Of a stretch of 61,446 bases of DNA, positions 1 to 61,446 are shown piece by piece. Under the pieces are notes generated by a model, which did not search any database, was not told where the DNA came from, and saw nothing but the letters and a program-made list of their open reading frames with translations. Within the stretch, counting starts at the first letter, position 1; each line of letters opens with the position of its first letter. The stretch comes from a virus. The DNA lies in IMG/VR virus record IMGVR_UViG_3300043399_000529, positions 1-61,446 of that record; one strand, written 5' to 3'. The position numbers and the translations under genes are program-made.

Positions 1-72
1 TGCGTCACGCTTTGCGTCATAGGGCAGGCACTTTGCAATATCTTTCTTCTTCTTAGCCATGTAAACGTGCAT
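1..72 (-). CDS. Partial CDS, lysine-rich N-terminus, runs off the window
   Basis: Reading leftwards from ATG at 72 gives MHVYMAKKKKDIAKC and continues open to the window edge. An AGGAG sits just upstream of this ATG, and a sigma70-like promoter lies at 97-124. An internal ATG at 60 (MAKKKK) is an alternative start. Only 24 codons are visible, so no function can be given. Confidence 0.55.
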   Translation of the reverse strand, partial: MHVYMAKKKKDIAKCLPYDAKRDA

Positions 73-96
73 ATGTATCTCCTAAGCAATGTGTGT

Positions 97-124
97 AATA
101 TAACAGAATGTACAAAAAAGTCAA
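97..124 (-). promoter_or_regulatory. Sigma70-like promoter for the gene starting at 72
   Basis: On the minus strand TTGACT (124-119) is followed after 16 bp by TATATT (102-97). The same TTGACN-N16-TATANT layout recurs before 5388, 4998, 13192 and 60421, which makes it credible as the host-type (early) promoter of this phage. Confidence 0.6.
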
Positions 125-173
125 CTCCAGCGCCCAAATTAGGACTGCTAAGTGTTTGATTTTGAACAACAAT

Positions 174-383
174 CTAGTGTCCAAATCTTAGTAAAAACAG
201 TGTTCTTTGATTTGGGTAAACGAAAATCATGTGATCGCTAACAACAGCACCAACACCCTTTCCTTCATTTTGGAACCAATTATGGACTTCATATTTGTTC
301 TCTTGCCACCAAGTCATATTGTTACAAATGGCAAGTTCAGGTGTGTCCAAATCATCACAAAAGGCCCAAAGAGGTTTTTTCAT
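174..383 (-). CDS. Small LRW-family protein, amber (TAG) stop
   Basis: This 69-aa protein ends in TLFLLRFGH, a variant of the xxFxLRWS tail shared by the next five genes upstream. It has WW and several other aromatic residues but no motif I can name. It starts 1 nt after the preceding gene and ends in TAG. After that TAG the frame stays open to the window edge. It is the last member of the tandem array. Function unknown. Confidence 0.7.
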   Translation of the reverse strand: MKKPLWAFCDDLDTPELAICNNMTWWQENKYEVHNWFQNEGKGVGAVVSDHMIFVYPNQRTLFLLRFGH

Positions 384-384
384 G

Positions 385-705
385 TTAGCACCATCTTAGC
401 TTAAACATAGTAGCGTCTGATTCTTTTTCAAAATACCAAAAGTGTCCAAAGCAAGTATAGGAATGTTTCCCAGCTAAATTGTTTTTAAGCCATTCTTCAT
501 CAACATCGGCCCAAGCATCAATTACAACTTGAGTCCAACCTTTCTCAAGTAAGGTTGGACCAACGATAGCATTCATAACTTCGTCGTCGATTGCCTTTTG
601 CAGCTCATTGCCCATTATATGTTCGATTTCTTCGGATAGGTCGATAGTGTATTTTGCTGACAGTTTGCGAGTACTTGAACCAACTTTTTCTTTTTTAATG
701 TGCAT
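385..705 (-). CDS. Small LRW-family protein
   Basis: About 106 aa from ATG at 705 (MHIKKEKVGSS); an upstream in-frame ATG at 729 would add eight residues. The 705 start overlaps the end of the upstream gene by 11 nt, like other junctions here. The C-terminus reads SDATMFKLRWC, so acidic residues, then D-A, then a hydrophobic LRW strand, as in its neighbours. Function unknown. The repeated tail and similar size suggest gene duplication. Confidence 0.75.
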   Translation of the reverse strand: MHIKKEKVGSSTRKLSAKYTIDLSEEIEHIMGNELQKAIDDEVMNAIVGPTLLEKGWTQVVIDAWADVDEEWLKNNLAGKHSYTCFGHFWYFEKESDATMFKLRWC

Positions 706-946
706 CGTTTCCGCCCCATCGTAACGCAATTAGCATACGGTCGTTAACATCACCGCCTCTGACCTCGTAATGATAAAGAATATTTTCAAAATCACGTTCA
801 ACATTGACATCTAGTATATAGCGGTCTGTTAGCGTGTCGAGCAACCAAAATTTAAACTCATCCGCTTCCTTAGTTCCCACAGCAGTGGCATAACATAGCC
901 AACGCTTTTCACCAATGTCACGGAACTTTATTTTCATTATGACCAC
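695..946 (-). CDS. Small LRW-family protein (GTG or ATG start)
   Basis: 83 aa ending in LIALRWGGNDAH. The first possible start is GTG at 946, inside the overlap with the upstream gene; ATG at 937 (MKIKFRD) is the alternative and touches the upstream TAA as TAATG. It keeps the LRW signature but carries six further residues after it. No enzymatic motif is visible. Array neighbours and overlaps suggest co-translation. Confidence 0.72.
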   Translation of the reverse strand: MVIMKIKFRDIGEKRWLCYATAVGTKEADEFKFWLLDTLTDRYILDVNVERDFENILYHYEVRGGDVNDRMLIALRWGGNDAH

Positions 947-1341
947 CGAAGCAGATACATTACTTTATCTTTTTCTTCTGCAAAGAAGATATGATTGTGT
1001 GAACAAATATAACGATAACGCATATGCTCCATCATCCAATCAAAATGCCCTTGCGGCATAATCATTTGTGAAACATCAACATACGGATAACCAGCTGACA
1101 AAAAGTCCTCTGCATTATAAATCTTCTTACGGTTGTTTACACGTAGGAAGTGATTAAAGATTTCTCTCGGCGGTTTAATTCCAGAATGACGATGATAAAT
1201 GTTAGAGAACATTGTAGATTTGCCGTGCCCTCTTCCGCCAATTAGTTGCACACTAAGAATACTCTTAGCAACTTGGCTCGGTAGCACTTTTCTTAATTGT
1301 TCTAACATCTCTTTTAACGGAATATCTTTCTTCATGACCAT
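937..1341 (-). CDS. LRW-family protein, 134 aa, P-loop-like stretch
   Basis: Starts ATG GTC ATG at 1341, overlapping the upstream gene by 10 nt, and ends KVMYLLRWS. It contains QLIGGRGHGKSTMFSN (about residues 32-47), which resembles a Walker A loop (GxxxxGKS/T), but no Walker B is evident and the protein is too short for a normal P-loop NTPase. The rest is unrecognised. It is the longest array member, so it may be an LRW domain joined to another piece. Confidence 0.72.
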   Translation of the reverse strand: MVMKKDIPLKEMLEQLRKVLPSQVAKSILSVQLIGGRGHGKSTMFSNIYHRHSGIKPPREIFNHFLRVNNRKKIYNAEDFLSAGYPYVDVSQMIMPQGHFDWMMEHMRYRYICSHNHIFFAEEKDKVMYLLRWS

Positions 1342-1643
1342 CTCAAGCTTAGTATTGTAGCACCTTCATCGTAGTTTGTAACAATAAAGATTTCATCACC
1401 GCCACCAATAGAATTTGAACACCAACGTTTATTCCAGCAATCATACAGCACACGATCAATAATATAGAAAGCAAAATTGTGAATACAAGATTCCTCGAGT
1501 TCGCTGGTATCTCGCCATACTGTATGTCCATCACCAACGAGTAAGATGTGCTTGTATTGACTGTACGCCCAATCAATTGGTATGTTTAGACGTCGATGTA
1601 TTTCTAATGGTTTCGGTAAACTAAACGGCCAGATCATGACCAT
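1332..1643 (-). CDS. Small LRW-family protein
   Basis: 103 aa, starting ATG GTC ATG and ending GATILSLRWS-TGA. Both ends lie in 10-nt overlaps reading ATGGTCATGA on the minus strand: the same ten bases end one protein (RWS-stop) and start the next (MVM). A 75-aa frame inside it (1349-1576) is a shadow. Function unknown. Confidence 0.75.
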   Translation of the reverse strand: MVMIWPFSLPKPLEIHRRLNIPIDWAYSQYKHILLVGDGHTVWRDTSELEESCIHNFAFYIIDRVLYDCWNKRWCSNSIGGGDEIFIVTNYDEGATILSLRWS

Positions 1644-1891
1644 CTTAACATGAACAGCATAGCGTCTGCTTCTGACGGAAATTCAACAGCCATAATTGGT
1701 CGCATAGTTTCGTTCTCAGGAGGTTCCCCATATATTAGTCTAACGTTAAATTTCTTTTCATATTGAGCATCAACCAAATCAACGTCAGCATATTCAAGTT
1801 CTGGAATAGAACTGTAACTGTTGCTAAACCAAATTGGTTCTTCAACGCTAAACACAGGTCTGCGTAATTTTAAAACGTGGGTCACGACCAC
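1634..1891 (-). CDS. Small LRW-family protein, GTG start
   Basis: 85 aa. The start is GTG GTC GTG at 1891, inside a 10-nt overlap with the upstream gene; no ATG is available there. It ends EADAMLFMLRWS-TGA. The E-A-D-A-M-x-F tail is nearly the same as in the genes at 385 and 1882. No other motif is seen. Confidence 0.75.
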   Translation of the reverse strand: MVVTHVLKLRRPVFSVEEPIWFSNSYSSIPELEYADVDLVDAQYEKKFNVRLIYGEPPENETMRPIMAVEFPSEADAMLFMLRWS

Positions 1892-2169
1892 CTCAACATA
1901 AACATGACTGCTTTGCTTTCGTCATAAAATCTTAAAAAGCGTAATCCATGTCTTTGAACTACAAACGCGCCTTGCTCGTATAACCAATCTTCAAATGCTT
2001 GTGCTTTAGCAGATGAACGATGCACAAATCTGTAATTAGTTTCGTAAATTTGACTTTTCTTCCAAACATCACAGTGCCAACTTCCCCATACACGATCAAG
2101 CAAAGTATGGTCACTGTCAAAGACATCGTCTTCAATAATATATCTAGTTGTTACTTTGCTCATGACCAC
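1882..2169 (-). CDS. Small LRW-family protein
   Basis: 95 aa, starting GTG GTC ATG (2169; ATG at 2163 is the alternative) and ending ESKAVMFMLRWS-TGA. It overlaps both neighbours. The N-terminal part is acidic and aromatic and not recognised. A typical array member. Confidence 0.75.
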   Translation of the reverse strand: MVMSKVTTRYIIEDDVFDSDHTLLDRVWGSWHCDVWKKSQIYETNYRFVHRSSAKAQAFEDWLYEQGAFVVQRHGLRFLRFYDESKAVMFMLRWS

Positions 2170-2578
2170 GCCATAGTGCTAAAAAGGCCACTGCATCTTC
2201 CCACATTAATCGAACTTCGTAACCTTCAATCATATAATCTCGACGAGTTGATTTTCTCCTTTTTGGGGGATTTAAAAAGTTTCTCCCAGCAGCTTCCCCG
2301 CTACCAAACCCTCCCATAACGAGTTGGTGACCATGCTCAATCACTACAATATTTTCTTTAATATTGTCGCGTACAAATACAGCAAGTTCTTTTAATGCCT
2401 CGTCGTAACTAGTGGTTACCCCTTCTTGCAGTTCTAACCAATACGATACTTCAAACATGCCAATGCGAGGGTTAGTGGTTTCATAAAGATCCCATACTCC
2501 TCGCTTATGCGGCTCTTGGCTTTTTACTATAACACCTGATCCAGCAGGACGGGGTGGATCATTTTTATAAGTTGTCAT
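2144..2578 (-). CDS. LRW-array protein with an out-of-register tail, TAG stop
   Basis: 144 aa, MTTYKNDPPRPAG at the start. The tail reads EDAVAFLALWRGHEQSNN. The DNA still holds TGGTCATGA at the junction but one frame off, so the protein misses its RWS-stop and runs 26 nt into the next gene to a TAG. A small insertion or deletion at the junction would explain this. The N-terminal part (EVSYWLELQEG) is not recognised. Confidence 0.7.
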   Translation of the reverse strand: MTTYKNDPPRPAGSGVIVKSQEPHKRGVWDLYETTNPRIGMFEVSYWLELQEGVTTSYDEALKELAVFVRDNIKENIVVIEHGHQLVMGGFGSGEAAGRNFLNPPKRRKSTRRDYMIEGYEVRLMWEDAVAFLALWRGHEQSNN

Positions 2579-2813
2579 TCTTCATACTGTATACAGGAAA
2601 AGTAGCAGCCTTCTTCTTAGGGGTGATGATACCAACAGCATACCCATTATCGAGTTCAACCCAGTAGTGAACATTTTTTTCGGGACCAGGCCATCCTTTA
2701 TTGGAACCGTTGCGCTGCTTAATTTCTACTTCGCTAAACTCCTTAGCAAGGATTTCAACGTTCTTGTACTTTGGCATATCCCACCAAATATCAAAATCTT
2801 CAATAAGCTTCAT
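2565..2813 (-). CDS. Small conserved phage protein
   Basis: 82 aa, MKLIEDFDIWWDMPKY. The middle has NVHYWVELDNGYAVGI followed by a FPV stretch, a pattern I recall from small T4-like phage proteins of unknown function. It overlaps the next gene start by 14 nt and the previous stop by 4 nt (ATGA), so it is in the same transcript as the LRW array. Confidence 0.72.
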   Translation of the reverse strand: MKLIEDFDIWWDMPKYKNVEILAKEFSEVEIKQRNGSNKGWPGPEKNVHYWVELDNGYAVGIITPKKKAATFPVYSMKNDNL

Positions 2814-3004
2814 TTAAATCTCCTAACTCTAAGTAAAATTAACGGAAGGTCTTCATCTGGTATATCAACATCTTGCCATCTACCGTCTGCATCAAGGTTG
2901 ATAACAATATGTTGTGATTTAAACCATTCTTCAATATACGGTTTTGTTGCTTTTGGATCGTGCAAAAACTCCATACCTAAGGAGTAATAAATCTTCTCCC
3001 ACAT
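2810..3004 (-). CDS. Small protein, distant LRW-type tail
   Basis: 64 aa, starting MWEKIYYSLGMEF and ending LILLRVRRFK, a hydrophobic-L-R strand placed like the LRW tail of the array. It overlaps the gene at 2565 by ATGA. Function unknown. Confidence 0.65.
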   Translation of the reverse strand: MWEKIYYSLGMEFLHDPKATKPYIEEWFKSQHIVINLDADGRWQDVDIPDEDLPLILLRVRRFK

Positions 3005-3024
3005 CGGATCATTTAATTGAAGCT

Positions 3025-3396
3025 TTATGGCGTTACTCCTATTCTAAAATTAAGACGGATAAGAATCTCACAATCTTCGTTGAAGTAAAGTTGAGTGTGA
3101 TGCCAATAACTTTTGGAATCGTTTTGATAAACCCAAGGCACGTTATCTAAACTTAGTCCGTTCTTAACGTAGTGTTTAGCCATACCATAGTTCATGCTTG
3201 GGCCAAAATTTTGACTCATCCAATTTACAAACTTAACGGATAGAGCACTACCGCGAATAGTAAAACAGTACTTGTAATATTTGAAGAGTGGATTACGGCC
3301 ATCAAGCTTTTCCATGTAAGCACTTTCTGACATAGAACGACCAAAGTCGACTTCATTGCCTTCTGGATCACTGATCTTTTTGTATCTACCTACCAT
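3025..3396 (-). CDS. Conserved hypothetical protein, 123 aa
   Basis: MVGRYKKISDPEGNEVDFG at the start; ends CEILIRLNFRIGVTP, again a hydrophobic strand near the C-terminus that may be a degenerate LRW tail. It is the first gene after the GC-rich gap behind the AAA+ ATPase, and probably the head of the array operon, though no clear promoter is seen in the gap. Confidence 0.7.
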   Translation of the reverse strand: MVGRYKKISDPEGNEVDFGRSMSESAYMEKLDGRNPLFKYYKYCFTIRGSALSVKFVNWMSQNFGPSMNYGMAKHYVKNGLSLDNVPWVYQNDSKSYWHHTQLYFNEDCEILIRLNFRIGVTP

Positions 3397-3515
3397 GTGT
3401 AACCCTTGTGATGAATAGCCCCAACCAAACGCCTCACCACTGTCGTCCCAAACCTCCCCTGGACAACTTACCAGGAGCGGGGGATTGGGTACCCCGCTCC
3501 AACTATGGTGTGCTA
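3397..3515 (-). other. GC-rich gap with hairpins (possible leader RNA)
   Basis: 119 bp without a gene, much richer in G+C than its surroundings. It holds a perfect 9-bp inverted repeat (3474-3482 with 3492-3500, 9-nt loop) and a second 5-bp hairpin (3458-3462 with 3471-3475) that shares two bases with the first, so the two partly compete. Neither is followed by a T-run, so a simple terminator is unlikely. It could be a regulatory leader for the gene at 3396 or an mRNA 3'-end stabiliser for the ATPase. Confidence 0.4.
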
Positions 3516-4634
3516 TTACTCAGCAGCGGCGAGAATGTACTTGCCGTACTTCTTGTTGAACTCGTCCCAGTTCTTAAGCTTCTGAGCAGCAATAGGCAGA
3601 CGGTAGGTCATTACCGCAGTACGCATACCCATAATAACAAGCTCAGTACCGAGATTGTCCATAATGTAACGAAGCATGTTGTCAACGTTACCGTGCCACT
3701 TCTCGTCAGCCTTCTTGGTGTTGTTCTCGAAGCGTTCCTTAAGTTCGTAGCACAGGTTAATCATCAGTGTATACTGAGCGGAAATTTCCTGTACCTTAAG
3801 GTCCTTAACCTTACCTTCGACAACATCAGTTGCAGACGGAAGCTGACCTGACCACTTGCGGTGACCAATGAACTTGTGAGCAATGCCTTCGCCAACAGTA
3901 CCAGCGATCACATCGGTCACTTCCTTTTCGCTCATCTGTTCCTGCAGAATGTCGCTAACGAACGTCCAGCTACGCGGAGTAGCAAACGAACGGGAAGAGC
4001 TAGTTGGACTAAAGTCAAACAGGTCACCCTTGTGCTGGGAGAGATAGCCAATTACGTCCGAGTGAACGTTATGGGTAACAGCCCACAGGTGCCAGCTATC
4101 AAAATCAACACGCATCTCAAAGTGTACAAAGCGGTTAGCAAGCGGAGCCGGCATACGGTAAGTAACACCCTTGTCAGTCTCGCGGTTACCAGCAGCAATA
4201 ATCACCACGTTGTCGGGCAGCTTATACTGACCAATGCGACGGTTAAGAATAAGCTGGTATGCAGCAGCCTGTACAGCAGGCGGAGCAGAGTTCATTTCGT
4301 CAAGGAAGAGAATGACATGCTTATACTGAGAAGCAAGGTCAGCAGTTGGAAGATCAACTGGAGCAGCCCAGTCCATTGTGTTAGTGTTGGGGTTATAGAA
4401 ACCAATACCACGCAGGTCGGTCGGATCGAGCAGCGCCATACGCAGGTCGATTACAAGTGCACCAATCTCGTCACCAATATCAGCAACAAGCTCGGACTTG
4501 CCAATGCCCGGAGGGCCCCAAAGGAAGATGGGACGCTTGCGCTTTACAGCAGCAATCTTAATGAGGTTACGTGCCTCAGCAGACGTAACAGTACGAACTT
4601 CACTTACAACAGAATTCTTATCAGTCTTAGCCAT
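3516..4634 (-). CDS. MoxR-type AAA+ ATPase
   Basis: 372 aa. Walker A GPPGIGKSE (about residues 40-48), Walker B ILFLDEMN, a sensor-1-like AAGNRE and an arginine-finger-like ANRF are all present in MoxR/RavA order. These ATPases usually remodel protein complexes together with a VWA-domain partner. I see no VWA gene next to it here. It sits alone behind promoter 4674-4701 and is followed by the GC-rich gap. Its codons are richer in G/C than most of the window. The ATPase call is firm; the target is unknown. Confidence 0.85.
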   Translation of the reverse strand: MAKTDKNSVVSEVRTVTSAEARNLIKIAAVKRKRPIFLWGPPGIGKSELVADIGDEIGALVIDLRMALLDPTDLRGIGFYNPNTNTMDWAAPVDLPTADLASQYKHVILFLDEMNSAPPAVQAAAYQLILNRRIGQYKLPDNVVIIAAGNRETDKGVTYRMPAPLANRFVHFEMRVDFDSWHLWAVTHNVHSDVIGYLSQHKGDLFDFSPTSSSRSFATPRSWTFVSDILQEQMSEKEVTDVIAGTVGEGIAHKFIGHRKWSGQLPSATDVVEGKVKDLKVQEISAQYTLMINLCYELKERFENNTKKADEKWHGNVDNMLRYIMDNLGTELVIMGMRTAVMTYRLPIAAQKLKNWDEFNKKYGKYILAAAE

Positions 4635-4673
4635 TTATAAAACTCCCAATCAGTTAGCTAATTAACAATTACA

Positions 4674-4701
4674 CTTTTAGCACATTGACACATAATGTCA
4701 A
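4674..4701 (-). promoter_or_regulatory. Early-type promoter with palindromic -35 (AAA+ ATPase)
   Basis: On the minus strand TTGACA (4701-4696) and TAAAAG (4679-4674) are 16 bp apart. The -35 is one arm of the palindrome TTGACA-TTATG-TGTCAA (4685-4701). The sliding-clamp promoter has an analogous palindrome, so a repressor or activator site is possible. Confidence 0.55.
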
Positions 4702-4716
4702 CGTTTATTTTGGACT

Positions 4717-4998
4717 TTATGCTGCGGAAAGCATTGCAGCAGGAACAGTCCAATTCGTCATGCCCTCGCGGACAATAACACGCTTGCGGTTAATTTTGGT
4801 AACCTTACCAACGTGAACACGACCGGTGCGGCTATTGGTAAACTTTACTTCGGCACCAACAGTAAGCGACCAAACATTGCGCTTGGTAAGCTTTTCGCGG
4901 GCGTACTTAACAGCCTGGTACATGGTCATAAGTTCGTCATTAGTCCAATTCTGGTACATAATGGCGGAATTTACGTCTGAAATAGTGAGGTTGCTCAT
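4717..4998 (-). CDS. Small SH3/KOW-like protein
   Basis: 93 aa. The second half (about residues 46-90) reads VGAEVKFTNSRTGRVHVGKV followed by RKRVIVREG, which has the glycine spacing of a KOW/SH3-like barrel and suggests nucleic-acid or protein binding. From memory similar small proteins occur in many T4-like marine phages. Single gene behind its own promoter (5024-5051). Role unknown. Confidence 0.72.
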   Translation of the reverse strand: MSNLTISDVNSAIMYQNWTNDELMTMYQAVKYAREKLTKRNVWSLTVGAEVKFTNSRTGRVHVGKVTKINRKRVIVREGMTNWTVPAAMLSAA

Positions 4999-5023
4999 TT
5001 GTTTCTCCGTGTTCAGTATGTTG

Positions 5024-5051
5024 TTTATACAGTCTGTGTTTATAATGTCAA
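5024..5051 (-). promoter_or_regulatory. Sigma70-like promoter for the gene at 4998
   Basis: TTGACA (5051-5046), 16-bp spacer, TATAAA (5029-5024) on the minus strand, with TTAT directly after the -35 as in the promoters of the AAA+ ATPase and the clamp. Confidence 0.65.
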
Positions 5052-5058
5052 CTGCTTT

Positions 5059-5388
5059 TTAGCGGACGTCCGAATTAAGTTTAGGCTTAGCCTTCTTAAT
5101 AATTTCACGTTCACGTTCGTGGGCAGCAGCCTTGCCACGCACAACTTCGATCACTTCAAGCTTAATGCTTTCACGATCAATGCGGCGAAGGGCTTCGTAA
5201 ATCTTCCAGCCCCAACGGTCCGCATCGTTTCGCCTAGACCAATGCTTAACAAAGCGGCGCTTAACGCTAAGCTCGGCCTTCTTGCCGCTGTCAACAACGG
5301 TAACGCCAATGTAAAATTCCTTACCCACTACAATTTTGTAAATTGCGTGGTTGCGGTCAGTCCTGCGTTTGCGCTTCTTCGTTTCCAT
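5059..5388 (-). CDS. GIY-YIG-like nuclease-domain protein
   Basis: 109 aa, very basic N-terminus. AIYKI...FYIGVT matches the paired strands of the GIY-YIG fold (here IYK and YIG), followed by a basic helix (VKRRFVKHW) and HEREREII then P-LN near the end, where the family has its metal-binding glutamate and N. The domain stands alone without a DNA-recognition module. It has its own strong promoter. It could be a homing-type or host-DNA nuclease. Confidence 0.65.
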   Translation of the reverse strand: METKKRKRRTDRNHAIYKIVVGKEFYIGVTVVDSGKKAELSVKRRFVKHWSRRNDADRWGWKIYEALRRIDRESIKLEVIEVVRGKAAAHEREREIIKKAKPKLNSDVR

Positions 5389-5394
5389 GTTCTT

Positions 5395-5422
5395 ATAATA
5401 CTCCCATAGTCCAAAACGTCAA
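5395..5422 (-). promoter_or_regulatory. Sigma70-like promoter for the GIY-YIG gene
   Basis: TTGACG (5422-5417), 16-bp spacer, TATTAT (5400-5395) on the minus strand. The start codon at 5388 lies only 6 nt past the -10, so the mRNA would have almost no leader. Confidence 0.6.
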
Positions 5423-5464
5423 CCAAAAAGACACCAAAAAAGCAAAAAAGATTCCTTAATGAAT

Positions 5465-5524
5465 TCAAGCACTTAGAGGGCACATTTCTTAAGGAAAAAT
5501 ACCCGTTTAAAATCAAGCACTTAG
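5465..5524 (+). repeat. Direct repeat TCAAGCACTTAG, two copies
   Basis: TCAAGCACTTAG occurs at 5465-5476 and 5513-5524, 48 bp apart, just before the plus-strand gene at 5543. Near copies (CCAAGCACTTAG, TCAAACACTTAG) lie upstream of the genes starting at 8529 and 72, always in the direction of the gene. It may be a binding site for a phage regulator. Confidence 0.45.
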
Positions 5525-5542
5525 CGGCAACTTAAATACAGC

Positions 5543-6559
5543 ATGTTCAATCCTGTGTTTAACCCCAAGAAATTACAAGGTTTTTTCTGCTCAAGTCCTT
5601 GGAATAGCATCACCATTGAGGACGATGGTTTCGTATACAGTTGCCAATGTGCCCGCTGGACTAACCTAAAATTGGGCAATTTACTGCAAGAAAATTTACT
5701 TGATATATACGCTAGATCTCCGCATTTGCAGTCATTACGTGATACTGTAAAAGATGGAACGTATAGCTGGTGTGTAGAATGGGATTGCAATGAGATATCT
5801 AGATTGCCCACATATAAAGAAAATCCATTTAAAGAATTTAATGTGGATGAAAATCCAAGTTTACCAACTAACATAACACTAGCAATTGATTTGAATTGCA
5901 ATCTAAAATGCCCAAGCTGTCGTTCATTTAAAACATTTAGTAATATACCAAATCCAGTAACGAAGAAAATACTTGATTCACTAGCAGAGGCTTATAAGGA
6001 TTTTAATCAATCTACAATGGTCATGCTTGATGGCGGCGGCGATGTTTTCGTTAGCAAAGCATATGAGGAGTTTCTTTTTACAGGCAAGCTTCCTAAGTGT
6101 TGGAAGCTAATGATATTAACCAACGGCAATTTAATTCCCAAACGAAAAGAAGAAATACAAAAGATCGCACACCAAATAGATATGGTAACAATTAGTCTTG
6201 ATGCCGGTACTGAGGAAACTTATGCCATCACTAGGGGTGGCAGTTTTGAAAACGTTATTAAGGGAATTGAAATATTAAAAGAAATGGGTATATCCCAACA
6301 TCTCCAATTCGTATTGCAAAAAGCAAACTACAAAGAGCTGTTGAAATATAAAGCAATAGCAGACAAATATGATATTAGTTACGGTGTTCAAAAAATTGAT
6401 AATAGAGAACACATGACAAAAGAGTACTGGGCTAACGCTAATTTAGACGATAACCCAGATGTAGATTATGCTTTGCTAAAAGAATACCTTACAGTGCTAA
6501 ACAATGATCCAAAATCTAATTTGGATGGCGGCACACGTTGGTTACTAGCTAAGCTTTAA
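5543..6559 (+). CDS. Radical-SAM protein with N-terminal SPASM-like cysteines
   Basis: 338 aa. The radical-SAM cluster motif CxxxCxxC is C119-C123-C126, followed by a GGGD stretch and TISLDAGTEETY as in SPASM-type radical-SAM enzymes. The extra cysteines (C16, C34, C36, C77, C82, around SPW and the D-G turn) lie before the core instead of after it, so the auxiliary-cluster domain is permuted. Such enzymes often modify peptides or sugars; the substrate is unknown. It is one of few plus-strand genes and converges with the minus gene ending at 6556 (4-nt overlap). The plus-strand repeats at 5465-5524 lie just upstream. Confidence 0.75.
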   Translation: MFNPVFNPKKLQGFFCSSPWNSITIEDDGFVYSCQCARWTNLKLGNLLQENLLDIYARSPHLQSLRDTVKDGTYSWCVEWDCNEISRLPTYKENPFKEFNVDENPSLPTNITLAIDLNCNLKCPSCRSFKTFSNIPNPVTKKILDSLAEAYKDFNQSTMVMLDGGGDVFVSKAYEEFLFTGKLPKCWKLMILTNGNLIPKRKEEIQKIAHQIDMVTISLDAGTEETYAITRGGSFENVIKGIEILKEMGISQHLQFVLQKANYKELLKYKAIADKYDISYGVQKIDNREHMTKEYWANANLDDNPDVDYALLKEYLTVLNNDPKSNLDGGTRWLLAKL

Positions 6560-7041
6560 TCTTCATACAACTCATCTTCCCATGCATCAATGTTAATCTC
6601 ATCTTCATTACGATCATACAAATCGTAGTAAGCTTCATTAGGCATTAGTACACGGACTTCCCCAGGTCTACCTTGCCATGCTAGTAACAACATAGGGTAG
6701 TCGTCTTTATTAAACAAGTCGACCATGTAGAATTCACTACCGCAACTACCATAGAATAGCTTAATCTTTCCATGTCGAATGTTAGCCAAAGCTTGCTTAA
6801 GCTTGATCTTATAAGACGTGATTAATCGAACGCTATTCTTTTTCTTAATGCGTAACAAATCAGATGAGGTTAGTTTTTGAATTGTTGCACAGTTTTCTTC
6901 GTCAATGACAAGCAGACAGTTCTTTACTTTAATACTGCCTTTAGTGTGCGAGTTATCAGGCGTTTCCTTTGTGCTCCACGGAACAGTACATTGTACGTGA
7001 TTAACGTAGTAGCTTTCGCCTTTTGTCTTTACAACCCACAT
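6556..7041 (-). CDS. Conserved phage protein; true start probably upstream through an amber codon
   Basis: 161 aa from ATG at 7041 (MWVVKTKGESYYV). The frame is open and looks coding further upstream (REL-VFHF-NKKHL-EDP), but between 7041 and the TAG at 7113-7111 there is no ATG, GTG or TTG. Two codons before that TAG lies ATG at 7119, with AAGGA 8 nt upstream and the usual overlap with the preceding gene. Reading ATG-GCC-TAG through would give a 187-residue protein. The genome window carries a tRNA with anticodon CUA (10092-10168). An ATT start is the alternative. Family of unknown function (PWSTKETPDN, KGSIKVKN motifs). Confidence 0.75.
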   Translation of the reverse strand: MWVVKTKGESYYVNHVQCTVPWSTKETPDNSHTKGSIKVKNCLLVIDEENCATIQKLTSSDLLRIKKKNSVRLITSYKIKLKQALANIRHGKIKLFYGSCGSEFYMVDLFNKDDYPMLLLAWQGRPGEVRVLMPNEAYYDLYDRNEDEINIDAWEDELYED

Positions 7042-7105
7042 TGGTATTGTAGGATCTTCTAAATGCTTCTTGTTAAAGTGAAATACTAATTCACGACAAA
7101 CAATC

Positions 7106-7279
7106 TCAATCTAGGCCATTTGCTTTTTCCTTTTCAATAGCGGCTTCTTTTTGTAATAATTCAGTCATTTCTTTTAGAACATCGATGCCATGAATAGCCA
7201 TCATGTCCTGTATTAGATCTTCTTCAATTTCAGCATTGATGCCATCGACATTAAGCTTAATCATTTTTGTTTTATTCAT
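7106..7279 (-). CDS. Small acidic protein
   Basis: 57 aa from ATG at 7279 (MNKTKMIKLNVDG), overlapping the upstream stop by 8 nt; ATG at 7291 is an alternative. Ends EKANGLD-TGA inside the start region of the next gene. Mostly helical and charged, no motif recognised. Confidence 0.62.
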   Translation of the reverse strand: MNKTKMIKLNVDGINAEIEEDLIQDMMAIHGIDVLKEMTELLQKEAAIEKEKANGLD

Positions 7280-7640
7280 CTTCATCCTCATATTCTTTAG
7301 TCGTTATCTCGTCAAGTCTTAACAATGCCTGTTCTACTAGTTTGGGAATTTTCTTCCTACAAACTGCACACATCCATCTGAGATACATAACATCTTCTAT
7401 ATCAAAAAGTTTTTCACCTTGATATTTTCCAAACCAAAGAGTATAATCTGGTTTTTTTCCAGATGGTGGAATGCGACATGTTTCAATTTCTGCTTTGATA
7501 ATACTGTAAAACTCTTGTTGTGTGCATTTATATTGATATTCTTTTTCGTATTCTTCTTTAAGAAATTCGGGATAAGAAAATCCAAATTCTACTTTACCAG
7601 CATTGTACCGTTGTAACCTTCTGCTTGCAGTTTTGTACAT
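7272..7640 (-). CDS. DUF3820-like small protein
   Basis: 122 aa. LWFGKYQGEKLFDI followed by YLRWM (about residues 69-90) resembles the (F)GKYKG..L.diP..YL.W pattern of DUF3820, a domain also found fused to exonucleases and thought to bind nucleic acid. A CAVC pair follows. The acidic C-terminus overlaps the next gene. Function inferred only from that resemblance. Confidence 0.6.
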   Translation of the reverse strand: MYKTASRRLQRYNAGKVEFGFSYPEFLKEEYEKEYQYKCTQQEFYSIIKAEIETCRIPPSGKKPDYTLWFGKYQGEKLFDIEDVMYLRWMCAVCRKKIPKLVEQALLRLDEITTKEYEDEDE

Positions 7641-7704
7641 TTTAATGTCTTAATCCTATAGTGTTGGCACTGTATTAAAGCACCAACACTATTTAAATGC
7701 AATA

Positions 7705-8529
7705 TTAAGCGATAACTGTTAGAGCAGTTCCGCATGTTGAACAGAACTTAGCATGTGCCTTGTTCTGTTTCCCGCAAGTAACACACTTTGGTTTACTCTT
7801 AACCGTTACTGGTTTGCGGATTGGTGCATTGTCTGGTGTTTCACCAAGCAACTTAAAGATCATTACGTGCTGCTCTGGTAATGTCTTAAAGCCAGTAACC
7901 TTGCTGAACTTTTGATTGCTTACGCTGCCTGGCACTGTAATGCCAGCATCATTATAACCTTGTTCAACAAAGTCACTACATGCGACACCAGGATGTCCTT
8001 CAAAGCTCTTTGCTGTTGCCCCTGATGCAGTCCAACTCATATTATTTTGTGTAGCATTACGCAATACAGAGCTTGATGCGGATGTATGTGAAATGCTGCT
8101 ACCAATCATAGTGTTACTAATCCAATATGGTTCTGGGTATGTTGGTGCAACATATGTTAATACTGGATGACGATAACGTGTAACGTCTTCAAATTGATAC
8201 TCAACACGGATAATACCATCTTCAAGTTTAACACCGCGATGTTGTTCTACTGCATCACTGCGTTCAATAAACTTAAAGCGATTGCCCTCATTGAGGTTGG
8301 TCTTTACCATACGCTCAAGTTCAATCTCGCTGTTGGCATCTACAATTAGACCACCATCAACGACTTCATTGCCGTCAATGCTAATACGGACAAGTGCTCT
8401 TACTGTATTGAGATTTTTAATGAGTAGGGAATACTCTGCACCAAATGGCAGGAATACTTGATCACCAAATTCACGTAGGACTTTGCGGTTGGATTTCACA
8501 GCTACCGCGAGCTTGTTGCTATACATCAT
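7705..8529 (-). CDS. Conserved phage protein with C-terminal zinc ribbon
   Basis: 274 aa, MMYSNKLAVAVKSN. The first 120 residues are beta-rich (SLLIKNLNTVRALVRISIDG, then RFKFIERS, then RVEYQFED), then a serine/asparagine-rich middle, and a C-terminal zinc ribbon CVTCGK...FCSTCG (about residues 248-268). The ribbon suggests binding to a protein or nucleic-acid partner. It has its own leader of about 80 nt with a CAAGCACTTAG-type box and no overlap upstream. Role unknown. Confidence 0.7.
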   Translation of the reverse strand: MMYSNKLAVAVKSNRKVLREFGDQVFLPFGAEYSLLIKNLNTVRALVRISIDGNEVVDGGLIVDANSEIELERMVKTNLNEGNRFKFIERSDAVEQHRGVKLEDGIIRVEYQFEDVTRYRHPVLTYVAPTYPEPYWISNTMIGSSISHTSASSSVLRNATQNNMSWTASGATAKSFEGHPGVACSDFVEQGYNDAGITVPGSVSNQKFSKVTGFKTLPEQHVMIFKLLGETPDNAPIRKPVTVKSKPKCVTCGKQNKAHAKFCSTCGTALTVIA

Positions 8530-8584
8530 TTTCTTTCCTTTTTAAAGCACACAGACTAAGTGCTTGGGTTTTAAAGTCTGTTGG

Positions 8585-8605
8585 ATGTGAACACCACGTT
8601 CACAT
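8585..8605. repeat. Perfect 8-bp palindrome with 5-nt spacer
   Basis: ATGTGAAC-ACCAC-GTTCACAT lies between the small gene at 8608 and the gene starting at 8529. On neither strand is it followed by a convincing T-run (the plus strand has TTTCTATTT), so it could be an operator or a weak terminator. Confidence 0.45.
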
Positions 8606-8607
8606 TT

Positions 8608-8775
8608 CTATTTAGTAGTCTCCGTTAGAAGCATTTCTTCTGCAAATAACTTTGCAAATAATTTATAATCAAAAAACCTAACATTTCCTCCTTGAGGTGC
8701 AACGCCATCAACTATACTTTTATTATACAGTCTATTCATTATTTCATTATTAGCAATGATTTTTTCATATTTCAT
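8608..8775 (-). CDS. Small ORF, 55 aa, TAG stop; possible gene remnant
   Basis: Reading from ATG at 8775 gives MKYEKIIANNEIMNRL... ending LLTETTK-TAG. The same frame is open without a start codon back to 8850 (including VGEKPTTLLGTEF), so this may be the 3' remnant of a longer gene. Read-through of the TAG would add 21 residues. No family recognised. Confidence 0.4.
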   Translation of the reverse strand: MKYEKIIANNEIMNRLYNKSIVDGVAPQGGNVRFFDYKLFAKLFAEEMLLTETTK

Positions 8776-8821
8776 AGTGTGGTTCCATAATTTTCTAATA
8801 AATTCAGTTCCCAGTAAGGTT

Positions 8822-8942
8822 GTAGGCTTCTCACCTACTTGAGGGTTTGATCACCACCCCTAGTCCTCCGCAGTAGATGCTATCACCACAACGTTACCTA
8901 CCCTCGCGACTGGGCCTGTGGGTATAGGAGGCTGGCGCATCT
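8822..8942 (-). ncRNA. Candidate structured RNA (GC-rich, pseudoknot-like pairings)
   Basis: A GC-rich island in AT-rich DNA, between the stop at 8945 and the small ORF. Complementary segments include 8937-8942 with 8875-8880 (6 bp) and 8927-8931 with 8865-8869 (5 bp), which cross each other like a pseudoknot. There is also a hairpin 8822-8826/8834-8838. No known riboswitch or ribozyme consensus was recognised. It would be transcribed leftwards as the 3' tail of the gene at 8945 or the leader of 8608-8775. Confidence 0.4.
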
Positions 8943-8944
8943 CG

Positions 8945-9361
8945 TTATTCTCCGATAATTATGAACCCATAATCATCAAACGTTGGTTGAGGGAATACAG
9001 CAAACTTACCGTTATATTCAGCTACAATTACAGCAGCATCACTTGCGTGACTACCTTTGTAGTACATAGCATTTTTCCAACGAGTATTTGGCATACCACG
9101 CCTAGATCTTTTTACTATTGCAGCCATGCCACGGTTGATAGGAAAACGATGATCTTCGTATCCAGATACATCTACCTTATGAGTAAAGCTAGAAAATAAC
9201 TTGTCAAGCTCTTCTAAAACTTGTGCTTCAGTTAATTTACACTTTACTTTCTCCTTTAGAATTTCAACTCCAGGCGCATCCGCAATGGTACGAAGGTAGA
9301 ATACTGGAGTATCTGCTGTCTCTAGCTTTTGCCAACCAACTAGTTCTCTCCAATTATCCAT
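8945..9361 (-). CDS. Hypothetical protein, 138 aa
   Basis: MDNWRELVGWQKLET, mixed alpha/beta composition, with a basic middle (VKRSRRGMPNTRW) and a hydrophobic C-terminus ending FIIIGE. It overlaps the next gene by 8 nt. I do not recognise a family. Confidence 0.68.
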   Translation of the reverse strand: MDNWRELVGWQKLETADTPVFYLRTIADAPGVEILKEKVKCKLTEAQVLEELDKLFSSFTHKVDVSGYEDHRFPINRGMAAIVKRSRRGMPNTRWKNAMYYKGSHASDAAVIVAEYNGKFAVFPQPTFDDYGFIIIGE

Positions 9362-9551
9362 TTAAGTTTTTCGCCTTATAATCTTCAAATGCATCAAAGA
9401 AGCTTTTACCAATTAACATGTATTGCTCTTCTTTAGAAAGATCTTCCTTCATCACTTCCAATGGAAGCGAAAGTTTTACAATCATCAAAGGTTGAAATGA
9501 ATCAGAATCCATTGAATTGCGTGTTTCTAAAATTTTCATTTTAGCTGCCAT
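9354..9551 (-). CDS. Small hypothetical protein, 65 aa
   Basis: Starts MAAKMKILETRN at 9551, where the upstream stop and this start share a base (TAATG). No motif seen. The chain 10074 to 8945 of four overlapping genes looks like one operon. Confidence 0.65.
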   Translation of the reverse strand: MAAKMKILETRNSMDSDSFQPLMIVKLSLPLEVMKEDLSKEEQYMLIGKSFFDAFEDYKAKNLNG

Positions 9552-9910
9552 TAGTAGCTCTTGTATGTGCTGTTAGATGTAGTAAAGGCTTGCTTCCACT
9601 GCCACTCATCTTGGACTAACTGATCAAAGTCATGTAGCTCAAGTTCAATCTCATTGTCAACACTTAGTTCAAGCATACGAATAGCACGGGCATAACTTGA
9701 TTCATAACTGACTGGCTTGTTGGGAATAAGCTTGATCTTAGCAATCTCATTTAAATCGCCTGTCTTAGCAAGTGCAAGGTTTTCTTCTGCTACCTTGTTT
9801 ACTGCCTTCTTGTAGTCTTCAACTGCCTCGTTGAATTCCTTAACGTGCTTCTCTTTATTTTGACGAACGATCTCTAATAGTTCGTTGCGTTTAATCTTTA
9901 CACTGTGCAT
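9551..9910 (-). CDS. Conserved small phage protein, 119 aa
   Basis: MHSVKIKRNELLE, a long charged helix (HVKEFNEAVEDYKKAVNKV), then PVSYESSYARAIRML-ELS and DEWQWKQAF. This order of motifs is, from memory, shared by a family of small helical proteins in T4-like phages of unknown role. Overlaps its upstream gene by 13 nt. Confidence 0.72.
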   Translation of the reverse strand: MHSVKIKRNELLEIVRQNKEKHVKEFNEAVEDYKKAVNKVAEENLALAKTGDLNEIAKIKLIPNKPVSYESSYARAIRMLELSVDNEIELELHDFDQLVQDEWQWKQAFTTSNSTYKSY

Positions 9911-10074
9911 TTCTTTAATTCTTCCTGGATTTCTGTATCACGTATTTTAATCATTTCAATACGTGCTTGATCAACTTTTCTATCGTAACTTGACGTTAGT
10001 GACGTTACTTGGCATTTTAACTCAATTTCATTGCCATTGTTGTCTACTAAAAAATACTTTTCAATAATTTTCAT
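9898..10074 (-). CDS. Small ORF, 58 aa, MKIIEKYFLVDNNGNE
   Basis: ATG at 10074 with AAGG upstream; ends ELKKCTV-TAA inside the start of the gene at 9910 (13-nt overlap). A beta hairpin (YFLVDNNGNEIELK) is followed by a charged helix. Too short for routine ORF cut-offs, but the spacing and ribosome-binding site support it. Confidence 0.62.
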   Translation of the reverse strand: MKIIEKYFLVDNNGNEIELKCQVTSLTSSYDRKVDQARIEMIKIRDTEIQEELKKCTV

Positions 10075-10091
10075 TTTTTACCTTAATAAAT

Positions 10092-10168
10092 TGGCGCCCG
10101 GTGTGGGGCTCGAACCCACGCTGGCGAGACTTTAGAGATCTCCGCTCTAACCACTGAGCTAACCAGGC
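10092..10168 (-). tRNA. tRNA with anticodon CUA (amber-decoding)
   Basis: A 77-nt cloverleaf with encoded CCA. Acceptor GCCTGGT/ACCGGGC (one G-T pair), D-arm GCTC/GAGC, anticodon stem GAGAT/GTCTC around loop CTCTAAA, T-arm GTGGG/CCCAC with loop TTCGAGC. U33 and A37 fit only if positions 34-36 (10135-10133) are CUA, which reads UAG. The variable loop of 6 nt is slightly long. It is a suppressor-type tRNA unless the first anticodon base is edited. The amino acid it carries cannot be told from the sequence. Confidence 0.85.
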
Positions 10169-10208
10169 TGTTTATTGTATCAATATAGCAGTTTAAAACT
10201 ACGAAAAC

Positions 10209-10217
10209 AAATAAATA
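10209..10217 (+). promoter_or_regulatory. Late-promoter-like box AAATAAATA
   Basis: AAATAAATA lies 7 nt before the ATG at 10225. It matches the boxes before the late genes at 44693, 48258 and 55686 and resembles the T4 late promoter TATAAATA. The short distance would make the mRNA nearly leaderless. Confidence 0.4.
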
Positions 10218-10224
10218 ATTGGTT

Positions 10225-10842
10225 ATGAAAATAAATGAACTCACTCCATACAAAAGCAATCTAGTCTACAAGAAAGCTAAGAAAGAGTTCCCGCCGGTTG
10301 GATCCGATAACGAATTAGGTACAGAATGGGGAGATCCACGTGCTGATGCATTTAGTATTTTTTCTAAGTATCTAAAGAAAAAAGGGTTTAAAGAGTTAGG
10401 GCAAGGTTCGTTTGGTGCAACATACACGCACAGGAATTATCCATGGGTGTTTAAGCTTTTCTATAATGACCCATCATATTTTAAATTTTTTGAGTTTGTT
10501 AAAGCTAATCAAGGTAACCCATACTTGCCAAAAATTAAAGGCAAGTATATCAAAATAACAAACGGTGTTTATGTTGTGCGTGTAGAAAAACTTGAATCTA
10601 TGAATCAAAACAATCCAAAACATAAAATGTTTAAAGATGCAGTAGAAGACATTTACTCTCCGGCTCATATTAAGAATAGAGCAATACGAATTAAGAAAAT
10701 AGATCCTCTTCTGTATGATACTCTAATGAAAATTAACAAGATTAGAGGAACAGGTGAACAACTTGACTTGCATAATGGTAATTTTATGTTTAGAGGTGAT
10801 ACCGGGGTAATTATAGATCCTATCTACCAAGTAGATTTTTAA
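10225..10842 (+). CDS. Protein-kinase-like protein
   Basis: 205 aa from ATG at 10225 (MKINELTPYK); a TTG at 10219 is less likely. A glycine-rich loop GQGSFGATY (59-67), a lysine strand VFKLF (K77), a catalytic-loop-like LDLHNGNFMF (180-189) and a metal-site-like IIDP (D198) follow the order of kinase/aminoglycoside-phosphotransferase folds, in a very short form. It could phosphorylate a host protein or be a pseudo-kinase. Late-type box upstream; the first residues resemble the short leaders of the late block, which would fit an injected protein. Confidence 0.65.
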   Translation: MKINELTPYKSNLVYKKAKKEFPPVGSDNELGTEWGDPRADAFSIFSKYLKKKGFKELGQGSFGATYTHRNYPWVFKLFYNDPSYFKFFEFVKANQGNPYLPKIKGKYIKITNGVYVVRVEKLESMNQNNPKHKMFKDAVEDIYSPAHIKNRAIRIKKIDPLLYDTLMKINKIRGTGEQLDLHNGNFMFRGDTGVIIDPIYQVDF

Positions 10843-11201
10843 CTGTTAGCGTCAATATATGCTTTGATGTCTCCACCATATAATAAAAGCTGAGTACTGA
10901 TGCTGTCATCAAATATACTCAGCTTTCCATTTTTGAGGAAGTATGGTGCTTTCAAATGTCGATCTAACCCTAGCAAAATGTTTCCAGTAGTAACTTGTGC
11001 TTTGTTATTCTCTTGATCTAACTTGATAGTGTAAGGTTTTAATCCAAGTTCAACTAACCATTCATACCCACGTTCGGTTAATCGATACCCGCCATCTTCA
11101 CGTATGTTTCGCCACATATGTACATAGACAGTATCAAAACTATTCTCGGTTAACCCGAGACTAGAACAAATATCGAACGCTAACTTACGCTTCAGTTCCA
11201 T
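10839..11201 (-). CDS. Hypothetical protein, 120 aa
   Basis: MELKRKLAFDICSSLGL; contains GGYRLTERGYEWLVELG, which looks like a winged-helix recognition piece but is too short to be sure. Converges with the kinase-like gene (4-nt overlap) and overlaps the gene at 11185 by 17 nt. Confidence 0.62.
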   Translation of the reverse strand: MELKRKLAFDICSSLGLTENSFDTVYVHMWRNIREDGGYRLTERGYEWLVELGLKPYTIKLDQENNKAQVTTGNILLGLDRHLKAPYFLKNGKLSIFDDSISTQLLLYGGDIKAYIDANS

Positions 11202-11487
11202 TAGGGAATATTGTTGAACCGGCGTTTAGTAATACAACGGAGAAATCCTCCGTTTTGAAAAGCTTGTTAAGCTTCTTTGCTAGATTAATTGCATGACCAG
11301 GATTGGAGAATGAAACCTTCTTATACTTGGGTCCTGGATACCCAACAAGACTATTAAAGCTTTTTAAGTTGATTGGTTTATTTTGATAATAAACTGCCCA
11401 GATGCCTTCGCTGGCTAGAACTTGTTCGCTTTTGTAAGTGTTCTTGTCTGTAAATTCTAGTAGAACGTTTGGTTTGGGTCTGCTCAT
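11185..11487 (-). CDS. Hypothetical protein, 100 aa
   Basis: MSRPKPNVLLEFTDKN; short strands and a lysine-rich helix (AINLAKKLNKLF). A late-like box lies 29 bp upstream. No family recognised. Confidence 0.65.
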   Translation of the reverse strand: MSRPKPNVLLEFTDKNTYKSEQVLASEGIWAVYYQNKPINLKSFNSLVGYPGPKYKKVSFSNPGHAINLAKKLNKLFKTEDFSVVLLNAGSTIFPNGTEA

Positions 11488-11515
11488 TGAACTGTGCTTT
11501 CTTAATATACACAGT

Positions 11516-11522
11516 TATTTAT
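11516..11522 (-). promoter_or_regulatory. Possible late-promoter box (ATAAATA)
   Basis: GATAAATA in the 41-bp gap upstream of 11487, on the minus strand, resembles the T4 late consensus TATAAATA. Single weak match. Confidence 0.35.
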
Positions 11523-11528
11523 CCCAAA

Positions 11529-11744
11529 TCAAAACTTATTGGATGAAACTTCCACTTGTATTCTGCCCGTTTCGGTTGCGTCCTGTAGTTCAATTAGACG
11601 CGCCATTAATTGTTGAATCTCGTGATTGAGTAGTTTTGCTTCTGCTGCTGAAAGAACAATTTCTTTATTGTTACCTGCTAGCCCACGAATACGATCAGCA
11701 AAGTTACGAATAGCATTAGTCGAAGTCACTGGCATTTTGTGCAA
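11529..11744 (-). CDS. Small helical protein, 71 aa
   Basis: MHKMPVTSTNAIRNFADRIRGLAG, then a second helix rich in E and Q (AKLLNHEIQQLMARLIELQ). Looks like a helical hairpin or coiled coil. Starts inside the end of the upstream gene (29-nt overlap; the second ATG at 11735 is also possible). Confidence 0.6.
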   Translation of the reverse strand: MHKMPVTSTNAIRNFADRIRGLAGNNKEIVLSAAEAKLLNHEIQQLMARLIELQDATETGRIQVEVSSNKF

Positions 11745-12195
11745 TCCTTAATTGTTCGCGCATTTCAAGTTTGTCCTTATAAGGACCTTTATATTCATTG
11801 CTATCGAGAGTAGATACTTTGGGACAAAAGCTTTGAACCCATCCGGTATCAAATTCAATAATGTAATATCCAGCAGCATGTAGTGTCCTGCTTTTTTCTG
11901 TTTTAGTAAAGACAGGTAGCTTACGCTTAATATCCCAAATTGGGTTAAATGCTGCACACTTAATTGGATATCCTAAAACTGATTCTTCCTGTGCAGTAGA
12001 TTGTTCTTCAACTTTGGGAGTTTCTACATTAATAGCTAAATCCCAACATGCTTTATCAAAAGTATCATAAATCTTTTCAACATTGTTAATCATTACTTTA
12101 ACAACATTTGACTGACTCATAGTACCTTGTTTTAGACCTTGAGAATCCTCAAGAATCCAAAACTTATTTGGCATAACTTCTTTAGCCCTTAGCAT
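11716..12195 (-). CDS. Hypothetical protein, 159 aa
   Basis: MLRAKEVMPNKFWILEDSQG. Mixed composition with VEKIYDTFDKACWDLA and a C-terminal helix; not recognised. Overlaps the RNase H homologue by 14 nt, so probably in its operon. Confidence 0.65.
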   Translation of the reverse strand: MLRAKEVMPNKFWILEDSQGLKQGTMSQSNVVKVMINNVEKIYDTFDKACWDLAINVETPKVEEQSTAQEESVLGYPIKCAAFNPIWDIKRKLPVFTKTEKSRTLHAAGYYIIEFDTGWVQSFCPKVSTLDSNEYKGPYKDKLEMREQLRIAQNASDFD

Positions 12196-13192
12196 TTAGC
12201 AAGGTCCCCTGATATTCCTTTTTAAGCCACTCGCTATACTGTGTTGCCTGTTCGCTTAGCTTAACAAGATCATACTTTCCACAGAATTTTAGGAAGTGTG
12301 TACCAATTTGGTTTGGTACATCTACGTTGACAAGATTTTTAATTTCAGCGTCAAACAATTCCTTAACATCATCTGGTTGTGCAGTAAGATCAATTAGCTT
12401 GACGTTACGCTCGTAATCATCAAGTACACGATGCTCAACACCATCAGCATCAGTCCAACGCTGTAGCATGATGTTGTTCCATGCATAGCCCTTTTTACCC
12501 ATATCAGCGTAAGCCTCAGTTAGCCCAACCTTGTTCTTTGTACCTTTTACACGTACACCAGGGTAAGCACTAAACACGTTGTCAGTAGGATCACCGCGCA
12601 TACATTTCTCAAAGAGCACAAACTTGGGATCACCAATGCTCTTTTGTTCACCAGTCTTCTTGTCCTTAACTGGTTTCATCTTATCGTTAAACACACCGTG
12701 TAGATTAGTCCACTCACCAGTTACACCATTAAACTGGGTAACGTTCTCACTAATAAGTTGATGGAAATCTGAGTCGCTAGAAATAATAATGTGTTCATCG
12801 TTTGGATGCAGTGCGATCCAACGTGCAATCATGTCATCTGCTTCACCGCGCGGATGACGTAATACAGTGCAAGCAGTCTTTTCCTTAAAGAACTTATTCA
12901 TGTCATCATACGCTTCATAGAAGAGCTTATCTTCTTCGCTCTCCTCCGCTGTCATTGCTTCGCGAGCGGCACTGCGGTTGCGCTTATAAGGAGTATAAAA
13001 ATCCTTACGCCAACTGCGACCTTCTAAGCAAATAACAACATGGTCACCACCAAGATCACGTACAGCTTTATGAATGCTGCTTAGTGTAATATGAATGGCA
13101 TAACCAAGTTTGGTCCATTGATCTGTTCCACGAGCTGCAACATGACGAGCGCGGAAGAACGTGTTTGATGAGTCAACAAGTAGATATTTCAT
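12182..13192 (-). CDS. rnh: RNase H / 5'-3' exonuclease (FEN family), T4 Rnh-like
   Basis: 336 aa (T4 Rnh is 305). The metal-binding signature of 5'-nucleases is clear: LVDSSNTFFRA at the N-terminus, GEADDMIARW, SSDSDFHQL and MRGDPTDNVFSAYPGV. T4 Rnh removes RNA primers from Okazaki fragments and works with the polymerase and clamp encoded further left in this window. The ATG lies right where transcription from promoter 13199-13226 should begin, so the mRNA may be leaderless. First gene of a transcript running to about 10839. Confidence 0.88.
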   Translation of the reverse strand: MKYLLVDSSNTFFRARHVAARGTDQWTKLGYAIHITLSSIHKAVRDLGGDHVVICLEGRSWRKDFYTPYKRNRSAAREAMTAEESEEDKLFYEAYDDMNKFFKEKTACTVLRHPRGEADDMIARWIALHPNDEHIIISSDSDFHQLISENVTQFNGVTGEWTNLHGVFNDKMKPVKDKKTGEQKSIGDPKFVLFEKCMRGDPTDNVFSAYPGVRVKGTKNKVGLTEAYADMGKKGYAWNNIMLQRWTDADGVEHRVLDDYERNVKLIDLTAQPDDVKELFDAEIKNLVNVDVPNQIGTHFLKFCGKYDLVKLSEQATQYSEWLKKEYQGTLLNAKG

Positions 13193-13198
13193 AGTTCC

Positions 13199-13226
13199 AC
13201 TATACAGTAATATTATTAGTAGTCAA
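13199..13226 (-). promoter_or_regulatory. Sigma70-like promoter for the RNase H gene
   Basis: TTGACT (13226-13221), 16-bp spacer, TATAGT (13204-13199) on the minus strand. The ATG at 13192 begins 7 nt after the -10. The TAG stop of the upstream gene lies inside the -10 box. Confidence 0.65.
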
Positions 13227-13730
13227 GTGTTTAAAAAGGTATCTTGCCCAAAATAAATGGGCATGTGAATTGGCATGTTTGGTATAAGGTTCAAGAAAAT
13301 TAACTCCCCAATCCTTATGGAAATTTTTTGGAACATTTGTGAAAGCATCTGTTTCGTTAAAGAATAGATGAGTTATTTTCTTATTTTTTAAATATTGGTG
13401 TAATTCAAATATTTTTTCATGATCTTGAACATCACGTTTTTCAATTTTTGCCCACCCAATTATTACTACAGTATGTTGTTTAATATCAATATTGTTAATG
13501 TATTCGTATGTAGTATCTAAAATTCGAGTATTGCTTGAATTTGCTTCTGCCCCGCATATTAATGCAAGCTTAAGAAGTTTAGAAAGATGCATCCCATAAC
13601 TAGCAGCTAGATTATCTGGATGTGGTTTTGCTCCTAATGCAACGTATCTAAAATCGTCGTTTGCAAACAAAAACTTATTAACAGCTTTTGCCCCGGCACT
13701 ATAATTACTTCCATTTACGTAAAGTATCAT
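13200..13730 (-). CDS. SGNH-like/DUF6071-type protein, TAG stop
   Basis: 176 aa. ILYVNGSNYSAGA at the start and SSNTRILDTTYEY later, plus VVIIGWAKIEKRD, follow a phage family that I remember as having NGDSxxxG at the first site and resembling SGNH hydrolases. Here the expected D-S reads S-N, so an esterase activity is doubtful. Ends in TAG with a TGA eight codons later. Overlaps the upstream gene by ATGA. Confidence 0.6.
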   Translation of the reverse strand: MILYVNGSNYSAGAKAVNKFLFANDDFRYVALGAKPHPDNLAASYGMHLSKLLKLALICGAEANSSNTRILDTTYEYINNIDIKQHTVVIIGWAKIEKRDVQDHEKIFELHQYLKNKKITHLFFNETDAFTNVPKNFHKDWGVNFLEPYTKHANSHAHLFWARYLFKHLTTNNITV

Positions 13731-14161
13731 GAAACTTCTGTTCGTCCATCTTCGCCAGTCTTACGATTGATATAGCGTACATTATCTGGAGGACTCTTTT
13801 GTGCTACTTCCTGTTCGTATGCTTCTGCAAGTACATTTCGACATACAGATCTAAACCACATATCTACAACATCTTCGTCTGTTTTGCCTGGATAACCAGC
13901 AGCACGAAGTTCCTTAATGAAAGCATCGTTCCAGTCTAATTCAAAGCTACCATTGCCCACGTTTTTTTTATCTAGATCAACAGAAAGTACGCTAACATAT
14001 GGTTCACCTTTTTCAGTAGCAATTTCTTTTGGAGTTTTTTCTACCTTTGGCTTACGTGGTTTTTTAGGCTTAGTTTCTTTTTGAAGTTGTTTAACTTTTT
14101 CTTCCTCGGCAAGTGTATCACCGAGCTTGAAGTTATCTACTATCTTTTTCCACAATGACAT
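13727..14161 (-). CDS. Conserved phage protein, lysine/proline-rich N-terminus
   Basis: 144 aa. A basic linker (KPKKPRKPKVEKTPKE) precedes a compact domain with GEPYVSVLSVDLD, GSFELDWNDAFI, AGYPG and DMWFRSVCRNV. From memory this domain is common in T4-like aquatic phages, function unknown. Operon with the gene ending at 14162. Confidence 0.72.
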   Translation of the reverse strand: MSLWKKIVDNFKLGDTLAEEEKVKQLQKETKPKKPRKPKVEKTPKEIATEKGEPYVSVLSVDLDKKNVGNGSFELDWNDAFIKELRAAGYPGKTDEDVVDMWFRSVCRNVLAEAYEQEVAQKSPPDNVRYINRKTGEDGRTEVS

Positions 14162-14401
14162 TTAATCTTCTTTCAGTTTGAATAATGAAGTATCAATTTT
14201 ACGTACTTCGCTTGCAGGGCCTAGACTTACGGGAGTTCTAAAAGCTCGTGTATTGACTTTTTCTTTTCGAATCTTTTCACTATTTTGATTGCGTTTTTCA
14301 ATAACATCTGGACTAGAAATAATTTTGTTAACTGCTGCTTTTCTTTTACGTTCTAGTTTTCTTTGTTTCTTAAGCTTTAGTCGTTCAGACTTGCGTGACA
14401 T
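14162..14401 (-). CDS. Small basic protein, 79 aa
   Basis: Begins MSRKSERLKLKKQRKLERKR, a long basic helix likely to bind nucleic acid. No motif beyond that. One base separates it from 14161. Confidence 0.66.
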   Translation of the reverse strand: MSRKSERLKLKKQRKLERKRKAAVNKIISSPDVIEKRNQNSEKIRKEKVNTRAFRTPVSLGPASEVRKIDTSLFKLKED

Positions 14402-14402
14402 A

Positions 14403-14606
14403 TTAGTTCCTTTCGTAGGCGTACTTTAACGCAACTATCGTAGCAACACCTGAGTCTTTAAAATTGAAAACTATTTCAGTGTTATTTGAAAACGGTTTCA
14501 TATACCAAGTGTAATCACCTGGCCAATCTATATCGTATTCAGTTTGCAACCAGTGTGTTATCTCAATAGCTTTTTTGTATCCGCCCTTTATAATCATGTT
14601 CCCCAC
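14403..14606 (-). CDS. Small protein with LRW-like tail, 67 aa
   Basis: MGNMIIKGGYKKAIEI; ends SGVATIVALKYAYERN, where VATIVALKY resembles the xAtxFxLRW tail of the 0.2-2.6 kb array. Function unknown. Overlaps the endonuclease gene by 13 nt. Confidence 0.62.
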   Translation of the reverse strand: MGNMIIKGGYKKAIEITHWLQTEYDIDWPGDYTWYMKPFSNNTEIVFNFKDSGVATIVALKYAYERN

Positions 14607-15343
14607 TTTGTTACTAATTTATATCCTGCTTTAGTAATCTTGTTCTCATAAAAAAGGGTTTTTTGATACAGATCTTTCATTGGCAATTTAACAATTGGAT
14701 GAATCATTTCAGGATCAAACGTTTCAGGGCAACCATGCCAAAATTTTCCGTGATACAGATAAACAGTTTTTGTATCGGGATCATACCCATCAACTTTATA
14801 TTTTACATCCTCGAGCCATACTTGTCTTTCTTTAATTCCTAAAGAATCTAACCATTCTGTTTCTTTTTTAGAAACAAAACTTCCACTTTTTTGACTTTCC
14901 CATGCTAATTTTTGAGCTTTTTCAAGTTGCAACAGAGTTCGGAGATTGTTGCAGTCAGGACAAAGACCAATTTTTCCTGCCACATAACTGGAATAATATG
15001 TACCATGAATAGTGCATCGAATATTGTATATTTTTTTATATTTTCCTTCTTCAATGTAACATTCACTTACGTCAATATTCTCCCTAGTTTTTAACGCTTT
15101 GTCTTTAACTTGATCTAAAGTAAGTGTGCGTTTCTCCCACATAGCACCAGAGTTATAATACCCTTTTCGACAACAATGTTTCATAGTTAACAATTGCCAA
15201 GGTAAAGAACTATGTTCACCATGTTCACATTGGTACTTTATTTTAGTATCTGTGTTAATATATTGCTCAAGTAGTTTAATAGTGGGGTGCCTATCCGCTA
15301 TTTCTTTTTCAAATTGATCGTGTGATTTTTTGTTTTTCCGCAT
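14594..15343 (-). CDS. Free-standing Vsr-like (EDxHD-type) endonuclease
   Basis: 249 aa from ATG at 15343 (MRKNKKSHDQ). The N-terminal half has two Cys/His pairs (CEHG...CC and C-IHG...CPDC), like the repeat domains of phage free-standing homing endonucleases. The C-terminal half has KETEWLD, YKVDGYDPDT, VYLYHGKFWHG and KAGYKLV, the Vsr/PD-(D/E)xK order. The usual E before the F/Y-H-G is replaced by L. It sits directly after queE, a typical insertion spot. A hairpin (15352-15385) lies between them. Confidence 0.7.
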   Translation of the reverse strand: MRKNKKSHDQFEKEIADRHPTIKLLEQYINTDTKIKYQCEHGEHSSLPWQLLTMKHCCRKGYYNSGAMWEKRTLTLDQVKDKALKTRENIDVSECYIEEGKYKKIYNIRCTIHGTYYSSYVAGKIGLCPDCNNLRTLLQLEKAQKLAWESQKSGSFVSKKETEWLDSLGIKERQVWLEDVKYKVDGYDPDTKTVYLYHGKFWHGCPETFDPEMIHPIVKLPMKDLYQKTLFYENKITKAGYKLVTKWGT

Positions 15344-15351
15344 TATTGTTC

Positions 15352-15385
15352 CCCAAGTATTTAGCAAAAAACTAAAATACTTGGG
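15352..15385. terminator. Hairpin between queE and the endonuclease gene
   Basis: CCCAAGTATTTAG (15352-15364) pairs with CTAAAATACTTGGG (15372-15385) with one bulged base and a 7-nt loop. On the plus strand it is followed by ATTTTAT; on the minus strand by GGAACAAT. As a minus-strand terminator for queE it lacks the T-run, so it may instead protect the queE mRNA end. Confidence 0.45.
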
Positions 15386-15392
15386 ATTTTAT

Positions 15393-16247
15393 CTATGTAC
15401 CCCAGGCATTTTTGAACAAAGGTACCTGAATACGTGGGCTAAAGCGTAGTCCATTATCCCTACAAAAGTCTGCTACTTGGCGTTCATTGAGTTCATATAC
15501 ATGATTAACACCGCCAACAGGCATAAGATACACAGGAATGTTAATACCGGCATCTTCATATTCCTTTTTTGCTTTCATTGCATCTTCAACATCCTGCTGT
15601 GTACTAACAACGAACTTGAAGTAGCTACGATGATCCTTAATGTTAACGTAACTTTTTACGACATCTGGAAGAATTGCCTCTTCCCACTTTTCACCGCTGC
15701 ATGGTAATTTAGCACTAATTGAAAACGTAACTTCGAGCCCAGGCCACAAAGCTTTACTGTTTAAGAAACCCCACAGATCTCCACTTAGTGGTTGTGTGCC
15801 ATTTGTTTCAAATGTTAGATGTGTTAGTCCAATATCCATACATGCTGCAATAAGCTCTGGATAACTGCGTTGCCAACCAAGCAGTGGTTCACCACCAGTA
15901 ATGATTAAGTGTTTGTCTCGTCCGAACGTTCCCCCCGGGAGGAGGTTCTTAATTTGTGCGACAATGTCGCTAACTTCCATAAGAGGACTGAGATGCTTAA
16001 ATTTAGGATCCCAACTGGCATAGCTATCACAACCGGTTGATACAAGAGGCAGATCACGGTAATCGCTGTAAGCATTAGGATCAATATTACTGCGCTCATT
16101 CGATACTTCTCCTCGAACCATACCGAATCCACTGCAAGTAAAATTACAGCCAAAAGTCCTAAGAAAAATGGAAGGTACTCCCACATATTGTCCCTCTCCT
16201 TGTAAACTATAAAATAATTCTGCTACTTTAATTTTGCTCATCATCAA
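15393..16247 (-). CDS. queE: QueE: 7-carboxy-7-deazaguanine synthase (radical SAM), TAG stop
   Basis: 284 aa (ATG at 16247, 16244 or 16241). FYSLQGEGQYVGVPSIFLR is the QueE signature, then C34-x3-C38 and, after a 34-residue insertion, C73-DSYASW, which corresponds to the usual third cluster cysteine followed by D-T/S. ITGGEPLL is the SAM-binding GGEP. QueE turns 6-carboxy-tetrahydropterin into CDG, the core of 7-deazaguanines. queD is about 350 bp upstream and folE 3 kb upstream. The gene ends in TAG, with another TAG six codons on. Confidence 0.88.
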   Translation of the reverse strand: MMMSKIKVAELFYSLQGEGQYVGVPSIFLRTFGCNFTCSGFGMVRGEVSNERSNIDPNAYSDYRDLPLVSTGCDSYASWDPKFKHLSPLMEVSDIVAQIKNLLPGGTFGRDKHLIITGGEPLLGWQRSYPELIAACMDIGLTHLTFETNGTQPLSGDLWGFLNSKALWPGLEVTFSISAKLPCSGEKWEEAILPDVVKSYVNIKDHRSYFKFVVSTQQDVEDAMKAKKEYEDAGINIPVYLMPVGGVNHVYELNERQVADFCRDNGLRFSPRIQVPLFKNAWGT

Positions 16248-16428
16248 CCTTTGTTGTTAAGAGCCACTTACCATCTTCTTCGGTCCAAATAATTGTATCA
16301 CCAACGTCCCAACCCATTTGATTAAGAGCATCAGGAGGAAGCTCAATGTATAATTCATCAGTTCCCTCCCTGCTTTTAACTTCAATGATCCAGCGATTGG
16401 CCCCTAAATCTTTTGGATAGTTATTCAT
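16228..16428 (-). CDS. AbrB/MazE-like small DNA-binding protein
   Basis: 66 aa from ATG at 16428 (8-nt overlap with the upstream gene); ATG at 16440 is possible. The core ELYIELPPDALNQMGWDVGD, then IIWTEEDGKW, matches swapped-hairpin AbrB/SpoVT domains (LPxxxLxxLGW.xGD). Such proteins are antitoxins or transcription factors. It lies between QueE and QueD and may regulate this set. Confidence 0.68.
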   Translation of the reverse strand: MNNYPKDLGANRWIIEVKSREGTDELYIELPPDALNQMGWDVGDTIIWTEEDGKWLLTTKVDDEQN

Positions 16429-16618
16429 TTGTTGCAACATCTGTTTTTAAACATAGTCCAATTCCATTACCATGCACAATTATACCACCAAGACGTTCGC
16501 ACTCTGTTTTATACCAATTTACTTTTGTTGCAAATTGAAAAGATAAAGCAGTTGTAATAACAATCAAAGCAATGATGCCAACAGTGTATATGTTAATTAA
16601 AACAAATCTTCGTTCCAC
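16421..16618 (-). CDS. Small single-pass membrane protein
   Basis: 65 aa. One transmembrane segment (about residues 9-30, VGIIALIVITTALSFQF) followed by a small domain with two cysteines (CERLGG, GLCLK) that could form a disulphide outside the cytoplasm. Overlaps queD by 22 nt. Function unknown. Confidence 0.65.
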   Translation of the reverse strand: MERRFVLINIYTVGIIALIVITTALSFQFATKVNWYKTECERLGGIIVHGNGIGLCLKTDVATNE

Positions 16619-17097
16619 TCACGATGTCCTTCTCTGTATGCCATGTTGGCTACTGTTTCACGAACCTCAACACGATAACACCACAATCTTGATGCTTCGC
16701 TTGGTCCCCACATATCAGGAATATACACGCCATTTACATATTTGTAAAGCATGTCGGCTAAGCTTTCGCAACCTAGCTTTGGTAAAATAGTTAGTTTGGC
16801 TAATTTCTTTTCTTGTAGCATCTTAAATGTCTCAAGTTCTGGATCATCCTCTGCTACAAGTAATGTATGATCAAACTGATCTTCGAGCATTTTCTTAAGC
16901 TCTTTAAGCCCACCATAATCAGCAGCCCAATTGCGAACGTCTAAATCATTAGTGCCAAAGTAAAACTTTATTGAGAAGCTATAACCATGAATTAGGTTAC
17001 AGTGTGAATCTGCACGCCATTGCCTATATGCACAAGGGAATGCATTAATATATTCTTTAGTTGAAGTATATTTGTAAGATACGGGTGTATTTGCCAT
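16597..17097 (-). CDS. queD: QueD: 6-carboxy-tetrahydropterin synthase, unusual zinc site
   Basis: 166 aa, a T-fold enzyme. SHCNLIHGYSF gives the catalytic Cys (C33) and one zinc His (H37); DYGGLKELKK and FDHTLL (D76, H77) are the conserved D-F/Y and catalytic D-H; VEVRET near the end holds the substrate-binding Glu. By alignment to E. coli QueD from memory, the other two zinc histidines are Y24 (CAYRQ) and Y39 (HGY). It makes CPH4 from dihydroneopterin triphosphate. No strong promoter in the 97-bp gap upstream. Confidence 0.85.
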   Translation of the reverse strand: MANTPVSYKYTSTKEYINAFPCAYRQWRADSHCNLIHGYSFSIKFYFGTNDLDVRNWAADYGGLKELKKMLEDQFDHTLLVAEDDPELETFKMLQEKKLAKLTILPKLGCESLADMLYKYVNGVYIPDMWGPSEASRLWCYRVEVRETVANMAYREGHREWNEDLF

Positions 17098-17194
17098 AAT
17101 CAGTCTTTCCTATCTATGACACGCAGAGTTCTTTTAGAGGGGTGAGTGTCAAGGCCTCTTATAGCTGTATATTAAGCTAACTTAACATTAGCTA

Positions 17195-17569
17195 TCAATA
17201 TTTATTTTTTCTGCTATAATATGCTTTAGTTCCGTTGGAATGAACTTCCCTACATAGATCAGTTTTTGTAAATTCAAGCGCAAAACGTGTTTCATCTGCT
17301 TCTTCCATAAAAACAAAAAAGCACGTTTTGCCATCTGGGGCAACTAAGTCTCCCCAATTGTTAATTGCAGCATTCTTATCTGGTGCCAATAGTCCGTTCC
17401 AAACAAATACTTGCCCAGAACAGTTTTCATCTACCCACTTTCGTATACGCATACGATTTACCCAAGGTATTGAGCACTCGTAAAATCTAAAATCATCAAC
17501 ATTAATTAACCATGTTAATTCATCATAGTCACTAATGTAGCGTAGGTTCTTATTAAGTCTTAAATCCAT
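17195..17569 (-). CDS. LRW-type small protein, 124 aa
   Basis: MDLRLNKNLRYISDYDEL; contains EEADETRFALEF, close to the E-A-D-A-x-x-F-x-L-R-W tail of the first array, here followed by about 25 more residues. It is therefore likely a distant relative placed 15 kb away. Function unknown. An unusual 97-bp AT-rich gap follows to queD. Confidence 0.66.
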   Translation of the reverse strand: MDLRLNKNLRYISDYDELTWLINVDDFRFYECSIPWVNRMRIRKWVDENCSGQVFVWNGLLAPDKNAAINNWGDLVAPDGKTCFFVFMEEADETRFALEFTKTDLCREVHSNGTKAYYSRKNKY

Positions 17570-17766
17570 TCCTCAGCGATGCCCAAAATTTCTGCTAGAC
17601 CTAAACCAATTGCAAGCATCAATACTGCTGGTGATCCACCTTCAATATGTCCAAGAACAATAAGTGTTATAATACAAGACAAACAAGATGCAATTCGTAT
17701 ACCGCTTTTGATAAAACTAATCTTTTGATGCCAGTGCTTATACTTGTGTTCAAAATCATTCGACAA
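17560..17766 (-). CDS. Small two-pass membrane protein
   Basis: 68 aa. A charged N-terminus (HKYKHWHQK) and two hydrophobic segments (about 25-42 and 46-63), the second glycine-rich. Resembles small inner-membrane proteins of phages. Overlaps both neighbours by 10-11 nt. Confidence 0.65.
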   Translation of the reverse strand: MSNDFEHKYKHWHQKISFIKSGIRIASCLSCIITLIVLGHIEGGSPAVLMLAIGLGLAEILGIAEEWI

Positions 17767-18076
17767 TTGGGGGTTCTCCTTGTGTTAAGTTGTACATATT
17801 TAAGTAGTCCTCCCACGCCTTCTTTAATGCAGGATACTTCTCATGCAGTGCCCTTTGCTCATAACTCGTATACACTGTTGGTTGAGCTACTTCGGGAATT
17901 ATTCCAAAACTGTTGTCATAAGATGTACCAGTGTCTACTGCCCATTCGTATGTGTCATCGCTTGTAATGTTAATGATATATTTGCTTAAGTCTATATCAC
18001 TAACATTATATTCCTCTGTTACACTAATATCACCACTTAAGGTAATACTAACGTTCATGTTATCTTCTGGATCCAT
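17756..18076 (-). CDS. Small protein with YPALKxAW motif
   Basis: 106 aa. The first half is beta-like and acidic; the C-terminus has EKYPALKKAWEDYLNMYNL. The same P-A-L/V-K-x-A/S-x-E/Y helix ends the proteins at 18451 and 25524, so the three form a second paralogous family. Function unknown; in T4-like phages such helices often end very small accessory proteins. Confidence 0.68.
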   Translation of the reverse strand: MDPEDNMNVSITLSGDISVTEEYNVSDIDLSKYIINITSDDTYEWAVDTGTSYDNSFGIIPEVAQPTVYTSYEQRALHEKYPALKKAWEDYLNMYNLTQGEPPIVE

Positions 18077-18077
18077 A

Positions 18078-18461
18078 TTAACCTCGCAACATTAGCTGCA
18101 CTAAGATATCATTTATCCTAACACCCATATCTTCGCTGTCAGATACCATAAACAATTCGTGTGCTGGACGATATGAGCTAGAATGTACTGGGCCATCTTC
18201 ATTCTTCCAAGCTTCTACAATGTGTCCACCATTTGCACGATGCAAACGAATATTCCAACCTTCAAAGCTTTTGTTAAACCCATTAGGTCCTTGTGTAGAT
18301 GGTATTGGTTCTGAAACTACTATATTTTCATCTTCTTTTAGATAATCGCGTAGCCACTGCTTAAATGAACGACGCTTTTGTTTTACATCTTCCTGTGACC
18401 ATGAAGGAGCACTTGAACCAATTCCAGCACCTTTACGATATTTGTTTACTTTATATCCCAT
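18078..18461 (-). CDS. Hypothetical protein, 127 aa
   Basis: MGYKVNKYRKGAGIGSSAP; a basic segment (KQKRRSFKQWLRDYLKED), then RLHRANGGHIVEAW. From memory, similar to other small marine-phage proteins encoded beside the YPALK family. Ends LVQLMLRG. Function unknown. Confidence 0.68.
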   Translation of the reverse strand: MGYKVNKYRKGAGIGSSAPSWSQEDVKQKRRSFKQWLRDYLKEDENIVVSEPIPSTQGPNGFNKSFEGWNIRLHRANGGHIVEAWKNEDGPVHSSSYRPAHELFMVSDSEDMGVRINDILVQLMLRG

Positions 18462-18780
18462 CGTTGTTCTCCCAATCGTGTTTTACCATAGCTTCTACAA
18501 TTTTATAATTCTCATAAGCTTCTTTAAGTGCAGGATACTTATCAATCATGTCAAATGCAGGTTGAATAAGACATAGTCTTTCCATTATTGTATCAAACAT
18601 TTCACCTACATGAATATCTGGTTTACCTTCACGGCGAAGAATTATATCGTTACTATAAGCGTTAGTATTAGCATAAATGCTTGATGTTGTGTAATACGAT
18701 GGAGAAGTTGCCCAATAATTTGAACCTGTTGCTCCAATTGTGTAAGAACTACTGTTAAGTGTTACGTTTCCTGTTGCCAT
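18451..18780 (-). CDS. Small protein with YPALKEAYENY motif
   Basis: 109 aa. Serine/threonine/tyrosine/asparagine-rich first half (TTSSIYANTNAYSN), then IHVGEMFDTIMERLCLIQP and KYPALKEAYENYKIVEAMV. The two-part architecture matches the protein at 25524. Overlaps the gene at 18461 by 11 nt. Confidence 0.68.
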   Translation of the reverse strand: MATGNVTLNSSSYTIGATGSNYWATSPSYYTTSSIYANTNAYSNDIILRREGKPDIHVGEMFDTIMERLCLIQPAFDMIDKYPALKEAYENYKIVEAMVKHDWENNDGI

Positions 18781-19214
18781 TATGATTCCTTATTGTTCTT
18801 AGCTATAAGCATTTCTCGAATGCTATTTTGAACATGTTCAGGAACTTGCACTTCACCGTTAAATTTAAATTTTTCTGCATGTGTATCATAGTTTTTACGG
18901 TAAATGCGATCTACTTCAGTTCGAATGTATTCGTTTTTTGCTAACTTTTCTACACACTCATTTAATTTAAATTGTTCGTGTTCAACAATAACATCGGGCA
19001 TTCCTAGTTCTTTTATTTTTTTAACTCGTTGAAGTCGCCACTCAATTCTTTCTTCAAGTTCTTTTTTTGTAAGTTTTGGTTCTTTTGTAAATCTTGCCAT
19101 ATGAGAGTTCCATTGTTTTGTTCTCTCTTCATCGAGTCGTTGTTGTTCTGCTTCGTATGAAGCTTGATCTATATGAAACCAATAATAGTCTGCATCCATA
19201 TTCGGTATTAACAT
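18780..19214 (-). CDS. Coiled-coil protein, 144 aa
   Basis: Long charged helices (YEAEQQRLDEERTKQWNSH, KELEERIEWRLQRVKKIKEL) make a coiled coil likely. Overlaps folE by one base and touches the next gene, so part of the same transcript. No family recognised. Confidence 0.65.
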   Translation of the reverse strand: MLIPNMDADYYWFHIDQASYEAEQQRLDEERTKQWNSHMARFTKEPKLTKKELEERIEWRLQRVKKIKELGMPDVIVEHEQFKLNECVEKLAKNEYIRTEVDRIYRKNYDTHAEKFKFNGEVQVPEHVQNSIREMLIAKNNKES

Positions 19215-19888
19215 TAACCATGTCCTTTCATGCTTAAGCAGATATCGTAGAATTCCTTTTTAAGCGGAGCATGTGTGTCGAATGCACCAAGCATAATTGC
19301 GGTTGTCATATCGCTTTCGTGCTCGCGTACACCACGCATTGTCATGCAGTGATGCTCTGCTTTAACAAGCACTGCGATGTTTTCAGTCTTTGCATACTTC
19401 TTTAGTGCTTCTGCAATTTGTGTTGTCATTTCCTCTTGAATCTGAGGACGTTCGCAAATGTGATGCACAATACGATTGAACTTACTAAGGCCAATTACTT
19501 CATCTTCTGGTACAATACCAACCCAACACTTACCGACAATGTTTTGGAAGTGATGAGCGCAAGTGCTGCGTACACTAATTGGTCCGGTAGTATACAAACT
19601 CTTATATCCCATGTTTGGGAATGCTGTTACTTTTGGTACTGGACGATAACGACCACTAAATGTTTCAAGAATAAACATCTTAGCAACGCGGCGTGCAGTG
19701 TCTTGTGTATTGTGATCGTGCTCGGTATCAATTACTAGAGACTGTAGCACACCTTGGAACTCGGCAGCAACTTCATCTACAAGTGCATCAAGTTCACCTT
19801 CTTGAATATATTGAGCAATGTTATCATTGCTATGAAATCTATCACCTGCTGCTAAAATGCGCTGGCGAATTTGCTCTGAAACTTTCAT
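19214..19888 (-). CDS. folE: FolE: GTP cyclohydrolase I
   Basis: 224 aa. Type I GTP cyclohydrolase: TCAHHFQNIVGKCWVG and EHHCMTMRGV give the zinc Cys and His set, and VIGLSKFNRIV and RPQIQEEMT are conserved family stretches. It converts GTP to dihydroneopterin triphosphate, the first step of the 7-deazaguanine route used by queD and queE. TAGGAG lies 8 nt before the ATG. A short GTAG/CTAC stem-loop with a T-loop precedes it in the gap. Confidence 0.92.
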   Translation of the reverse strand: MKVSEQIRQRILAAGDRFHSNDNIAQYIQEGELDALVDEVAAEFQGVLQSLVIDTEHDHNTQDTARRVAKMFILETFSGRYRPVPKVTAFPNMGYKSLYTTGPISVRSTCAHHFQNIVGKCWVGIVPEDEVIGLSKFNRIVHHICERPQIQEEMTTQIAEALKKYAKTENIAVLVKAEHHCMTMRGVREHESDMTTAIMLGAFDTHAPLKKEFYDICLSMKGHG

Positions 19889-19935
19889 CTAAAACTCCTA
19901 TTGTTTAGTGTAGCAAAAAACTACGATAAATTAAA

Positions 19936-20796
19936 TTAATTCTTTAGCTCGTAGCAGTACTGATCCCAGCACATATCTTCGAGTGTCTTTTCAAGTTTAA
20001 CTAAACTGCTTAAGTTATTAACGATTGCGCTTACTGCATCACCTTCACGTGGCGAACCAACTTTGTACATAAGTTTAATGTTAGTAACTTTCTCCATTGC
20101 ACGGATAACATCAAGTACTGAGTATCCTTTTGCACTACCAATACATTCATATGGTGTATTTTGTGGTCCAGCTTCGATAGCTGTAACGATAGCATTAGCA
20201 ACATCTAACACATGAACATAATCACGTATGCAAGTGCCATCGCGAGTTGGATAATTAGTTCCGTTAATTACAAAGTCGCGCTTACCAATAATTGCCTGTG
20301 CAACAGCTTTGATTAGATGTGGTGTTTTAGCTAACTGATGATTGATTCCATCAGTGCCAGACACATTAAAGAATCGAAAGATAGTGTAATTGCTGCTTTT
20401 CTCTTTAATAATATCTTCTGCTGCCATCTTGCTACGTGCATATGGACTTACCATGCTAAACACTGAGCTTGAACTTGCAAAGATAAAATGATCGTTTTCA
20501 ATACGATCCAACACATTTGCAGTTCCCATTGCATTAACACGGTAGTAATCAGTTGGCTCACGTAAACTAACTGGAACACTACCTCTTGCAGCTAAATGTA
20601 CAATGCAATCAAATGATCCACGCACGTAATGGGTAATATCCCATTCCCTGAAGTCATCAATATAGGGAGTAATGTTGTTATACTCGCCGTGAATATTGAT
20701 ATCCCAACCAGTTACATGGTATCCATGTTGCTTTAAAACTTTGCATACATGACTACCAATGTAACCAGTTGCACCTGTTACAAGTATTTTCTTCAT
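19936..20796 (-). CDS. NAD-dependent nucleotide-sugar epimerase/dehydratase (GalE-like)
   Basis: 286 aa, extended short-chain dehydrogenase. Rossmann GATGYIGSH at the N-terminus, ASSSSVF and the catalytic YxxxK (YARSK), then RDYVHVLDVANAI as in GalE. Somewhat short compared with GalE (about 338). It interconverts UDP-hexoses or makes a precursor for the glycosyltransferase encoded 7 bp upstream, for DNA, capsid or host-surface glycosylation. Confidence 0.82.
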   Translation of the reverse strand: MKKILVTGATGYIGSHVCKVLKQHGYHVTGWDINIHGEYNNITPYIDDFREWDITHYVRGSFDCIVHLAARGSVPVSLREPTDYYRVNAMGTANVLDRIENDHFIFASSSSVFSMVSPYARSKMAAEDIIKEKSSNYTIFRFFNVSGTDGINHQLAKTPHLIKAVAQAIIGKRDFVINGTNYPTRDGTCIRDYVHVLDVANAIVTAIEAGPQNTPYECIGSAKGYSVLDVIRAMEKVTNIKLMYKVGSPREGDAVSAIVNNLSSLVKLEKTLEDMCWDQYCYELKN

Positions 20797-20803
20797 GTTT
20801 TAT

Positions 20804-21868
20804 TTAGATTGCCATTGACTTTTTAATAGTCGAGTATAATTCTTTGCCGTTAAAGAACTTATCACCAGTTTGATTAGCCATTTCTTTAGACTTCTCATAA
20901 AGATCATTGCGTTCCATTGTGTTACGAATGAATTGCATTAGATAACCCTTATTGTCCTGATATGCTTTCCAACTTGTTACCCAACGATTTGGATATTTTT
21001 CTTCCCACATCTCAGTATAGCTTAGTCGATCTGGTACCATTGGATATGTTCCAACTAATGCAGCTTCATATGCGCTAATACCAAGTGTCTCTTGCAAGTT
21101 AGCACTAAACATAACTTTGCTTTCAGCCATATGCTTATGGTATTCATCTTTAGACAAGTTATGTTCTTGTGCAATGAACCATTCATATTCTGGCATACTT
21201 GCAGCAAGGTCTTTAAAGATTTCAACTTGCTTCTCTGGAGCAATGCGGTGAGGGAAGATGATCTTATTCTTCTTTTGCACAGTATCATATGGCTGCATTA
21301 CCTTTGGTAGATACTCCATAGGCCAACCAACAATATGACACTTAGGATCTACAGCATCCTCGAATGGAAAATCGAACAGTGTTTGTAAAAATATGTCTAA
21401 GTGGAATTGTGTCGCAAAAAAGTTATCATCATAGCAATCATACATACTACGCTCTGCGTTACGCACCCATGGTTTGTTACCAATAAGTCGTCCTAGAAAA
21501 TCATGTGGATCATAGCTACCGGCATGCCATAGACCACCAATGCGAATTTTAACACCAAGCAGCTCAGCCATATACTTGAGCTGTATTACAGTTGGGTTCC
21601 ATGCATCGGTGTATAAGAAATAGTCGCCGTCCTTAATGTTGCCAAATGCAAACTCACGGCTAATCTCAATCATTTGTTGTGCTTTATAGTTGTTAGTGCC
21701 AGCAAAGTTTAAAAACGCACCTGGTGTTGTTGCCATTGGAACATCACCACCTGAAATCTTTACAACATCCAACCCTGCTTCACGCATTTGAATTGGTAAG
21801 TGTTCTTTCCATTGTTTTGTGTAACGTGTGTCAACTGCTTCAATGTCAACAATGTAAACTCTATTCAT
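20804..21868 (-). CDS. GT-B type glycosyltransferase
   Basis: 354 aa. The C-terminal half has HRIAPEKQVEIFKDL (the usual GR..eKg...li site) and SANLQETLGISAYEAALVG, the E-x7-E of GT4-like enzymes. The N-terminal half (YIVDIEAVDTRYTKQW, DGDYFLYTDAWNP) is, from memory, typical of phage relatives. The acceptor is unknown. Forms a pair with the epimerase. Confidence 0.78.
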   Translation of the reverse strand: MNRVYIVDIEAVDTRYTKQWKEHLPIQMREAGLDVVKISGGDVPMATTPGAFLNFAGTNNYKAQQMIEISREFAFGNIKDGDYFLYTDAWNPTVIQLKYMAELLGVKIRIGGLWHAGSYDPHDFLGRLIGNKPWVRNAERSMYDCYDDNFFATQFHLDIFLQTLFDFPFEDAVDPKCHIVGWPMEYLPKVMQPYDTVQKKNKIIFPHRIAPEKQVEIFKDLAASMPEYEWFIAQEHNLSKDEYHKHMAESKVMFSANLQETLGISAYEAALVGTYPMVPDRLSYTEMWEEKYPNRWVTSWKAYQDNKGYLMQFIRNTMERNDLYEKSKEMANQTGDKFFNGKELYSTIKKSMAI

Positions 21869-22199
21869 ATTGTTCTCTTAATCCTTCCCATCTTAATACA
21901 ATCCAACTGGCATATTTTTCAGTTTGTGGACTTAGTTTTAATTTAACTGTATTACCATAGTAGTTAGGAACAATTTTAAAGTCTACATTAATCGTAAACT
22001 CTGCTTCACGCATCAATTTTTTAATTTGTTGTAACGTAGTGTTTGGGTAAAACGTTTTTCCAAGTCGACATCTAAAAATAGGCAACTCCAGCAGAAACCA
22101 ATTGGTCTCCACTGGAGTATAATCTTCAATAATGTATTCTATTTCGTTCAAGGTACGATGCGAATAGATGTATGATCCATGCCAACTTCCTTTACCCAA
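21861..22199 (-). CDS. Small LRW-type protein, TAG stop
   Basis: 112 aa, MGKGSWHGSYIYSHRT. The C-terminus reads EKYASWIVLRWEGLREQYE, again a hydrophobic strand with LRW. TAG stop, followed by TGA after four codons. Its start overlaps the transpeptidase gene by 52 nt, the largest overlap here, so the start may lie further in; no better one is obvious. Confidence 0.62.
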   Translation of the reverse strand: MGKGSWHGSYIYSHRTLNEIEYIIEDYTPVETNWFLLELPIFRCRLGKTFYPNTTLQQIKKLMREAEFTINVDFKIVPNYYGNTVKLKLSPQTEKYASWIVLRWEGLREQYE

Positions 22200-22591
22200 T
22201 AGAAAAGTCGTTCAGCATGTTCAGGATGTAGTCGAATACATCCATGGCTTGCAGGTCGTCCAAGTCGCTTAATGTCGTAAGTAGCATGAATTGCATAACC
22301 ACCCTTAAAGAAAATGCTATGCGGCATTGGGGAGTTATTATACTTTTTGCTGTAATGCATCTTTGCAAGGTAGTATGGACTAAAATCACCATAAGGTGTG
22401 CGATAGCCTTTTCGTGCAGTGCTTACAGGATAAACTTCTTGTTCACCAAACCCAGTTTGCACATACATTACTTGATCGCTAACATCAATTGTGATGTCAA
22501 CGTATTCAGCTTTTGCTGGGTTGGAAAGGAGGGCGAAAAACATCGCCCCCATAGCCAGCGAAGCTAGCTTATTCCATGCCATAACGGGCAT
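22148..22591 (-). CDS. Secreted L,D-transpeptidase (YkuD) domain protein
   Basis: 147 aa from ATG at 22591 (22582 also possible). The start is set by a clean signal peptide (MAWNKLASLAMGAMFFALL, then NPAKA-EY). The catalytic motif is present: HATYDIKRLGRPASHGCIRL, with the active Cys in SHGC. L,D-transpeptidases cross-link peptidoglycan. In a phage this may alter the host wall, protect against other phages or modulate lysis. The upstream 35 codons of the open frame belong to the overlapping gene at 22569. Confidence 0.8.
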   Translation of the reverse strand: MPVMAWNKLASLAMGAMFFALLSNPAKAEYVDITIDVSDQVMYVQTGFGEQEVYPVSTARKGYRTPYGDFSPYYLAKMHYSKKYNNSPMPHSIFFKGGYAIHATYDIKRLGRPASHGCIRLHPEHAERLFYWVKEVGMDHTSIRIVP

Positions 22592-22760
22592 CCTTCTTCC
22601 AGTTGTCAACAACGCGGTCACCGCGCCTCCAGCGCGAGTACTGGCCCCATGGTGTATCGCCCTTGTATAGATGTGCCTCATTAAACACATAGCCATACTC
22701 TACGCAAAACTTGCGATAGTTATCGAGATCGTCGAAAATCTTAATCATTTGGTCCTTCAT
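22569..22760 (-). CDS. Small protein, 63 aa
   Basis: MKDQMIKIFDDLDNYRKFCVEYG; ends KDARYGME with a WGQYSRWRRGDRVVDNW stretch. Overlaps the transpeptidase start by 23 nt (or 14) and the T-fold gene by ATGA. The DNA is richer in G+C than around it. Function unknown. Confidence 0.65.
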   Translation of the reverse strand: MKDQMIKIFDDLDNYRKFCVEYGYVFNEAHLYKGDTPWGQYSRWRRGDRVVDNWKKDARYGME

Positions 22761-23173
22761 TGGATATCTTCCTGTGTATAAGAATAAGTTTCAAATTTTA
22801 CAAAAGTGCCGTTCTCGTTATCTTCGCTAACTTCGATCCATACTGTTCTCCCTGGATATTTGGAGTTGATTTTAAGATACAAATCTTCTGCGATCATCTC
22901 GCATGACTTGTAATCCAGTTGCAGTTCCTTCCCAACACCATAGAGGTTATTGAGCCAACGCTTAAATTGGATAAACTCAATATCTCTATCGTCGTGGAAT
23001 ACTTCGATATAAACTTTAAAGTGAAACATATGGCGATGTGGATGCGCTAAAAAGCTTACGTCATATTCATCGCCTGTGGCAAGCTTTGGGTCAGTTGCGG
23101 CTGCAGGATAACGATGAATGCCTTCTCTAGCAAACGTTACCCAAATCATTTTTTCTGTTGTCACTGTGTGCAT
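22757..23173 (-). CDS. QueD/PTPS-like T-fold protein (second copy)
   Basis: 138 aa. HPHRHMFHFKVYIEV, LQLDYKSCEMIAEDLY and VWIEVSEDNENG fall where QueD has HGHxxxV, the P-T/S-E-N-x-A helix and the C-terminal Glu. The catalytic Cys before HGH is missing, as is the D-H pair. So it may be a non-catalytic or differently active T-fold, perhaps partnering QueD or FolE. First gene of a transcript behind promoter 23181-23209. Confidence 0.6.
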   Translation of the reverse strand: MHTVTTEKMIWVTFAREGIHRYPAAATDPKLATGDEYDVSFLAHPHRHMFHFKVYIEVFHDDRDIEFIQFKRWLNNLYGVGKELQLDYKSCEMIAEDLYLKINSKYPGRTVWIEVSEDNENGTFVKFETYSYTQEDIQ

Positions 23174-23180
23174 GTTCTAT

Positions 23181-23209
23181 ATCTTACTGTATGTTGAGGT
23201 ATTTGTCAA
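23181..23209 (-). promoter_or_regulatory. Sigma70-like promoter
   Basis: TTGACA (23209-23204), 17-bp spacer, TAAGAT (23186-23181) on the minus strand, 8 bp before the ATG of the T-fold gene. Confidence 0.5.
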
Positions 23210-23223
23210 AGCTTATTTTGGCA

Positions 23224-24135
23224 TTACCAATAAATGAAAGCGCGGTTAAATCCTTTTGGACGATTTGCGCTATCAATAAATGCTAAACGCCATTCTTCTG
23301 TATTGCGATTATACCCGCGGGTCCAAAAGTTTTCTACGTTAAGCTTACCAGTTTCAATTTGGCTAACTGCTTCAAGCATACAAGCATGAAACCCTGATGT
23401 GCGTGGACTTGGGCATACCATTGTTACAGCATTCCAAAGTAGGTGATCGAAGTTGCTTGAAACATATGGATGCTTACTGCTCGCAAATACTAGCAGCGCA
23501 TTTGGATTGTAGATATCTTGTGTTAGTGAAATATCGTTGGTGCTTAGATCAATTACAACATCATATTTGCCATCTGGTTTGGATTGGACTTCAATACTGT
23601 GTTCTTCCATCCAAAACTCTTTGCTGTAATTGCCAATTACATCGATGCCGCTATAAACGCCACGCAGATTAAGATTAGTACAAACCACATGACTTAGGAA
23701 ACCTGTGCCAATAATAGCAATACGTTGTCCATTAAAGATGTCTGCACGTAGCATTATTTCACGGAATACGTTAATACCACATGCAATTGGCTCTACAATA
23801 TACTTTGGGCTTGGTTGCGGAACTTTTACGTATGATTCAATTGGGGTATTGTAAAAGTCTGCATACGCAGGTTCACCACGTGTAGCAACAAAATCGCCTA
23901 CAACTACATCTCGAACTTGTCCACCAACTTGTGTAACAACACCAAGCCCTTCGTGGCCATGCATATTCATAGGCAGATTAAACTGGCCGTACATCATGTC
24001 GATATCACTACGACAAACCCCAGTCATTAGTGCCTTTACTTCAATCTCATAAGGTTGAATTTCAGGCTTAACCCATTCTACTTCTTTGTAAAAGCCATTA
24101 CCTTCTGTAGTAAGTAACCTTACTTTACGTTCCAT
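23224..24135 (-). CDS. Medium-chain dehydrogenase/reductase (alcohol-dehydrogenase-like)
   Basis: 303 aa. GVCRSDIDMMYGQ, MHGHEGLGVV (GHE motif) and VVVGDFVATRG match the N-terminal catalytic domain, and IAIIGTGFLSHVV the NAD(P) Rossmann loop. The four structural zinc cysteines of long ADHs are missing. It may oxidise a sugar alcohol or sugar nucleotide. Overlaps the Gfo/Idh/MocA gene by 11 nt, suggesting a common pathway. Confidence 0.75.
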   Translation of the reverse strand: MERKVRLLTTEGNGFYKEVEWVKPEIQPYEIEVKALMTGVCRSDIDMMYGQFNLPMNMHGHEGLGVVTQVGGQVRDVVVGDFVATRGEPAYADFYNTPIESYVKVPQPSPKYIVEPIACGINVFREIMLRADIFNGQRIAIIGTGFLSHVVCTNLNLRGVYSGIDVIGNYSKEFWMEEHSIEVQSKPDGKYDVVIDLSTNDISLTQDIYNPNALLVFASSKHPYVSSNFDHLLWNAVTMVCPSPRTSGFHACMLEAVSQIETGKLNVENFWTRGYNRNTEEWRLAFIDSANRPKGFNRAFIYW

Positions 24136-25015
24136 TTAATTCCTCTAACAGCTTGTGAATCCAAATATCCTGTAACTTTTGTTCTTGCCAAAAGTCCTTA
24201 ATGTTGCGACATTCTACAGCAGTTTTAATCATGTTACTATACGCTTCCTCTGGGCATAAACCAAGTGGAATATTGGTTCTATTGCCAAATGTTATACCAA
24301 CATCATCTTCACGCATACTACGCCAATCTGCAATTACTTTAACACGAATATTTGCTAAGTGTAATTCAAAAGAGCAGTAATCATCCACATCATAAATCCC
24401 GTTTGGATTTACGCTACCGTAATCACTTGAAGTTAAGTCCTCTAATCTTGAACGTTGCATAACTTGTTTGTTAACAAGTTTAAAACTTCTATAATCGGAT
24501 GCATAAAACATTGGCATGTAGCTTAACAAGTGAGGCACTAAATCTCTGCTTACTCCACCCCATGCTAAGTGTTTGGTAGTAAACCAACTGCCAGGATTAG
24601 GTACACGATTATAGTTGATCCAATTAAGATTAATGTACTTTGTAATAGCAGACTGCGAAACCAGATCATATATGTTTGGTCGGTATTGATTGTTCTTAAC
24701 CATCATAAGTCTAACATCAGACTCAGTAGCTTTACGCCATGCTGCTGCTGTTTTAAACCCAGGTTTCTCTACAAACACAATGCTATTAGGTGTATGGTTA
24801 GACTTTACATATTCATAAAACAAATCTTCATGCGTGAAGTTTGGAGTACAAATATGTACAGTGTCGAACTTAGCACTAGCACATGCTTCTGCAAAAGAAG
24901 TAAACGTTGGGTTCTTAGTTGCATCCATATCAACAGTTACAACATCGGCCCCCAATTGTGTTAAGACATCAACATATAACTTGCCAATACCAAGTCCAAC
25001 AACTAAGCTTTTCAT
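24125..25015 (-). CDS. Gfo/Idh/MocA-type oxidoreductase
   Basis: 296 aa. N-terminal Rossmann LVVGLGIGKLYVDVL, then VHICTPNFTH and FVEKPGF (the family EKP). The C-terminal domain is shorter than usual. These enzymes oxidise or reduce sugars or inositols. Overlaps its neighbours on both sides, with an MDR dehydrogenase next to it and an unknown protein upstream. Confidence 0.8.
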   Translation of the reverse strand: MKSLVVGLGIGKLYVDVLTQLGADVVTVDMDATKNPTFTSFAEACASAKFDTVHICTPNFTHEDLFYEYVKSNHTPNSIVFVEKPGFKTAAAWRKATESDVRLMMVKNNQYRPNIYDLVSQSAITKYINLNWINYNRVPNPGSWFTTKHLAWGGVSRDLVPHLLSYMPMFYASDYRSFKLVNKQVMQRSRLEDLTSSDYGSVNPNGIYDVDDYCSFELHLANIRVKVIADWRSMREDDVGITFGNRTNIPLGLCPEEAYSNMIKTAVECRNIKDFWQEQKLQDIWIHKLLEELNGT

Positions 25016-25527
25016 TTATCGTCCTTATAGGCTGACCAATCTGTATAAACTTCCTTACCAAGTAGTGACTGTAAGCGATGAGTCCATACACCAGGATTAC
25101 TGTAGCCCCATTGTGTATCATCAATTTTAAGTGTAGTATGATAGTTAAGCAATTTAATGTATGGCATCTTCACACTTACCATTGGGATAAACTTCATACG
25201 TTGACAGTACCCAGCTTCATGTACACGATTGATATCTGCTACATCAAAATCTAATGTAACCCAATAATCTGTGTTATCAAGAAAATGATGTATTAGTTTC
25301 TCAAACGCTTTTGCAGTCTTCATATCTACATTGCGATATGTTTGGCTTGTGCCAAAATACAAATGCTCAACATTGTATCCATCTTCTGCAAGATCCTTAA
25401 TCTCTGTAGTGATCTCATCAATAGATGGTGTGCCTACGATAAACAATGTTTTGCTACCGTAGGCAACCGTATGCTCTACTTCTGTACCAGTAAAGAAAGT
25501 GCGTGTTTGTCTATCTGCTAAACTCAT
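25012..25527 (-). CDS. Conserved phage protein, 171 aa
   Basis: MSLADRQTRTFFTGTEVEHT; contains GSKTLFIVGTPSIDEI, VEHLYFGTSQTYR and DYWVTLDFDVADI, perhaps a barrel-like alpha/beta fold. It lies between DpdA's small neighbour and the oxidoreductases, so it may belong to the modification pathway, but no homology was recognised. Confidence 0.68.
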   Translation of the reverse strand: MSLADRQTRTFFTGTEVEHTVAYGSKTLFIVGTPSIDEITTEIKDLAEDGYNVEHLYFGTSQTYRNVDMKTAKAFEKLIHHFLDNTDYWVTLDFDVADINRVHEAGYCQRMKFIPMVSVKMPYIKLLNYHTTLKIDDTQWGYSNPGVWTHRLQSLLGKEVYTDWSAYKDDK

Positions 25528-25769
25528 ACTGCTTCCTTTGCAAGTCTCACCATCTGTTGGAACTGCTCATAACTTGCTTTAACAGCAGGGTTAGAGTAAA
25601 TGAGTGCTTGTTGTTCTCGCCACTCACGTTCCATATTCTCTAGTCTTTCAATAAGACTACGGAATGATGGTGAAACTCCAACAGTAAACTTTAATGCAGG
25701 TTGCCCGTTGCTATAATCCTGCATTGTGTTTGTTTGAATATACTGATAATCGCCTTCAATTTTAATCAT
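25524..25769 (-). CDS. Small protein with NPAVKASYEQF motif
   Basis: 81 aa from ATG at 25769 (8-nt overlap with dpdA); ATG at 25787 is possible. ALKFTVGVSPSFRSLIERLE, then SNPAVKASYEQFQQMVRLAK. The C-terminal helix matches the proteins at 17756 and 18451. Confidence 0.68.
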   Translation of the reverse strand: MIKIEGDYQYIQTNTMQDYSNGQPALKFTVGVSPSFRSLIERLENMEREWREQQALIYSNPAVKASYEQFQQMVRLAKEAV

Positions 25770-27510
25770 TTGATTCGTCCAAATCATCCATCTTTGTTTG
25801 ATCTAATTCGTATTCATCTTCAATGCTAACGCTATCATCTACTAATACTTCTGGAGTATCAAACATTGCATTAAAACCAGTCTTACTGTTAAGTGTTTTC
25901 TTACCAACAGCACCACGTTGTCCAATGATGCGTAGATAGAACTTATCCCACTTCTCAATTTCTGCCTCTGCTTCTGCACGATTAGTTTTTGAGAAAATGC
26001 TATCAATAATATCTCTAAACACTACACGTTCAAAGCGTTCATCAATAAGCATTGCAGGGAACATGCCCTTATTATAATAAGCATCGTTAGCACGTTGTAC
26101 AGCTAGAATGTGTAACCAAGTATTGTGACCCATTTGAAGGGCATAACTGAAAGTATCCCAACTTGTTTTAGATACAACACCCATCTTGTTTGCTTTGTTT
26201 GGGGGATATACACAAACGTCTTTAACTTCTAGTAGTTCTGATACTGGGCTATCTTCAAACTCTAGAACAATCTTTTCTTGCAGTAACCCATCCCGCAATG
26301 AACGTGTATCGCTGCTATACTTGCGGTTATCAATGCTGGGCTCCATTTTGTAAATCCACTTCTCTCTATCCTCTAAGCGAATAGTGGTGTAGATCAAACC
26401 ATTAGCATTGGCGAGGAATGGGCTTGCACAATCAAAACTAATTGTGAAGTTTGGATTATAATACTTGCGTACAGCATTTTGTAGATCAGTAAGCAATACA
26501 GCCCACTCCATCTTTGATGTACCCAAGAAGTGCATCCAATCATGTACACCTTCTTGTAGTAATCCATCAAAGTGTAATGCTACAAGTCGCTTTAGGATAA
26601 GATGGATGTCGCACATATTTTGACCACCCATAGCCCACCCATTAAAGTGCTTCTCATACTTCTTTGGATCACAAAAATCCTTCATTTGCTGATACCAATC
26701 TTCTGCATCAGCGTGTGTTTCACCCTGTAGTACGTTTAGGAACTTACAAGCACCAGTTCTATTTTCAATAAAGAATTGATTATTATATTTGGTTGCGTTA
26801 ACTGCTTCTTGATAACTGGTAATACAAGTTGCAGCAATACCTGCTGGGCTGCGACTTACCCATGCTGGAATATCAAGGATGATTCCATAATCCATGTAAG
26901 CATCCATCCAGTTAAGAACTTGCTTACGTTTTGCTTGTGCTGCATCAAGTTTAGCTTGATACACTTTTGCGTGATCAACTTTCCTATACTTTGGATTGCC
27001 ATTGCGATCAAGTTTTGGATTACCAGATTGATCAATGAGTGGGATCATATCAACACCTCTAGCAACTTGCCGCGCCATTTCTGCTGCTACTTCTGGCCCA
27101 GTTGGATCTCTCCACTCACCTTCCCACTTACCTTTACCAATTTGGAAGCCCCCAGAGTCACCAAGCATAAAGCTGCTCCCATCACGGGGACGATCACGGA
27201 TCATGCTTTCCTTTGGAATTACTTGTGTAATATCCAATTGTGCGTGACCTGCCGAATGCAAGCCCCATGGATAATAGAAGATGCTTTTTTGAGGATCTAA
27301 AAAGTTTAGACCCTCAACTCCTTGTGTCATCTTCTTTGGGATACGTTCTTTAGGAACGTAGTTTGCGTTATGTCGCTGCCTGCTTACTGCTGTATTGTAG
27401 AAAGTAGAAATGGCAGGCAAGAACACTGCATGTTTGGGGCGAAGAAGGTCATCGCCCTTTTGGAACTCATATAACTCATGATTCGATTGTTTGTTAGATT
27501 GCTCTGCCAA
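25762..27510 (-). CDS. dpdA: DpdA-like 7-deazaguanine DNA transglycosylase (TGT fold)
   Basis: 582 aa. The TGT core is complete: GDSGGFQIGKG (D118), NVLQGE (260-264), GWAMGG (291-296), HFLGTSKME and SFDCASPF (D360), the expected catalytic aspartates. I see no CxCxxC zinc site. DpdA enzymes exchange guanine in DNA for a 7-deazaguanine, unlike tRNA TGT. FolE, QueD and QueE in the same window support this. The long C-terminal part (residues 430-582, acidic tail) is not recognised. It is 10 bp from the sliding clamp gene. Confidence 0.85.
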   Translation of the reverse strand: MAEQSNKQSNHELYEFQKGDDLLRPKHAVFLPAISTFYNTAVSRQRHNANYVPKERIPKKMTQGVEGLNFLDPQKSIFYYPWGLHSAGHAQLDITQVIPKESMIRDRPRDGSSFMLGDSGGFQIGKGKWEGEWRDPTGPEVAAEMARQVARGVDMIPLIDQSGNPKLDRNGNPKYRKVDHAKVYQAKLDAAQAKRKQVLNWMDAYMDYGIILDIPAWVSRSPAGIAATCITSYQEAVNATKYNNQFFIENRTGACKFLNVLQGETHADAEDWYQQMKDFCDPKKYEKHFNGWAMGGQNMCDIHLILKRLVALHFDGLLQEGVHDWMHFLGTSKMEWAVLLTDLQNAVRKYYNPNFTISFDCASPFLANANGLIYTTIRLEDREKWIYKMEPSIDNRKYSSDTRSLRDGLLQEKIVLEFEDSPVSELLEVKDVCVYPPNKANKMGVVSKTSWDTFSYALQMGHNTWLHILAVQRANDAYYNKGMFPAMLIDERFERVVFRDIIDSIFSKTNRAEAEAEIEKWDKFYLRIIGQRGAVGKKTLNSKTGFNAMFDTPEVLVDDSVSIEDEYELDQTKMDDLDESND

Positions 27511-27520
27511 AATTTACCCC

Positions 27521-28252
27521 TTACTTTGAAAGCATTGGAATGATGTAGTCATAATTAGCAAGACCTGAATCAACGCTAATCATCATTCCTGGTCCACCCA
27601 TCTGGATTGTCTTGTTGCCAGCGAGTGTTAGTACACTATTTACCACGAGAACTGGCACTACAATAGTTTCCTTAACCTTCTTATCAACACCAGTGTGGAA
27701 TACGAAGCTACCATTGTGTGAAGAACCATCACCAATGTTTGCACGTACATCACCGTTTTCAATACGGAATGTAACTGCCTTCTCTTCTGGGTGTGCAGAT
27801 GTTTGATACTTTAGACGCTGCTGTGCAGCAACAGTTGGCTCAAACGTGCAAGGCCAGCTTGTAACGTTGAACTTTAGTAGTGGTTCAATGTTTTCAATAA
27901 TGTTTGAAGCCATCAAGCGGAATTCATTCTTGAAGTCCCCTGTTGCGTTTTCAAACTTAATATTAACTGGCTGTTCAACATTGTTTACAGCTCTGCGATC
28001 AACAGTTAGCGTTGCACCGTCATCCTGATATTCAGGAATGTTTAGTAGTGTGCTGAGTAGTGGAAGATTGGGGATACCAAATAGTCCTTCAAACTCAGGA
28101 ATAACACCGTGAAGCTTAGCACGAAGAACTACAGTACGTTCCTTTTCAGTTGAACTTAGCTTAGTTTCCTTGTCAGTACCGTCAACACGGAGGTTGTCGA
28201 AACAACCAAGGCTAACAGTATGCTTAACGATATCGATTAGATAGTCTTTCAT
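27521..28252 (-). CDS. DNA polymerase sliding clamp (gp45-like)
   Basis: 243 aa, close to T4 gp45 (228 aa). Beta-rich throughout, with FRLMASNIIENIEPLL, NGSFVFHTGV and a C-terminal YDYIIPMLSK that resembles the end of PCNA-type subunits. It is between dpdA and the polymerase region. Promoter 28278-28306 directly upstream. Sequence identity to gp45 is low by eye; the call rests on length, fold-like pattern and place. Confidence 0.7.
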   Translation of the reverse strand: MKDYLIDIVKHTVSLGCFDNLRVDGTDKETKLSSTEKERTVVLRAKLHGVIPEFEGLFGIPNLPLLSTLLNIPEYQDDGATLTVDRRAVNNVEQPVNIKFENATGDFKNEFRLMASNIIENIEPLLKFNVTSWPCTFEPTVAAQQRLKYQTSAHPEEKAVTFRIENGDVRANIGDGSSHNGSFVFHTGVDKKVKETIVVPVLVVNSVLTLAGNKTIQMGGPGMMISVDSGLANYDYIIPMLSK

Positions 28253-28277
28253 CTTTCATCCTATGTTTAATGTATGT

Positions 28278-28306
28278 AGAATAGCGTGTTGACCGTATAA
28301 GGTCAA
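28278..28306 (-). promoter_or_regulatory. Promoter with palindrome over -35 (sliding clamp)
   Basis: TTGACC (28306-28301), 17-bp spacer, TATTCT (28283-28278) on the minus strand. The -35 is one arm of TTGACC-TTATAC-GGTCAA (28289-28306), matching the arrangement before the AAA+ ATPase. Confidence 0.55.
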
Positions 28307-28316
28307 ATTATATAAT

Positions 28317-29315
28317 TTACTTGCCGTTCACTAATTTACGAATTAATTCAATTCGCTTTTTATGATGTAACTCGTGATTTTTAAAGGAAGGTTGTTGTTT
28401 TATATATCCAACGCTAGGATATTTCTTTATTAGTTTTCTGTTTCCATTTTTTTGGAATATCATGTAACTGAATGTTTCTTTACCAGAAATAACATTTTCG
28501 AGTACAGATAAATCTTGTCTACATAAAAAGTTAATGTACATATGTGGGGTAGTGTAAGTCATATTTCCATCTTCAAACATTTTAAAACCACGAACTGTTG
28601 CACAATTATTATAATTAAAAATTAATATGCCTCCCGGCATCAATTTTTCTATAAATTTTTGTAGTATAATTTGAATTGTATTCCAAGGTAAAAACGGAAA
28701 CTCGTTAAACGCAACAATTAATCCAATATCATTGTTGGGTAATAAATTAATATCGTTAAGATGGTAAAATTTTAATTTTCTAATGAAATCTAAATGAAAC
28801 TTGTCCTTTTGTAAAGGAAAATATTCTTTATGCTGTTCCATTATGTACATTGGTTCACAGCTTTTAACAGCCTCTAATAAATCTGTATTTTTAGCACCAT
28901 ATATTAACCCTGGATGTAACCAATTTGAATAATTAAGAACTTTTGCTGCAAAGGCATCAAATTCTTCTTTATTTGGGGGCCAAAGTTTTATCCATTCAAG
29001 TTGCTCGTGAAATAACATTTTTTCAGAATTCTTCCTCCAAATATCTTCACTAGCAGTCATGTATTGATCAGAATCACCATATACGATTTTTTTAAGATTT
29101 TTACTAATTGATAAAGCATTATTATGATATTTTTCTAAAAGTAGTTTTATCTCTTTAGCTAATTCTTTTTGTTCAGCAGTGCTAACATATGTTAAATCTG
29201 CCAAGTTAGATTCTACATCTGCAATGTATTTGTTTATTACCTCAGTTGTAGATGCAAAATCTAACTTTTCTAACTCAATTGATTTCTTTAATAAATCGCT
29301 TAATTTAAGGCCCAT
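28317..29315 (-). CDS. Methyltransferase-like protein
   Basis: 332 aa from ATG at 29315 (MGLKLSDLLKK); an upstream ATG at 29345 lies inside the polymerase end. Long helical N-terminus, then LLEAVKSCEPMYIMEQ, IGLIVAFNEFPFLP and EKLMPGGILIFNYNN, which resemble motifs I to VI of class I SAM methyltransferases (motif I is poor). The substrate is unknown. Downstream of the polymerase. Confidence 0.6.
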   Translation of the reverse strand: MGLKLSDLLKKSIELEKLDFASTTEVINKYIADVESNLADLTYVSTAEQKELAKEIKLLLEKYHNNALSISKNLKKIVYGDSDQYMTASEDIWRKNSEKMLFHEQLEWIKLWPPNKEEFDAFAAKVLNYSNWLHPGLIYGAKNTDLLEAVKSCEPMYIMEQHKEYFPLQKDKFHLDFIRKLKFYHLNDINLLPNNDIGLIVAFNEFPFLPWNTIQIILQKFIEKLMPGGILIFNYNNCATVRGFKMFEDGNMTYTTPHMYINFLCRQDLSVLENVISGKETFSYMIFQKNGNRKLIKKYPSVGYIKQQPSFKNHELHHKKRIELIRKLVNGK

Positions 29316-29328
29316 GGATATATTTAAT

Positions 29329-31989
29329 TTATCCAAACATTGCATTAAACGAATTGTTATTACCTACAGTGCTGCTTAGATTCCAGTTTAGAACGCCAAG
29401 CAAGTTCTCAACCTTGCCATCAACGATAGTCGATTCCATTGCGCTGTGATCAAAAGGTAAATCTAAGAACCATTCTGGCAAGTGATTTTCGTCAATTGGA
29501 TACGCCACGCTCGTATAACCAATGGGATTATCCTTAAGTTTACATACAATGACTTTCTGACCATCAGTAATTTTAATACTGTAATTGTCGCTGTACATCT
29601 TCTTAAGTGTATTCCAATTTAGTGCAGCTCTTACGTGTCCTGGCATATTGAACTTGCCGTTCTTCTTTTCCATGTCACCATAATATGTAAGCTTGTTAAC
29701 ACGCTTTGGTGTACCCTTTTCCCATGCTGGTCGTTTAGTAAACTCCTCACGGAATGCAACAATCTTATCAAGTATGTCATGTTCTTCTGCGCCGCAAAGT
29801 ACGTCTAGTAGGATCTTGCTTAAGAAGTCCTGCACTACTTTTGGAGTATCTGAACGCTTAAGATCAAGCCCCATAGCTTTTACTTTGCCTGGTTTACCAT
29901 CAACATCTTGGCGCTTGCCTTCCTTATCATAAATGAGAACTGCATAACGCTTCTTTGTAATGTACAGTCCACGACTTGCCACAAGTTCGCGACCACCTTT
30001 GATGATAGCACCAAGGTCACGTGGACAATGGAATGCTTGTTCCATAAATGCTGGGAAACTTTGGTTAACTTGTTCAGCAATGCTGTCATATAGCTGTACA
30101 CAAATCTCTCTGTTCCATTCCATACGACCAGCTTCAACATCGTCCTTAATAATAGGCCATGCACTAAAGTATACGGAGTCTGTATCACCGTAGATGATCG
30201 AATCACCAACGTGGTCATACTTTCCAGTAATACATTCGTTCACATAACTGTCCATGTGCTTAGCAATGCTACGCCCAGTTAGTGTAGTGGACTGTCCAAT
30301 ACGCTTATCGAAGAAACGACATCCTGGATTTAAGATTGCGCCGTAAAGTGAGTTAAGGTTAATCTTCTTAACTAACTGGCGTTTGTCCCAAAACTCTATC
30401 TGTTCCTTGTCTCCTGCTGCAATAGCTTCCTTCAACTTAGCTTGCATTACTTTACGCTCTGCATACCAACGTTCAAGTAATCCTGGAACAACTCCCTTGC
30501 GCTCATAACTAAAGATCGTGCCGTTAGCACTCATAATCCACGGTTGATTGCTTTTAAAGATCATATTGTAGACTTCGTGACCAGTAAACACATCCTCAGT
30601 GCCATCTGCCCAATCAATAGTAATCTCTACGCCGCGCTTTTGTTCCATAACAGCGGTGTACTCAAGTGTGCCAAACAGACCTTCCCATGCTTCTGCGAAA
30701 CTACACTTTTCTTTTTCCATCTTATTATTGATGTACTGATCAGTCATAATTGATCTTAGCTGACCGACAATAGTTTCTGGAGCCATGTTAAGCGCACGAA
30801 TGGCTGAAGGATACAGTGAGTTAATGTCGATTGCACCAATCCATTCATGCAGTCCTTTTTTAGGATATGCAACGTATGCACCAGCAGCTTGTGTATTTTC
30901 TCCATGATTTTTACGATCAGGCACAACCAAACCAAAGCTGTGTGCTTCGTTAATAATAGCTTGTTCAGTTAGTGCAACTGCGCCCATAGTTGTTTGAATT
31001 AGCACAGTGTTTTCATGTGCTAGTACGTTAGATAAATCCATAAATTTAAGTTTTGCATCAAGCTTGCCAAGTAGTGCAACGTCTTGCCTGTTATACGCAA
31101 TAAACTTTTCAAAGTCTTGATTGTAAAGTTTATCCAAGCTGCCTTCATAAATTACCTTACGTTCACCAAGCTCGTAGTCACCAATAGCATCAAGCGAATA
31201 ACTATGGCGTTCTTCGTAAGTGTACTTGCGATACAAGTTCATGTAATCAACGTGTATACGGCCTACTAGATCGAATGTTTGACGAACTGCGCCAAACTTT
31301 TCATATTCGCGACCTTTTGGCATTTGCTGCCACAAACAAAAACGTCGTGTATCATCTTTGCTTAATATACGTGCAGTGCGGTTAATGCAGTATGGGATAT
31401 CATAACCTTCACTGTTCCATCCACTAAGCACATCAGCATCCTCAATTAAATCGAGGAACGTTTTCATCATGTCTGTTTCTTCTTCAAACATGAATGTGTT
31501 GTCAAACTTAGCGCCAATCTCATTTGCGCTTTCCATGCTCATTCCATTTGGCGGAATTGCAAGTGTGACAAGCTGATCTAGCCACTGCAAATAAACTGTA
31601 ATTGCTGTAATCTTAGTAAACGGATCTTCGGGTGTACTAAATCCCTTTTCAGGATCGAAATCTGTTTCGATGTCGAAGAATGCTACGTGTAGCTTGGGTG
31701 CGTCCTTCCCTAAATAGTTTTCTGCAAGACAACGGAACACAGGATTCATATCACTTTCCCATGTTGTCTTGCCCTTACGCATAGCAAGTTCTTTACGGAA
31801 CTCTTTATTGTTGCGTGTACTAAACCTGCTTACAGGTGTATCATAAATTGTTTTGAATTTACCCTTGGGATCATCATAGTAAAAGATGTACTGGGCTGGA
31901 TAATCTGTATAACGGCGCTCGCCATTTACTCGCTCCACAATGTGGATACGATCTCGTTCTCTGTCAAACAGGGCATCTACATAACTCAT
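29329..31989 (-). CDS. Family B DNA polymerase (T4 gp43-like)
   Basis: 886 aa (T4 gp43 is 898). Exonuclease motifs FFDIETDF, GWNSEGYDIPY and YNRQDVALL; polymerase motifs SLYPSAIRALN (A), KKINLNSLYGA (B) and YGDTDSVYF (C, catalytic DTD). Both activities look intact. It replicates the phage genome with the clamp and RNase H homologue. Its start overlaps the stop of a small cysteine-rich gene (ATGA). Confidence 0.95.
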   Translation of the reverse strand: MSYVDALFDRERDRIHIVERVNGERRYTDYPAQYIFYYDDPKGKFKTIYDTPVSRFSTRNNKEFRKELAMRKGKTTWESDMNPVFRCLAENYLGKDAPKLHVAFFDIETDFDPEKGFSTPEDPFTKITAITVYLQWLDQLVTLAIPPNGMSMESANEIGAKFDNTFMFEEETDMMKTFLDLIEDADVLSGWNSEGYDIPYCINRTARILSKDDTRRFCLWQQMPKGREYEKFGAVRQTFDLVGRIHVDYMNLYRKYTYEERHSYSLDAIGDYELGERKVIYEGSLDKLYNQDFEKFIAYNRQDVALLGKLDAKLKFMDLSNVLAHENTVLIQTTMGAVALTEQAIINEAHSFGLVVPDRKNHGENTQAAGAYVAYPKKGLHEWIGAIDINSLYPSAIRALNMAPETIVGQLRSIMTDQYINNKMEKEKCSFAEAWEGLFGTLEYTAVMEQKRGVEITIDWADGTEDVFTGHEVYNMIFKSNQPWIMSANGTIFSYERKGVVPGLLERWYAERKVMQAKLKEAIAAGDKEQIEFWDKRQLVKKINLNSLYGAILNPGCRFFDKRIGQSTTLTGRSIAKHMDSYVNECITGKYDHVGDSIIYGDTDSVYFSAWPIIKDDVEAGRMEWNREICVQLYDSIAEQVNQSFPAFMEQAFHCPRDLGAIIKGGRELVASRGLYITKKRYAVLIYDKEGKRQDVDGKPGKVKAMGLDLKRSDTPKVVQDFLSKILLDVLCGAEEHDILDKIVAFREEFTKRPAWEKGTPKRVNKLTYYGDMEKKNGKFNMPGHVRAALNWNTLKKMYSDNYSIKITDGQKVIVCKLKDNPIGYTSVAYPIDENHLPEWFLDLPFDHSAMESTIVDGKVENLLGVLNWNLSSTVGNNNSFNAMFG

Positions 31990-32153
31990 TGTGGTTGCTC
32001 CTCGTCTCTAATCTTAGCAACATCTTCGTCTTTGTATTTTTCAAGTATGCATTCTCGTATGCAACCATTTGGATGAGGACAATCATCACAGCGAGGAACT
32101 TCATTATCGGCTTCTAGCCAATAGGATTCTATCCAATGTTCGTTTTTATACAT
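31986..32153 (-). CDS. Small cysteine-rich (possible zinc) protein, 55 aa
   Basis: ATG at 32153 gives MYKNEHWIESYW... with C22-x2-C25-x5-C31-x3-C35, a possible zinc site, and stop TGA overlapping the polymerase ATG. Short but well placed; translational coupling to the polymerase is likely. Function unknown. Confidence 0.62.
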   Translation of the reverse strand: MYKNEHWIESYWLEADNEVPRCDDCPHPNGCIRECILEKYKDEDVAKIRDEEQPQ

Positions 32154-32242
32154 TCACTTCTCCTAGTCACTTACGGCTGACCTACCTCTACATGCAACTA
32201 TGTTGCGTTTTAATTTATAACAAATCTGTTGGGGATTAACAA

Positions 32243-32818
32243 TTAACTTTTCCATATAGCATACAAGCTATAGCGGTTAAAGTTTTCCGGCAATGGTGTT
32301 GTCATCCAATGGGTAACCTTAAAGTCATTGTTCATTATGTAACCAGAATTACTATTATATGGCAAGGATATATTTTCTCCTTCATATGAAAAATTGGTAG
32401 CTAAGTTAGCATTGCAATTATTTAGATATATTTGCAAACTAGTACCAATAACTGGGTTATCCGTATGCGCCTCAATTTTATATGGACTAACATCTTTCCA
32501 AATGTTTAATCCAAGGAACTTACTGTGATTAGTTGATAATAGTGTGTTGACTTCTCCAGTAATAGATTCCATGCAAATATGGACTTCTTCAACTACAGTA
32601 TCAAACTCCCAATTAAGTAATTGTCTGCCTAGTAGCGGCGGATCAGCAGCTTTCCAATTTTCATAACTATCTAAATATTTTAAAAACTTATCTAATAATG
32701 GTTGATATATAAAATCACTCACAGCATAGATGTGAGGACAAGCGGTTTTTGTAGCAGCAGACGTTTTTTCTTTTGAATAAGCAATGCTGTCGTCTATTAG
32801 GGGTTGATCAATTGGCAT
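32243..32818 (-). CDS. 2-oxoglutarate/Fe(II) oxygenase-like protein
   Basis: 191 aa. IEAHTDNPVIGTSLQIYLN gives the H-x-D iron site, and VTHWMTTPL followed by FNRYSLYAIW gives the distal H and the R-x-S that binds 2-oxoglutarate. A double-stranded beta-helix dioxygenase. It follows the amidinotransferase-like gene by 1 bp. Likely hydroxylates a small molecule or a residue. Last gene of the 35.2-32.2 kb operon. Confidence 0.72.
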   Translation of the reverse strand: MPIDQPLIDDSIAYSKEKTSAATKTACPHIYAVSDFIYQPLLDKFLKYLDSYENWKAADPPLLGRQLLNWEFDTVVEEVHICMESITGEVNTLLSTNHSKFLGLNIWKDVSPYKIEAHTDNPVIGTSLQIYLNNCNANLATNFSYEGENISLPYNSNSGYIMNNDFKVTHWMTTPLPENFNRYSLYAIWKS

Positions 32819-32819
32819 T

Positions 32820-33899
32820 TTAATTTCCTCTGTCTATGTCCGCTGTTAAGCAATGTAGCCCTGAATCCCAAAAATTGATATGGCGAAATGGAAATACGTG
32901 GGGAGTAATTCCATGCTTTTCAAGTATCTTAAAGTTGTTTTCGTTTTCTGTTACACACCCAATATTGTTTTCGTCTAGGAATAGCATGTTAACGTCAAAG
33001 GTAGATTCAGTAATATCACCAGTCCATGTGCTAAAATACTGATCGATAAAGTTGCAAAATTCTTTATCATGCTGGGCATCTTTTAAAATCCATTTGCCAT
33101 TATTAAGAGACTTGTATTTAGAACTGTTTGAACTAATAGATGGATTATTGTAAATTATTTGCCACCCTGGAAATGCTTTATGATAAACGGAAACGTCAAT
33201 GTCTCTACTTGAGAAAATTAATCCTTCACATGCAATAAACATTACACCATCTAAATGCCCTTCACTTGGTAACACAACGCATTCATATTCAGGAAAGAAC
33301 TCATTTGCTTTACGTTGTACTTCATTAATATTATCTCCTGGCCATGTTCCAACATAAATTTTATTATTGAACAAACGATACATAGCTGAATCAATTTTTT
33401 GATCATATACTATGCGTTGACCACTCATCATACTTTCTAAGGATTTAAAGCAACTAAAATCGTAATCGAACAAATCCTCAATACATTTAACTCCAAACAT
33501 ATTCAATTCTTGTTTGATAGTTTCATCTAAATCGTCAATGTTATTTGGAGGATTTACAGGCCAAGATTCACCTCTTAGTGCATCCCATTTAGTGTTTAAG
33601 CTAGGTGTTGGCATATAAAATGTATTACCAATCATAGCAAGATGATCTCTCGGAGTTAACATACTAGGTAATACTTTGTTACCAACTTTAAAAGTAGTAT
33701 CAGATGGTCGTAAAACTTTTATGTTGTGTGATAATAAAGATTTTTCTATTTGATTTAAATCTTCTTCTGTTTCTATCACTAAAGTTTCGAGTATATTTCT
33801 AATCCTACTATCATCGATGTAGGAAAAAACGTTAGGATTATATGTTTTGCCTAACATACAAACGTTAAGTTTGTCTCTGCTATTTTTGATTTTATACAT
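32820..33899 (-). CDS. Amidinotransferase-like enzyme (GATM/deiminase fold)
   Basis: 359 aa. TPRDHLAMIGNTFYMP, EGHLDGVMFIACEGLIFSS and, at the end, NFWDSGLHCLTADIDRG place the D, H and catalytic Cys in the order of glycine amidinotransferase and related guanidino-modifying enzymes. It would move an amidino group from arginine to an amine, or hydrolyse one. Overlaps the aminotransferase-like gene by 8 nt. Confidence 0.72.
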   Translation of the reverse strand: MYKIKNSRDKLNVCMLGKTYNPNVFSYIDDSRIRNILETLVIETEEDLNQIEKSLLSHNIKVLRPSDTTFKVGNKVLPSMLTPRDHLAMIGNTFYMPTPSLNTKWDALRGESWPVNPPNNIDDLDETIKQELNMFGVKCIEDLFDYDFSCFKSLESMMSGQRIVYDQKIDSAMYRLFNNKIYVGTWPGDNINEVQRKANEFFPEYECVVLPSEGHLDGVMFIACEGLIFSSRDIDVSVYHKAFPGWQIIYNNPSISSNSSKYKSLNNGKWILKDAQHDKEFCNFIDQYFSTWTGDITESTFDVNMLFLDENNIGCVTENENNFKILEKHGITPHVFPFRHINFWDSGLHCLTADIDRGN

Positions 33900-34719
33900 T
33901 TAAATTTGTTAATATACTTCCACAATCATACGAAATAGGATCACCATCAAAACGTATAATTGTTAATAGATTAGTTGGATTTGTATTCAATGATCTGCAA
34001 AGGTCATTATAATATGTTCCATATTTGTTCCACAAATGATCACGAGTAAATGTATTAAGCATGTGCATACCGCATGAAAACTTGTTTGAGTTAATTGGAC
34101 CATAGTAGTGATTCATTATAGTAATTGAATCCATTGTGCGTTGACGAGACCAACGTAATCCAACTTTGTTCCAAGTCATTGCAAACTTAGATAAACTCAT
34201 TGCAAATGATTGTATGCGAGGATGCGACAAATCAATATTTAATCCACTTGCAAGTGGTAACCACGCAAAGTCAATATGTATGTCGATGTTTCGTTCTTCA
34301 CAAACTCTTAATAGTTGATTCCACTCTGGACGCATACCACCATAGCCATAGTGTGGTAATGTGATTATTAACGGCATGTTAGGTTTAAGATCTTCAACTT
34401 TAACACCATACTTGCCCATTAAGCCATAATAAGCATATTCGTTTTCAATTATTTGAAAGTTGTCTTTACCATAGCGTATGAAAAAAGATTCAATATATTG
34501 TGTATTACCAGTTGTTATGTCAATTTGATCAAATTGTTCCCACCCGTATAATGTATTAAGTTTAGATGATTTAAACCAAGCATCAGCAGTTGATTTAAAC
34601 TCTTCTCTTGAAACTTCAACTTGTGGATTTTTAAACCAATTTTCTTTGAATTGTGAAAATTCTTTATCCCTGATAATATTAAGGGCAGGTGAAAGTTGTC
34701 CTTTAGTAAATTGAAACAT
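33892..34719 (-). CDS. PLP-dependent aminotransferase-like protein (fold type I)
   Basis: 275 aa, shorter than usual (about 380). LIITLPHYGYGGMRPEWNQLL, DIHIDFAWLPL (Asp for the PLP nitrogen) and SLSKFAMTWNKVGLRW (the PLP Lys) follow the class I aminotransferase order. The N-terminal and C-terminal parts are reduced, so the enzyme may be specialised. Start overlaps the upstream gene by 17 nt. Confidence 0.7.
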   Translation of the reverse strand: MFQFTKGQLSPALNIIRDKEFSQFKENWFKNPQVEVSREEFKSTADAWFKSSKLNTLYGWEQFDQIDITTGNTQYIESFFIRYGKDNFQIIENEYAYYGLMGKYGVKVEDLKPNMPLIITLPHYGYGGMRPEWNQLLRVCEERNIDIHIDFAWLPLASGLNIDLSHPRIQSFAMSLSKFAMTWNKVGLRWSRQRTMDSITIMNHYYGPINSNKFSCGMHMLNTFTRDHLWNKYGTYYNDLCRSLNTNPTNLLTIIRFDGDPISYDCGSILTNLNV

Positions 34720-35176
34720 TATTCATCCTTCCAGCAACACAATTCATTACAAACATATAAAATGGACTAGTAAAGTTTAATCTCCAAACACCATTAAAAC
34801 CAAAGTGTGTTTCTGCAATAATAGTTTTTTGAAGATCTGGATTTTGTTTTGCCCAATGCTCAGGATAATCTGGTTCGTTATAGCTTCTGCTATAGATAAT
34901 GTTTTGTATATCAACCCCATCAATAACAATTTTATCGAGTATAAGTGTTTGATGAATGTTGTTGACTGGGCGACTTTTTTCTTTGTTATAACGATGAATA
35001 CGCAATTGTTGTTGCTGGTTAAAATATAACATATGATTAAATTTTATAACAGTATCGCTATCGATTAATCCATCATACTTGCATTCATCGTTGATGAATA
35101 TTTGAGCACCAGGAGGAACATCTGCATAAACAGGTTTTAGATAAATTTCAAAAGTAATATCTTCACGGTCTTTCAT
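34703..35176 (-). CDS. Virion-type carbohydrate-binding-like beta protein
   Basis: 157 aa from ATG at 35176 (AGGA upstream). Pattern: FEIYLKPVYADVPPGAQIFI, then L-R-I-H strands, LILDKIVIDGVDI and FGFNGVWRLNFTSPFYMFV. The proteins at 55725 and 45945 share the same strand order, with G-x-N/Y-G-x-W-x-x-x-F-x-x-P in 55725. They look like CBM-like domains on virions. It heads the enzyme operon. Confidence 0.62.
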   Translation of the reverse strand: MKDREDITFEIYLKPVYADVPPGAQIFINDECKYDGLIDSDTVIKFNHMLYFNQQQQLRIHRYNKEKSRPVNNIHQTLILDKIVIDGVDIQNIIYSRSYNEPDYPEHWAKQNPDLQKTIIAETHFGFNGVWRLNFTSPFYMFVMNCVAGRMNNVSIY

Positions 35177-35189
35177 CAGTGATCCTAAA

Positions 35190-35225
35190 AATCTAGACAG
35201 CAATAGAATTACTGCTGTCTAGATT
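35190..35225 (-). terminator. Rho-independent terminator after the DsbA-like gene
   Basis: A perfect 13-bp stem (35225-35213 with 35202-35190) and 10-nt loop, followed on the minus strand by TTTTTAGG. It lies 14 bp past the DsbA-like stop and directly before the AGGA of the next gene. Confidence 0.75.
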
Positions 35226-35238
35226 AATTTTAAAAGTT

Positions 35239-35502
35239 TTATTCTGTTTTGCCAACTGCGGCAAGGACGTCTTCAAGCATACTAAAGTCCTCAGCATGGC
35301 GTTGATATTCGCCCTTGTGTGCAATATTAATTGCCTTCTTTAGAATACCCGGTTTAATCTGTAGCTCTTCGGCTACAGCCTTAATGGTATCGCTTAAGCT
35401 ACCATTAAGATCCTCAACTTCCTGAAGGATAGTAGAACCCTCACGGATAATTTGAGTAAGCTTTGCCTTTTCCTCAGCATTAAAATTACGTGTTGTTGTC
35501 AT
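35239..35502 (-). CDS. DsbA-like small double-stranded DNA-binding protein
   Basis: 87 aa, helical; NGSLSDTIKAVAEELQIKPGILKKAINIAHKG, then DVLAA at the end. Size and pattern resemble T4 DsbA (89 aa), a DNA-binding protein linked to late transcription. The similarity is judged from memory and is moderate. Followed by a strong terminator. Confidence 0.65.
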   Translation of the reverse strand: MTTTRNFNAEEKAKLTQIIREGSTILQEVEDLNGSLSDTIKAVAEELQIKPGILKKAINIAHKGEYQRHAEDFSMLEDVLAAVGKTE

Positions 35503-35554
35503 TGTATTTCCTTTGCTGAGAACAAGCTAACATTGTTTTTGTTTAAATGCAAAA

Positions 35555-35716
35555 TTAAACTCTGCCCTGGCCGCGATAAGCTTTGGTTGAAAGCTTTGCA
35601 CTGCGACTCTTTGGACGACTGTTATTGCTGCTTCCAATTGAAGTCTTCTTACCACTGCTGCTGCGACCAAGAACATTCTTTGCGGCGCCTTGTGCACCGA
35701 TCTTTGCTTTTGACAT
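35555..35716 (-). CDS. Small basic serine-rich protein, 53 aa
   Basis: ATG at 35716 gives MSKAKIGAQGAAKNVLGRSS... and ends KAYRGQGRV-TAA. Ser/Arg/Lys-rich, so likely to bind nucleic acid or be packaged with DNA. It fills the gap between the structural gene at 35737 and the DsbA-like gene, and has a Shine-Dalgarno-like AAGGAAA upstream. Below usual length cut-offs. Confidence 0.6.
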   Translation of the reverse strand: MSKAKIGAQGAAKNVLGRSSSGKKTSIGSSNNSRPKSRSAKLSTKAYRGQGRV

Positions 35717-35736
35717 GTTTGATTTCCTTTAATTGA

Positions 35737-37095
35737 TTAAATGAGTTCTATCCACTCAGCTTTACTTAGCACTTTATTATTGTTGGTTGTACCAATAGCG
35801 GTCAATAATACAGTTGGTCTAGTGTTATCATTCCAATATTGTAATTGATAATTTAAGTTATCGATGTTACCAGTTCCGGCAATAATTGCGCCGCCACCTG
35901 TAACGAATCCGCCTTGTACTAAATCTGCGTTTGTGTATGTTGCACTGGTTACACCAACATTGAATTCTACTGAACTATATGTTGGACGAGATTCCCAAGT
36001 GCCACCTGTAACATCGGCACCAATCCAAACACGATAACTTATAGTAGCGTTACTATCTACGTATACTCTAAAAGCTTCTGGAATTACTACTGAATTAGTT
36101 CTGTCTTCTTTTAATCTAAAAGCAATTAGAGGAACCTCTGTTCCAGCAGAACCAAGATCAAGTGCAGTAGCGGTAGTAAATCCTCTGCCACATCCATGAA
36201 TAACACCTTGTAAATTGTAACCGCCTTCAGACACAACGCTTGCACAAATTTGTTTCATAGTTGAACTCGATGTTTGTGCAGTTACGTTTTTGATTTCATA
36301 ACGTAACGGTAAACATGCAGTAGTCATATAAACGCTTGTGTTTCTATTATCGTTGTGGAAAATGTGTGCGACCATTGGGGCACCATCAACTACAAAGCCA
36401 ACCCTGACGTCACCTACACCTAACCATTCAACGTCCATCCACATGATGTTTGTTTTGGTAACATCTAATGTTGGGGTATTTGCAGTACGATCAGTAGCGT
36501 TGGCACTTAACCCGGTGCCATCAAATTTATCTACATTCCAATCTGATTGTGCAATTCTACGCTCAACAACAGCACCAGTTGTATAACTTCTTAATACAAT
36601 GTAATTAGTTACACCATCATTTTCTAAGTAAATTCCGTTACGAGCACTAAAATAACCAATGCGCTGCCTTAATCCAGGTTTTGGTGTGTTGAATACAAAT
36701 GTGTTAAAAATAAGTAAACTTTTGCCTGGTTGATAAGGCATTACTCGTTTTGTTTGACGTATTACTTCATCATTAATTGCAGTGCCTACAGTCATCGCAA
36801 CTGAGCTTTCATTTACTAGATAAGTTTTGGTTGCACCACCAAATAATTCTGTTGTAAACTGATTGCTTTCTACATGTATTTGTTGACTATCAAAAATAGT
36901 AGCAGGATTGCTTACACGTAAACGATTAAATGCATCAACGGATGCTCCGCTAAACTGTCCATTTACACGTAGTAAAGGTTGCCCAGCAGCATTATAATCC
37001 ATTGCTTTGTGTAAGTCCCAAAGATTTTCCTCATTTGGGTGTACATAGTTTGTACTATTATAATCGCTACGGTAGGGACCTTGTCTTCCAGCCAT
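35737..37095 (-). CDS. Virion structural protein, 452 aa
   Basis: Beta-rich protein with N-terminal RVNGQFSGASVDAFNRLRVS and long stretches typical of tail or head decoration proteins (IVLRSYTTGAVVERRIAQSD, WLGVGDVRVGFVVDG). From memory a common structural protein in T4-like aquatic phages. The exact position in the virion is unknown. Runs with two small genes behind a late promoter (37642-37649). Confidence 0.68.
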   Translation of the reverse strand: MAGRQGPYRSDYNSTNYVHPNEENLWDLHKAMDYNAAGQPLLRVNGQFSGASVDAFNRLRVSNPATIFDSQQIHVESNQFTTELFGGATKTYLVNESSVAMTVGTAINDEVIRQTKRVMPYQPGKSLLIFNTFVFNTPKPGLRQRIGYFSARNGIYLENDGVTNYIVLRSYTTGAVVERRIAQSDWNVDKFDGTGLSANATDRTANTPTLDVTKTNIMWMDVEWLGVGDVRVGFVVDGAPMVAHIFHNDNRNTSVYMTTACLPLRYEIKNVTAQTSSSTMKQICASVVSEGGYNLQGVIHGCGRGFTTATALDLGSAGTEVPLIAFRLKEDRTNSVVIPEAFRVYVDSNATISYRVWIGADVTGGTWESRPTYSSVEFNVGVTSATYTNADLVQGGFVTGGGAIIAGTGNIDNLNYQLQYWNDNTRPTVLLTAIGTTNNNKVLSKAEWIELI

Positions 37096-37098
37096 CTA

Positions 37099-37302
37099 TT
37101 AACTCCAAGGACGACCTTCTATTAATGTAGATGCGCCGTCGTCGGGGTCAACATCGTTGCCATTGTATGGGTTTGGTAGCTTGTTAATATCGTATGTGCT
37201 ACGCGGGTTTCCACGAGCTGCTCTATCTTGTGCAGCTTTATCTAGTTTAGCTTTTTGTCTAGCTTCTCGAGTTGGTAAATGAGCTATTCCGTTAGATGAC
37301 AT
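37099..37302 (-). CDS. Small basic protein, 67 aa
   Basis: MSSNGIAHLPTREARQKAK, then a proline/asparagine-rich tail (NKLPNPYNGNDVDPDDG) ending RPWS. Shares a base with the next gene. Probably a small structural or linker protein. Confidence 0.62.
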   Translation of the reverse strand: MSSNGIAHLPTREARQKAKLDKAAQDRAARGNPRSTYDINKLPNPYNGNDVDPDDGASTLIEGRPWS

Positions 37303-37616
37303 TAGTTGCCTCCATATAATCTAGGATGTTCGCCTCTTATATCTGCTGGATGTTTTGGGCCATTTACTCCTCCACCAGCATCTGTTGTAACTGCTTCAAT
37401 TCCAGCAATTCGTTCTTGAGGTTGATTACTATACTCAGTATCATTTGCGCCCATTAGACCTGCAATTTGCTTCATACGAGCTAATTCATCATCTGTGCCT
37501 GCTTCAATTTCAACGCTAATTTCGTTAGGTTCCTCATGTGGTGAACCTTGTGCAGCATTGGTATCGATTGCATCAATCATATTTAAAACTTGTCTAATAA
37601 TGTCCGTTGCTCGCAT
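37302..37616 (-). CDS. Small acidic protein, 104 aa
   Basis: MRATDIIRQVLNMIDAIDTN, an acidic middle and a tail ending EHPRLYGGN. First gene behind the late promoter at 37642-37649. The pattern resembles small phage scaffold or internal proteins. Function unknown. Confidence 0.62.
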   Translation of the reverse strand: MRATDIIRQVLNMIDAIDTNAAQGSPHEEPNEISVEIEAGTDDELARMKQIAGLMGANDTEYSNQPQERIAGIEAVTTDAGGGVNGPKHPADIRGEHPRLYGGN

Positions 37617-37641
37617 AATTTATGCCCCTAATAACTATATG

Positions 37642-37649
37642 TATTTATA
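37642..37649 (-). promoter_or_regulatory. T4-like late promoter box TATAAATA
   Basis: On the minus strand TATAAATA at 37649-37642, exactly the T4 late consensus, 25 bp before the ATG at 37616. A plus-strand AAATAAATA (37659-37667) lies just before the opposite gene at 37673, so the gap holds two divergent late boxes. Confidence 0.65.
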
Positions 37650-37672
37650 GGTAGTTTCAAATAAATATTCAT

Positions 37673-40600
37673 ATGCAAACTATATACGCCTTCAGTTATA
37701 ACCCTGTAATCGCAACTGGTACAAATACAACTGGTACCAACTGGCGCATGGCTTACCAACAGCCTATTATGCTTTACAAAGGAACAACTAATCAAGTTAG
37801 GTTAGTTGTTTTCACTGTAAAACAAAAAGTAGTTGATCTAACAAATTATACTGTTCAAGTTCAACTTGTTGATCGTGAAACAGAGGAGCATTTTGTTACT
37901 AAAACAGCAAGTATTACTGCTCCAACTTCTGGTGTAGCTACAATTACATTTACTGAAGAAGATTTGCGTAATTTACAGAATAGATTTTATCATTTAATTG
38001 CAAAATTAATAGGACCAAGTGACGGCAGTTCAGTTGTAGCTGGTGAAATACTTTACTTAGACGATAATTACGGGGCATTTACGCCAATTACAGTTGAAAA
38101 TGCATGGAACTATAATCCAACAAGCATTTCAACTGTAGACGGAATTCCTGAAATTAGTTTTACAAATATTAGAGAAACACCTGATAGTTTAGACGGTCAA
38201 GCAGGTAAATTTTTAAGAGTTAACTCTGCTAGCAATGCTATCGAATTTGCAGACTTTTTAAGTTTTGATAGAAGCATTATTCCAAATATAAACGAAACAT
38301 TTAATCTTGGTGACATTGGACGTCGATGGGGTATGGTATTCGCTAACAGAGTAAATGTTGGAAATATTTGTATATACGGCACACAACTTGGTTGCGAAAA
38401 CAGTCCTCAACTTGACTTTAGAGTATTAAGTCAAACTGTTAGAGTAACTGATAATTCTACTGATCCTGCACATCTTGTTGGTGATGGTGTATTTGTTGAG
38501 TTTAATGATACAACACACGACAATGATGGTCCACGTTTAGAAGTATGGTACGGCGAACAAGATAATCCAAATGATCCCCCAGGGCAACACAGTTTAGATA
38601 TTAGAGCGGCAGCAAATAGTTATGTTGAATTAGCAAGTCACGATCTTAATAGCTTTATCGGCATTGATGATATTGGGCCATTTATACAAACACAATGGCA
38701 AGCTGATCAAAGCAAATCATGGCGATTCCTAGGTGACGGCGAGCTTCGTTTACCAAGCATCGGCAGTAGAATAACTAGCGAAAATAGTAAGTTACAAATT
38801 GTTATGACATTTGACGATATAAGATTAACAACTACCAGTGCCGATAATGTAACTACATATCAAACTATTTTTGATTCATCTGGAAAAACTTTTTTCCCTG
38901 GTGATTTATTGCCAGGAACTACAAATTTTCCTGATCCTGATCCAACAATACAATTTAATTTAGGTTCACCTGAACGTCCTTGGAAAGATTTATATCTAAG
39001 TAACAGCACCATTTATTTAGGTAATGTTCCGATAAGCGTAGATAACACTGGCACATTAACAGTTAATGGCAATGCTATTACTGGTGGTGAAGTTGTAACT
39101 TCGCCGGTTCAACCATATATTGAACTTACAAATGATCCATTTATATTCAACCCTTATGCAGGTAACTTAGTAACGTTTACTAAAGATGATTATGGTAATC
39201 AAGTTGATCAAATTGATGTTAACGTAGCTATTACTCGTGCTAACAACAAGGGAATATACAATCCAAAACTTGAAGCAGATTGGGATGACACAACTAGTGA
39301 TGGGTTAAGTCCTGTTGGTACATTATGGAATAAAGATGGTTGGTCTGTTCTTACTAACTTAAATCAAAGAACTTATCTTAGCTTTTATGAAACATTCTTA
39401 CGTTTTGGTAATAACGTTCTTACAGCCGAAGCAGTAATGTATGATACTGCAAATGACAAATATTATACATTTGATTTTACACAATGGGGTAATTCCAACA
39501 TAGGTGCACCATTAACTTATGTTAGAACGCAAATAGATCCAGTTACTGGTACTCAAATTGGTAGTGCAGTAACGTTTATTAAACCTGGTTATGCCGATCC
39601 AACTCAAATTAATGATCCAATTGATACAAACTTAACTATTGCAAGAGGCAACAATCAAAGTATATACAATATTGCACTTGAGCAGGGTTATAGTACAGCA
39701 GGTGATGGTCGCGACAGTCCAGAAGGTACTGAATGGAATGCTGATGGTTGGGGACAACTAAGAGATGTTACACAAAGAACTTATGATACTTTCTATAGCG
39801 TATTAAACCAAGCAATTGGAGATAATGTTATAGGAAAAGAATTAATCATGCACGACATGATTAATGACAAGTATTATGCAGTTAAGTTTAGTAGTTGGAC
39901 TCAAAACGGAGAAGGCGGCGGATTTAGTTATACTAGGCAATTACTAAACACAAATAATCTTTTTGTAAAACCAGACAATAATAATTCTGTTATCGATATA
40001 TTCGTTGAAGATGTTGGTGAAGCTTCCGGTATTGGTATTACTAGAGATAATAATAATGGCATCTATAACCCATATAGAGAAGAAGGTTGGAATAACAATC
40101 TAAGCCCAGTTGGAACATTATGGAATGTTGATGGATGGGATGATTTAAGTAATATTACTACTAGATCATACACTAACTTCTATGCAGCATACGGAAATGG
40201 ACAATTAGGTAATCGTGTCCCTGGATCACGAGCAATAGTGTATATTCCAGAAACCAACAAATATTACGCAATACAATGGTTATCGTGGACACAAGGTGGC
40301 GGTGGTGGTTTCAGTTATTTGCGTTACGAATTGGATATAACTAAATTACAAGAAGGTGTTAAATTTGCCGACGGTACAGTATTAAAATCCGCAACAGGAT
40401 TAGGTCGTGTCAAATCATCTACTTCAGGTAATCGTAGAATTGAGGAAGTTGTAGGTAGTAAAACTGTTTCAGTAACACAAGTAACAACTCAAACTATAAC
40501 TGCTACAGCTTCAAGAAGCGTAGTTGATGACAATAGATTCTGGGTATCAAATACTGCAACAGATATCGCAGCAATTATGAACAATTTCAATGCATTTGGT

Positions 40601-41077
40601 ATCCAAGATCAGTCTACTATACAGTTCAGTTTAGACAACAGCACATGGTACACTTATAGTAGTAGCTATAGCGGCACATCAACTGAAATAGGAGTATATT
40701 GCTCCGGGGGGCCATTCACTTACAACGAAGGCGATACTATCTACTTTAGATACGACACTGGTGCTGCTCCGGTAGTATGGTGGACTACAGCAGACCTACC
40801 GGGTGGCAGTGCAGGTTTCCGCGGAGCAGTAATTGATTATCATGCTTATACTGGCGATGGAACTATCATTGGCACAATTCACATCGTGGATGACAGCGGG
40901 AACGAGAGTATCAGCCACACTGAAGTATCTAGCGGCAGCTCAGACAGCGAGAACGATGATTTGTGGTTAGTACAGAACGAAGGTACTATCAGCTATCGCC
41001 GCATAGATGGTGAAGCAAAGACGCTAAAGATACACTGGACTGCCAAAGTGTTTTACGGCAGTGAGTTTTATGATTGA
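37673..41077 (+). CDS. Large tail-fibre/adsorption protein with three 135-residue repeats
   Basis: 1134 aa. N-terminal domain (PIMLYKGTTNQVRLVVF, VDLTNYTVQVQLV) resembles BppU-type or baseplate attachment modules. Residues about 517-893 hold three copies, 135 residues apart, of a unit with R-x-N-N-x-x-I-Y-N, SPVGTLWN-DGW, a R-x-Y-x-x-F-Y helix, and NDKYY plus W; the second and third also share GGGFSY. C-terminal part is beta-rich (SSYSGTSTEIGVYCSGGPF). Long tail fibres usually bind the host, so this probably sets host range. Plus-strand, opposite to most genes. Confidence 0.75.
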   Translation: MQTIYAFSYNPVIATGTNTTGTNWRMAYQQPIMLYKGTTNQVRLVVFTVKQKVVDLTNYTVQVQLVDRETEEHFVTKTASITAPTSGVATITFTEEDLRNLQNRFYHLIAKLIGPSDGSSVVAGEILYLDDNYGAFTPITVENAWNYNPTSISTVDGIPEISFTNIRETPDSLDGQAGKFLRVNSASNAIEFADFLSFDRSIIPNINETFNLGDIGRRWGMVFANRVNVGNICIYGTQLGCENSPQLDFRVLSQTVRVTDNSTDPAHLVGDGVFVEFNDTTHDNDGPRLEVWYGEQDNPNDPPGQHSLDIRAAANSYVELASHDLNSFIGIDDIGPFIQTQWQADQSKSWRFLGDGELRLPSIGSRITSENSKLQIVMTFDDIRLTTTSADNVTTYQTIFDSSGKTFFPGDLLPGTTNFPDPDPTIQFNLGSPERPWKDLYLSNSTIYLGNVPISVDNTGTLTVNGNAITGGEVVTSPVQPYIELTNDPFIFNPYAGNLVTFTKDDYGNQVDQIDVNVAITRANNKGIYNPKLEADWDDTTSDGLSPVGTLWNKDGWSVLTNLNQRTYLSFYETFLRFGNNVLTAEAVMYDTANDKYYTFDFTQWGNSNIGAPLTYVRTQIDPVTGTQIGSAVTFIKPGYADPTQINDPIDTNLTIARGNNQSIYNIALEQGYSTAGDGRDSPEGTEWNADGWGQLRDVTQRTYDTFYSVLNQAIGDNVIGKELIMHDMINDKYYAVKFSSWTQNGEGGGFSYTRQLLNTNNLFVKPDNNNSVIDIFVEDVGEASGIGITRDNNNGIYNPYREEGWNNNLSPVGTLWNVDGWDDLSNITTRSYTNFYAAYGNGQLGNRVPGSRAIVYIPETNKYYAIQWLSWTQGGGGGFSYLRYELDITKLQEGVKFADGTVLKSATGLGRVKSSTSGNRRIEEVVGSKTVSVTQVTTQTITATASRSVVDDNRFWVSNTATDIAAIMNNFNAFGIQDQSTIQFSLDNSTWYTYSSSYSGTSTEIGVYCSGGPFTYNEGDTIYFRYDTGAAPVVWWTTADLPGGSAGFRGAVIDYHAYTGDGTIIGTIHIVDDSGNESISHTEVSSGSSDSENDDLWLVQNEGTISYRRIDGEAKTLKIHWTAKVFYGSEFYD

Positions 41078-41092
41078 TAGGAACAGACCAAC

Positions 41093-42004
41093 ATGGCAAA
41101 AATTAGAAAATTCGTAACAAGTCAAGTAGTAGGTAATAATGCTGATGAAAGCATTATAAATGAAATTCGCCCTTACGGTGAAATTGGTTTGTATCAAGGT
41201 AATTACATCGAGAGCATCGGCGAAGGCCGCTTAGAATTATTAATATTTGACGGTAAGAGAACTCACATACAAAGCAAAGTTCTAAGTCCAGGTATATTCT
41301 ATGGTTACGGCAACGACAGTGGTGATGGTTTTGGATTTGATACCATTAAATTAATACCGGATTCTACACTGTATTATAACAATAGTAACTATGGAAATGA
41401 TCAATATCTTGTAGTTGATCCAACTGCTCCTAACCACATACATATTCGTGCTGGTGGAACAATTGATCAATCCAATGCTGATTTATTCTTAGGTGGCGAG
41501 CAAACCCATGTTAAGATTAGTGATGGTTACGACACTGTTACAATAAGAACTAGTCAAGAAGGTGAAGGGGTCATCAACCGTGATTGGGTCTTTGACAACA
41601 ACGGAGACTTAACTTTCCCAATGGGTGGTGCTATAGAATCTGCTGGTATGGGTTGGACTGGATTTACTAACGGTGTAACTGGACAACCTCTCAGCATAGT
41701 TCATAAAAGCGCAAACATAAACTATGTAGGTCAATCTCTTTCAGAAATTTTTCTCTTAAGCGAAAATGAAAATTCAGCAGGCAGTGTTTGGATAGCTGTA
41801 CAAGACCTAGCAGCAGAATCGTATAAACAATGGTCGTTTAGTTATGATGGGTCTGTAACTTTCCCAGATGCCACTGTACAGACAACAGCATGGACAGGTA
41901 TACCTGGGCCTTATGCAGATGATGCGGCTGCTGCTACTGCTGGAGTTGCGGTTGGTAAACCGTACTATCAAGTAAGTGGACAGGTATTTGTTAGACTAAC
42001 TTAA
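41093..42004 (+). CDS. Tail-fibre-like structural protein
   Basis: 303 aa. EYG-type beta repeats; WVFDNNGDLTFPMGG and WSFSYDGSVTFPDATVQTTAW are repeats typical of phage fibre proteins (DGSxxFPDxTxQTTA). Ends YYQVSGQVFVRLT. Follows the large fibre by 15 bp and is probably its partner. Converges with the minus gene ending at 42001 (4-nt overlap). Confidence 0.7.
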   Translation: MAKIRKFVTSQVVGNNADESIINEIRPYGEIGLYQGNYIESIGEGRLELLIFDGKRTHIQSKVLSPGIFYGYGNDSGDGFGFDTIKLIPDSTLYYNNSNYGNDQYLVVDPTAPNHIHIRAGGTIDQSNADLFLGGEQTHVKISDGYDTVTIRTSQEGEGVINRDWVFDNNGDLTFPMGGAIESAGMGWTGFTNGVTGQPLSIVHKSANINYVGQSLSEIFLLSENENSAGSVWIAVQDLAAESYKQWSFSYDGSVTFPDATVQTTAWTGIPGPYADDAAAATAGVAVGKPYYQVSGQVFVRLT

Positions 42005-42429
42005 TCTATCTGATAGGTTTGTGCGAAGATATCTTTCTTAACTACGCCATAGTCATTCTCACCATGGCGCACAATATAATCATTGCCAGCAGTGTAATTA
42101 AGTGTTTCGCCCCAGCTAGTCTTAACAGCGCCATCGTGGTCAGCTAATTTCGCCATCTTAATAATCTTTTTTGGTGTAGCGGAACCGTTGCCATGATCGT
42201 CATATAGGTTAGCAAACTTTTCTGGAGGAACAGGATACTTTTCACCTTTAGGACCAGTAATGATCTTATATCCAGCTTTATACGCAACCGGGCCTTCTAG
42301 TGTTTGAATACTGCCATCTGCTTGGGCAGTTTCATAATTAATTGGATTAGCTCGCTTATATACTTTTTGTGCGCCTTTTGCAAACCAAGCATCGTTAATG
42401 TCTTCAAATAGATTAATCCAGTCTCTCAT
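42001..42429 (-). CDS. Late protein with two small beta modules and leader MRDWINLFE
   Basis: 142 aa from ATG at 42429 (ATGA overlap with upstream stop). Leader MRDWINLFED. The body holds two modules of the pattern TGPKGEKYPVPPEKFANLY and YIVRHGENDYGVVKKDIF, like SH3-type repeats. A late, leader-bearing protein of unknown role. Confidence 0.68.
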   Translation of the reverse strand: MRDWINLFEDINDAWFAKGAQKVYKRANPINYETAQADGSIQTLEGPVAYKAGYKIITGPKGEKYPVPPEKFANLYDDHGNGSATPKKIIKMAKLADHDGAVKTSWGETLNYTAGNDYIVRHGENDYGVVKKDIFAQTYQID

Positions 42430-42617
42430 TTCTTTTTCCCACTTTTCATATTTGCACACCAATGTGCCATACGTTGTTTCTCACCGCTACTATTTTTAGC
42501 AACTTGTCTTAATTTTGTCACGCTTTGTTTACAATTAACACCACTTCTTTTGGCAAGACCTTTACGACCTGGTTTCTTCCCATCAGCAAAGTTTTCTGTT
42601 AATTCTTTGATAAGCAT
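42426..42617 (-). CDS. Small basic leader-bearing protein, 63 aa
   Basis: Starts MLIKELTENFADGKKPGRKG; the first eight residues are identical to the next gene's start. The rest (SGEKQRMAHWCANMKSGKKK) is basic and Lys-rich. From memory the body is common in T4-like aquatic phages. Likely a packaged, DNA-binding protein. Confidence 0.7.
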   Translation of the reverse strand: MLIKELTENFADGKKPGRKGLAKRSGVNCKQSVTKLRQVAKNSSGEKQRMAHWCANMKSGKKK

Positions 42618-42619
42618 TT

Positions 42620-43531
42620 TTATTCCAATTTTAGTTTTTGTAGATAGTAATGAAAGTTCATATCTCTATCGCCGAGTCCATTCATACTTGGGTTAACTTT
42701 TGCAGTAACTCCAATTGTATCGCTATAATCTTCTACCTCTGGCTTTACTCTGTTTTTCCAATACCATACAGCAACTTTAGCAGCAATCTTAGGATCACTT
42801 GCCCACTTTGGATTATTTTCTAAATCGATGTTCAATGCTTTTCCTACACGACGATAGTTATCTCTTCCTGTAATTTGTATAAATCCACGACCTTTATATT
42901 TTAAGCCATCACCAGGGTTAACATTTCCAAGTATTTTTGCTTTTTCTGGTTTGTATTTTGGATCATATCTATTAAAATATTCTTTGTTTCCAACTTCAAC
43001 CAATCTTTGAAACCCTAACGTTTCATGTGCAACTTGTGCCATAAATTGTGCTAATTCTACACCCTTAATACCTGATTTGTATGCAGTAGATAATACTAAT
43101 TTTTCCATTTCTTTATTAGCATTAGTTGCAGTACTTGATGTAAGTTTTGTAGGTTCTTTTTTAGCTACTGGTTCTTGTTGTATATCACCGCCTGGTATAG
43201 TAATTTCTAATGGCGGTTTATCGACTGGAACTTCACGCGGTGCATCTCTTAGTTGACCAGTTAAGGCACCATATCCTAATGCGCCTGCCATTGCCCCTGC
43301 TGCGGCAGTGTTCTTGACTTTGTCCCAAATAGGACCTTCATCAATAACCTCACCTTTATACTTGCTTAAAAAATATCTTCCAGATTTGCCAAACTTAACT
43401 AAATTATCTAAAACCCAATCATTAGCAATCTTCTCTGCTTCTTCATATGAAGGGGCAGAGAAAGCGTAAAGAGATTTATATTGATTACGCACTACCCATT
43501 GCTTTGATTCTGTTAGTTCTTTGATAAGCAT
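42620..43531 (-). CDS. GH19-type lysozyme/chitinase-like protein with leader
   Basis: 303 aa from ATG at 43531 (TAATG overlap). Leader MLIKELTE, then a W-x-V small domain (QWVVRNQYKSLYAFSAPS), a hydrophobic linker, and a C-terminal GH19 domain: FMAQVAHETLGF (catalytic E), LKYKGRGFIQITGRDNY and NPSMNG. It cuts peptidoglycan or chitin. The leader and lack of a signal peptide point to a virion-carried enzyme, perhaps used at entry. Confidence 0.78.
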   Translation of the reverse strand: MLIKELTESKQWVVRNQYKSLYAFSAPSYEEAEKIANDWVLDNLVKFGKSGRYFLSKYKGEVIDEGPIWDKVKNTAAAGAMAGALGYGALTGQLRDAPREVPVDKPPLEITIPGGDIQQEPVAKKEPTKLTSSTATNANKEMEKLVLSTAYKSGIKGVELAQFMAQVAHETLGFQRLVEVGNKEYFNRYDPKYKPEKAKILGNVNPGDGLKYKGRGFIQITGRDNYRRVGKALNIDLENNPKWASDPKIAAKVAVWYWKNRVKPEVEDYSDTIGVTAKVNPSMNGLGDRDMNFHYYLQKLKLE

Positions 43532-44262
43532 TATGAACCTTTTTTGCCAGGAACGCAATTAGGTACTTCGCGGCCATTCTTCATTTTCTTACCAACCATA
43601 TGATAACCTTTCCAGCAAGGATCATCTTTTGCCTTCATTTTTTTAGCTTCACTCATAATATTGACTACATGATAGTGATTAGGTCTGCCTTCAACTCTTT
43701 GAATTTTAACTTTATCACCGCTGTTAAATGAAGTAAACCCTTTACCGCGCTTAGACTTAATAGTTACACCATCATTATTGGCACTAACAATTTGTCCCAT
43801 GCGACCAGCAGCATTACTAAAAACAGTTGCGCCGTTCTTTAATAACTGAAATATTTCTTGGTTAATATTTGAACTGTTATCATCACCATACTTTGCAGTG
43901 TCTTTAAATTCTTCAACTGGTTTTTCTCCGCCGGTTGCTTGTCCACCAACTAAATCTTTATAATTGTCCATGCATAGATATTCATGTTCTTTCATCAATG
44001 CAATTGCACGCTCAGTTACATCATGTAAATCCATGTCTGTCTTTGCGTCTTCTTTGGCATATTCCATGATACGCAAGAATAACGGAATATCCATAGTAAC
44101 TTTATCTGTTGGATTTTCAGCTTCTTTGTTTACGCTTTCACCCCCAACCATCTTTTTACCTGGAGTACCAGCATCTTTAGCTTTCCAATAACCTGTAAAT
44201 TTAGGACCAGTAGACTTGTCCATTGCTTCGTCAAGTTGCTTCATCAAATCATTTAATAACAT
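43531..44262 (-). CDS. Late leader-bearing protein, 243 aa
   Basis: Starts MLLNDLMKQLDEAMDKS. Middle: MDIPLFLRIMEYAKEDAKTD (helical), then an SH3-like TVFSNAAGRMGQIVSAN...SGDKVKIQRVEG, and a short end with CWKGYHMVGKKMKNGREVPNC, a small Cys/Lys module I have seen in related phages. Contains IMSE before that module. Unknown role. Confidence 0.68.
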   Translation of the reverse strand: MLLNDLMKQLDEAMDKSTGPKFTGYWKAKDAGTPGKKMVGGESVNKEAENPTDKVTMDIPLFLRIMEYAKEDAKTDMDLHDVTERAIALMKEHEYLCMDNYKDLVGGQATGGEKPVEEFKDTAKYGDDNSSNINQEIFQLLKNGATVFSNAAGRMGQIVSANNDGVTIKSKRGKGFTSFNSGDKVKIQRVEGRPNHYHVVNIMSEAKKMKAKDDPCWKGYHMVGKKMKNGREVPNCVPGKKGS

Positions 44263-44693
44263 TATATTTCTTCCCCAGATCCTAAATTAATAAATCCAAC
44301 AGTATCTACTATCAATGCTTGTTTTCCAGCAATAACAATAATATCACCAACGTCCATACTTGTATGATCTACACCTAAACGGTCAATCATTTCACTTGCT
44401 TGATTTTGTGGGCTCCAATTTTCAGCCTGCATCATATTCCATATTTTTTCTGGATTTGTTTCTGCTAAAGTTCCAAGTAATACGTGTGTACGACTTAAAT
44501 TTTTTAAGTCGGGTAATTTACCAGCAGATTGTAAACTTTTAAAGCCAAGTTTCATATCGTGACTAAATTCTTCTTTCCAATACCAAATTTGAGTATTACC
44601 TGGGGAATAGTTATCTCCAGCGTCCTGTAAACTATTAAAACTAATAGCTTCCATTAGAATATCTAAATATTTCCTCATAAGCGCATTCGCCAT
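44262..44693 (-). CDS. Late leader-bearing protein, 143 aa
   Basis: GGAG 7 nt before ATG at 44693; starts MANALMRKYLDILMEAISFN. The end (VGDIIVIAGKQALIVDTVGF) is a beta module found, from memory, in other T4-like late proteins. AAATAAATA box at 44714-44722. Function unknown. Confidence 0.68.
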   Translation of the reverse strand: MANALMRKYLDILMEAISFNSLQDAGDNYSPGNTQIWYWKEEFSHDMKLGFKSLQSAGKLPDLKNLSRTHVLLGTLAETNPEKIWNMMQAENWSPQNQASEMIDRLGVDHTSMDVGDIIVIAGKQALIVDTVGFINLGSGEEI

Positions 44694-44713
44694 AACGAGT
44701 CTCCAATACAGTT

Positions 44714-44722
44714 TATTTATTT
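44714..44722 (-). promoter_or_regulatory. Late-promoter-like box AAATAAATA
   Basis: Minus-strand AAATAAATA 20 bp before the ATG at 44693, with the same placement as those at 48278 and 55713. Confidence 0.55.
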
Positions 44723-44740
44723 GATTTTAGCTTTAGTGTT

Positions 44741-45448
44741 ATGCTAAAAATAGCTATGAAACCTTCATATGTATTTGATGTAGATGGCACTTTAACCCCC
44801 AGCAGGAGTAAGATGGATCCTGCGTTTCAAACTTGGTTTTCTAACTGGCAAAAAACACATGATACTTACCTTGTAACAGGCAGTGATTATCCTAAAACTG
44901 TAGAACAAGTTGGGGAAGAAATAATCAACAATAGCAAAATGCTGTTTAATTGTTGCGGCAATGAAGTACGTATTGGTAAATTGATTACTCATCAATCAGA
45001 TTGGCAACCTCCACATGCTCTCATTGATGCTTTAGATGAAGAACTTACTAAAAGCGAGTTTCCTGTAAAAACAGGTAAACATATTGAAATTAGAACTGGA
45101 TTAGTTAACTTTAGTATTGTTGGACGTAATGCTAATAAAGAGCAGCGTGAACAGTATATAAAGTGGGATAACGAAACAGCAGAAAGATTAAAAATAGCTG
45201 TAAGGTTAGGAAGTAAGTTTGAAGATATTGATTTTATGCTTGGAGGCGATACAGGAATTGATATTTACCCAACGGGTAAGGATAAGCGTCAGGTACTAGA
45301 CTTTATTAAAAGCGAAAACCCTGTTATATTCTTTGGGGATAAAACATTACCGGGGGGAAATGATTACTCCCTGGCTGTTAGTGTTGATATTGCTCACCGT
45401 GTTGAAAATTGGGAGCATACTTGGGAAATTTTAAGACTTACTTCTTAA
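44741..45448 (+). CDS. Eukaryotic-type phosphomannomutase-like HAD enzyme
   Basis: 235 aa (ATG at 44741; 44756 also possible). FDVDGTLTPSR (nucleophile D13, D15), CCGNEVR, KHIEIRTGLVNFSIVGR, GGDTGIDIYPTGKDKR and FFGDKTLPGGND match the alpha-PMM (PMM2) family from end to end, near its full length of about 246. These enzymes interconvert mannose-6- and mannose-1-phosphate for GDP-mannose. A sugar supply for glycosylation is likely, fitting the glycosyltransferases here. Unusual in a phage. Confidence 0.82.
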   Translation: MLKIAMKPSYVFDVDGTLTPSRSKMDPAFQTWFSNWQKTHDTYLVTGSDYPKTVEQVGEEIINNSKMLFNCCGNEVRIGKLITHQSDWQPPHALIDALDEELTKSEFPVKTGKHIEIRTGLVNFSIVGRNANKEQREQYIKWDNETAERLKIAVRLGSKFEDIDFMLGGDTGIDIYPTGKDKRQVLDFIKSENPVIFFGDKTLPGGNDYSLAVSVDIAHRVENWEHTWEILRLTS

Positions 45449-45533
45449 AGTACTTGCTAATCCATTCTGGTTGTGGCAAAAAGTTCCAACCAACGATTAG
45501 TCCAACTGCACATCCAAGTATAAAACTTACCAT
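45438..45533 (-). CDS. Tiny membrane protein, 31 aa
   Basis: ATG at 45533 gives MVSFILGCAVGLIVGWNFLP and ends WISKYFKK-TAA. One transmembrane segment with a glycine pattern and a basic end. From memory similar tiny proteins are common in T4-like cyanophages. It overlaps the end of the convergent PMM gene by 11 nt and starts 2 bp before the next gene's stop. Confidence 0.65.
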   Translation of the reverse strand: MVSFILGCAVGLIVGWNFLPQPEWISKYFKK

Positions 45534-45535
45534 TT

Positions 45536-45919
45536 TTATCTCCTTACCAATGGTTTCTTAACAAGTGGCTTAGCAACAGTAGCTACTGAACCTGCTCCCA
45601 TACCACCTGCACTTACGCTTTCTGGCATACCAGCAGTTGGCATCATTGCAGTTGTATCTGGCATTGCAGGAGCACCTAGCTTATCGTATTCGAGATAATC
45701 TGCTGTTGACTTTATGTAGTCAGCAGCAAGTGTAATCTTGCTTTGCATCCAACCTTCAATGCCTTCTTCTTCGCTAACGTTCTTAAGTAACTTGTGTAGT
45801 CTAATAGCATCATTTGCTAAATGATATAGCTGAGCACGGGCCATTTGAACTTCATGGTCACGATCAATGTTCATTGCCTCATCGCTGAGATTTTCTTTAA
45901 TTTGCTTCTTCTTAGTCAT
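45536..45919 (-). CDS. Conserved late protein, 127 aa
   Basis: ATG at 45919 (MTKKKQIKENLSDEA). A helical core (EVQMARAQLYHLANDAIRLHKLL, then WMQSKITLAADYIKS) and a low-complexity tail rich in Ala/Met/Pro. From memory a well-conserved small protein in T4-like phages, function unknown. Late box at 45942-45949. Confidence 0.72.
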   Translation of the reverse strand: MTKKKQIKENLSDEAMNIDRDHEVQMARAQLYHLANDAIRLHKLLKNVSEEEGIEGWMQSKITLAADYIKSTADYLEYDKLGAPAMPDTTAMMPTAGMPESVSAGGMGAGSVATVAKPLVKKPLVRR

Positions 45920-45941
45920 AACTGACATCTCCAATATAGTG

Positions 45942-45949
45942 TATTTATT
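45942..45949 (-). promoter_or_regulatory. Late-promoter-like box AATAAATA
   Basis: Minus-strand AATAAATA, 22 bp before ATG 45919. Confidence 0.5.
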
Positions 45950-46259
45950 CAATTTTAAATTTAATTATTTGCTTATCTTCTGGGTGAATAGGAAAATTTA
46001 TCTCTTTTGTAGTTTCGTTATACGCAAGAACTATTTTTTCTATCCAAATTTTAGCATACGTAGCTGGTTTTACTTTTTGAATAGTTAATGTGTGTTCCCC
46101 AGAATCAAGCTCTGCAAACATTTCTTCTTCGATATAGTTTGTATTACAATCAGCCCAAAATTCTCTTTCGTTATAGAGATTATCATTTATCCAAAAACGA
46201 TAAACTGGACATTCGTATTCATAATACGCATAAACGTGAGCGTTAATTTGTACTATCAT
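45945..46259 (-). CDS. Small CBM-like beta protein, 104 aa
   Basis: MIVQINAHVYAYYEYECPVY; RFWINDNLYNEREFW, HTLTIQKVKP, KIWIEKIVL: the same order of strands as the start of the proteins at 34703 and 55725. Probably a virion surface domain. Confidence 0.6.
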   Translation of the reverse strand: MIVQINAHVYAYYEYECPVYRFWINDNLYNEREFWADCNTNYIEEEMFAELDSGEHTLTIQKVKPATYAKIWIEKIVLAYNETTKEINFPIHPEDKQIIKFKIE

Positions 46260-46501
46260 TATTCTATATCTTTAATTAAATCAACTTGTTTAACTAACTG
46301 ATGGCTACAATGTCTATCAGCTTTAATGGTTGATTTTTTAATCTTTTTAGCTTTTGCTTCTACTTGTCTAACTTCTTGTTTGGTGAGACTTTGTCCAATT
46401 ATTTTACCCAAATATTGAGCTGCTTTTCTCTTGATGGTTCCTGGACGAGATAGAGGTCTGAATGGAGCAGTTAATGCTTCCAAAGTATCTTCTATTTTCA
46501 T
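46259..46501 (-). CDS. Small basic leader-bearing protein, 80 aa
   Basis: MKIEDTLEALTAPFRPLSRP, then AAQYLGKIIGQSLTKQEVRQ and a lysine-rich segment. Start resembles the late leader family (TLE-A). Function unknown. Follows the 580-aa gene by 14 bp. Confidence 0.62.
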   Translation of the reverse strand: MKIEDTLEALTAPFRPLSRPGTIKRKAAQYLGKIIGQSLTKQEVRQVEAKAKKIKKSTIKADRHCSHQLVKQVDLIKDIE

Positions 46502-46515
46502 AATAGTCTCCCATA

Positions 46516-48258
46516 TTAATCCCTTTTACCACGACCAATACCTTTTGTTGCTGCTTTAAGTTTTGGTTTTCTTGCAGTAAGAGGAGAAGGTTTTCTTTTT
46601 GGTAATTCTTTATCAGTTGAAATCTCATCTGGAGTTTCATCTGGTATTTCATTCCCTGTTGGAACCGGAGCTGATGCAGATTGTAATCTAAAACCCATTC
46701 TTCCTTTTTGACCTGTAGCAAAATAGGTTTTATTAAAAAGAACTGGTTTTCCAGAAAATTCAGTAGGGAACTTTCCGTAGTAATCAAGTGTCATTGAATC
46801 ACCACTGACAGTAGTTTTTGTAACTAGCTGTAAGTAGTTGTTATTGTTCAATGCTTTTAACATTGCAGCAGAAAAATCTGGGTCATTATTTGCTGCGGTT
46901 AATACTTTATTAGCAACGGCTGCAAGCGCATGATAATATATTCTGTAATCATCTCTTGCAGCCGCATCTGGTCTAATTCCTTGAGATTTAATCAAATCTC
47001 TTAATTTTGCATCTTTAACATCTTTAATGCTTCTGCTCTTGCGTGAAATAGTTAAAACAGCTTGTGCAGTTGCTTCATCTATGATCTTGTACTCAATAGC
47101 TGCTTTGAGTATACCAGCGTCAGCTTTGTCCTTTGCTAGGTATCTCATTATGCGTACAGCTCGTGGATGTTCTTTTTCAAGTTCAGGTGTAACTTGAGCG
47201 TACACGCCAGCTAATGAACTAGCAGCGCCGCCGCCTGTATGCATTTTTGTGCTGATTTGTAATTGCTTACCATCAGCGGTTTTAATTAAACTATCCCAAA
47301 GTTCTTGTCGTGTATTAGCACTGAATCTAACTTGTCCACCTACAAAGCTACCAATGCCTACAGCATTCATAGCTTTTTTAATATCGCCGCCAGTAAACTT
47401 ACCGCTTAGTAATGCTAATGGTCCTAAGTATTCTGCACCATACTTACTAATAACAGTAGCATAATGTGTTCCGTTATTGATTGGTGCAATTTTACCAGAC
47501 GCAGCAAGATCAACAGCTTGGTCCATGACGTCTGCTAGCTCTTCATCTGGTGTACCATGTGTAACTGATCTAATTCCGTTTTTAACAGTTTTTGCTAATT
47601 CGTTCTTGTTCCTAAAAGTTTCATCCATAATGATGTCACTAGGTTTAATAGCAATAGATTCGCTGCTTGATCTCTCAGATTTATATTTGTAACCGTTAAG
47701 TGTTAACCACTTTCCGTGTATAGTAGTATCTGGAACTTTATCAATATATCTTACCCAATATTGACTTTTATTATGCGGATCTAATACATGTGCAATAATT
47801 GCAGCTCTTGATCTAGCAGTTGGGTTATTATCTAGTTTCTTAACAGCGGCTTTTGGAATAGCAGCAGCAATAGCTTTTTCTAACTCTTCTGGTGAGTTAA
47901 ACGCATTCTTATTCTTTGGGCTTATTACGCTAATTTCTTGTACAGTTAGTACGTCTTTTAAGTTTTGTGGATTAACGTATTGATCACCCTGTACACGAGC
48001 AGTAACGCCTCTAGACTCATCTACAATAGACTCGGTTAGTCCAAGGTTCATTAACTTGTTTGGGGTTGAATTCTTAGCAGCAGAGCTGTGTAGTAATGGG
48101 GGAGGAAACTTATTTCCAAACTTCTTTGCTTGACGCTCTACTTCGCCAGGCTTAATATCTTTTGTAACACTCATTGAAAAACGAGGGTCATTCGCTTCTT
48201 TTTTATTCTTAGCGATATACCCAACAGCAGCAGTTTCAAATAAATCTTTGATTTTCAT
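46516..48258 (-). CDS. Large late leader-bearing protein, 580 aa
   Basis: Leader MKIKDLFE then TAAVGYIAK. Next a segment (PRFSMSVTKDIKPGE) I remember from other T4-like late proteins. The middle (FVGGQVRFSANTRQELWDS, D322, then QLQISTKMHTGGGAA, K338) looks like a nuclease-type strand order, but the acid-x-K pair is atypical, so that idea is weak. The tail is Lys/Pro/Arg-rich. Own late box at 48278-48286. Probably packaged in the virion. Confidence 0.65.
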   Translation of the reverse strand: MKIKDLFETAAVGYIAKNKKEANDPRFSMSVTKDIKPGEVERQAKKFGNKFPPPLLHSSAAKNSTPNKLMNLGLTESIVDESRGVTARVQGDQYVNPQNLKDVLTVQEISVISPKNKNAFNSPEELEKAIAAAIPKAAVKKLDNNPTARSRAAIIAHVLDPHNKSQYWVRYIDKVPDTTIHGKWLTLNGYKYKSERSSSESIAIKPSDIIMDETFRNKNELAKTVKNGIRSVTHGTPDEELADVMDQAVDLAASGKIAPINNGTHYATVISKYGAEYLGPLALLSGKFTGGDIKKAMNAVGIGSFVGGQVRFSANTRQELWDSLIKTADGKQLQISTKMHTGGGAASSLAGVYAQVTPELEKEHPRAVRIMRYLAKDKADAGILKAAIEYKIIDEATAQAVLTISRKSRSIKDVKDAKLRDLIKSQGIRPDAAARDDYRIYYHALAAVANKVLTAANNDPDFSAAMLKALNNNNYLQLVTKTTVSGDSMTLDYYGKFPTEFSGKPVLFNKTYFATGQKGRMGFRLQSASAPVPTGNEIPDETPDEISTDKELPKRKPSPLTARKPKLKAATKGIGRGKRD

Positions 48259-48277
48259 TACATAAGTTCCTATGTAA

Positions 48278-48286
48278 TATTTATTT
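48278..48286 (-). promoter_or_regulatory. Late-promoter-like box AAATAAATA
   Basis: Minus-strand AAATAAATA 19 bp before ATG 48258, inside the end of the HAD nucleotidase gene. Confidence 0.5.
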
Positions 48287-48799
48287 CAAAGCAACGGCTA
48301 ACTGTTTTGCTAGTTCCTCTAAACTGTTTTCATCTGCTTGATATTTGATACCAATTCCACCAGCGTTATTCCAAGCTGTAATATTTTTGCGGAAATCATC
48401 AATTAGAATATTAGGAATACCGTTGGATACAGCATATTTGTACTTTTCATGTTCAAATATAATGCCATCTGGTTGAACAGTAATATGCTTATTTAACCAT
48501 TCGCGTTTGCCTTTAATGCTACCTGCACGATCAAAGTTTAATGGGCTAGATAATATCTTATATCCACCAGCCATTCCTTTTACCATACGCAATAAACGAT
48601 TAGCAGTTTTAAATGGGGGTAAATCTCTAAACAAATGATATGCATCTGTATTTTGGAAAAAAATTTCCCATTGCTGATCAGACATATCATTGTAATGTTC
48701 TACGTCGTGAATAGCCCCAACGTGATTAAACAAGTCTGCTAATACACCATCCATGTCAACATATACAGTAGGTTTGGTAGTTATTTCAAATATCTTCAT
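48281..48799 (-). CDS. HAD-family 5'(3')-deoxyribonucleotidase-like protein
   Basis: 172 aa. VYVDMDGVLADL (nucleophile D and acid D), ILSSPL, and ILIDDFRKNI (motif IV) match small deoxyribonucleotidases, which remove phosphate from dNMPs. The start MKIFEITT resembles the late leader family. Overlaps the methyltransferase gene by 14 nt. Confidence 0.78.
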   Translation of the reverse strand: MKIFEITTKPTVYVDMDGVLADLFNHVGAIHDVEHYNDMSDQQWEIFFQNTDAYHLFRDLPPFKTANRLLRMVKGMAGGYKILSSPLNFDRAGSIKGKREWLNKHITVQPDGIIFEHEKYKYAVSNGIPNILIDDFRKNITAWNNAGGIGIKYQADENSLEELAKQLAVALK

Positions 48800-49322
48800 T
48801 TAAATCTTTCTTACAAAGTTCAAGATCAATGTAGTATTCAGACATGGAAGAAGCGAGTATTCTAAATCTTTTTTCAAAGATCTCTTTCCATTCCTCAGCT
48901 TTTTTAAGACAAATATGTGCGTTCCACCCATTGTTTAAAACTCTAGTTGCTGGTACTGTTGAAATTGATATGAAAGCATATTTCTCAATAACTCTTTCTA
49001 AATCATCTAAAACATTATTGAGACAATCTGGTTCAACATGTTCAATTACATCAATACAAGCAACCATTTTGCACGGTTTAGGACTAGTGCTCCATTGCGG
49101 AATACCTGGTTCATATTTATGAACCACAATATTGGGATTTAATTTTTTTAATACCTTTTCTAAATTACCAACTCCTGATCCGTAATCTAATAATTCATTT
49201 AAATTATATTTAGATAATATATCAAAGATACGAGGGGCGTAGTAAACGGAAGCAACACCCCATTGACTAATTGAGTGTTCTTTTTCTAAAACAGATCTAT
49301 AATAATCTGTTACTAACGTCAT
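48786..49322 (-). CDS. Class I SAM-dependent methyltransferase
   Basis: 178 aa. LLDYGSGVGNLEKVL (motif I), MVACIDVIEHVEPD (motif II/post-I) and NGWNAHICLKKAEEWKEIF. The substrate is unknown; a small-molecule or sugar methyltransferase is as likely as a DNA one. Overlaps neighbours on both sides. Confidence 0.78.
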   Translation of the reverse strand: MTLVTDYYRSVLEKEHSISQWGVASVYYAPRIFDILSKYNLNELLDYGSGVGNLEKVLKKLNPNIVVHKYEPGIPQWSTSPKPCKMVACIDVIEHVEPDCLNNVLDDLERVIEKYAFISISTVPATRVLNNGWNAHICLKKAEEWKEIFEKRFRILASSMSEYYIDLELCKKDLNEDI

Positions 49323-49465
49323 TGCTCACTTTCCATAGCGCGATGCCAATATCGTTTAACAATTTCTTCTTTATCTTTATCTGTATAGCTATCTGGAATA
49401 TCTTTTCCTTTTAGCTTATTCCAAATAACTTTAGCTGTTTCATCGTTAAACTTTTTGTCTGACAT
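49319..49465 (-). CDS. Small protein, 48 aa
   Basis: ATG at 49465 (MSDKKFNDETAKVIW) shares a base with the stop of the giant gene (TAATG). Ends WHRAMESEQ-TGA. The longer open frame up to 49555 is a shadow of the giant gene's end. Helical, no motif. Confidence 0.62.
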   Translation of the reverse strand: MSDKKFNDETAKVIWNKLKGKDIPDSYTDKDKEEIVKRYWHRAMESEQ

Positions 49466-52400
49466 TAGTCTATCTCCCCGGTATACTCCTGCCCACCTAG
49501 TATACACGCTTTTTGCATTTCTGTTAACTCTTTTTTTGGCTCTTCTTTTTGCCAAACAAATGGTTTATCTGCTGCTTCGATGTATTCTTTTACTGTAGTT
49601 GGCTTTTTGATTCTTTCAAATGTATAGGCTACAATGCCTCTATCAACTTTCCTGTTTTTAAATTTAAAAGTAGGAATAATTTTTGGTAACATTTTTGTAG
49701 ATGCATCGTAGAGTTTAACTCGACTTAATTCATTTGCATAAGAAGCAAAATCAATTTTAGTAATATTTTCGTATTTGCTTAAGTATGTTTTAATTACAAG
49801 CATCACAGTAGTTAAGACTTTAAATGCATCTCCAGTGTTAGTTACTTTAATGGTTCCATCTTCATCATTTTCGGTAAAAGCAGAGAAAGAAATACTAGCC
49901 ATATTTGGTTTATTTTTATCGTTTACACTAATTAATACTATATATTCAACTCCAGCATCTGTAACAAAGTCAGCAGTATATTCTCTCATGTCTCCTTCTG
50001 CTGTAAAAGGATATGGTTTGTTAGCAAGTTCAGTTACAACTTCTTTTGATTCTGCGCTTGGTATTCTAACAGTGCCATCATCTTGATCAACGGCTGCAAC
50101 AACACGATTATTTTCCCTTCCCCATCGTAGCGCAAGTTGAGTTGCTTCCTGACGACTACGGGCAGAAACATATGTTAAAACATTATTATCGTGATCATAG
50201 ACTGTCCAACGACTCCATTGACCTTCGTTTCTACTAGCTACAGCTTTTATATCGTCTGGTGTTGCTACTCTTGCTCCTCGAGGACCACCATAAACTGGAT
50301 TATTATTTTCCCACTCAAACCCTTTGCTTAATGCCTCTTTAGAAGAAATTGCTTTTACAATAGTAAAAGGATTGCCGTTTCTATCAAGTATTGCCCAATC
50401 AATTGGTCCTCTTTTCTTTGCTAATCTAAGTTCTTGCTTTGCTTTTAGTTTCATTACAAGTTCTGCTTTTGATATACTACCACTTGCAAACATACTAAAC
50501 AATTTAACTACATTATCTTCATTTTCATTATTTTTTGCAGAATACAATAACTTATAAAGTTTCTTAGCATACTCTTGCTTTGCTTCATTTGGATCAGCAG
50601 CAAGAGCCATTACACGGACATAACGCAATAATGTATTCTTAATCTTTTCAATTGCTTCTAGATAGTTACCGCCTGCACTGCGGAACTCAATATAACCTTT
50701 CTTAATGTTAACGCTAACGTACTTGTCTCCTCTTGGAACAAGTGCATCATCAACCATCTTTAATGCTGCTTTATTAAGTCCACTACGTAATGTTTCAAAT
50801 ATAGTTGGCATGTTACGCATTACATATGGGCCAGTTTGTGTTTGCATCTTGTCAAGTGAGCTACGTGCATAGCCATTACCTAAACGACCAAACTGATCTA
50901 GTACGTACTTGTCACCAAGGAACAATATTAGCTTAATGTAATCAACGTTTTCCATTTGTGGAATGCTTACACCCATATGGAAACCAGTCGAGCTATCAGT
51001 ATATGCACCGTGATTATTCATCCAAGTTAGTACTACATCTAGCTTTTGTAGTGCTTGTTCTAATGGTAGTGGAGGACTTACTAATTCTAATCCGCCTTCC
51101 CCTGCACTTTCATCAGCATCGATACTGCTATCAGTTTCTAAATACCAAACACCACCTTCTCTGTTGCTCTTAAATGCATGATAGTCCGCGGCAAACTTAA
51201 CAGGCATACCTACAGCGTTTTTAATTTCATCTGCTACTTCACTCATTGCTTGTTCGTCAACTTCGCCGCTGCTAGTTTCTGTCCAGTGTGGCCAATCCCA
51301 CCCAAATCTCTCTGCCCATTCGCTCATCATTGACAAACTGTTATACTCTAAGAAACCTCTTAGATCATCCCACTCAGACATGTAATCATCCCTTAGTGAT
51401 TGTACAACGTCATCGTAAGTGCTATCTTGGTCTTTAATACTCTTTTCAATTTCTTCTTCGTCGTAAGTAGTATCTTCTTTATATTTTCTTCTTAATTCTT
51501 CTTGCCAATAATCAGATTCGAGTTCATTGTCAAAATCCATCATAATGTATTCGTTTAGTTCGTCTGATACTTCTTCAACAGCTCGTTCAATAGTTCTTCT
51601 TGCTTCGCTATCCCTAAAGAATGATATTAAGTCATCTTGCATAGCACCCATTGTTGAGCTTGTTACACGCTCGTCCATGTCATAATCTGGTTCGCTATCC
51701 CCGCCATTCTCATCTGCCATGTTAGGAACAATCATTTCAAACTCGAACCCAACAGTAGTTGATTTTGCAATGTCACTTGCGCTAAACTTTTGTAGCGCAC
51801 CTGGACTCATATCAATTTCAGTTAGACGTTGTTCGTGATTTTCTAAACTGAACTCTTTGTCCTTCATGTCGTTAAGCATATCGTAGAGTTTGGCAATAAG
51901 TCCATTGCTACGTAATGCTTTCCAAGCTAGATTTTCTGCACCAAATTCACCAGTGCTATGTAATCCAACTTGACGATACTTCTTAAGTGTATGACGTAAC
52001 TTTACAGCAAGATTATAATCCTGTGCTTTTAGTGCTTTTAAGATCAAAGCTTTTAGTACATCATACTTTTCACGAACGTTTGATTCATCAACTTCAACGG
52101 TAGTTTGTTCTGGACGCTTAACCCAATCATTGTTCATAATGCTGTAAATGCCATTGCTTACATGATCTTCGTTTGCATTTTGTACGTATAACTCTACATC
52201 AAACCCTTTGATCTTGTAGTCATGCTGTTCATTATACTGGAACTTCTTTGCATCAAATAGTTCACGATAAATTGCGTCATCATCTACTTTTGGAAGATCA
52301 ACAATTAAGTGTAAGTCAATGTCACTGTTTGGTGTGTAGTTGTATGCGGCATTAGATCCACTAATTGTAATGTCCTTCAAGTTAGGAAGTTCAATTCCTA

Positions 52401-55400
52401 TGAAGTTTTTAAAGTCCTCTGCAATATCCAACAACTTTTGTCTTACAACAGGAGACATCCTACCTGCGCTATTAAACAATTGTGGATTTAGTTCATCGTT
52501 AATAGTTGGCATAAAGTCATCTGCAGGTGTACCGCCTTCAACAAAGTATCGTGTTTGATATTTGCCGTAATTCTTTTCGTCGTGAGCAGTTGCGATGACA
52601 TACTTGTAACTGTCATCCATCATTAGTATTTTCTTAATACCGTAACCAAGACCATCACGTTTACGTTTAATTACAAAGTCAACGTTTTCTAAGTTTGAAA
52701 TTTTATCACCAAATTGCTTTTTTGCATTTGATAAAATATCAAGCATATCTTTTTGTGACAATGTACGTTCTGCTAATCTTTCAAGCAAGTGTCCTGAAAT
52801 ATATACTGGTCCATCAGCAAAATCAAAGTTGATGTAATACTTGTCTTTTTTAGGATTTGCTTTTTCAGTAATCTTAGTTGGATTTTCCTTAGCAAGTATT
52901 GCCTCATATTCTGCATTTGCTTGTCTAATAGCAGCAAGTGCTTCTTGTGCTCTTTTTTCACTATCTGCTAACCCTGGCACCGCTTTAGTCATCTTGTCCC
53001 AAGGAGACTTAGCTTCACCTAATTTAACTCCCATACCCTTTGCAGTAAGCATCATGAGTTTCTTAATCCAATCTTCGTCTAACTTACCACCAAAACCTTT
53101 CATCCAAGTATCTAGTTTTTGTTGTAATGATAGATTGGGATCTTTTAGTGTGTTACGCAATGCTGTAAAACTAGCATCAATGCCACCTAAAGCAGCACCG
53201 CGTGGAATAGCAATAACATCATAATCAACTTGATCTTGTGTTCCACCAAACTTTGCAAGTGCAGCAGGATCCTTCATACGCTTTTCTAAAGTATCCATCC
53301 ACTTCTTAAAACCTTCGTAACGGTCAGTGCCAACCATCAACACAATTTTCTTGTAAGTACTATCAGAAGGTAATACTAATTCTTTTTCAATTTTCTTAAC
53401 TGGACTTGGTACAGTTACACCATCTGGACTTACAATAAGTTGGAAGATGTTTGCGTACTCGGGATACATTTTCTTCCAAGTAGCCAACTTTACTTCTGGT
53501 GGAATTGGATCATCTGGTCCAGTCTTGCTGCTAATGTAAACGTATGGGTCACCGCCAAGTTTCTTAGCAGCGGCAATAACAGTATCAATTACCTTTTGAT
53601 GACCAATGTGACCAACAAAACTACCAGCAGTAACAACGGCAGCTTTGGTTCTATTGCTCCCAGTTGTTGGTGCTTTTTTAATCTTTGCAGCCATTGCACC
53701 TTTCATTTCAGTGCTAGTAACTTTTGCAAGCTGACCATTTGGCATAGCGATAACTAAACCTTCAATAGTGCTGCCAAGCTTGTCTTTACCTTTAATGTTA
53801 GGACTGTTAATGATAGCATCGCTAATTGCTTTTCGAGCTGCTGTTAATATTTCTTTTGCTTTTGCTTTTGCAGGATCATTTTTCTTTTTGCTTGACAGTG
53901 CTGTACGTAATGTATCATCCATCCTAGCAATTGGTTCTACAATGCTTTTAACATCAATATCACTGTGCTGTAATTCAGTTCCAATTATTTTAATATTTGG
54001 TGTACTTTTAGTAATAAGTTTTTCTATGATTGTATCTGGTAATCTTTCACCAGTAGAATATGTACTTGCAATAATAGGAACAAGTGTCATTTGCTTGCCA
54101 AGTTTTTTAGAATCATACGGTATGTTTACAAACTTAAGTCCAGTATTAGTCTTTTCAGCCATTGGGTTGTACATCATTTCTGCTTGTACAATTGTATCCT
54201 TAGGTAATTCTTTTATAAAATCACTGTTTACAATTAAGTTAAGTGCTTGATCGTATTTTTCAGCACGAGCAATTTGTTCTTCACTGCCGTTATTATCTCT
54301 AGCATATTTTTCAAACATGCCAATATTATCAGCATAAATTGGATTTGTAACACGACTTGTCATAAAGAATGGTTTACCGCTTTGATCTTTACCAAAACGT
54401 ATACCAGCACCATCTACTTTAAGTGTGATTGGAATGTTATCGAGCGTGCCTCCATTCTTAGCAATTGCATCAACAAATGCCAGGAAGTCTAAATCCTTCA
54501 TTTCAACAGTTGAACCAGGATTATAAATGTGCTTAATACCTTGACGCTTATAATCTGGGGCATCTGCTTCTGTAATTGATTCTGCTTTATACTTAGAATA
54601 ATAATCAGCTAAGGTTTTTGCTAATTCATTTTTGTTAATTGAAACTTTTAGTGTATCTATAAGTTTATTGATAGCGATTTCTTTTTCACGTTTGTCAGTT
54701 GCTGGGTCACCTTTGTATAGTTGCTGAGCAGCAGGGCCAAACAACAAAGCCATAAATGCTTGTGTAATTTTGTTTTTATCTTCTGGTGTAAAATATTTGT
54801 TAATTAATGCTAATACGCCAACAAAACTGCCTAAATACTTTTCTTCACCTTTAGTTGGTTTACGACCAATTAAAAGTGTAAACATGCCTGAAATATCTGT
54901 TACATATTCGCTTTCACTTGCTGGAACTTCTTTATAAATTCCAAGTCCATCATCGGCTACTGCTGGTTTCTTTGTTTTGGGATCAATTACTGGTTCAAAC
55001 TTTTGTCGAACACCGCCAGTTACAGCAAAGGCCAAATCACTTGCTGTTACTTTCTTTAGCTTAGTCTTCATTTGAATGTAACGTTCTTTAGCATCTTTGT
55101 GTGTTAAAGAACGTAGTAAGTACTTGTGGAACACGCCTTTAATGCCTGCGCTTAAGTCTTCCCAAGCACTGCTATGACTAAACTTGCTCCACTCAGTTGG
55201 ACTACCTTTATCATAGTCTACAAGTTCCATATCAATCTGTACGTTTACAGCAGGATCTTTAAATTGCCACAAGCTAATAAATGTATCCTGTCCTGGGTTT
55301 GGTTTAAAACCAATTAACTTTGCTGGACCAAATTGTTTACCTGTTGCCCTAGTTAAAAAGTCCTTAGCTTTATCGGCTAGGTTCTTATCAACCATAGTGT

Positions 55401-55686
55401 CAATATCACCAACACTTGACTTTACTTTAGTAAACTGATCATCTGGAATTTTTACATTGAAAAAGTGGAAGGCGCTACCACTTAAAAACTCTTTGTTTTT
55501 AATTAATTCTGGGCTCCAAAGAGGAACACCGTATGCTTTATTAAATGCACTGTTAATGATTTGCAGTGCTTTATCTATCTCAGCAACTACTGCGCTACGG
55601 GAAATCTTGTTTAAGTCTAGACGTTGAGCGGCAATGCCGTCTATCTCAACATTGCCGCCTTCGTTAAGTATTGTTTTATTGATCAT
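49465..55686 (-). CDS. 2073-aa multidomain late protein (ligase, NTases, amidoligase)
   Basis: Domains in order: N-terminal region (1-370) unrecognised; ATP-dependent ligase-like domain (about 395-660) with LKVDG (K423), AEMMY (E503), EGLVIAMPNGQLAKV (E642, K655); nucleotidylyltransferase (about 680-840) with VGHIGHQKV and VGTDR; unrecognised 941-1060; polymerase-beta-like NTase (1108-1130) with ISGSNAAYNYTPNSDIDLH; amidoligase-type domain (about 1309-1700) with GFEFEMIVP and GGLELVSPPL and STGFHMGV; two W-x-x-x-D modules (1763-1855); C-terminal domain. Sites of form (I/L)xE lie at or near most domain borders (373, 891, 941, 1290, 2056; also VTE at 1886). Own late box. One uninterrupted frame. 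Confidence 0.75.
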   Translation of the reverse strand: MINKTILNEGGNVEIDGIAAQRLDLNKISRSAVVAEIDKALQIINSAFNKAYGVPLWSPELIKNKEFLSGSAFHFFNVKIPDDQFTKVKSSVGDIDTMVDKNLADKAKDFLTRATGKQFGPAKLIGFKPNPGQDTFISLWQFKDPAVNVQIDMELVDYDKGSPTEWSKFSHSSAWEDLSAGIKGVFHKYLLRSLTHKDAKERYIQMKTKLKKVTASDLAFAVTGGVRQKFEPVIDPKTKKPAVADDGLGIYKEVPASESEYVTDISGMFTLLIGRKPTKGEEKYLGSFVGVLALINKYFTPEDKNKITQAFMALLFGPAAQQLYKGDPATDKREKEIAINKLIDTLKVSINKNELAKTLADYYSKYKAESITEADAPDYKRQGIKHIYNPGSTVEMKDLDFLAFVDAIAKNGGTLDNIPITLKVDGAGIRFGKDQSGKPFFMTSRVTNPIYADNIGMFEKYARDNNGSEEQIARAEKYDQALNLIVNSDFIKELPKDTIVQAEMMYNPMAEKTNTGLKFVNIPYDSKKLGKQMTLVPIIASTYSTGERLPDTIIEKLITKSTPNIKIIGTELQHSDIDVKSIVEPIARMDDTLRTALSSKKKNDPAKAKAKEILTAARKAISDAIINSPNIKGKDKLGSTIEGLVIAMPNGQLAKVTSTEMKGAMAAKIKKAPTTGSNRTKAAVVTAGSFVGHIGHQKVIDTVIAAAKKLGGDPYVYISSKTGPDDPIPPEVKLATWKKMYPEYANIFQLIVSPDGVTVPSPVKKIEKELVLPSDSTYKKIVLMVGTDRYEGFKKWMDTLEKRMKDPAALAKFGGTQDQVDYDVIAIPRGAALGGIDASFTALRNTLKDPNLSLQQKLDTWMKGFGGKLDEDWIKKLMMLTAKGMGVKLGEAKSPWDKMTKAVPGLADSEKRAQEALAAIRQANAEYEAILAKENPTKITEKANPKKDKYYINFDFADGPVYISGHLLERLAERTLSQKDMLDILSNAKKQFGDKISNLENVDFVIKRKRDGLGYGIKKILMMDDSYKYVIATAHDEKNYGKYQTRYFVEGGTPADDFMPTINDELNPQLFNSAGRMSPVVRQKLLDIAEDFKNFIGIELPNLKDITISGSNAAYNYTPNSDIDLHLIVDLPKVDDDAIYRELFDAKKFQYNEQHDYKIKGFDVELYVQNANEDHVSNGIYSIMNNDWVKRPEQTTVEVDESNVREKYDVLKALILKALKAQDYNLAVKLRHTLKKYRQVGLHSTGEFGAENLAWKALRSNGLIAKLYDMLNDMKDKEFSLENHEQRLTEIDMSPGALQKFSASDIAKSTTVGFEFEMIVPNMADENGGDSEPDYDMDERVTSSTMGAMQDDLISFFRDSEARRTIERAVEEVSDELNEYIMMDFDNELESDYWQEELRRKYKEDTTYDEEEIEKSIKDQDSTYDDVVQSLRDDYMSEWDDLRGFLEYNSLSMMSEWAERFGWDWPHWTETSSGEVDEQAMSEVADEIKNAVGMPVKFAADYHAFKSNREGGVWYLETDSSIDADESAGEGGLELVSPPLPLEQALQKLDVVLTWMNNHGAYTDSSTGFHMGVSIPQMENVDYIKLILFLGDKYVLDQFGRLGNGYARSSLDKMQTQTGPYVMRNMPTIFETLRSGLNKAALKMVDDALVPRGDKYVSVNIKKGYIEFRSAGGNYLEAIEKIKNTLLRYVRVMALAADPNEAKQEYAKKLYKLLYSAKNNENEDNVVKLFSMFASGSISKAELVMKLKAKQELRLAKKRGPIDWAILDRNGNPFTIVKAISSKEALSKGFEWENNNPVYGGPRGARVATPDDIKAVASRNEGQWSRWTVYDHDNNVLTYVSARSRQEATQLALRWGRENNRVVAAVDQDDGTVRIPSAESKEVVTELANKPYPFTAEGDMREYTADFVTDAGVEYIVLISVNDKNKPNMASISFSAFTENDEDGTIKVTNTGDAFKVLTTVMLVIKTYLSKYENITKIDFASYANELSRVKLYDASTKMLPKIIPTFKFKNRKVDRGIVAYTFERIKKPTTVKEYIEAADKPFVWQKEEPKKELTEMQKACILGGQEYTGEID

Positions 55687-55712
55687 TTAATAGCCCATTA
55701 ATGTATATAGAC

Positions 55713-55721
55713 TATTTATTT
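55713..55721 (-). promoter_or_regulatory. Late-promoter-like box AAATAAATA
   Basis: Minus-strand AAATAAATA 26 bp before the ATG of the giant gene. Confidence 0.55.
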
Positions 55722-55724
55722 GTG

Positions 55725-56168
55725 TTAAATGTTTTCAAGTAACCAAATGTAAATTGGTGTGCTGAACTTAATTTCCCAGCGACCGTTATATCCTAAATTA
55801 ATACAGTTTTTAACTAACTCTGGAGCACTATCTCCGTAAATGTCTTTACGGGGATAATAATTTGAATGTGTATGCTTTAAATATCCAATATTAATCTCAT
55901 CAAATGAGATTTCGTCAATGTTGAGAAGCTGATCTTTAACAATTTTATCATTTTCAACAACAGTTTGATATTTGTCCTTATCGTAAAGTTCAATAGCTAA
56001 TGTATGGGAATCTTCTGTTAGTTCTCCACTCCATTTAATTTCTTTTTGATCAGCAATTTCACCGTCAAAAATTAATTGTGCATCTACATAAACTTTTGCT
56101 TTCGGTGCATTTTTCCAAAAGTTGCTGGATAAAGTTACTACAATATCAACTGTTTCAAGATTTGACAT
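55725..56168 (-). CDS. Virion-type CBM-like beta protein
   Basis: 147 aa. AKVYVDAQLIFDGEI, HTLAIELYDKD, IDEISFDEINIG and NLGYNGRWEIKFSTPIYIWL: a CBM-like strand order also seen at 34703 and 45945. Such proteins in T4-like phages probably sit on the virion. Overlaps the glycosyltransferase gene by 14 nt. Confidence 0.66.
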   Translation of the reverse strand: MSNLETVDIVVTLSSNFWKNAPKAKVYVDAQLIFDGEIADQKEIKWSGELTEDSHTLAIELYDKDKYQTVVENDKIVKDQLLNIDEISFDEINIGYLKHTHSNYYPRKDIYGDSAPELVKNCINLGYNGRWEIKFSTPIYIWLLENI

Positions 56169-56988
56169 CTGAGTTGCTTTCTAATTCAATTTTTTCGTAA
56201 GCTTTAAGTTGCTCACTATTGTCTTTTAGATTAGCTGTCCACTCATCTGCAAGTTTCTTAATAACATTAACGTCACCTTGGAATGTGTATGTACCACAAT
56301 GATCTAATTTAATCTCAGTATCGACCCAAACTGGGATATTAAGTTTTTCACGCACACGTTTACAGAACGTCCAATCCTCAGATAGATAATGACCGTTTTC
56401 ATCAATCATTGTATCAAACAATGCATACATATGTGGTTCATACTGAGGTCCAAGATTGAGACTGTCTTTATATTTTAACTCAGGCATTGCCTCAATGAGC
56501 TTTTCAATTACATCACGCTTAATAAGCATAAAACCTGTACCTGATGTAGAAACTTCAAGTAACGATCCTACGCGCCTTCCCCCTGGCAATGAGTTAATGA
56601 CATAACGAATTGGTAACCCTTTCATAGGGTAAAGTCCACACACAACACCGGCTTCATATAATACCATACGCAGAACTGATTCAGCATCCCATTTAATATC
56701 TGCATCAATCCACATAAGGTGTGTTGCTTTTGAATTAGCTAAGAATTTAGAAACAAGATTGTTTCGTCCACGAGGAATGAGGCTTTCATTAACCATAGTA
56801 TCTACACTAAAGTTAATGCCATATTTCATAGCAAGCATAGCAAATCTCATATAGCTACCAAAGCATGGTTCCATAATGTTTCCACCATAGCAGGGTGTAC
56901 AAAAATGAATATGAACTTTTTGTAGTTTTTCGAGGGCTTGCTTTTGTGCTTCCTCGGCTGTTAAATTATTAGTTGCTTCTTCTGCCAT
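56155..56988 (-). CDS. GT-A type glycosyltransferase-like protein
   Basis: 277 aa. ESLIPRGRNNLVSKFL, then HLMWIDADIKWDAESVLRM with the D-x-D metal site, and SEDWTFCKRV near the end, as in phage GT-A enzymes (family 2-like). The substrate could be DNA, a virion protein or a host glycan. Begins a small downstream operon with the beta protein. Confidence 0.75.
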   Translation of the reverse strand: MAEEATNNLTAEEAQKQALEKLQKVHIHFCTPCYGGNIMEPCFGSYMRFAMLAMKYGINFSVDTMVNESLIPRGRNNLVSKFLANSKATHLMWIDADIKWDAESVLRMVLYEAGVVCGLYPMKGLPIRYVINSLPGGRRVGSLLEVSTSGTGFMLIKRDVIEKLIEAMPELKYKDSLNLGPQYEPHMYALFDTMIDENGHYLSEDWTFCKRVREKLNIPVWVDTEIKLDHCGTYTFQGDVNVIKKLADEWTANLKDNSEQLKAYEKIELESNSDVKS

Positions 56989-56998
56989 ATTTTACCTG

Positions 56999-57157
56999 TT
57001 ATTCAATCTCAATTAGTGTATCGTTGCCAATCATTTCTTGAATAACTGCTACTAGCGTAGCAAGCATTTCATCGTGCATGATTGGATAATTTTCTTCGCT
57101 ATCACGTACTAACTTACTAAGTGTTATAGTTATCTTCTGTTCGTTTATCTTCGCCAT
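56999..57157 (-). CDS. Small acidic protein, 52 aa
   Basis: ATG at 57157 with a strong GGAGG seven to eleven bases upstream gives MAKINEQKITITLSK... ending LIEIE-TAA. It overlaps the 3' end of the gene at 57117 by 41 nt in another frame. Helical, function unknown. Confidence 0.6.
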   Translation of the reverse strand: MAKINEQKITITLSKLVRDSEENYPIMHDEMLATLVAVIQEMIGNDTLIEIE

Positions 57158-57515
57158 GGATTTCTCCCTCCACGGTATTTAGCGTAGTTAACTGCTCTGT
57201 TTTTACTTTAGGCTTACGTCCACGCTTTTTACCTGCAACCTTCTTGCCGCCATCTGCTTTAATATCAAAGACGCTGGCAAGTCTAATTGGATCCATGCCA
57301 TCAACTTCCTTAACATCATTAATATGCATGGTAAACTTCTTACCTAGCCTATCTCTACACTTAAAAATTACACCATCGAAATCTTCCATCATTAGCTCTA
57401 GTGGAAGAGTTTGTAGTGTTTGGCCAAGACCCGACGTTTCTGTATAACCATACAGCAGCGTACCAGGTTTCATAATGCCACGATTAATTAGAGCTTCAGC
57501 TAGTTGTCTTTTCAT
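57117..57515 (-). CDS. Hypothetical protein with AT-hook-like tail, TAG-TAA stop
   Basis: 132 aa, MKRQLAEALINRGIMKPG. An SH3-like stretch (TLLYGYTETSG, VIFKCRDRLGKKFTMH) and a basic KKRGRKPK, the AT-hook type core, near the end. The stop is TAG followed at once by TAA. Overlaps the upstream gene by 20 nt. Confidence 0.66.
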   Translation of the reverse strand: MKRQLAEALINRGIMKPGTLLYGYTETSGLGQTLQTLPLELMMEDFDGVIFKCRDRLGKKFTMHINDVKEVDGMDPIRLASVFDIKADGGKKVAGKKRGRKPKVKTEQLTTLNTVEGEIHGEDKRTEDNYNT

Positions 57516-58191
57516 TTAGTTCCTCTAAGGTTGTAAACTTTTCAATTCTTTTTATGAATAGAGGGTTGATTAATGCGATAATGCACAGCACGTCCTCACT
57601 ATTGGTGTAAAAGTATGGTGTACCCCAATAGTTGCCTCTCTTAATTCGTTCAGTAGTTCTATCATCAAATGTAGAAGTATTTGGATCATTATTAATTTGA
57701 TCCACAATAGCACCTACTGCGTCTAGACCTATCTTTTGAATTGTTCTGTAATTGGTTGCCCAGTGTATACGATAACGCCACTTTTTGTGGGGTAAACGCT
57801 TAACAACAGAAGTAACTGCTCTAGGTAATTCTGGTTTAATAGCCGATTCCTCTAAAACAGTTTCTTCCATTTTGCCAACCTCAATATTGTTCCACTCTTT
57901 TAAGGAAGCAACTGAGATCTTCTCTAATACTGTAACAATGTCGTGACAGTAAATGGCTAAGGTATCGTACTCGGCACGTGTTCTAAACAAAGATGAGTCG
58001 AGGTTGTTATACAATGGCATTGTAACTTTTCGACTCATATTACGAAGGCGCGCCCAGTCCCTCACACGTTGATTATTTTCTAATCTAATAATGTGAGGGA
58101 ATTCACTGTAATACTTTTTGTAGTTAGGCTTGAGGGAGATTTTAACTCCCTCAGAGCGCAACTGATCCATTAACGCGGATAATTCCATCAT
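57496..58191 (-). CDS. Conserved phage protein, 231 aa
   Basis: [16 protein letters not shown]; contains HKKWRYRIHWATNYRTIQKIG and PYFYTNSEDVLCIIALINP, a strand/helix order I recall from T4-like phages without a function. Overlaps clpA by 41 nt, so it is translated in the same transcript. Confidence 0.7.
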   Translation of the reverse strand: MMELSALMDQLRSEGVKISLKPNYKKYYSEFPHIIRLENNQRVRDWARLRNMSRKVTMPLYNNLDSSLFRTRAEYDTLAIYCHDIVTVLEKISVASLKEWNNIEVGKMEETVLEESAIKPELPRAVTSVVKRLPHKKWRYRIHWATNYRTIQKIGLDAVGAIVDQINNDPNTSTFDDRTTERIKRGNYWGTPYFYTNSEDVLCIIALINPLFIKRIEKFTTLEELNEKTTS

Positions 58192-60421
58192 CTCCTACCA
58201 CTTGATTATCGTCATGTTGTACAAATTCAATTTTGCCATCCACGAGCTTCGCTACAAGTGTAGCACCTGCAGGGATTTTGTCAAATAGTATTTTGCGGGA
58301 AAGTGGAACCTTTACCAATTCATTAATCTTACGACTAATAGGACGGGCACCCATCTTTGCATCGTAGCCCTTCTCAATAATGAGATCGACAACTGGCTCT
58401 TCCAAACGTAGCTTAATGCCACGATCACCAAGTAGTTCGTTAATCTCAACAATGAACTTAGCTACAATCTTGCGTAGGCTCATTTGATCTAGCTTACCAA
58501 ACTTAACAATCCCATCAAGACGGTTGCGGAATTCTGGGCGGAAGTACTGTTGCACCGCTTTATCATCCTCTCCCTTTTTCTCAGGAGATCCAAAACCGAT
58601 GCTGTTTCTTTCGCCTTCCTGAGCACCCAGATTGCTTGTCATAATAACAAGACAATTACGTGCATCAGCCTTCTTACCGTTTGAGCCAGTTACCATACCT
58701 TCGTCCATGAGTGCAAGTAATGCAGTCATAACGTCGGGGTGTGCCTTTTCAACTTCATCAAATAGGATGATTGCATTTGGATTCTTAGTAATATCACTAA
58801 TAAGCAGGCCGCCGCCTAGGTTACCATCATCGTAGCCAACATATCCTGGAGGTGCACCAATTAGACGTGCAACTGAGTGCTTTTCTTGGTATTCGCCCAT
58901 GTCATAGCGTAGGAGCTTCATGCCCATATTCTCACCAAGCAGCTTGGCAAGTTCAGTCTTACCAGTACCAGTTGGACCTAGGAAGAGGAACACGCCCATT
59001 GGCTTGTTAATGCTCTTAAGTCCTGCCTTAGCAACGTATACCTTTTCAAGTACATTGTCAACAGCATTGTCCTGGCCAAACAGTTTAGACTTAATTGCGC
59101 TTTCAAGATCAACAGCAACTTCATCGTTCTTAGCATCAATTTGGCTAATTGGAATCTTAGTTGCAGTGCTAATCTCGTCAACAATCATGCCGCGTGTAAC
59201 AGCAAAGTTCTTGTGATCTTTTACTTTTTGCCTTGCACAAGCAGAGTCAATTAGATCAAGTGCCTTATCTGGAAGCTTCTTATCGCTTTGATAACGAACG
59301 GAAAGATCAACTGCTGCCTCAACTGCATCATCAGTAATAGTTGCAGTGTGGAACTTCTCAAAGTAAGGACGTAGCCCCTTTAGAATTTCCTTAGCATGTG
59401 AAGGGGTTGGTTCATCAACAGTAAGCCTGTGGAAACGACGCATTAGCGCACGATCCTTTTCAAAGCTTGTGCTGTATTCTTCCCATGTAGTTGAAGCAAT
59501 TACCTTGATCTTGCCCTTAGCAAGTGCAGGCTTAATCATGTTAGAGAAGTCTACATCACTGTGACCGCCTGAGCCAGCACCGCGCATCTGATGTGCTTCG
59601 TCTACGAAGAGGATTGCCTTACCCTTTTTAGATAGTGCATTAATTACTTCACGTAGCTTTTCTTCAAACTCGCCACGGAACTTTGAACCAGCAAGTAATG
59701 TACCAATGTCGAGATTGTATACACGCCAGTCCTTAAGGAACTCTGGCACGTTGCCGTTTACAATGTTAAGTGCAAGCCCTTCGGCAATTGCAGTCTTACC
59801 AACACCCGGGTCACCAACCATTAGTACGTTATTCTTATTACGGCGCGCAAGAATCTGAGCAATTTCAATTAACTCTACCTCACGACCAATAACTGGATCA
59901 ATTTCACCTTCTTCTGCCTTTTCATTAAGGTCAGTACAGTACTCTTCAAGTACTGCATCCGCGGCAGACATGTCAGATCCACTGCCTTTGGCATTGCGGT
60001 TATTGTGTGCTGTTACGATTTTAGCTTTATCCATACCATACTTGGTAAAATAATATGCTGCCCAACTATCTGTTTCATTGCTGAGACTTAGATAAATGTC
60101 TACTGGCTGCATTACTTGGCGATTGCTAAAAAGAACCTGTGTAAATGCACGATTGAATACACGCTCTAGCGCATGTGTTTTATTAGGCTGCTCGACGCTA
60201 TCACCTGATAAGTATGTTTGTTCTGACAAATGACGGGTAATTTCTTCAACCAGTTCAGGCTGATCAACTCCAGCATCTATGAGAATGTTTTTAAATCCAT
60301 CATTGACAACAAGTGCCAACGCTAAGTGTTCGGTTGTAACCAATTTATGATTAGCAGCTTTGGCGATTTCAATTGCATGTGCAACGATACGGTCAATTTC
60401 TGGATTATTTTGAAGTGCCAA
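58151..60421 (-). CDS. clpA: ClpA-type AAA+ unfoldase
   Basis: 756 aa (E. coli ClpA 758). N-terminal Clp repeat ([14 protein letters not shown]), first AAA module ([23 protein letters not shown]), second ([26 protein letters not shown]) and [15 protein letters not shown] before that has the I-G-(L/F) loop that lets ClpA dock on ClpP. I see no ClpP in the window, so it may use the host protease. Strong promoter 60452-60479. Confidence 0.92.
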
Positions 60422-60451
60422 CTGTTTTCTCCATTTAGTTGCTTACAGTAT

Positions 60452-60479
60452 AATATAGTGCAGATTCTGTAAGTGTCAA
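60452..60479 (-). promoter_or_regulatory. Sigma70-like promoter for clpA
   Basis: TTGACA (60479-60474), 16-bp spacer, TATATT (60457-60452) on the minus strand, about 30 bp before ATG 60421. Confidence 0.68.
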
Positions 60480-60495
60480 GTGTTATATTGCACTA

Positions 60496-61362
60496 TTAGG
60501 TATTTAAACCGTTTTGAATTGAAACAATCTGTTTTACCAATTCAATTTGCTCGTTGGTTAGGTTGGTTGGTATAGATACGTTGATGTGCAAGTATTGAGA
60601 ACCAACAAACTTATTACGGTTCATACTTGGCAATCCTTCGCTTGGTAAACGTAACTGTGTTCCGTTTTGACTTCCTGCTGGTATGTTTACTTTTACTCTC
60701 TTGCCTCGAATGGTAACGAATTCAATTGTTGAACCAAGCGTTGCTTTAAAACAATCTACAGTAATGTTTGAATGTAAGTCTTCATTCATACGAGTAAATC
60801 GTTCATGCGGGGCTACAGTAATTTCTACCATCAAATCACCTGCAGGTTGATCAGCAAATGTATTTTGTCCCATTCCTCTATACGTTATAACAGCACCATC
60901 ATGTATACCAGCGGGTATTTTGATTTCTACTTGTTTGTTGCCGTTTCCTGTATTAAGATCGATAGTTTTAACTTGCTCTTGTAATACAGATTCTAAAGGA
61001 ATAGTCATACGAATGCGAATATTGCTATTCTTTGGTTTGCGTCTTGCTCCAGGAAATCCTGCTGCTTGGGCAAAGATATTCATAAAATCTTCGTTTGAGA
61101 ATATATCTTCAAAGTGGAAATGTGTACCACCACGATAAGCATTAGCTCTTGGATCAAAACCTTGATTAAAGCCACCCATATCATACTGCGCTTTCTTACT
61201 AGGATCACTTAGTATGTCGTTTGCTTGATTTATTTCTTTAAACTTTTCTGGATCGCCCCCAAGATCAGGGTGATGCTTTTTAGCAAGTTTACGATAGGCC
61301 GACTTAATTTCGTCAGCAGTTGAAGTACGGCTTACGCCAAGTGTTTCATAAGGATCACGCAT
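60496..61362 (-). CDS. DnaJ/CbpA-type co-chaperone
   Basis: 288 aa. J domain at residues 1-65 with the HPD motif (H31-P32-D33), a short G/F region, then the two beta-sandwich substrate-binding domains (IRMTIPLESVLQE, VEIKIPAGIHDGAVI, VNIPAGSQNGTQLRL). There is no zinc finger, so it is the CbpA (type B) kind. It would stimulate host DnaK. The start codon sits inside a perfect 14-bp inverted repeat (61353-61393). Upstream of clpA. Confidence 0.9.
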   Translation of the reverse strand: MRDPYETLGVSRTSTADEIKSAYRKLAKKHHPDLGGDPEKFKEINQANDILSDPSKKAQYDMGGFNQGFDPRANAYRGGTHFHFEDIFSNEDFMNIFAQAAGFPGARRKPKNSNIRIRMTIPLESVLQEQVKTIDLNTGNGNKQVEIKIPAGIHDGAVITYRGMGQNTFADQPAGDLMVEITVAPHERFTRMNEDLHSNITVDCFKATLGSTIEFVTIRGKRVKVNIPAGSQNGTQLRLPSEGLPSMNRNKFVGSQYLHINVSIPTNLTNEQIELVKQIVSIQNGLNT

Positions 61363-61393
61363 GATATACTAATTTATGCTATCATGCGTGATC
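61353..61393 (-). promoter_or_regulatory. Perfect 14-bp hairpin over the dnaJ start codon
   Basis: GATCACGCATGATA (61353-61366) is the exact reverse complement of TATCATGCGTGATC (61380-61393) with a 13-nt AT-rich spacer. In the minus-strand mRNA the 3' arm holds the AUG of dnaJ. No clear ribosome-binding site lies in the loop. Candidate RNA thermometer or translational switch. Confidence 0.5.
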
Positions 61394-61404
61394 TATCAAG
61401 TAAA

Positions 61405-61446
61405 TTATTTGTCTCTGCCAGTGCCAACTGGGCGCTTTTTAACAAC
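61405..61446 (-). CDS. Partial CDS, C-terminal end
   Basis: The last 13 codons of a minus-strand gene entering from the right, reading VVKKRPVGTGRDK-TAA. It lies 42 bp upstream of dnaJ. Frame is inferred from the lack of stops over a short stretch, so tentative. Confidence 0.4.
   Translation of the reverse strand, partial: VVKKRPVGTGRDK

Follow-up and report, generated by a model that had tools for sequence, protein, structure and literature searches.

The window, the whole stretch of 61,446 nucleotides analyzed here (IMG/VR record IMGVR_UViG_3300043399_000529), comes from a large T4-related phage of the environment. Its 2073-aa protein is probably a cargo polyprotein that is led by a capsid-targeting sequence (CTS) and cut by a gp21-type protease, and whose enzymes are injected with the DNA, early RNA repair being their most likely task. 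A sequence-only reading had suggested a capsid-packaged polyprotein cut by a protease of the T4 gp21 type, and all the sequence tests run support that suggestion. Comparisons among homologs argue strongly for packaging and cutting; injection is what we infer from them, and RNA repair is offered as a hypothesis.

Gene and domain organization

The gene (49465..55686, minus strand) is a single open frame that is intact in contigs L002 and L003. It had been recognized as one unbroken frame, which it is, and its strand is the minus strand; the opposite (plus) strand has many stops over the same interval. The second contig, L002, carries the 2073-aa protein at 100%, the L003 homolog is 2135 aa long and 83% identical across its length, and L004 and L005 encode a 1606-aa protein that has about the first 895 residues in common with it. 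A search of a genome collection returned one relative, of the ligase part only, on an Anaerolineae MAG contig. The giant protein has no match in NCBIfam and one weak match in PADLOC. Like polyvalent proteins, it unites enzymatic domains of several unrelated kinds in a single chain.

The first domain, D1 (residues 10-373; 54568..55659, minus strand), is a Pol-beta-superfamily nucleotidyltransferase (NTase) that was absent from the sequence-only reading, as were the PBECR3-like and DUF6934-like modules described below. Its AF2 model has a pLDDT of 94, and Foldseek matches it to Pol beta/mu and SpoT. The acidic triad GS...GDID...D is conserved, with G61 S62, D85 x D87, and D143 invariant in 40 sequences, so that GS, DxD, and the third acid all occur within the fold of this superfamily. 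No Pfam family matched D1, RlaP included, and a sequence-profile search against the PDB gave no match.

D2 (residues 379-668; 53683..54552, minus strand) is the ATP-dependent ligase-like core reported earlier and has an RNA-ligase fold with KVDG and EGLVI motifs. Residues K45, D47, G48, E264, G265, and K277 of the Rnl motifs are invariant in 32 sequences, and the AF2 model has a pLDDT of 90. Foldseek matches are T4 Rnl1, archaeal Rnl, T4 Rnl2, and tRNA ligase; the probability for Rnl1/Rnl2 is 0.99-1.00, but the TM-score is low. A sequence-profile search of D2 against the PDB gave only weak, chance-level matches. Assignment of D2 as a DNA ligase was rejected, since Foldseek puts RNA ligases first. 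D3 (residues 678-890; 53017..53655, minus strand) is the HxGH nucleotidylyltransferase of the earlier reading, here with an NMN/NaMN-adenylyltransferase-like fold of the NadD family in Foldseek, where global TM-scores for these fold assignments are low; its profile matches are RibF/FAD synthase (PDB chains) and phrog_3041. Xanthomonas phage X1 and Stenotrophomonas phage Moby have separate genes in the same order, D1-x-D2-D3.

D3 is followed by a 50-aa spacer (residues 892-941; 52864..53013, minus strand) between KLGE891 and ITE941. The next module (residues 942-1050; 52537..52863, minus strand) is PBECR3-like, a putative RNase with a weak match to PF18812 (E=0.0026; 18.1 bits vs a curated cut-off of 30) that spans nearly the whole length of the family; alignment indicates that it is missing from L003. 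The second Pol-beta-type NTase (residues 1051-1290; 51817..52536, minus strand) corresponds to the previously noted minimal NTase, placed at residues 1063-1281 by a strong match to phrog_36119 (5.9e-40) and a weak one to NTP_transf_2 (0.0012), and it occurs as a protein of its own in Maribacter phage Molly and in Synechococcus phage DSL-LC02. The borders of this NTase and of the PBECR3-like module are based on few sequences. The amidoligase-like domain also stands: an amidoligase module with a C-terminal region (residues 1291-1886; 50029..51816, minus strand), for which cuts are predicted after LTE1290 and VTE1886, matches Amidoligase_2 at E=1.9e-10 to 2.6e-11. Last is a DUF6934-like module (residues 1887-2073; 49468..50028, minus strand; PF22028, 6e-6) after VTE1886, which is doubled in L003 together with its delimiter, [VF]VTE/LANKPY (a slash marks a predicted cut). 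The PBECR3-like and DUF6934-like modules, searched alone in IMG/VR, returned the twin contig only and thus allow no independent test of their borders.

The N-terminal leader

The protein begins with a capsid-targeting-like leader, MINKTILNE/GGN (residues 1-9; 55660..55686, minus strand), identified by homolog comparison and predicted to be cut after E9. It is short and its [IL]xE abuts the predicted mature start, as in a T4-type CTS. An [IL]xE directly precedes the conserved GGN in 58 of 65 non-redundant D1 relatives, and [ILVFM]xE does so in 61 of the 65; the background rate per position is 0.75%. The leaders are 6-26 aa long, 60 of 63 are distinct, and their median pairwise identity is 8%; apart from the final [IL]xE they have no common sequence. 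Some resemble leaders of T4 internal proteins (MKSFKEYLTE/GGN, MKTFKEYLVE/GGN). Campylobacter phages CP220 and CP21 carry D1 with the leader MKLSEL..ILE/GGN. Exceptions are L096, L102, and L104, which carry LLC before GGN and no E. Where a leader is absent, D1 starts M-GGN, as in Vibrio phages Va1 and pv27, X1, Moby, and L112. T4 gp21 cleaves after L/I-x-E, and ten CTS residues are enough for packaging (PMC9026906); as read from sequence, the leader pattern matches this combination of targeting sequence and cut.

These leaders bear on a highly improbable reading, that of an unpackaged cytoplasmic multi-enzyme protein in which leader variability is drift and the LxE sites belong to acidic flexible linkers. 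The leaderless D1 homologs of the Vibrio, Xanthomonas, and Stenotrophomonas phages lie among early-type genes, so such enzymes can work unpackaged. Against it stand leaders that are alike solely in their last [IL]xE, a D1-D2 site that shuffled linkers do not reproduce, and one leader, MLIKELTE, on two adjacent unrelated genes, as T4 internal proteins share leaders.

Predicted internal cut sites

The cut motif also delimits the modules of the proposed polyprotein. At the D1-D2 junction, SITE/ADAP in the 2073-aa protein, [ILV]xE is present in 39 of 39 polyproteins, compared with 13.5±2.9 after shuffling (maximum 23 in 2000 shuffles), and the P1' residue is Ala in 31 of the 39; the homologs are akin to each other, and these site counts are not independent. 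The D2-D3 linker, used as a negative control, has a cut site in 0 of 32. The density of [ILV]xE[AGS] per 1000 aa is 0.44 in the D1 core, 26.2 in the D1-D2 linker, and 0 in the D2-D3 linker, which suggests that D3 would remain fused to the D2 ligase. In the D1 model only the final three residues, those of the predicted ITE373 cut, are a disordered tail, and free-standing D1 proteins terminate at this position or a few residues before it. An [LI]xE immediately precedes the amidoligase module in 19 of 19 other contexts. Presence of the motif at module borders and its absence from a within-product linker is the pattern proposed for a prohead-protease polyprotein.

The sites listed earlier differ in how well relatives bear them out. 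E9, E373, and E1290 are supported far above chance. E891 has moderate support (LxE in L003; a site after D3 in 21 of 31, vs 7.1 shuffled, within the stretch tested), and E941 has a positional equivalent, LxE, in L003. Position 2056 is probably no site: it is not conserved, and a cut there is rejected because L003 has LTD and Asp at P1 stops processing of the T4 CTS (PMC9026906). Two more candidates are VTE1886 and FVE1050. The caution that such sites also arise by chance was justified, as the 2073-aa protein contains 15 [IL]xE, several of them within folded domains; the motif alone is therefore no proof, and the evidence lies in its position across relatives.

It is unlikely that the protein is a polyvalent protein of the ordinary kind, which would lose its leader but otherwise be packaged and injected intact, with its inner LxE motifs uncut. 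In phages and conjugative elements, polyvalent proteins do bring together Pol-beta NTases, PBECR domains, and further enzymes, and packaging without cutting is known for some of them (PMC5512222). That reading leaves unexplained why an [ILV]xE/A position is kept at every D1-D2 junction and is lacking in the D2-D3 linker, and why the same modules are reused as separate CTS-led genes. Moreover, the 2073-aa protein has no Pfam match to a zincin or other embedded metallopeptidase or to a MuF-type fusion; an HExxH module was seen only in related polyproteins, e.g., L180. Polyvalent proteins often, but not always, include such a peptidase or fusion.

Neighboring genes and the protease

Several neighboring genes, all on the minus strand, have CTS-like starts. 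A 580-aa protein (46516..48258) starts MKIKDLFE/TAA, and its module xDPRF.MS.T is reused within other polyproteins. Others start MRKYLDILME/AIS (44262..44678; conserved in G002), MLLNDLMKQLDE/AMD (43531..44262), and, from an internal ATG, MRDWINLFE/DIN (42001..42429). The adjacent unrelated genes that carry the identical leader encode a GH19 endolysin-like protein (42620..43531; MLIKELTE/SKQ from an internal ATG; PF00182, 2.4e-13) and a 63-aa basic protein, MLIKELTE/NFADGK... (42426..42617). CTS-like starts are modestly enriched in this cluster, which was picked after the starts had been seen (10/16 vs 16/69, p=0.004). The NFADGK peptide occurs in 25 instances, all after E and 21 directly after [ILVF]xE, either as a free gene with a CTS or at the C-terminal end of a 2082-aa polyprotein. 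The window has it as a separate gene, and the 83% relative has it fused behind the endolysin via LNE/. No NFADGK module was found among isolate phages.

Neither the window nor the contigs closest to it, all of which are fragments, have a detected gene for an S77 gp21-type protease. Of 20 contigs of relatives, 9 have such a gene, as does G005; among the largest relatives by DNA polymerase (>315 kb), it is present in 3 of 4. Some large contigs of relatives have no detectable S77. In the near-complete genomes most closely related to the window, gp21 is encoded, and the capsid proteins have a candidate LxE near the N-terminus, e.g., KYLKE/N and RYLGE/S, the cut positions being read from the sequence.

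Proposed function

We propose that the 9-residue leader would act like a T4 CTS, so that the precursor enters the prohead core, and that a gp21-type (S77) prohead protease encoded outside the contig would remove the leader and separate modules by cutting after [I/L/V]xE. The products would include at least the NTase of residues 10-373, the RNA ligase with its NMN-adenylyltransferase-like domain (374-891), a short spacer peptide, the PBECR3-like RNase, the second NTase, the amidoligase protein, and the DUF6934 protein. The freed enzymes would remain in the head and then enter the host with the DNA. Their likeliest early task would be RNA repair or manipulation, in which the NTase would restore nucleotides and the ligase would rejoin tRNAs cut by host anticodon nucleases; the other modules may be additional counter-defense or takeover enzymes. 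Phages are known to pair RNA ligases with Pol-beta NTases (RlaP) in RNA repair (PMC7824862).

A tentative alternative keeps packaging and cutting and has the kit serve NAD/nucleotide metabolism or protein modification instead of RNA repair. D3 matches NadD/NadM folds and an NMN adenylyltransferase could act against NAD-depleting defense, phage-encoded NAD+ synthesis enzymes being known (PMC9503650); amidoligases ligate peptides, and an amidoligase with NTases would modify proteins. D2 is nevertheless nearest to RNA ligases, and D1, D2, and D3 associate even as separate genes. These roles and RNA repair are compatible and not mutually exclusive.

Relation to known systems

A literature search that covered few subscription papers found no multi-enzyme phage polyprotein cut by a prohead protease. 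The 2073-aa protein can be interpreted as a blend of two known kinds, the T4 internal head protein and the polyvalent protein. T4 IPI, IPII, IPIII, and Alt have a short leader ending in [I/L]xE of nearly the same form (MKSFKEYLTE/G), and the systems are also alike in a common leader on unrelated neighbors, with gp21 encoded here by some relatives; T4 has one mature protein per gene, whereas up to about seven products are predicted here. Polyvalent proteins (Iyer et al. 2017, PMC5512222) are likewise giant and multi-enzyme, are proposed to be packaged and injected, and include Pol-beta NTases and PBECR RNases. Their release is ascribed to embedded zincin-like peptidases, in contrast to a head-maturation protease that would act in trans at LxE, with a CTS, and they differ from the window protein in its ligase-adenylyltransferase core. 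Inner-body and ejection proteins of phiKZ and SPN3US are processed after xxE by gp175/gp245, a distant gp21 relative (PMC9026906, PMC5694885), with propeptide removal at S/AxE there, whereas here one chain is predicted to give rise to several enzymes. Phage P1 DarB, DdrB, and DarA are large head-packaged defense proteins, DarB having an N-terminal packaging signal (PMC9024508); their sequences are unrelated to the 2073-aa protein, and no series of prohead-protease delimiters has been described in them. RlaP and ATP-grasp RNA ligases (PMC7824862) tie a Pol-beta NTase to an RNA ligase, as in D1-D2, but D1 has no Pfam match to RlaP and would be virion-delivered.

Significance

We consider it rather likely that this protein exemplifies a general modular delivery system of large environmental T4-like phages, in which cargo placed between the [ILV]xE sites of CTS-led polyproteins is packaged, freed, and injected, the exchangeable cargo being RNA ligase kits, RNases, amidoligases, HD hydrolases, and ParB-like and DNA-binding peptides. 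A multi-enzyme polyprotein cut by a protease is a scheme known from RNA viruses, and the system would be its phage counterpart, with the T4-like head-maturation protease doubling as polyprotein protease. If so, the injected proteome of uncultured phages could be read from metagenomes by means of [ILV]xE positions in leaders and between modules, and the design would be a natural scaffold for multi-cargo protein delivery. RNA repair by ligase and nucleotidyltransferase would then be in place in the virion ahead of all phage gene expression, with a bearing on how phages respond to tRNA-cutting and similar defenses.

The giant protein and its domains

The single giant frame that the sequence-only reading had recognized at 49465-55686 is real, but it lies on the minus strand. 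An identical protein is present in a second contig, L003 encodes a relative (83%, 2135 aa), and the 1606-aa protein of loci L004 and L005 is common to it over residues 3-895 only. The length of the frame, its full-length relatives and the conserved motifs rule out an artefact.

Profile searches returned an Amidoligase_2 match (1.9e-10) and weak matches to FAD_syn, NTP_transf_2 and DUF6934; PHROG families cover residues 18-349, 632-801 and 1063-1281, and residues 942-1050 resemble PBECR3 with a score under the family cut-off. After the amidoligase, tandem W-x-[LIVF]-[YF]-D-x-x-[TN]-G units occupy residues 1714-1886, as they do the C-terminal half of locus L174. AlphaFold models were made for D1 (residues 10-373; 40 relatives, pLDDT 94) and D2-D3 (379-668 and 678-890; 32 relatives, pLDDT 90). 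The D1 model matches Pol beta/mu (probability 1.00); SpoT is first by E-value, but superposes poorly. The D2-D3 model matches T4 RNA ligase 1, an archaeal RNA ligase, T4 RNA ligase 2 and NaMN adenylyltransferases. These model-based identities are fold-level assignments because overall TM-scores are low. Catalytic residues of D1 and D2 are invariant among relatives.

Predicted cleavage sites

A D1-alignment search gave 80 loci; leaders were counted in the 65 non-redundant homologs with a recognizable start, which are related and not independent. The last three leader residues before the conserved mature start GGN are [IL]xE in 58/65 and [ILVFM]xE in 61/65; in the rest of these proteins the two patterns occur at 0.75% and 1.5% per position. 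Leaders are 6-26 aa long, 60 of 63 are distinct, and their median pairwise identity is 8% with the final three residues left out, so that common ancestry of the leader does not account for the motif. Campylobacter phages CP220 and CP21 have MKLSEL..ILE/GGN (slash, predicted cut). Three sequences that have LLC ahead of GGN (L096, L102, L104) are exceptions. The homologs of Vibrio Va1 and pv27, Xanthomonas X1, Stenotrophomonas Moby and L112 start M-GGN without a leader.

Every polyprotein with a recognizable D2 start (39/39) has [ILV]xE within 14 residues ahead of it, versus 13.5±2.9 (maximum 23) in 2000 shuffles of the D1-D2 linkers, and P1' is Ala in 31/39. The density of [ILV]xE[AGS] per 1000 is 26 in this linker, 0.4 in the D1 core and 1.2 in the D2 core. 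Free-standing D1 proteins stop at this site or a few residues short, and in the D1 model the terminal tripeptide, the ITE of this site, is disordered. A site follows D3 in 21/31 (shuffled, 7.1±2.2). None of the 32 D2-D3 linkers examined contains [ILV]xE[AGS]; this natural negative control predicts that ligase and adenylyltransferase remain joined.

Module reuse

Besides the giant protein, 19 contexts contain the amidoligase module, whether near gene starts or deep within polyproteins, and [LI]xE directly precedes it each time (19/19). A small basic peptide starting NFADGK (25 instances) directly follows [ILVF]xE in 21/25 and E in 25/25; it is a 63-aa gene product in the window and the final segment of 1400-2082-aa polyproteins. 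An LNE/ site links it to the end of the endolysin in L003; the window instead encodes endolysin and peptide in two genes, each with leader MLIKELTE. The 897-aa L018 protein of the relative G005 (5068-7761), with unrelated segments linked by repeated GVAE/[AG] delimiters, is another predicted cargo polyprotein. The 2082-aa ORF of L180 holds NTase2 (the second NTase), HExxH, amidoligase, DUF6934-like, ParB-like and NFADGK modules, several preceded by VAE or QGVAE. A relative of the D2 ligase part, L186 (MAG contig CAKZJX010000007.1, assembly labelled Anaerolineae), may represent a prophage, phage contamination or a host gene.

Protease and capsid protein

No S77 protease was found in the window, a 61-kb IMG/VR contig that is a fragment. 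Both gp21 and gp23 are encoded by G005, the source of the 1606-aa protein, and a candidate site in its gp23 is read as RYLGE/SATAG; gp21 is present in 9/20 further relatives (metagenomic fragments), mostly larger contigs. Capsid proteins of gp21-bearing relatives have LxE ahead of the conserved core, the cut positions being read from sequence. DNA polymerase groups the window with 315-353-kb phages, 3/4 of which have gp21 and gp23 (candidate capsid site, likewise read, KYLKE/NASAG). Small ORFs resemble the central part of T4 gp23 over short stretches, weakly but recurrently (window 472-705 and, minus strand, 7133-7303; relative's contig G002, 87448-87654).

Neighboring genes

CTS-like (capsid-targeting) starts are enriched in 42001-57515, a region picked after the fact (10/16 versus 16/69, p=0.004). 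They include that of a GH19 endolysin-like protein (42620-43531, minus), whose leader, the same as its neighbor's, suggests a virion-borne enzyme, instead of or besides a late-lysis role. Genes for a ClpA-like unfoldase (58151-60421, minus; TIGR02639, 802 bits, under the equivalog cut-off) and an adjoining DnaJ-like chaperone (60496-61362, minus) lie next to the predicted packaged-protein cluster. A tRNA with anticodon CUA (10092-10168, minus; ARAGORN, tRNA-Pyl; Rfam tRNA, 57 bits) is possibly an amber suppressor; TAG stops are rare (7/85 ORFs). A QueE-like radical SAM protein (15393-16247, minus) hints at 7-deazaguanine chemistry, and one is also encoded close to D1 in X1 and Moby.

Interpretation

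The simplest account of these sequences is a CTS-led polyprotein that would be matured by the prohead protease. T4 internal proteins are the precedent for leader and protease: gp21 cleaves after L/I-x-E, packaging needs no more than ten leader residues, and IPII and IPIII have a common leader (PMC9026906). Polyvalent proteins, explicitly likened to RNA-virus polyproteins and proposed to be released via embedded peptidases, are the precedent for the multi-enzyme idea (PMC5512222). A search of open-licence literature found no account of a phage polyprotein whose several enzymes are separated by a prohead protease. Predicted pieces are an NTase (40 kDa, pI 9.0), a ligase-adenylyltransferase (57 kDa, pI 9.3), a spacer (5.5 kDa), a PBECR3-like piece (13 kDa), the second NTase (28 kDa), an amidoligase protein (68 kDa) and a DUF6934 protein (21 kDa). 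This predicted kit may have NAD-related or protein-modifying roles. RNA repair is the favored role, because in X1 and Moby, where NTase and RNA ligase have a gene each, these genes stay together in the same order, and because Pol-beta NTases acting alongside RNA ligases are a known pairing in phage RNA repair (PMC7824862).
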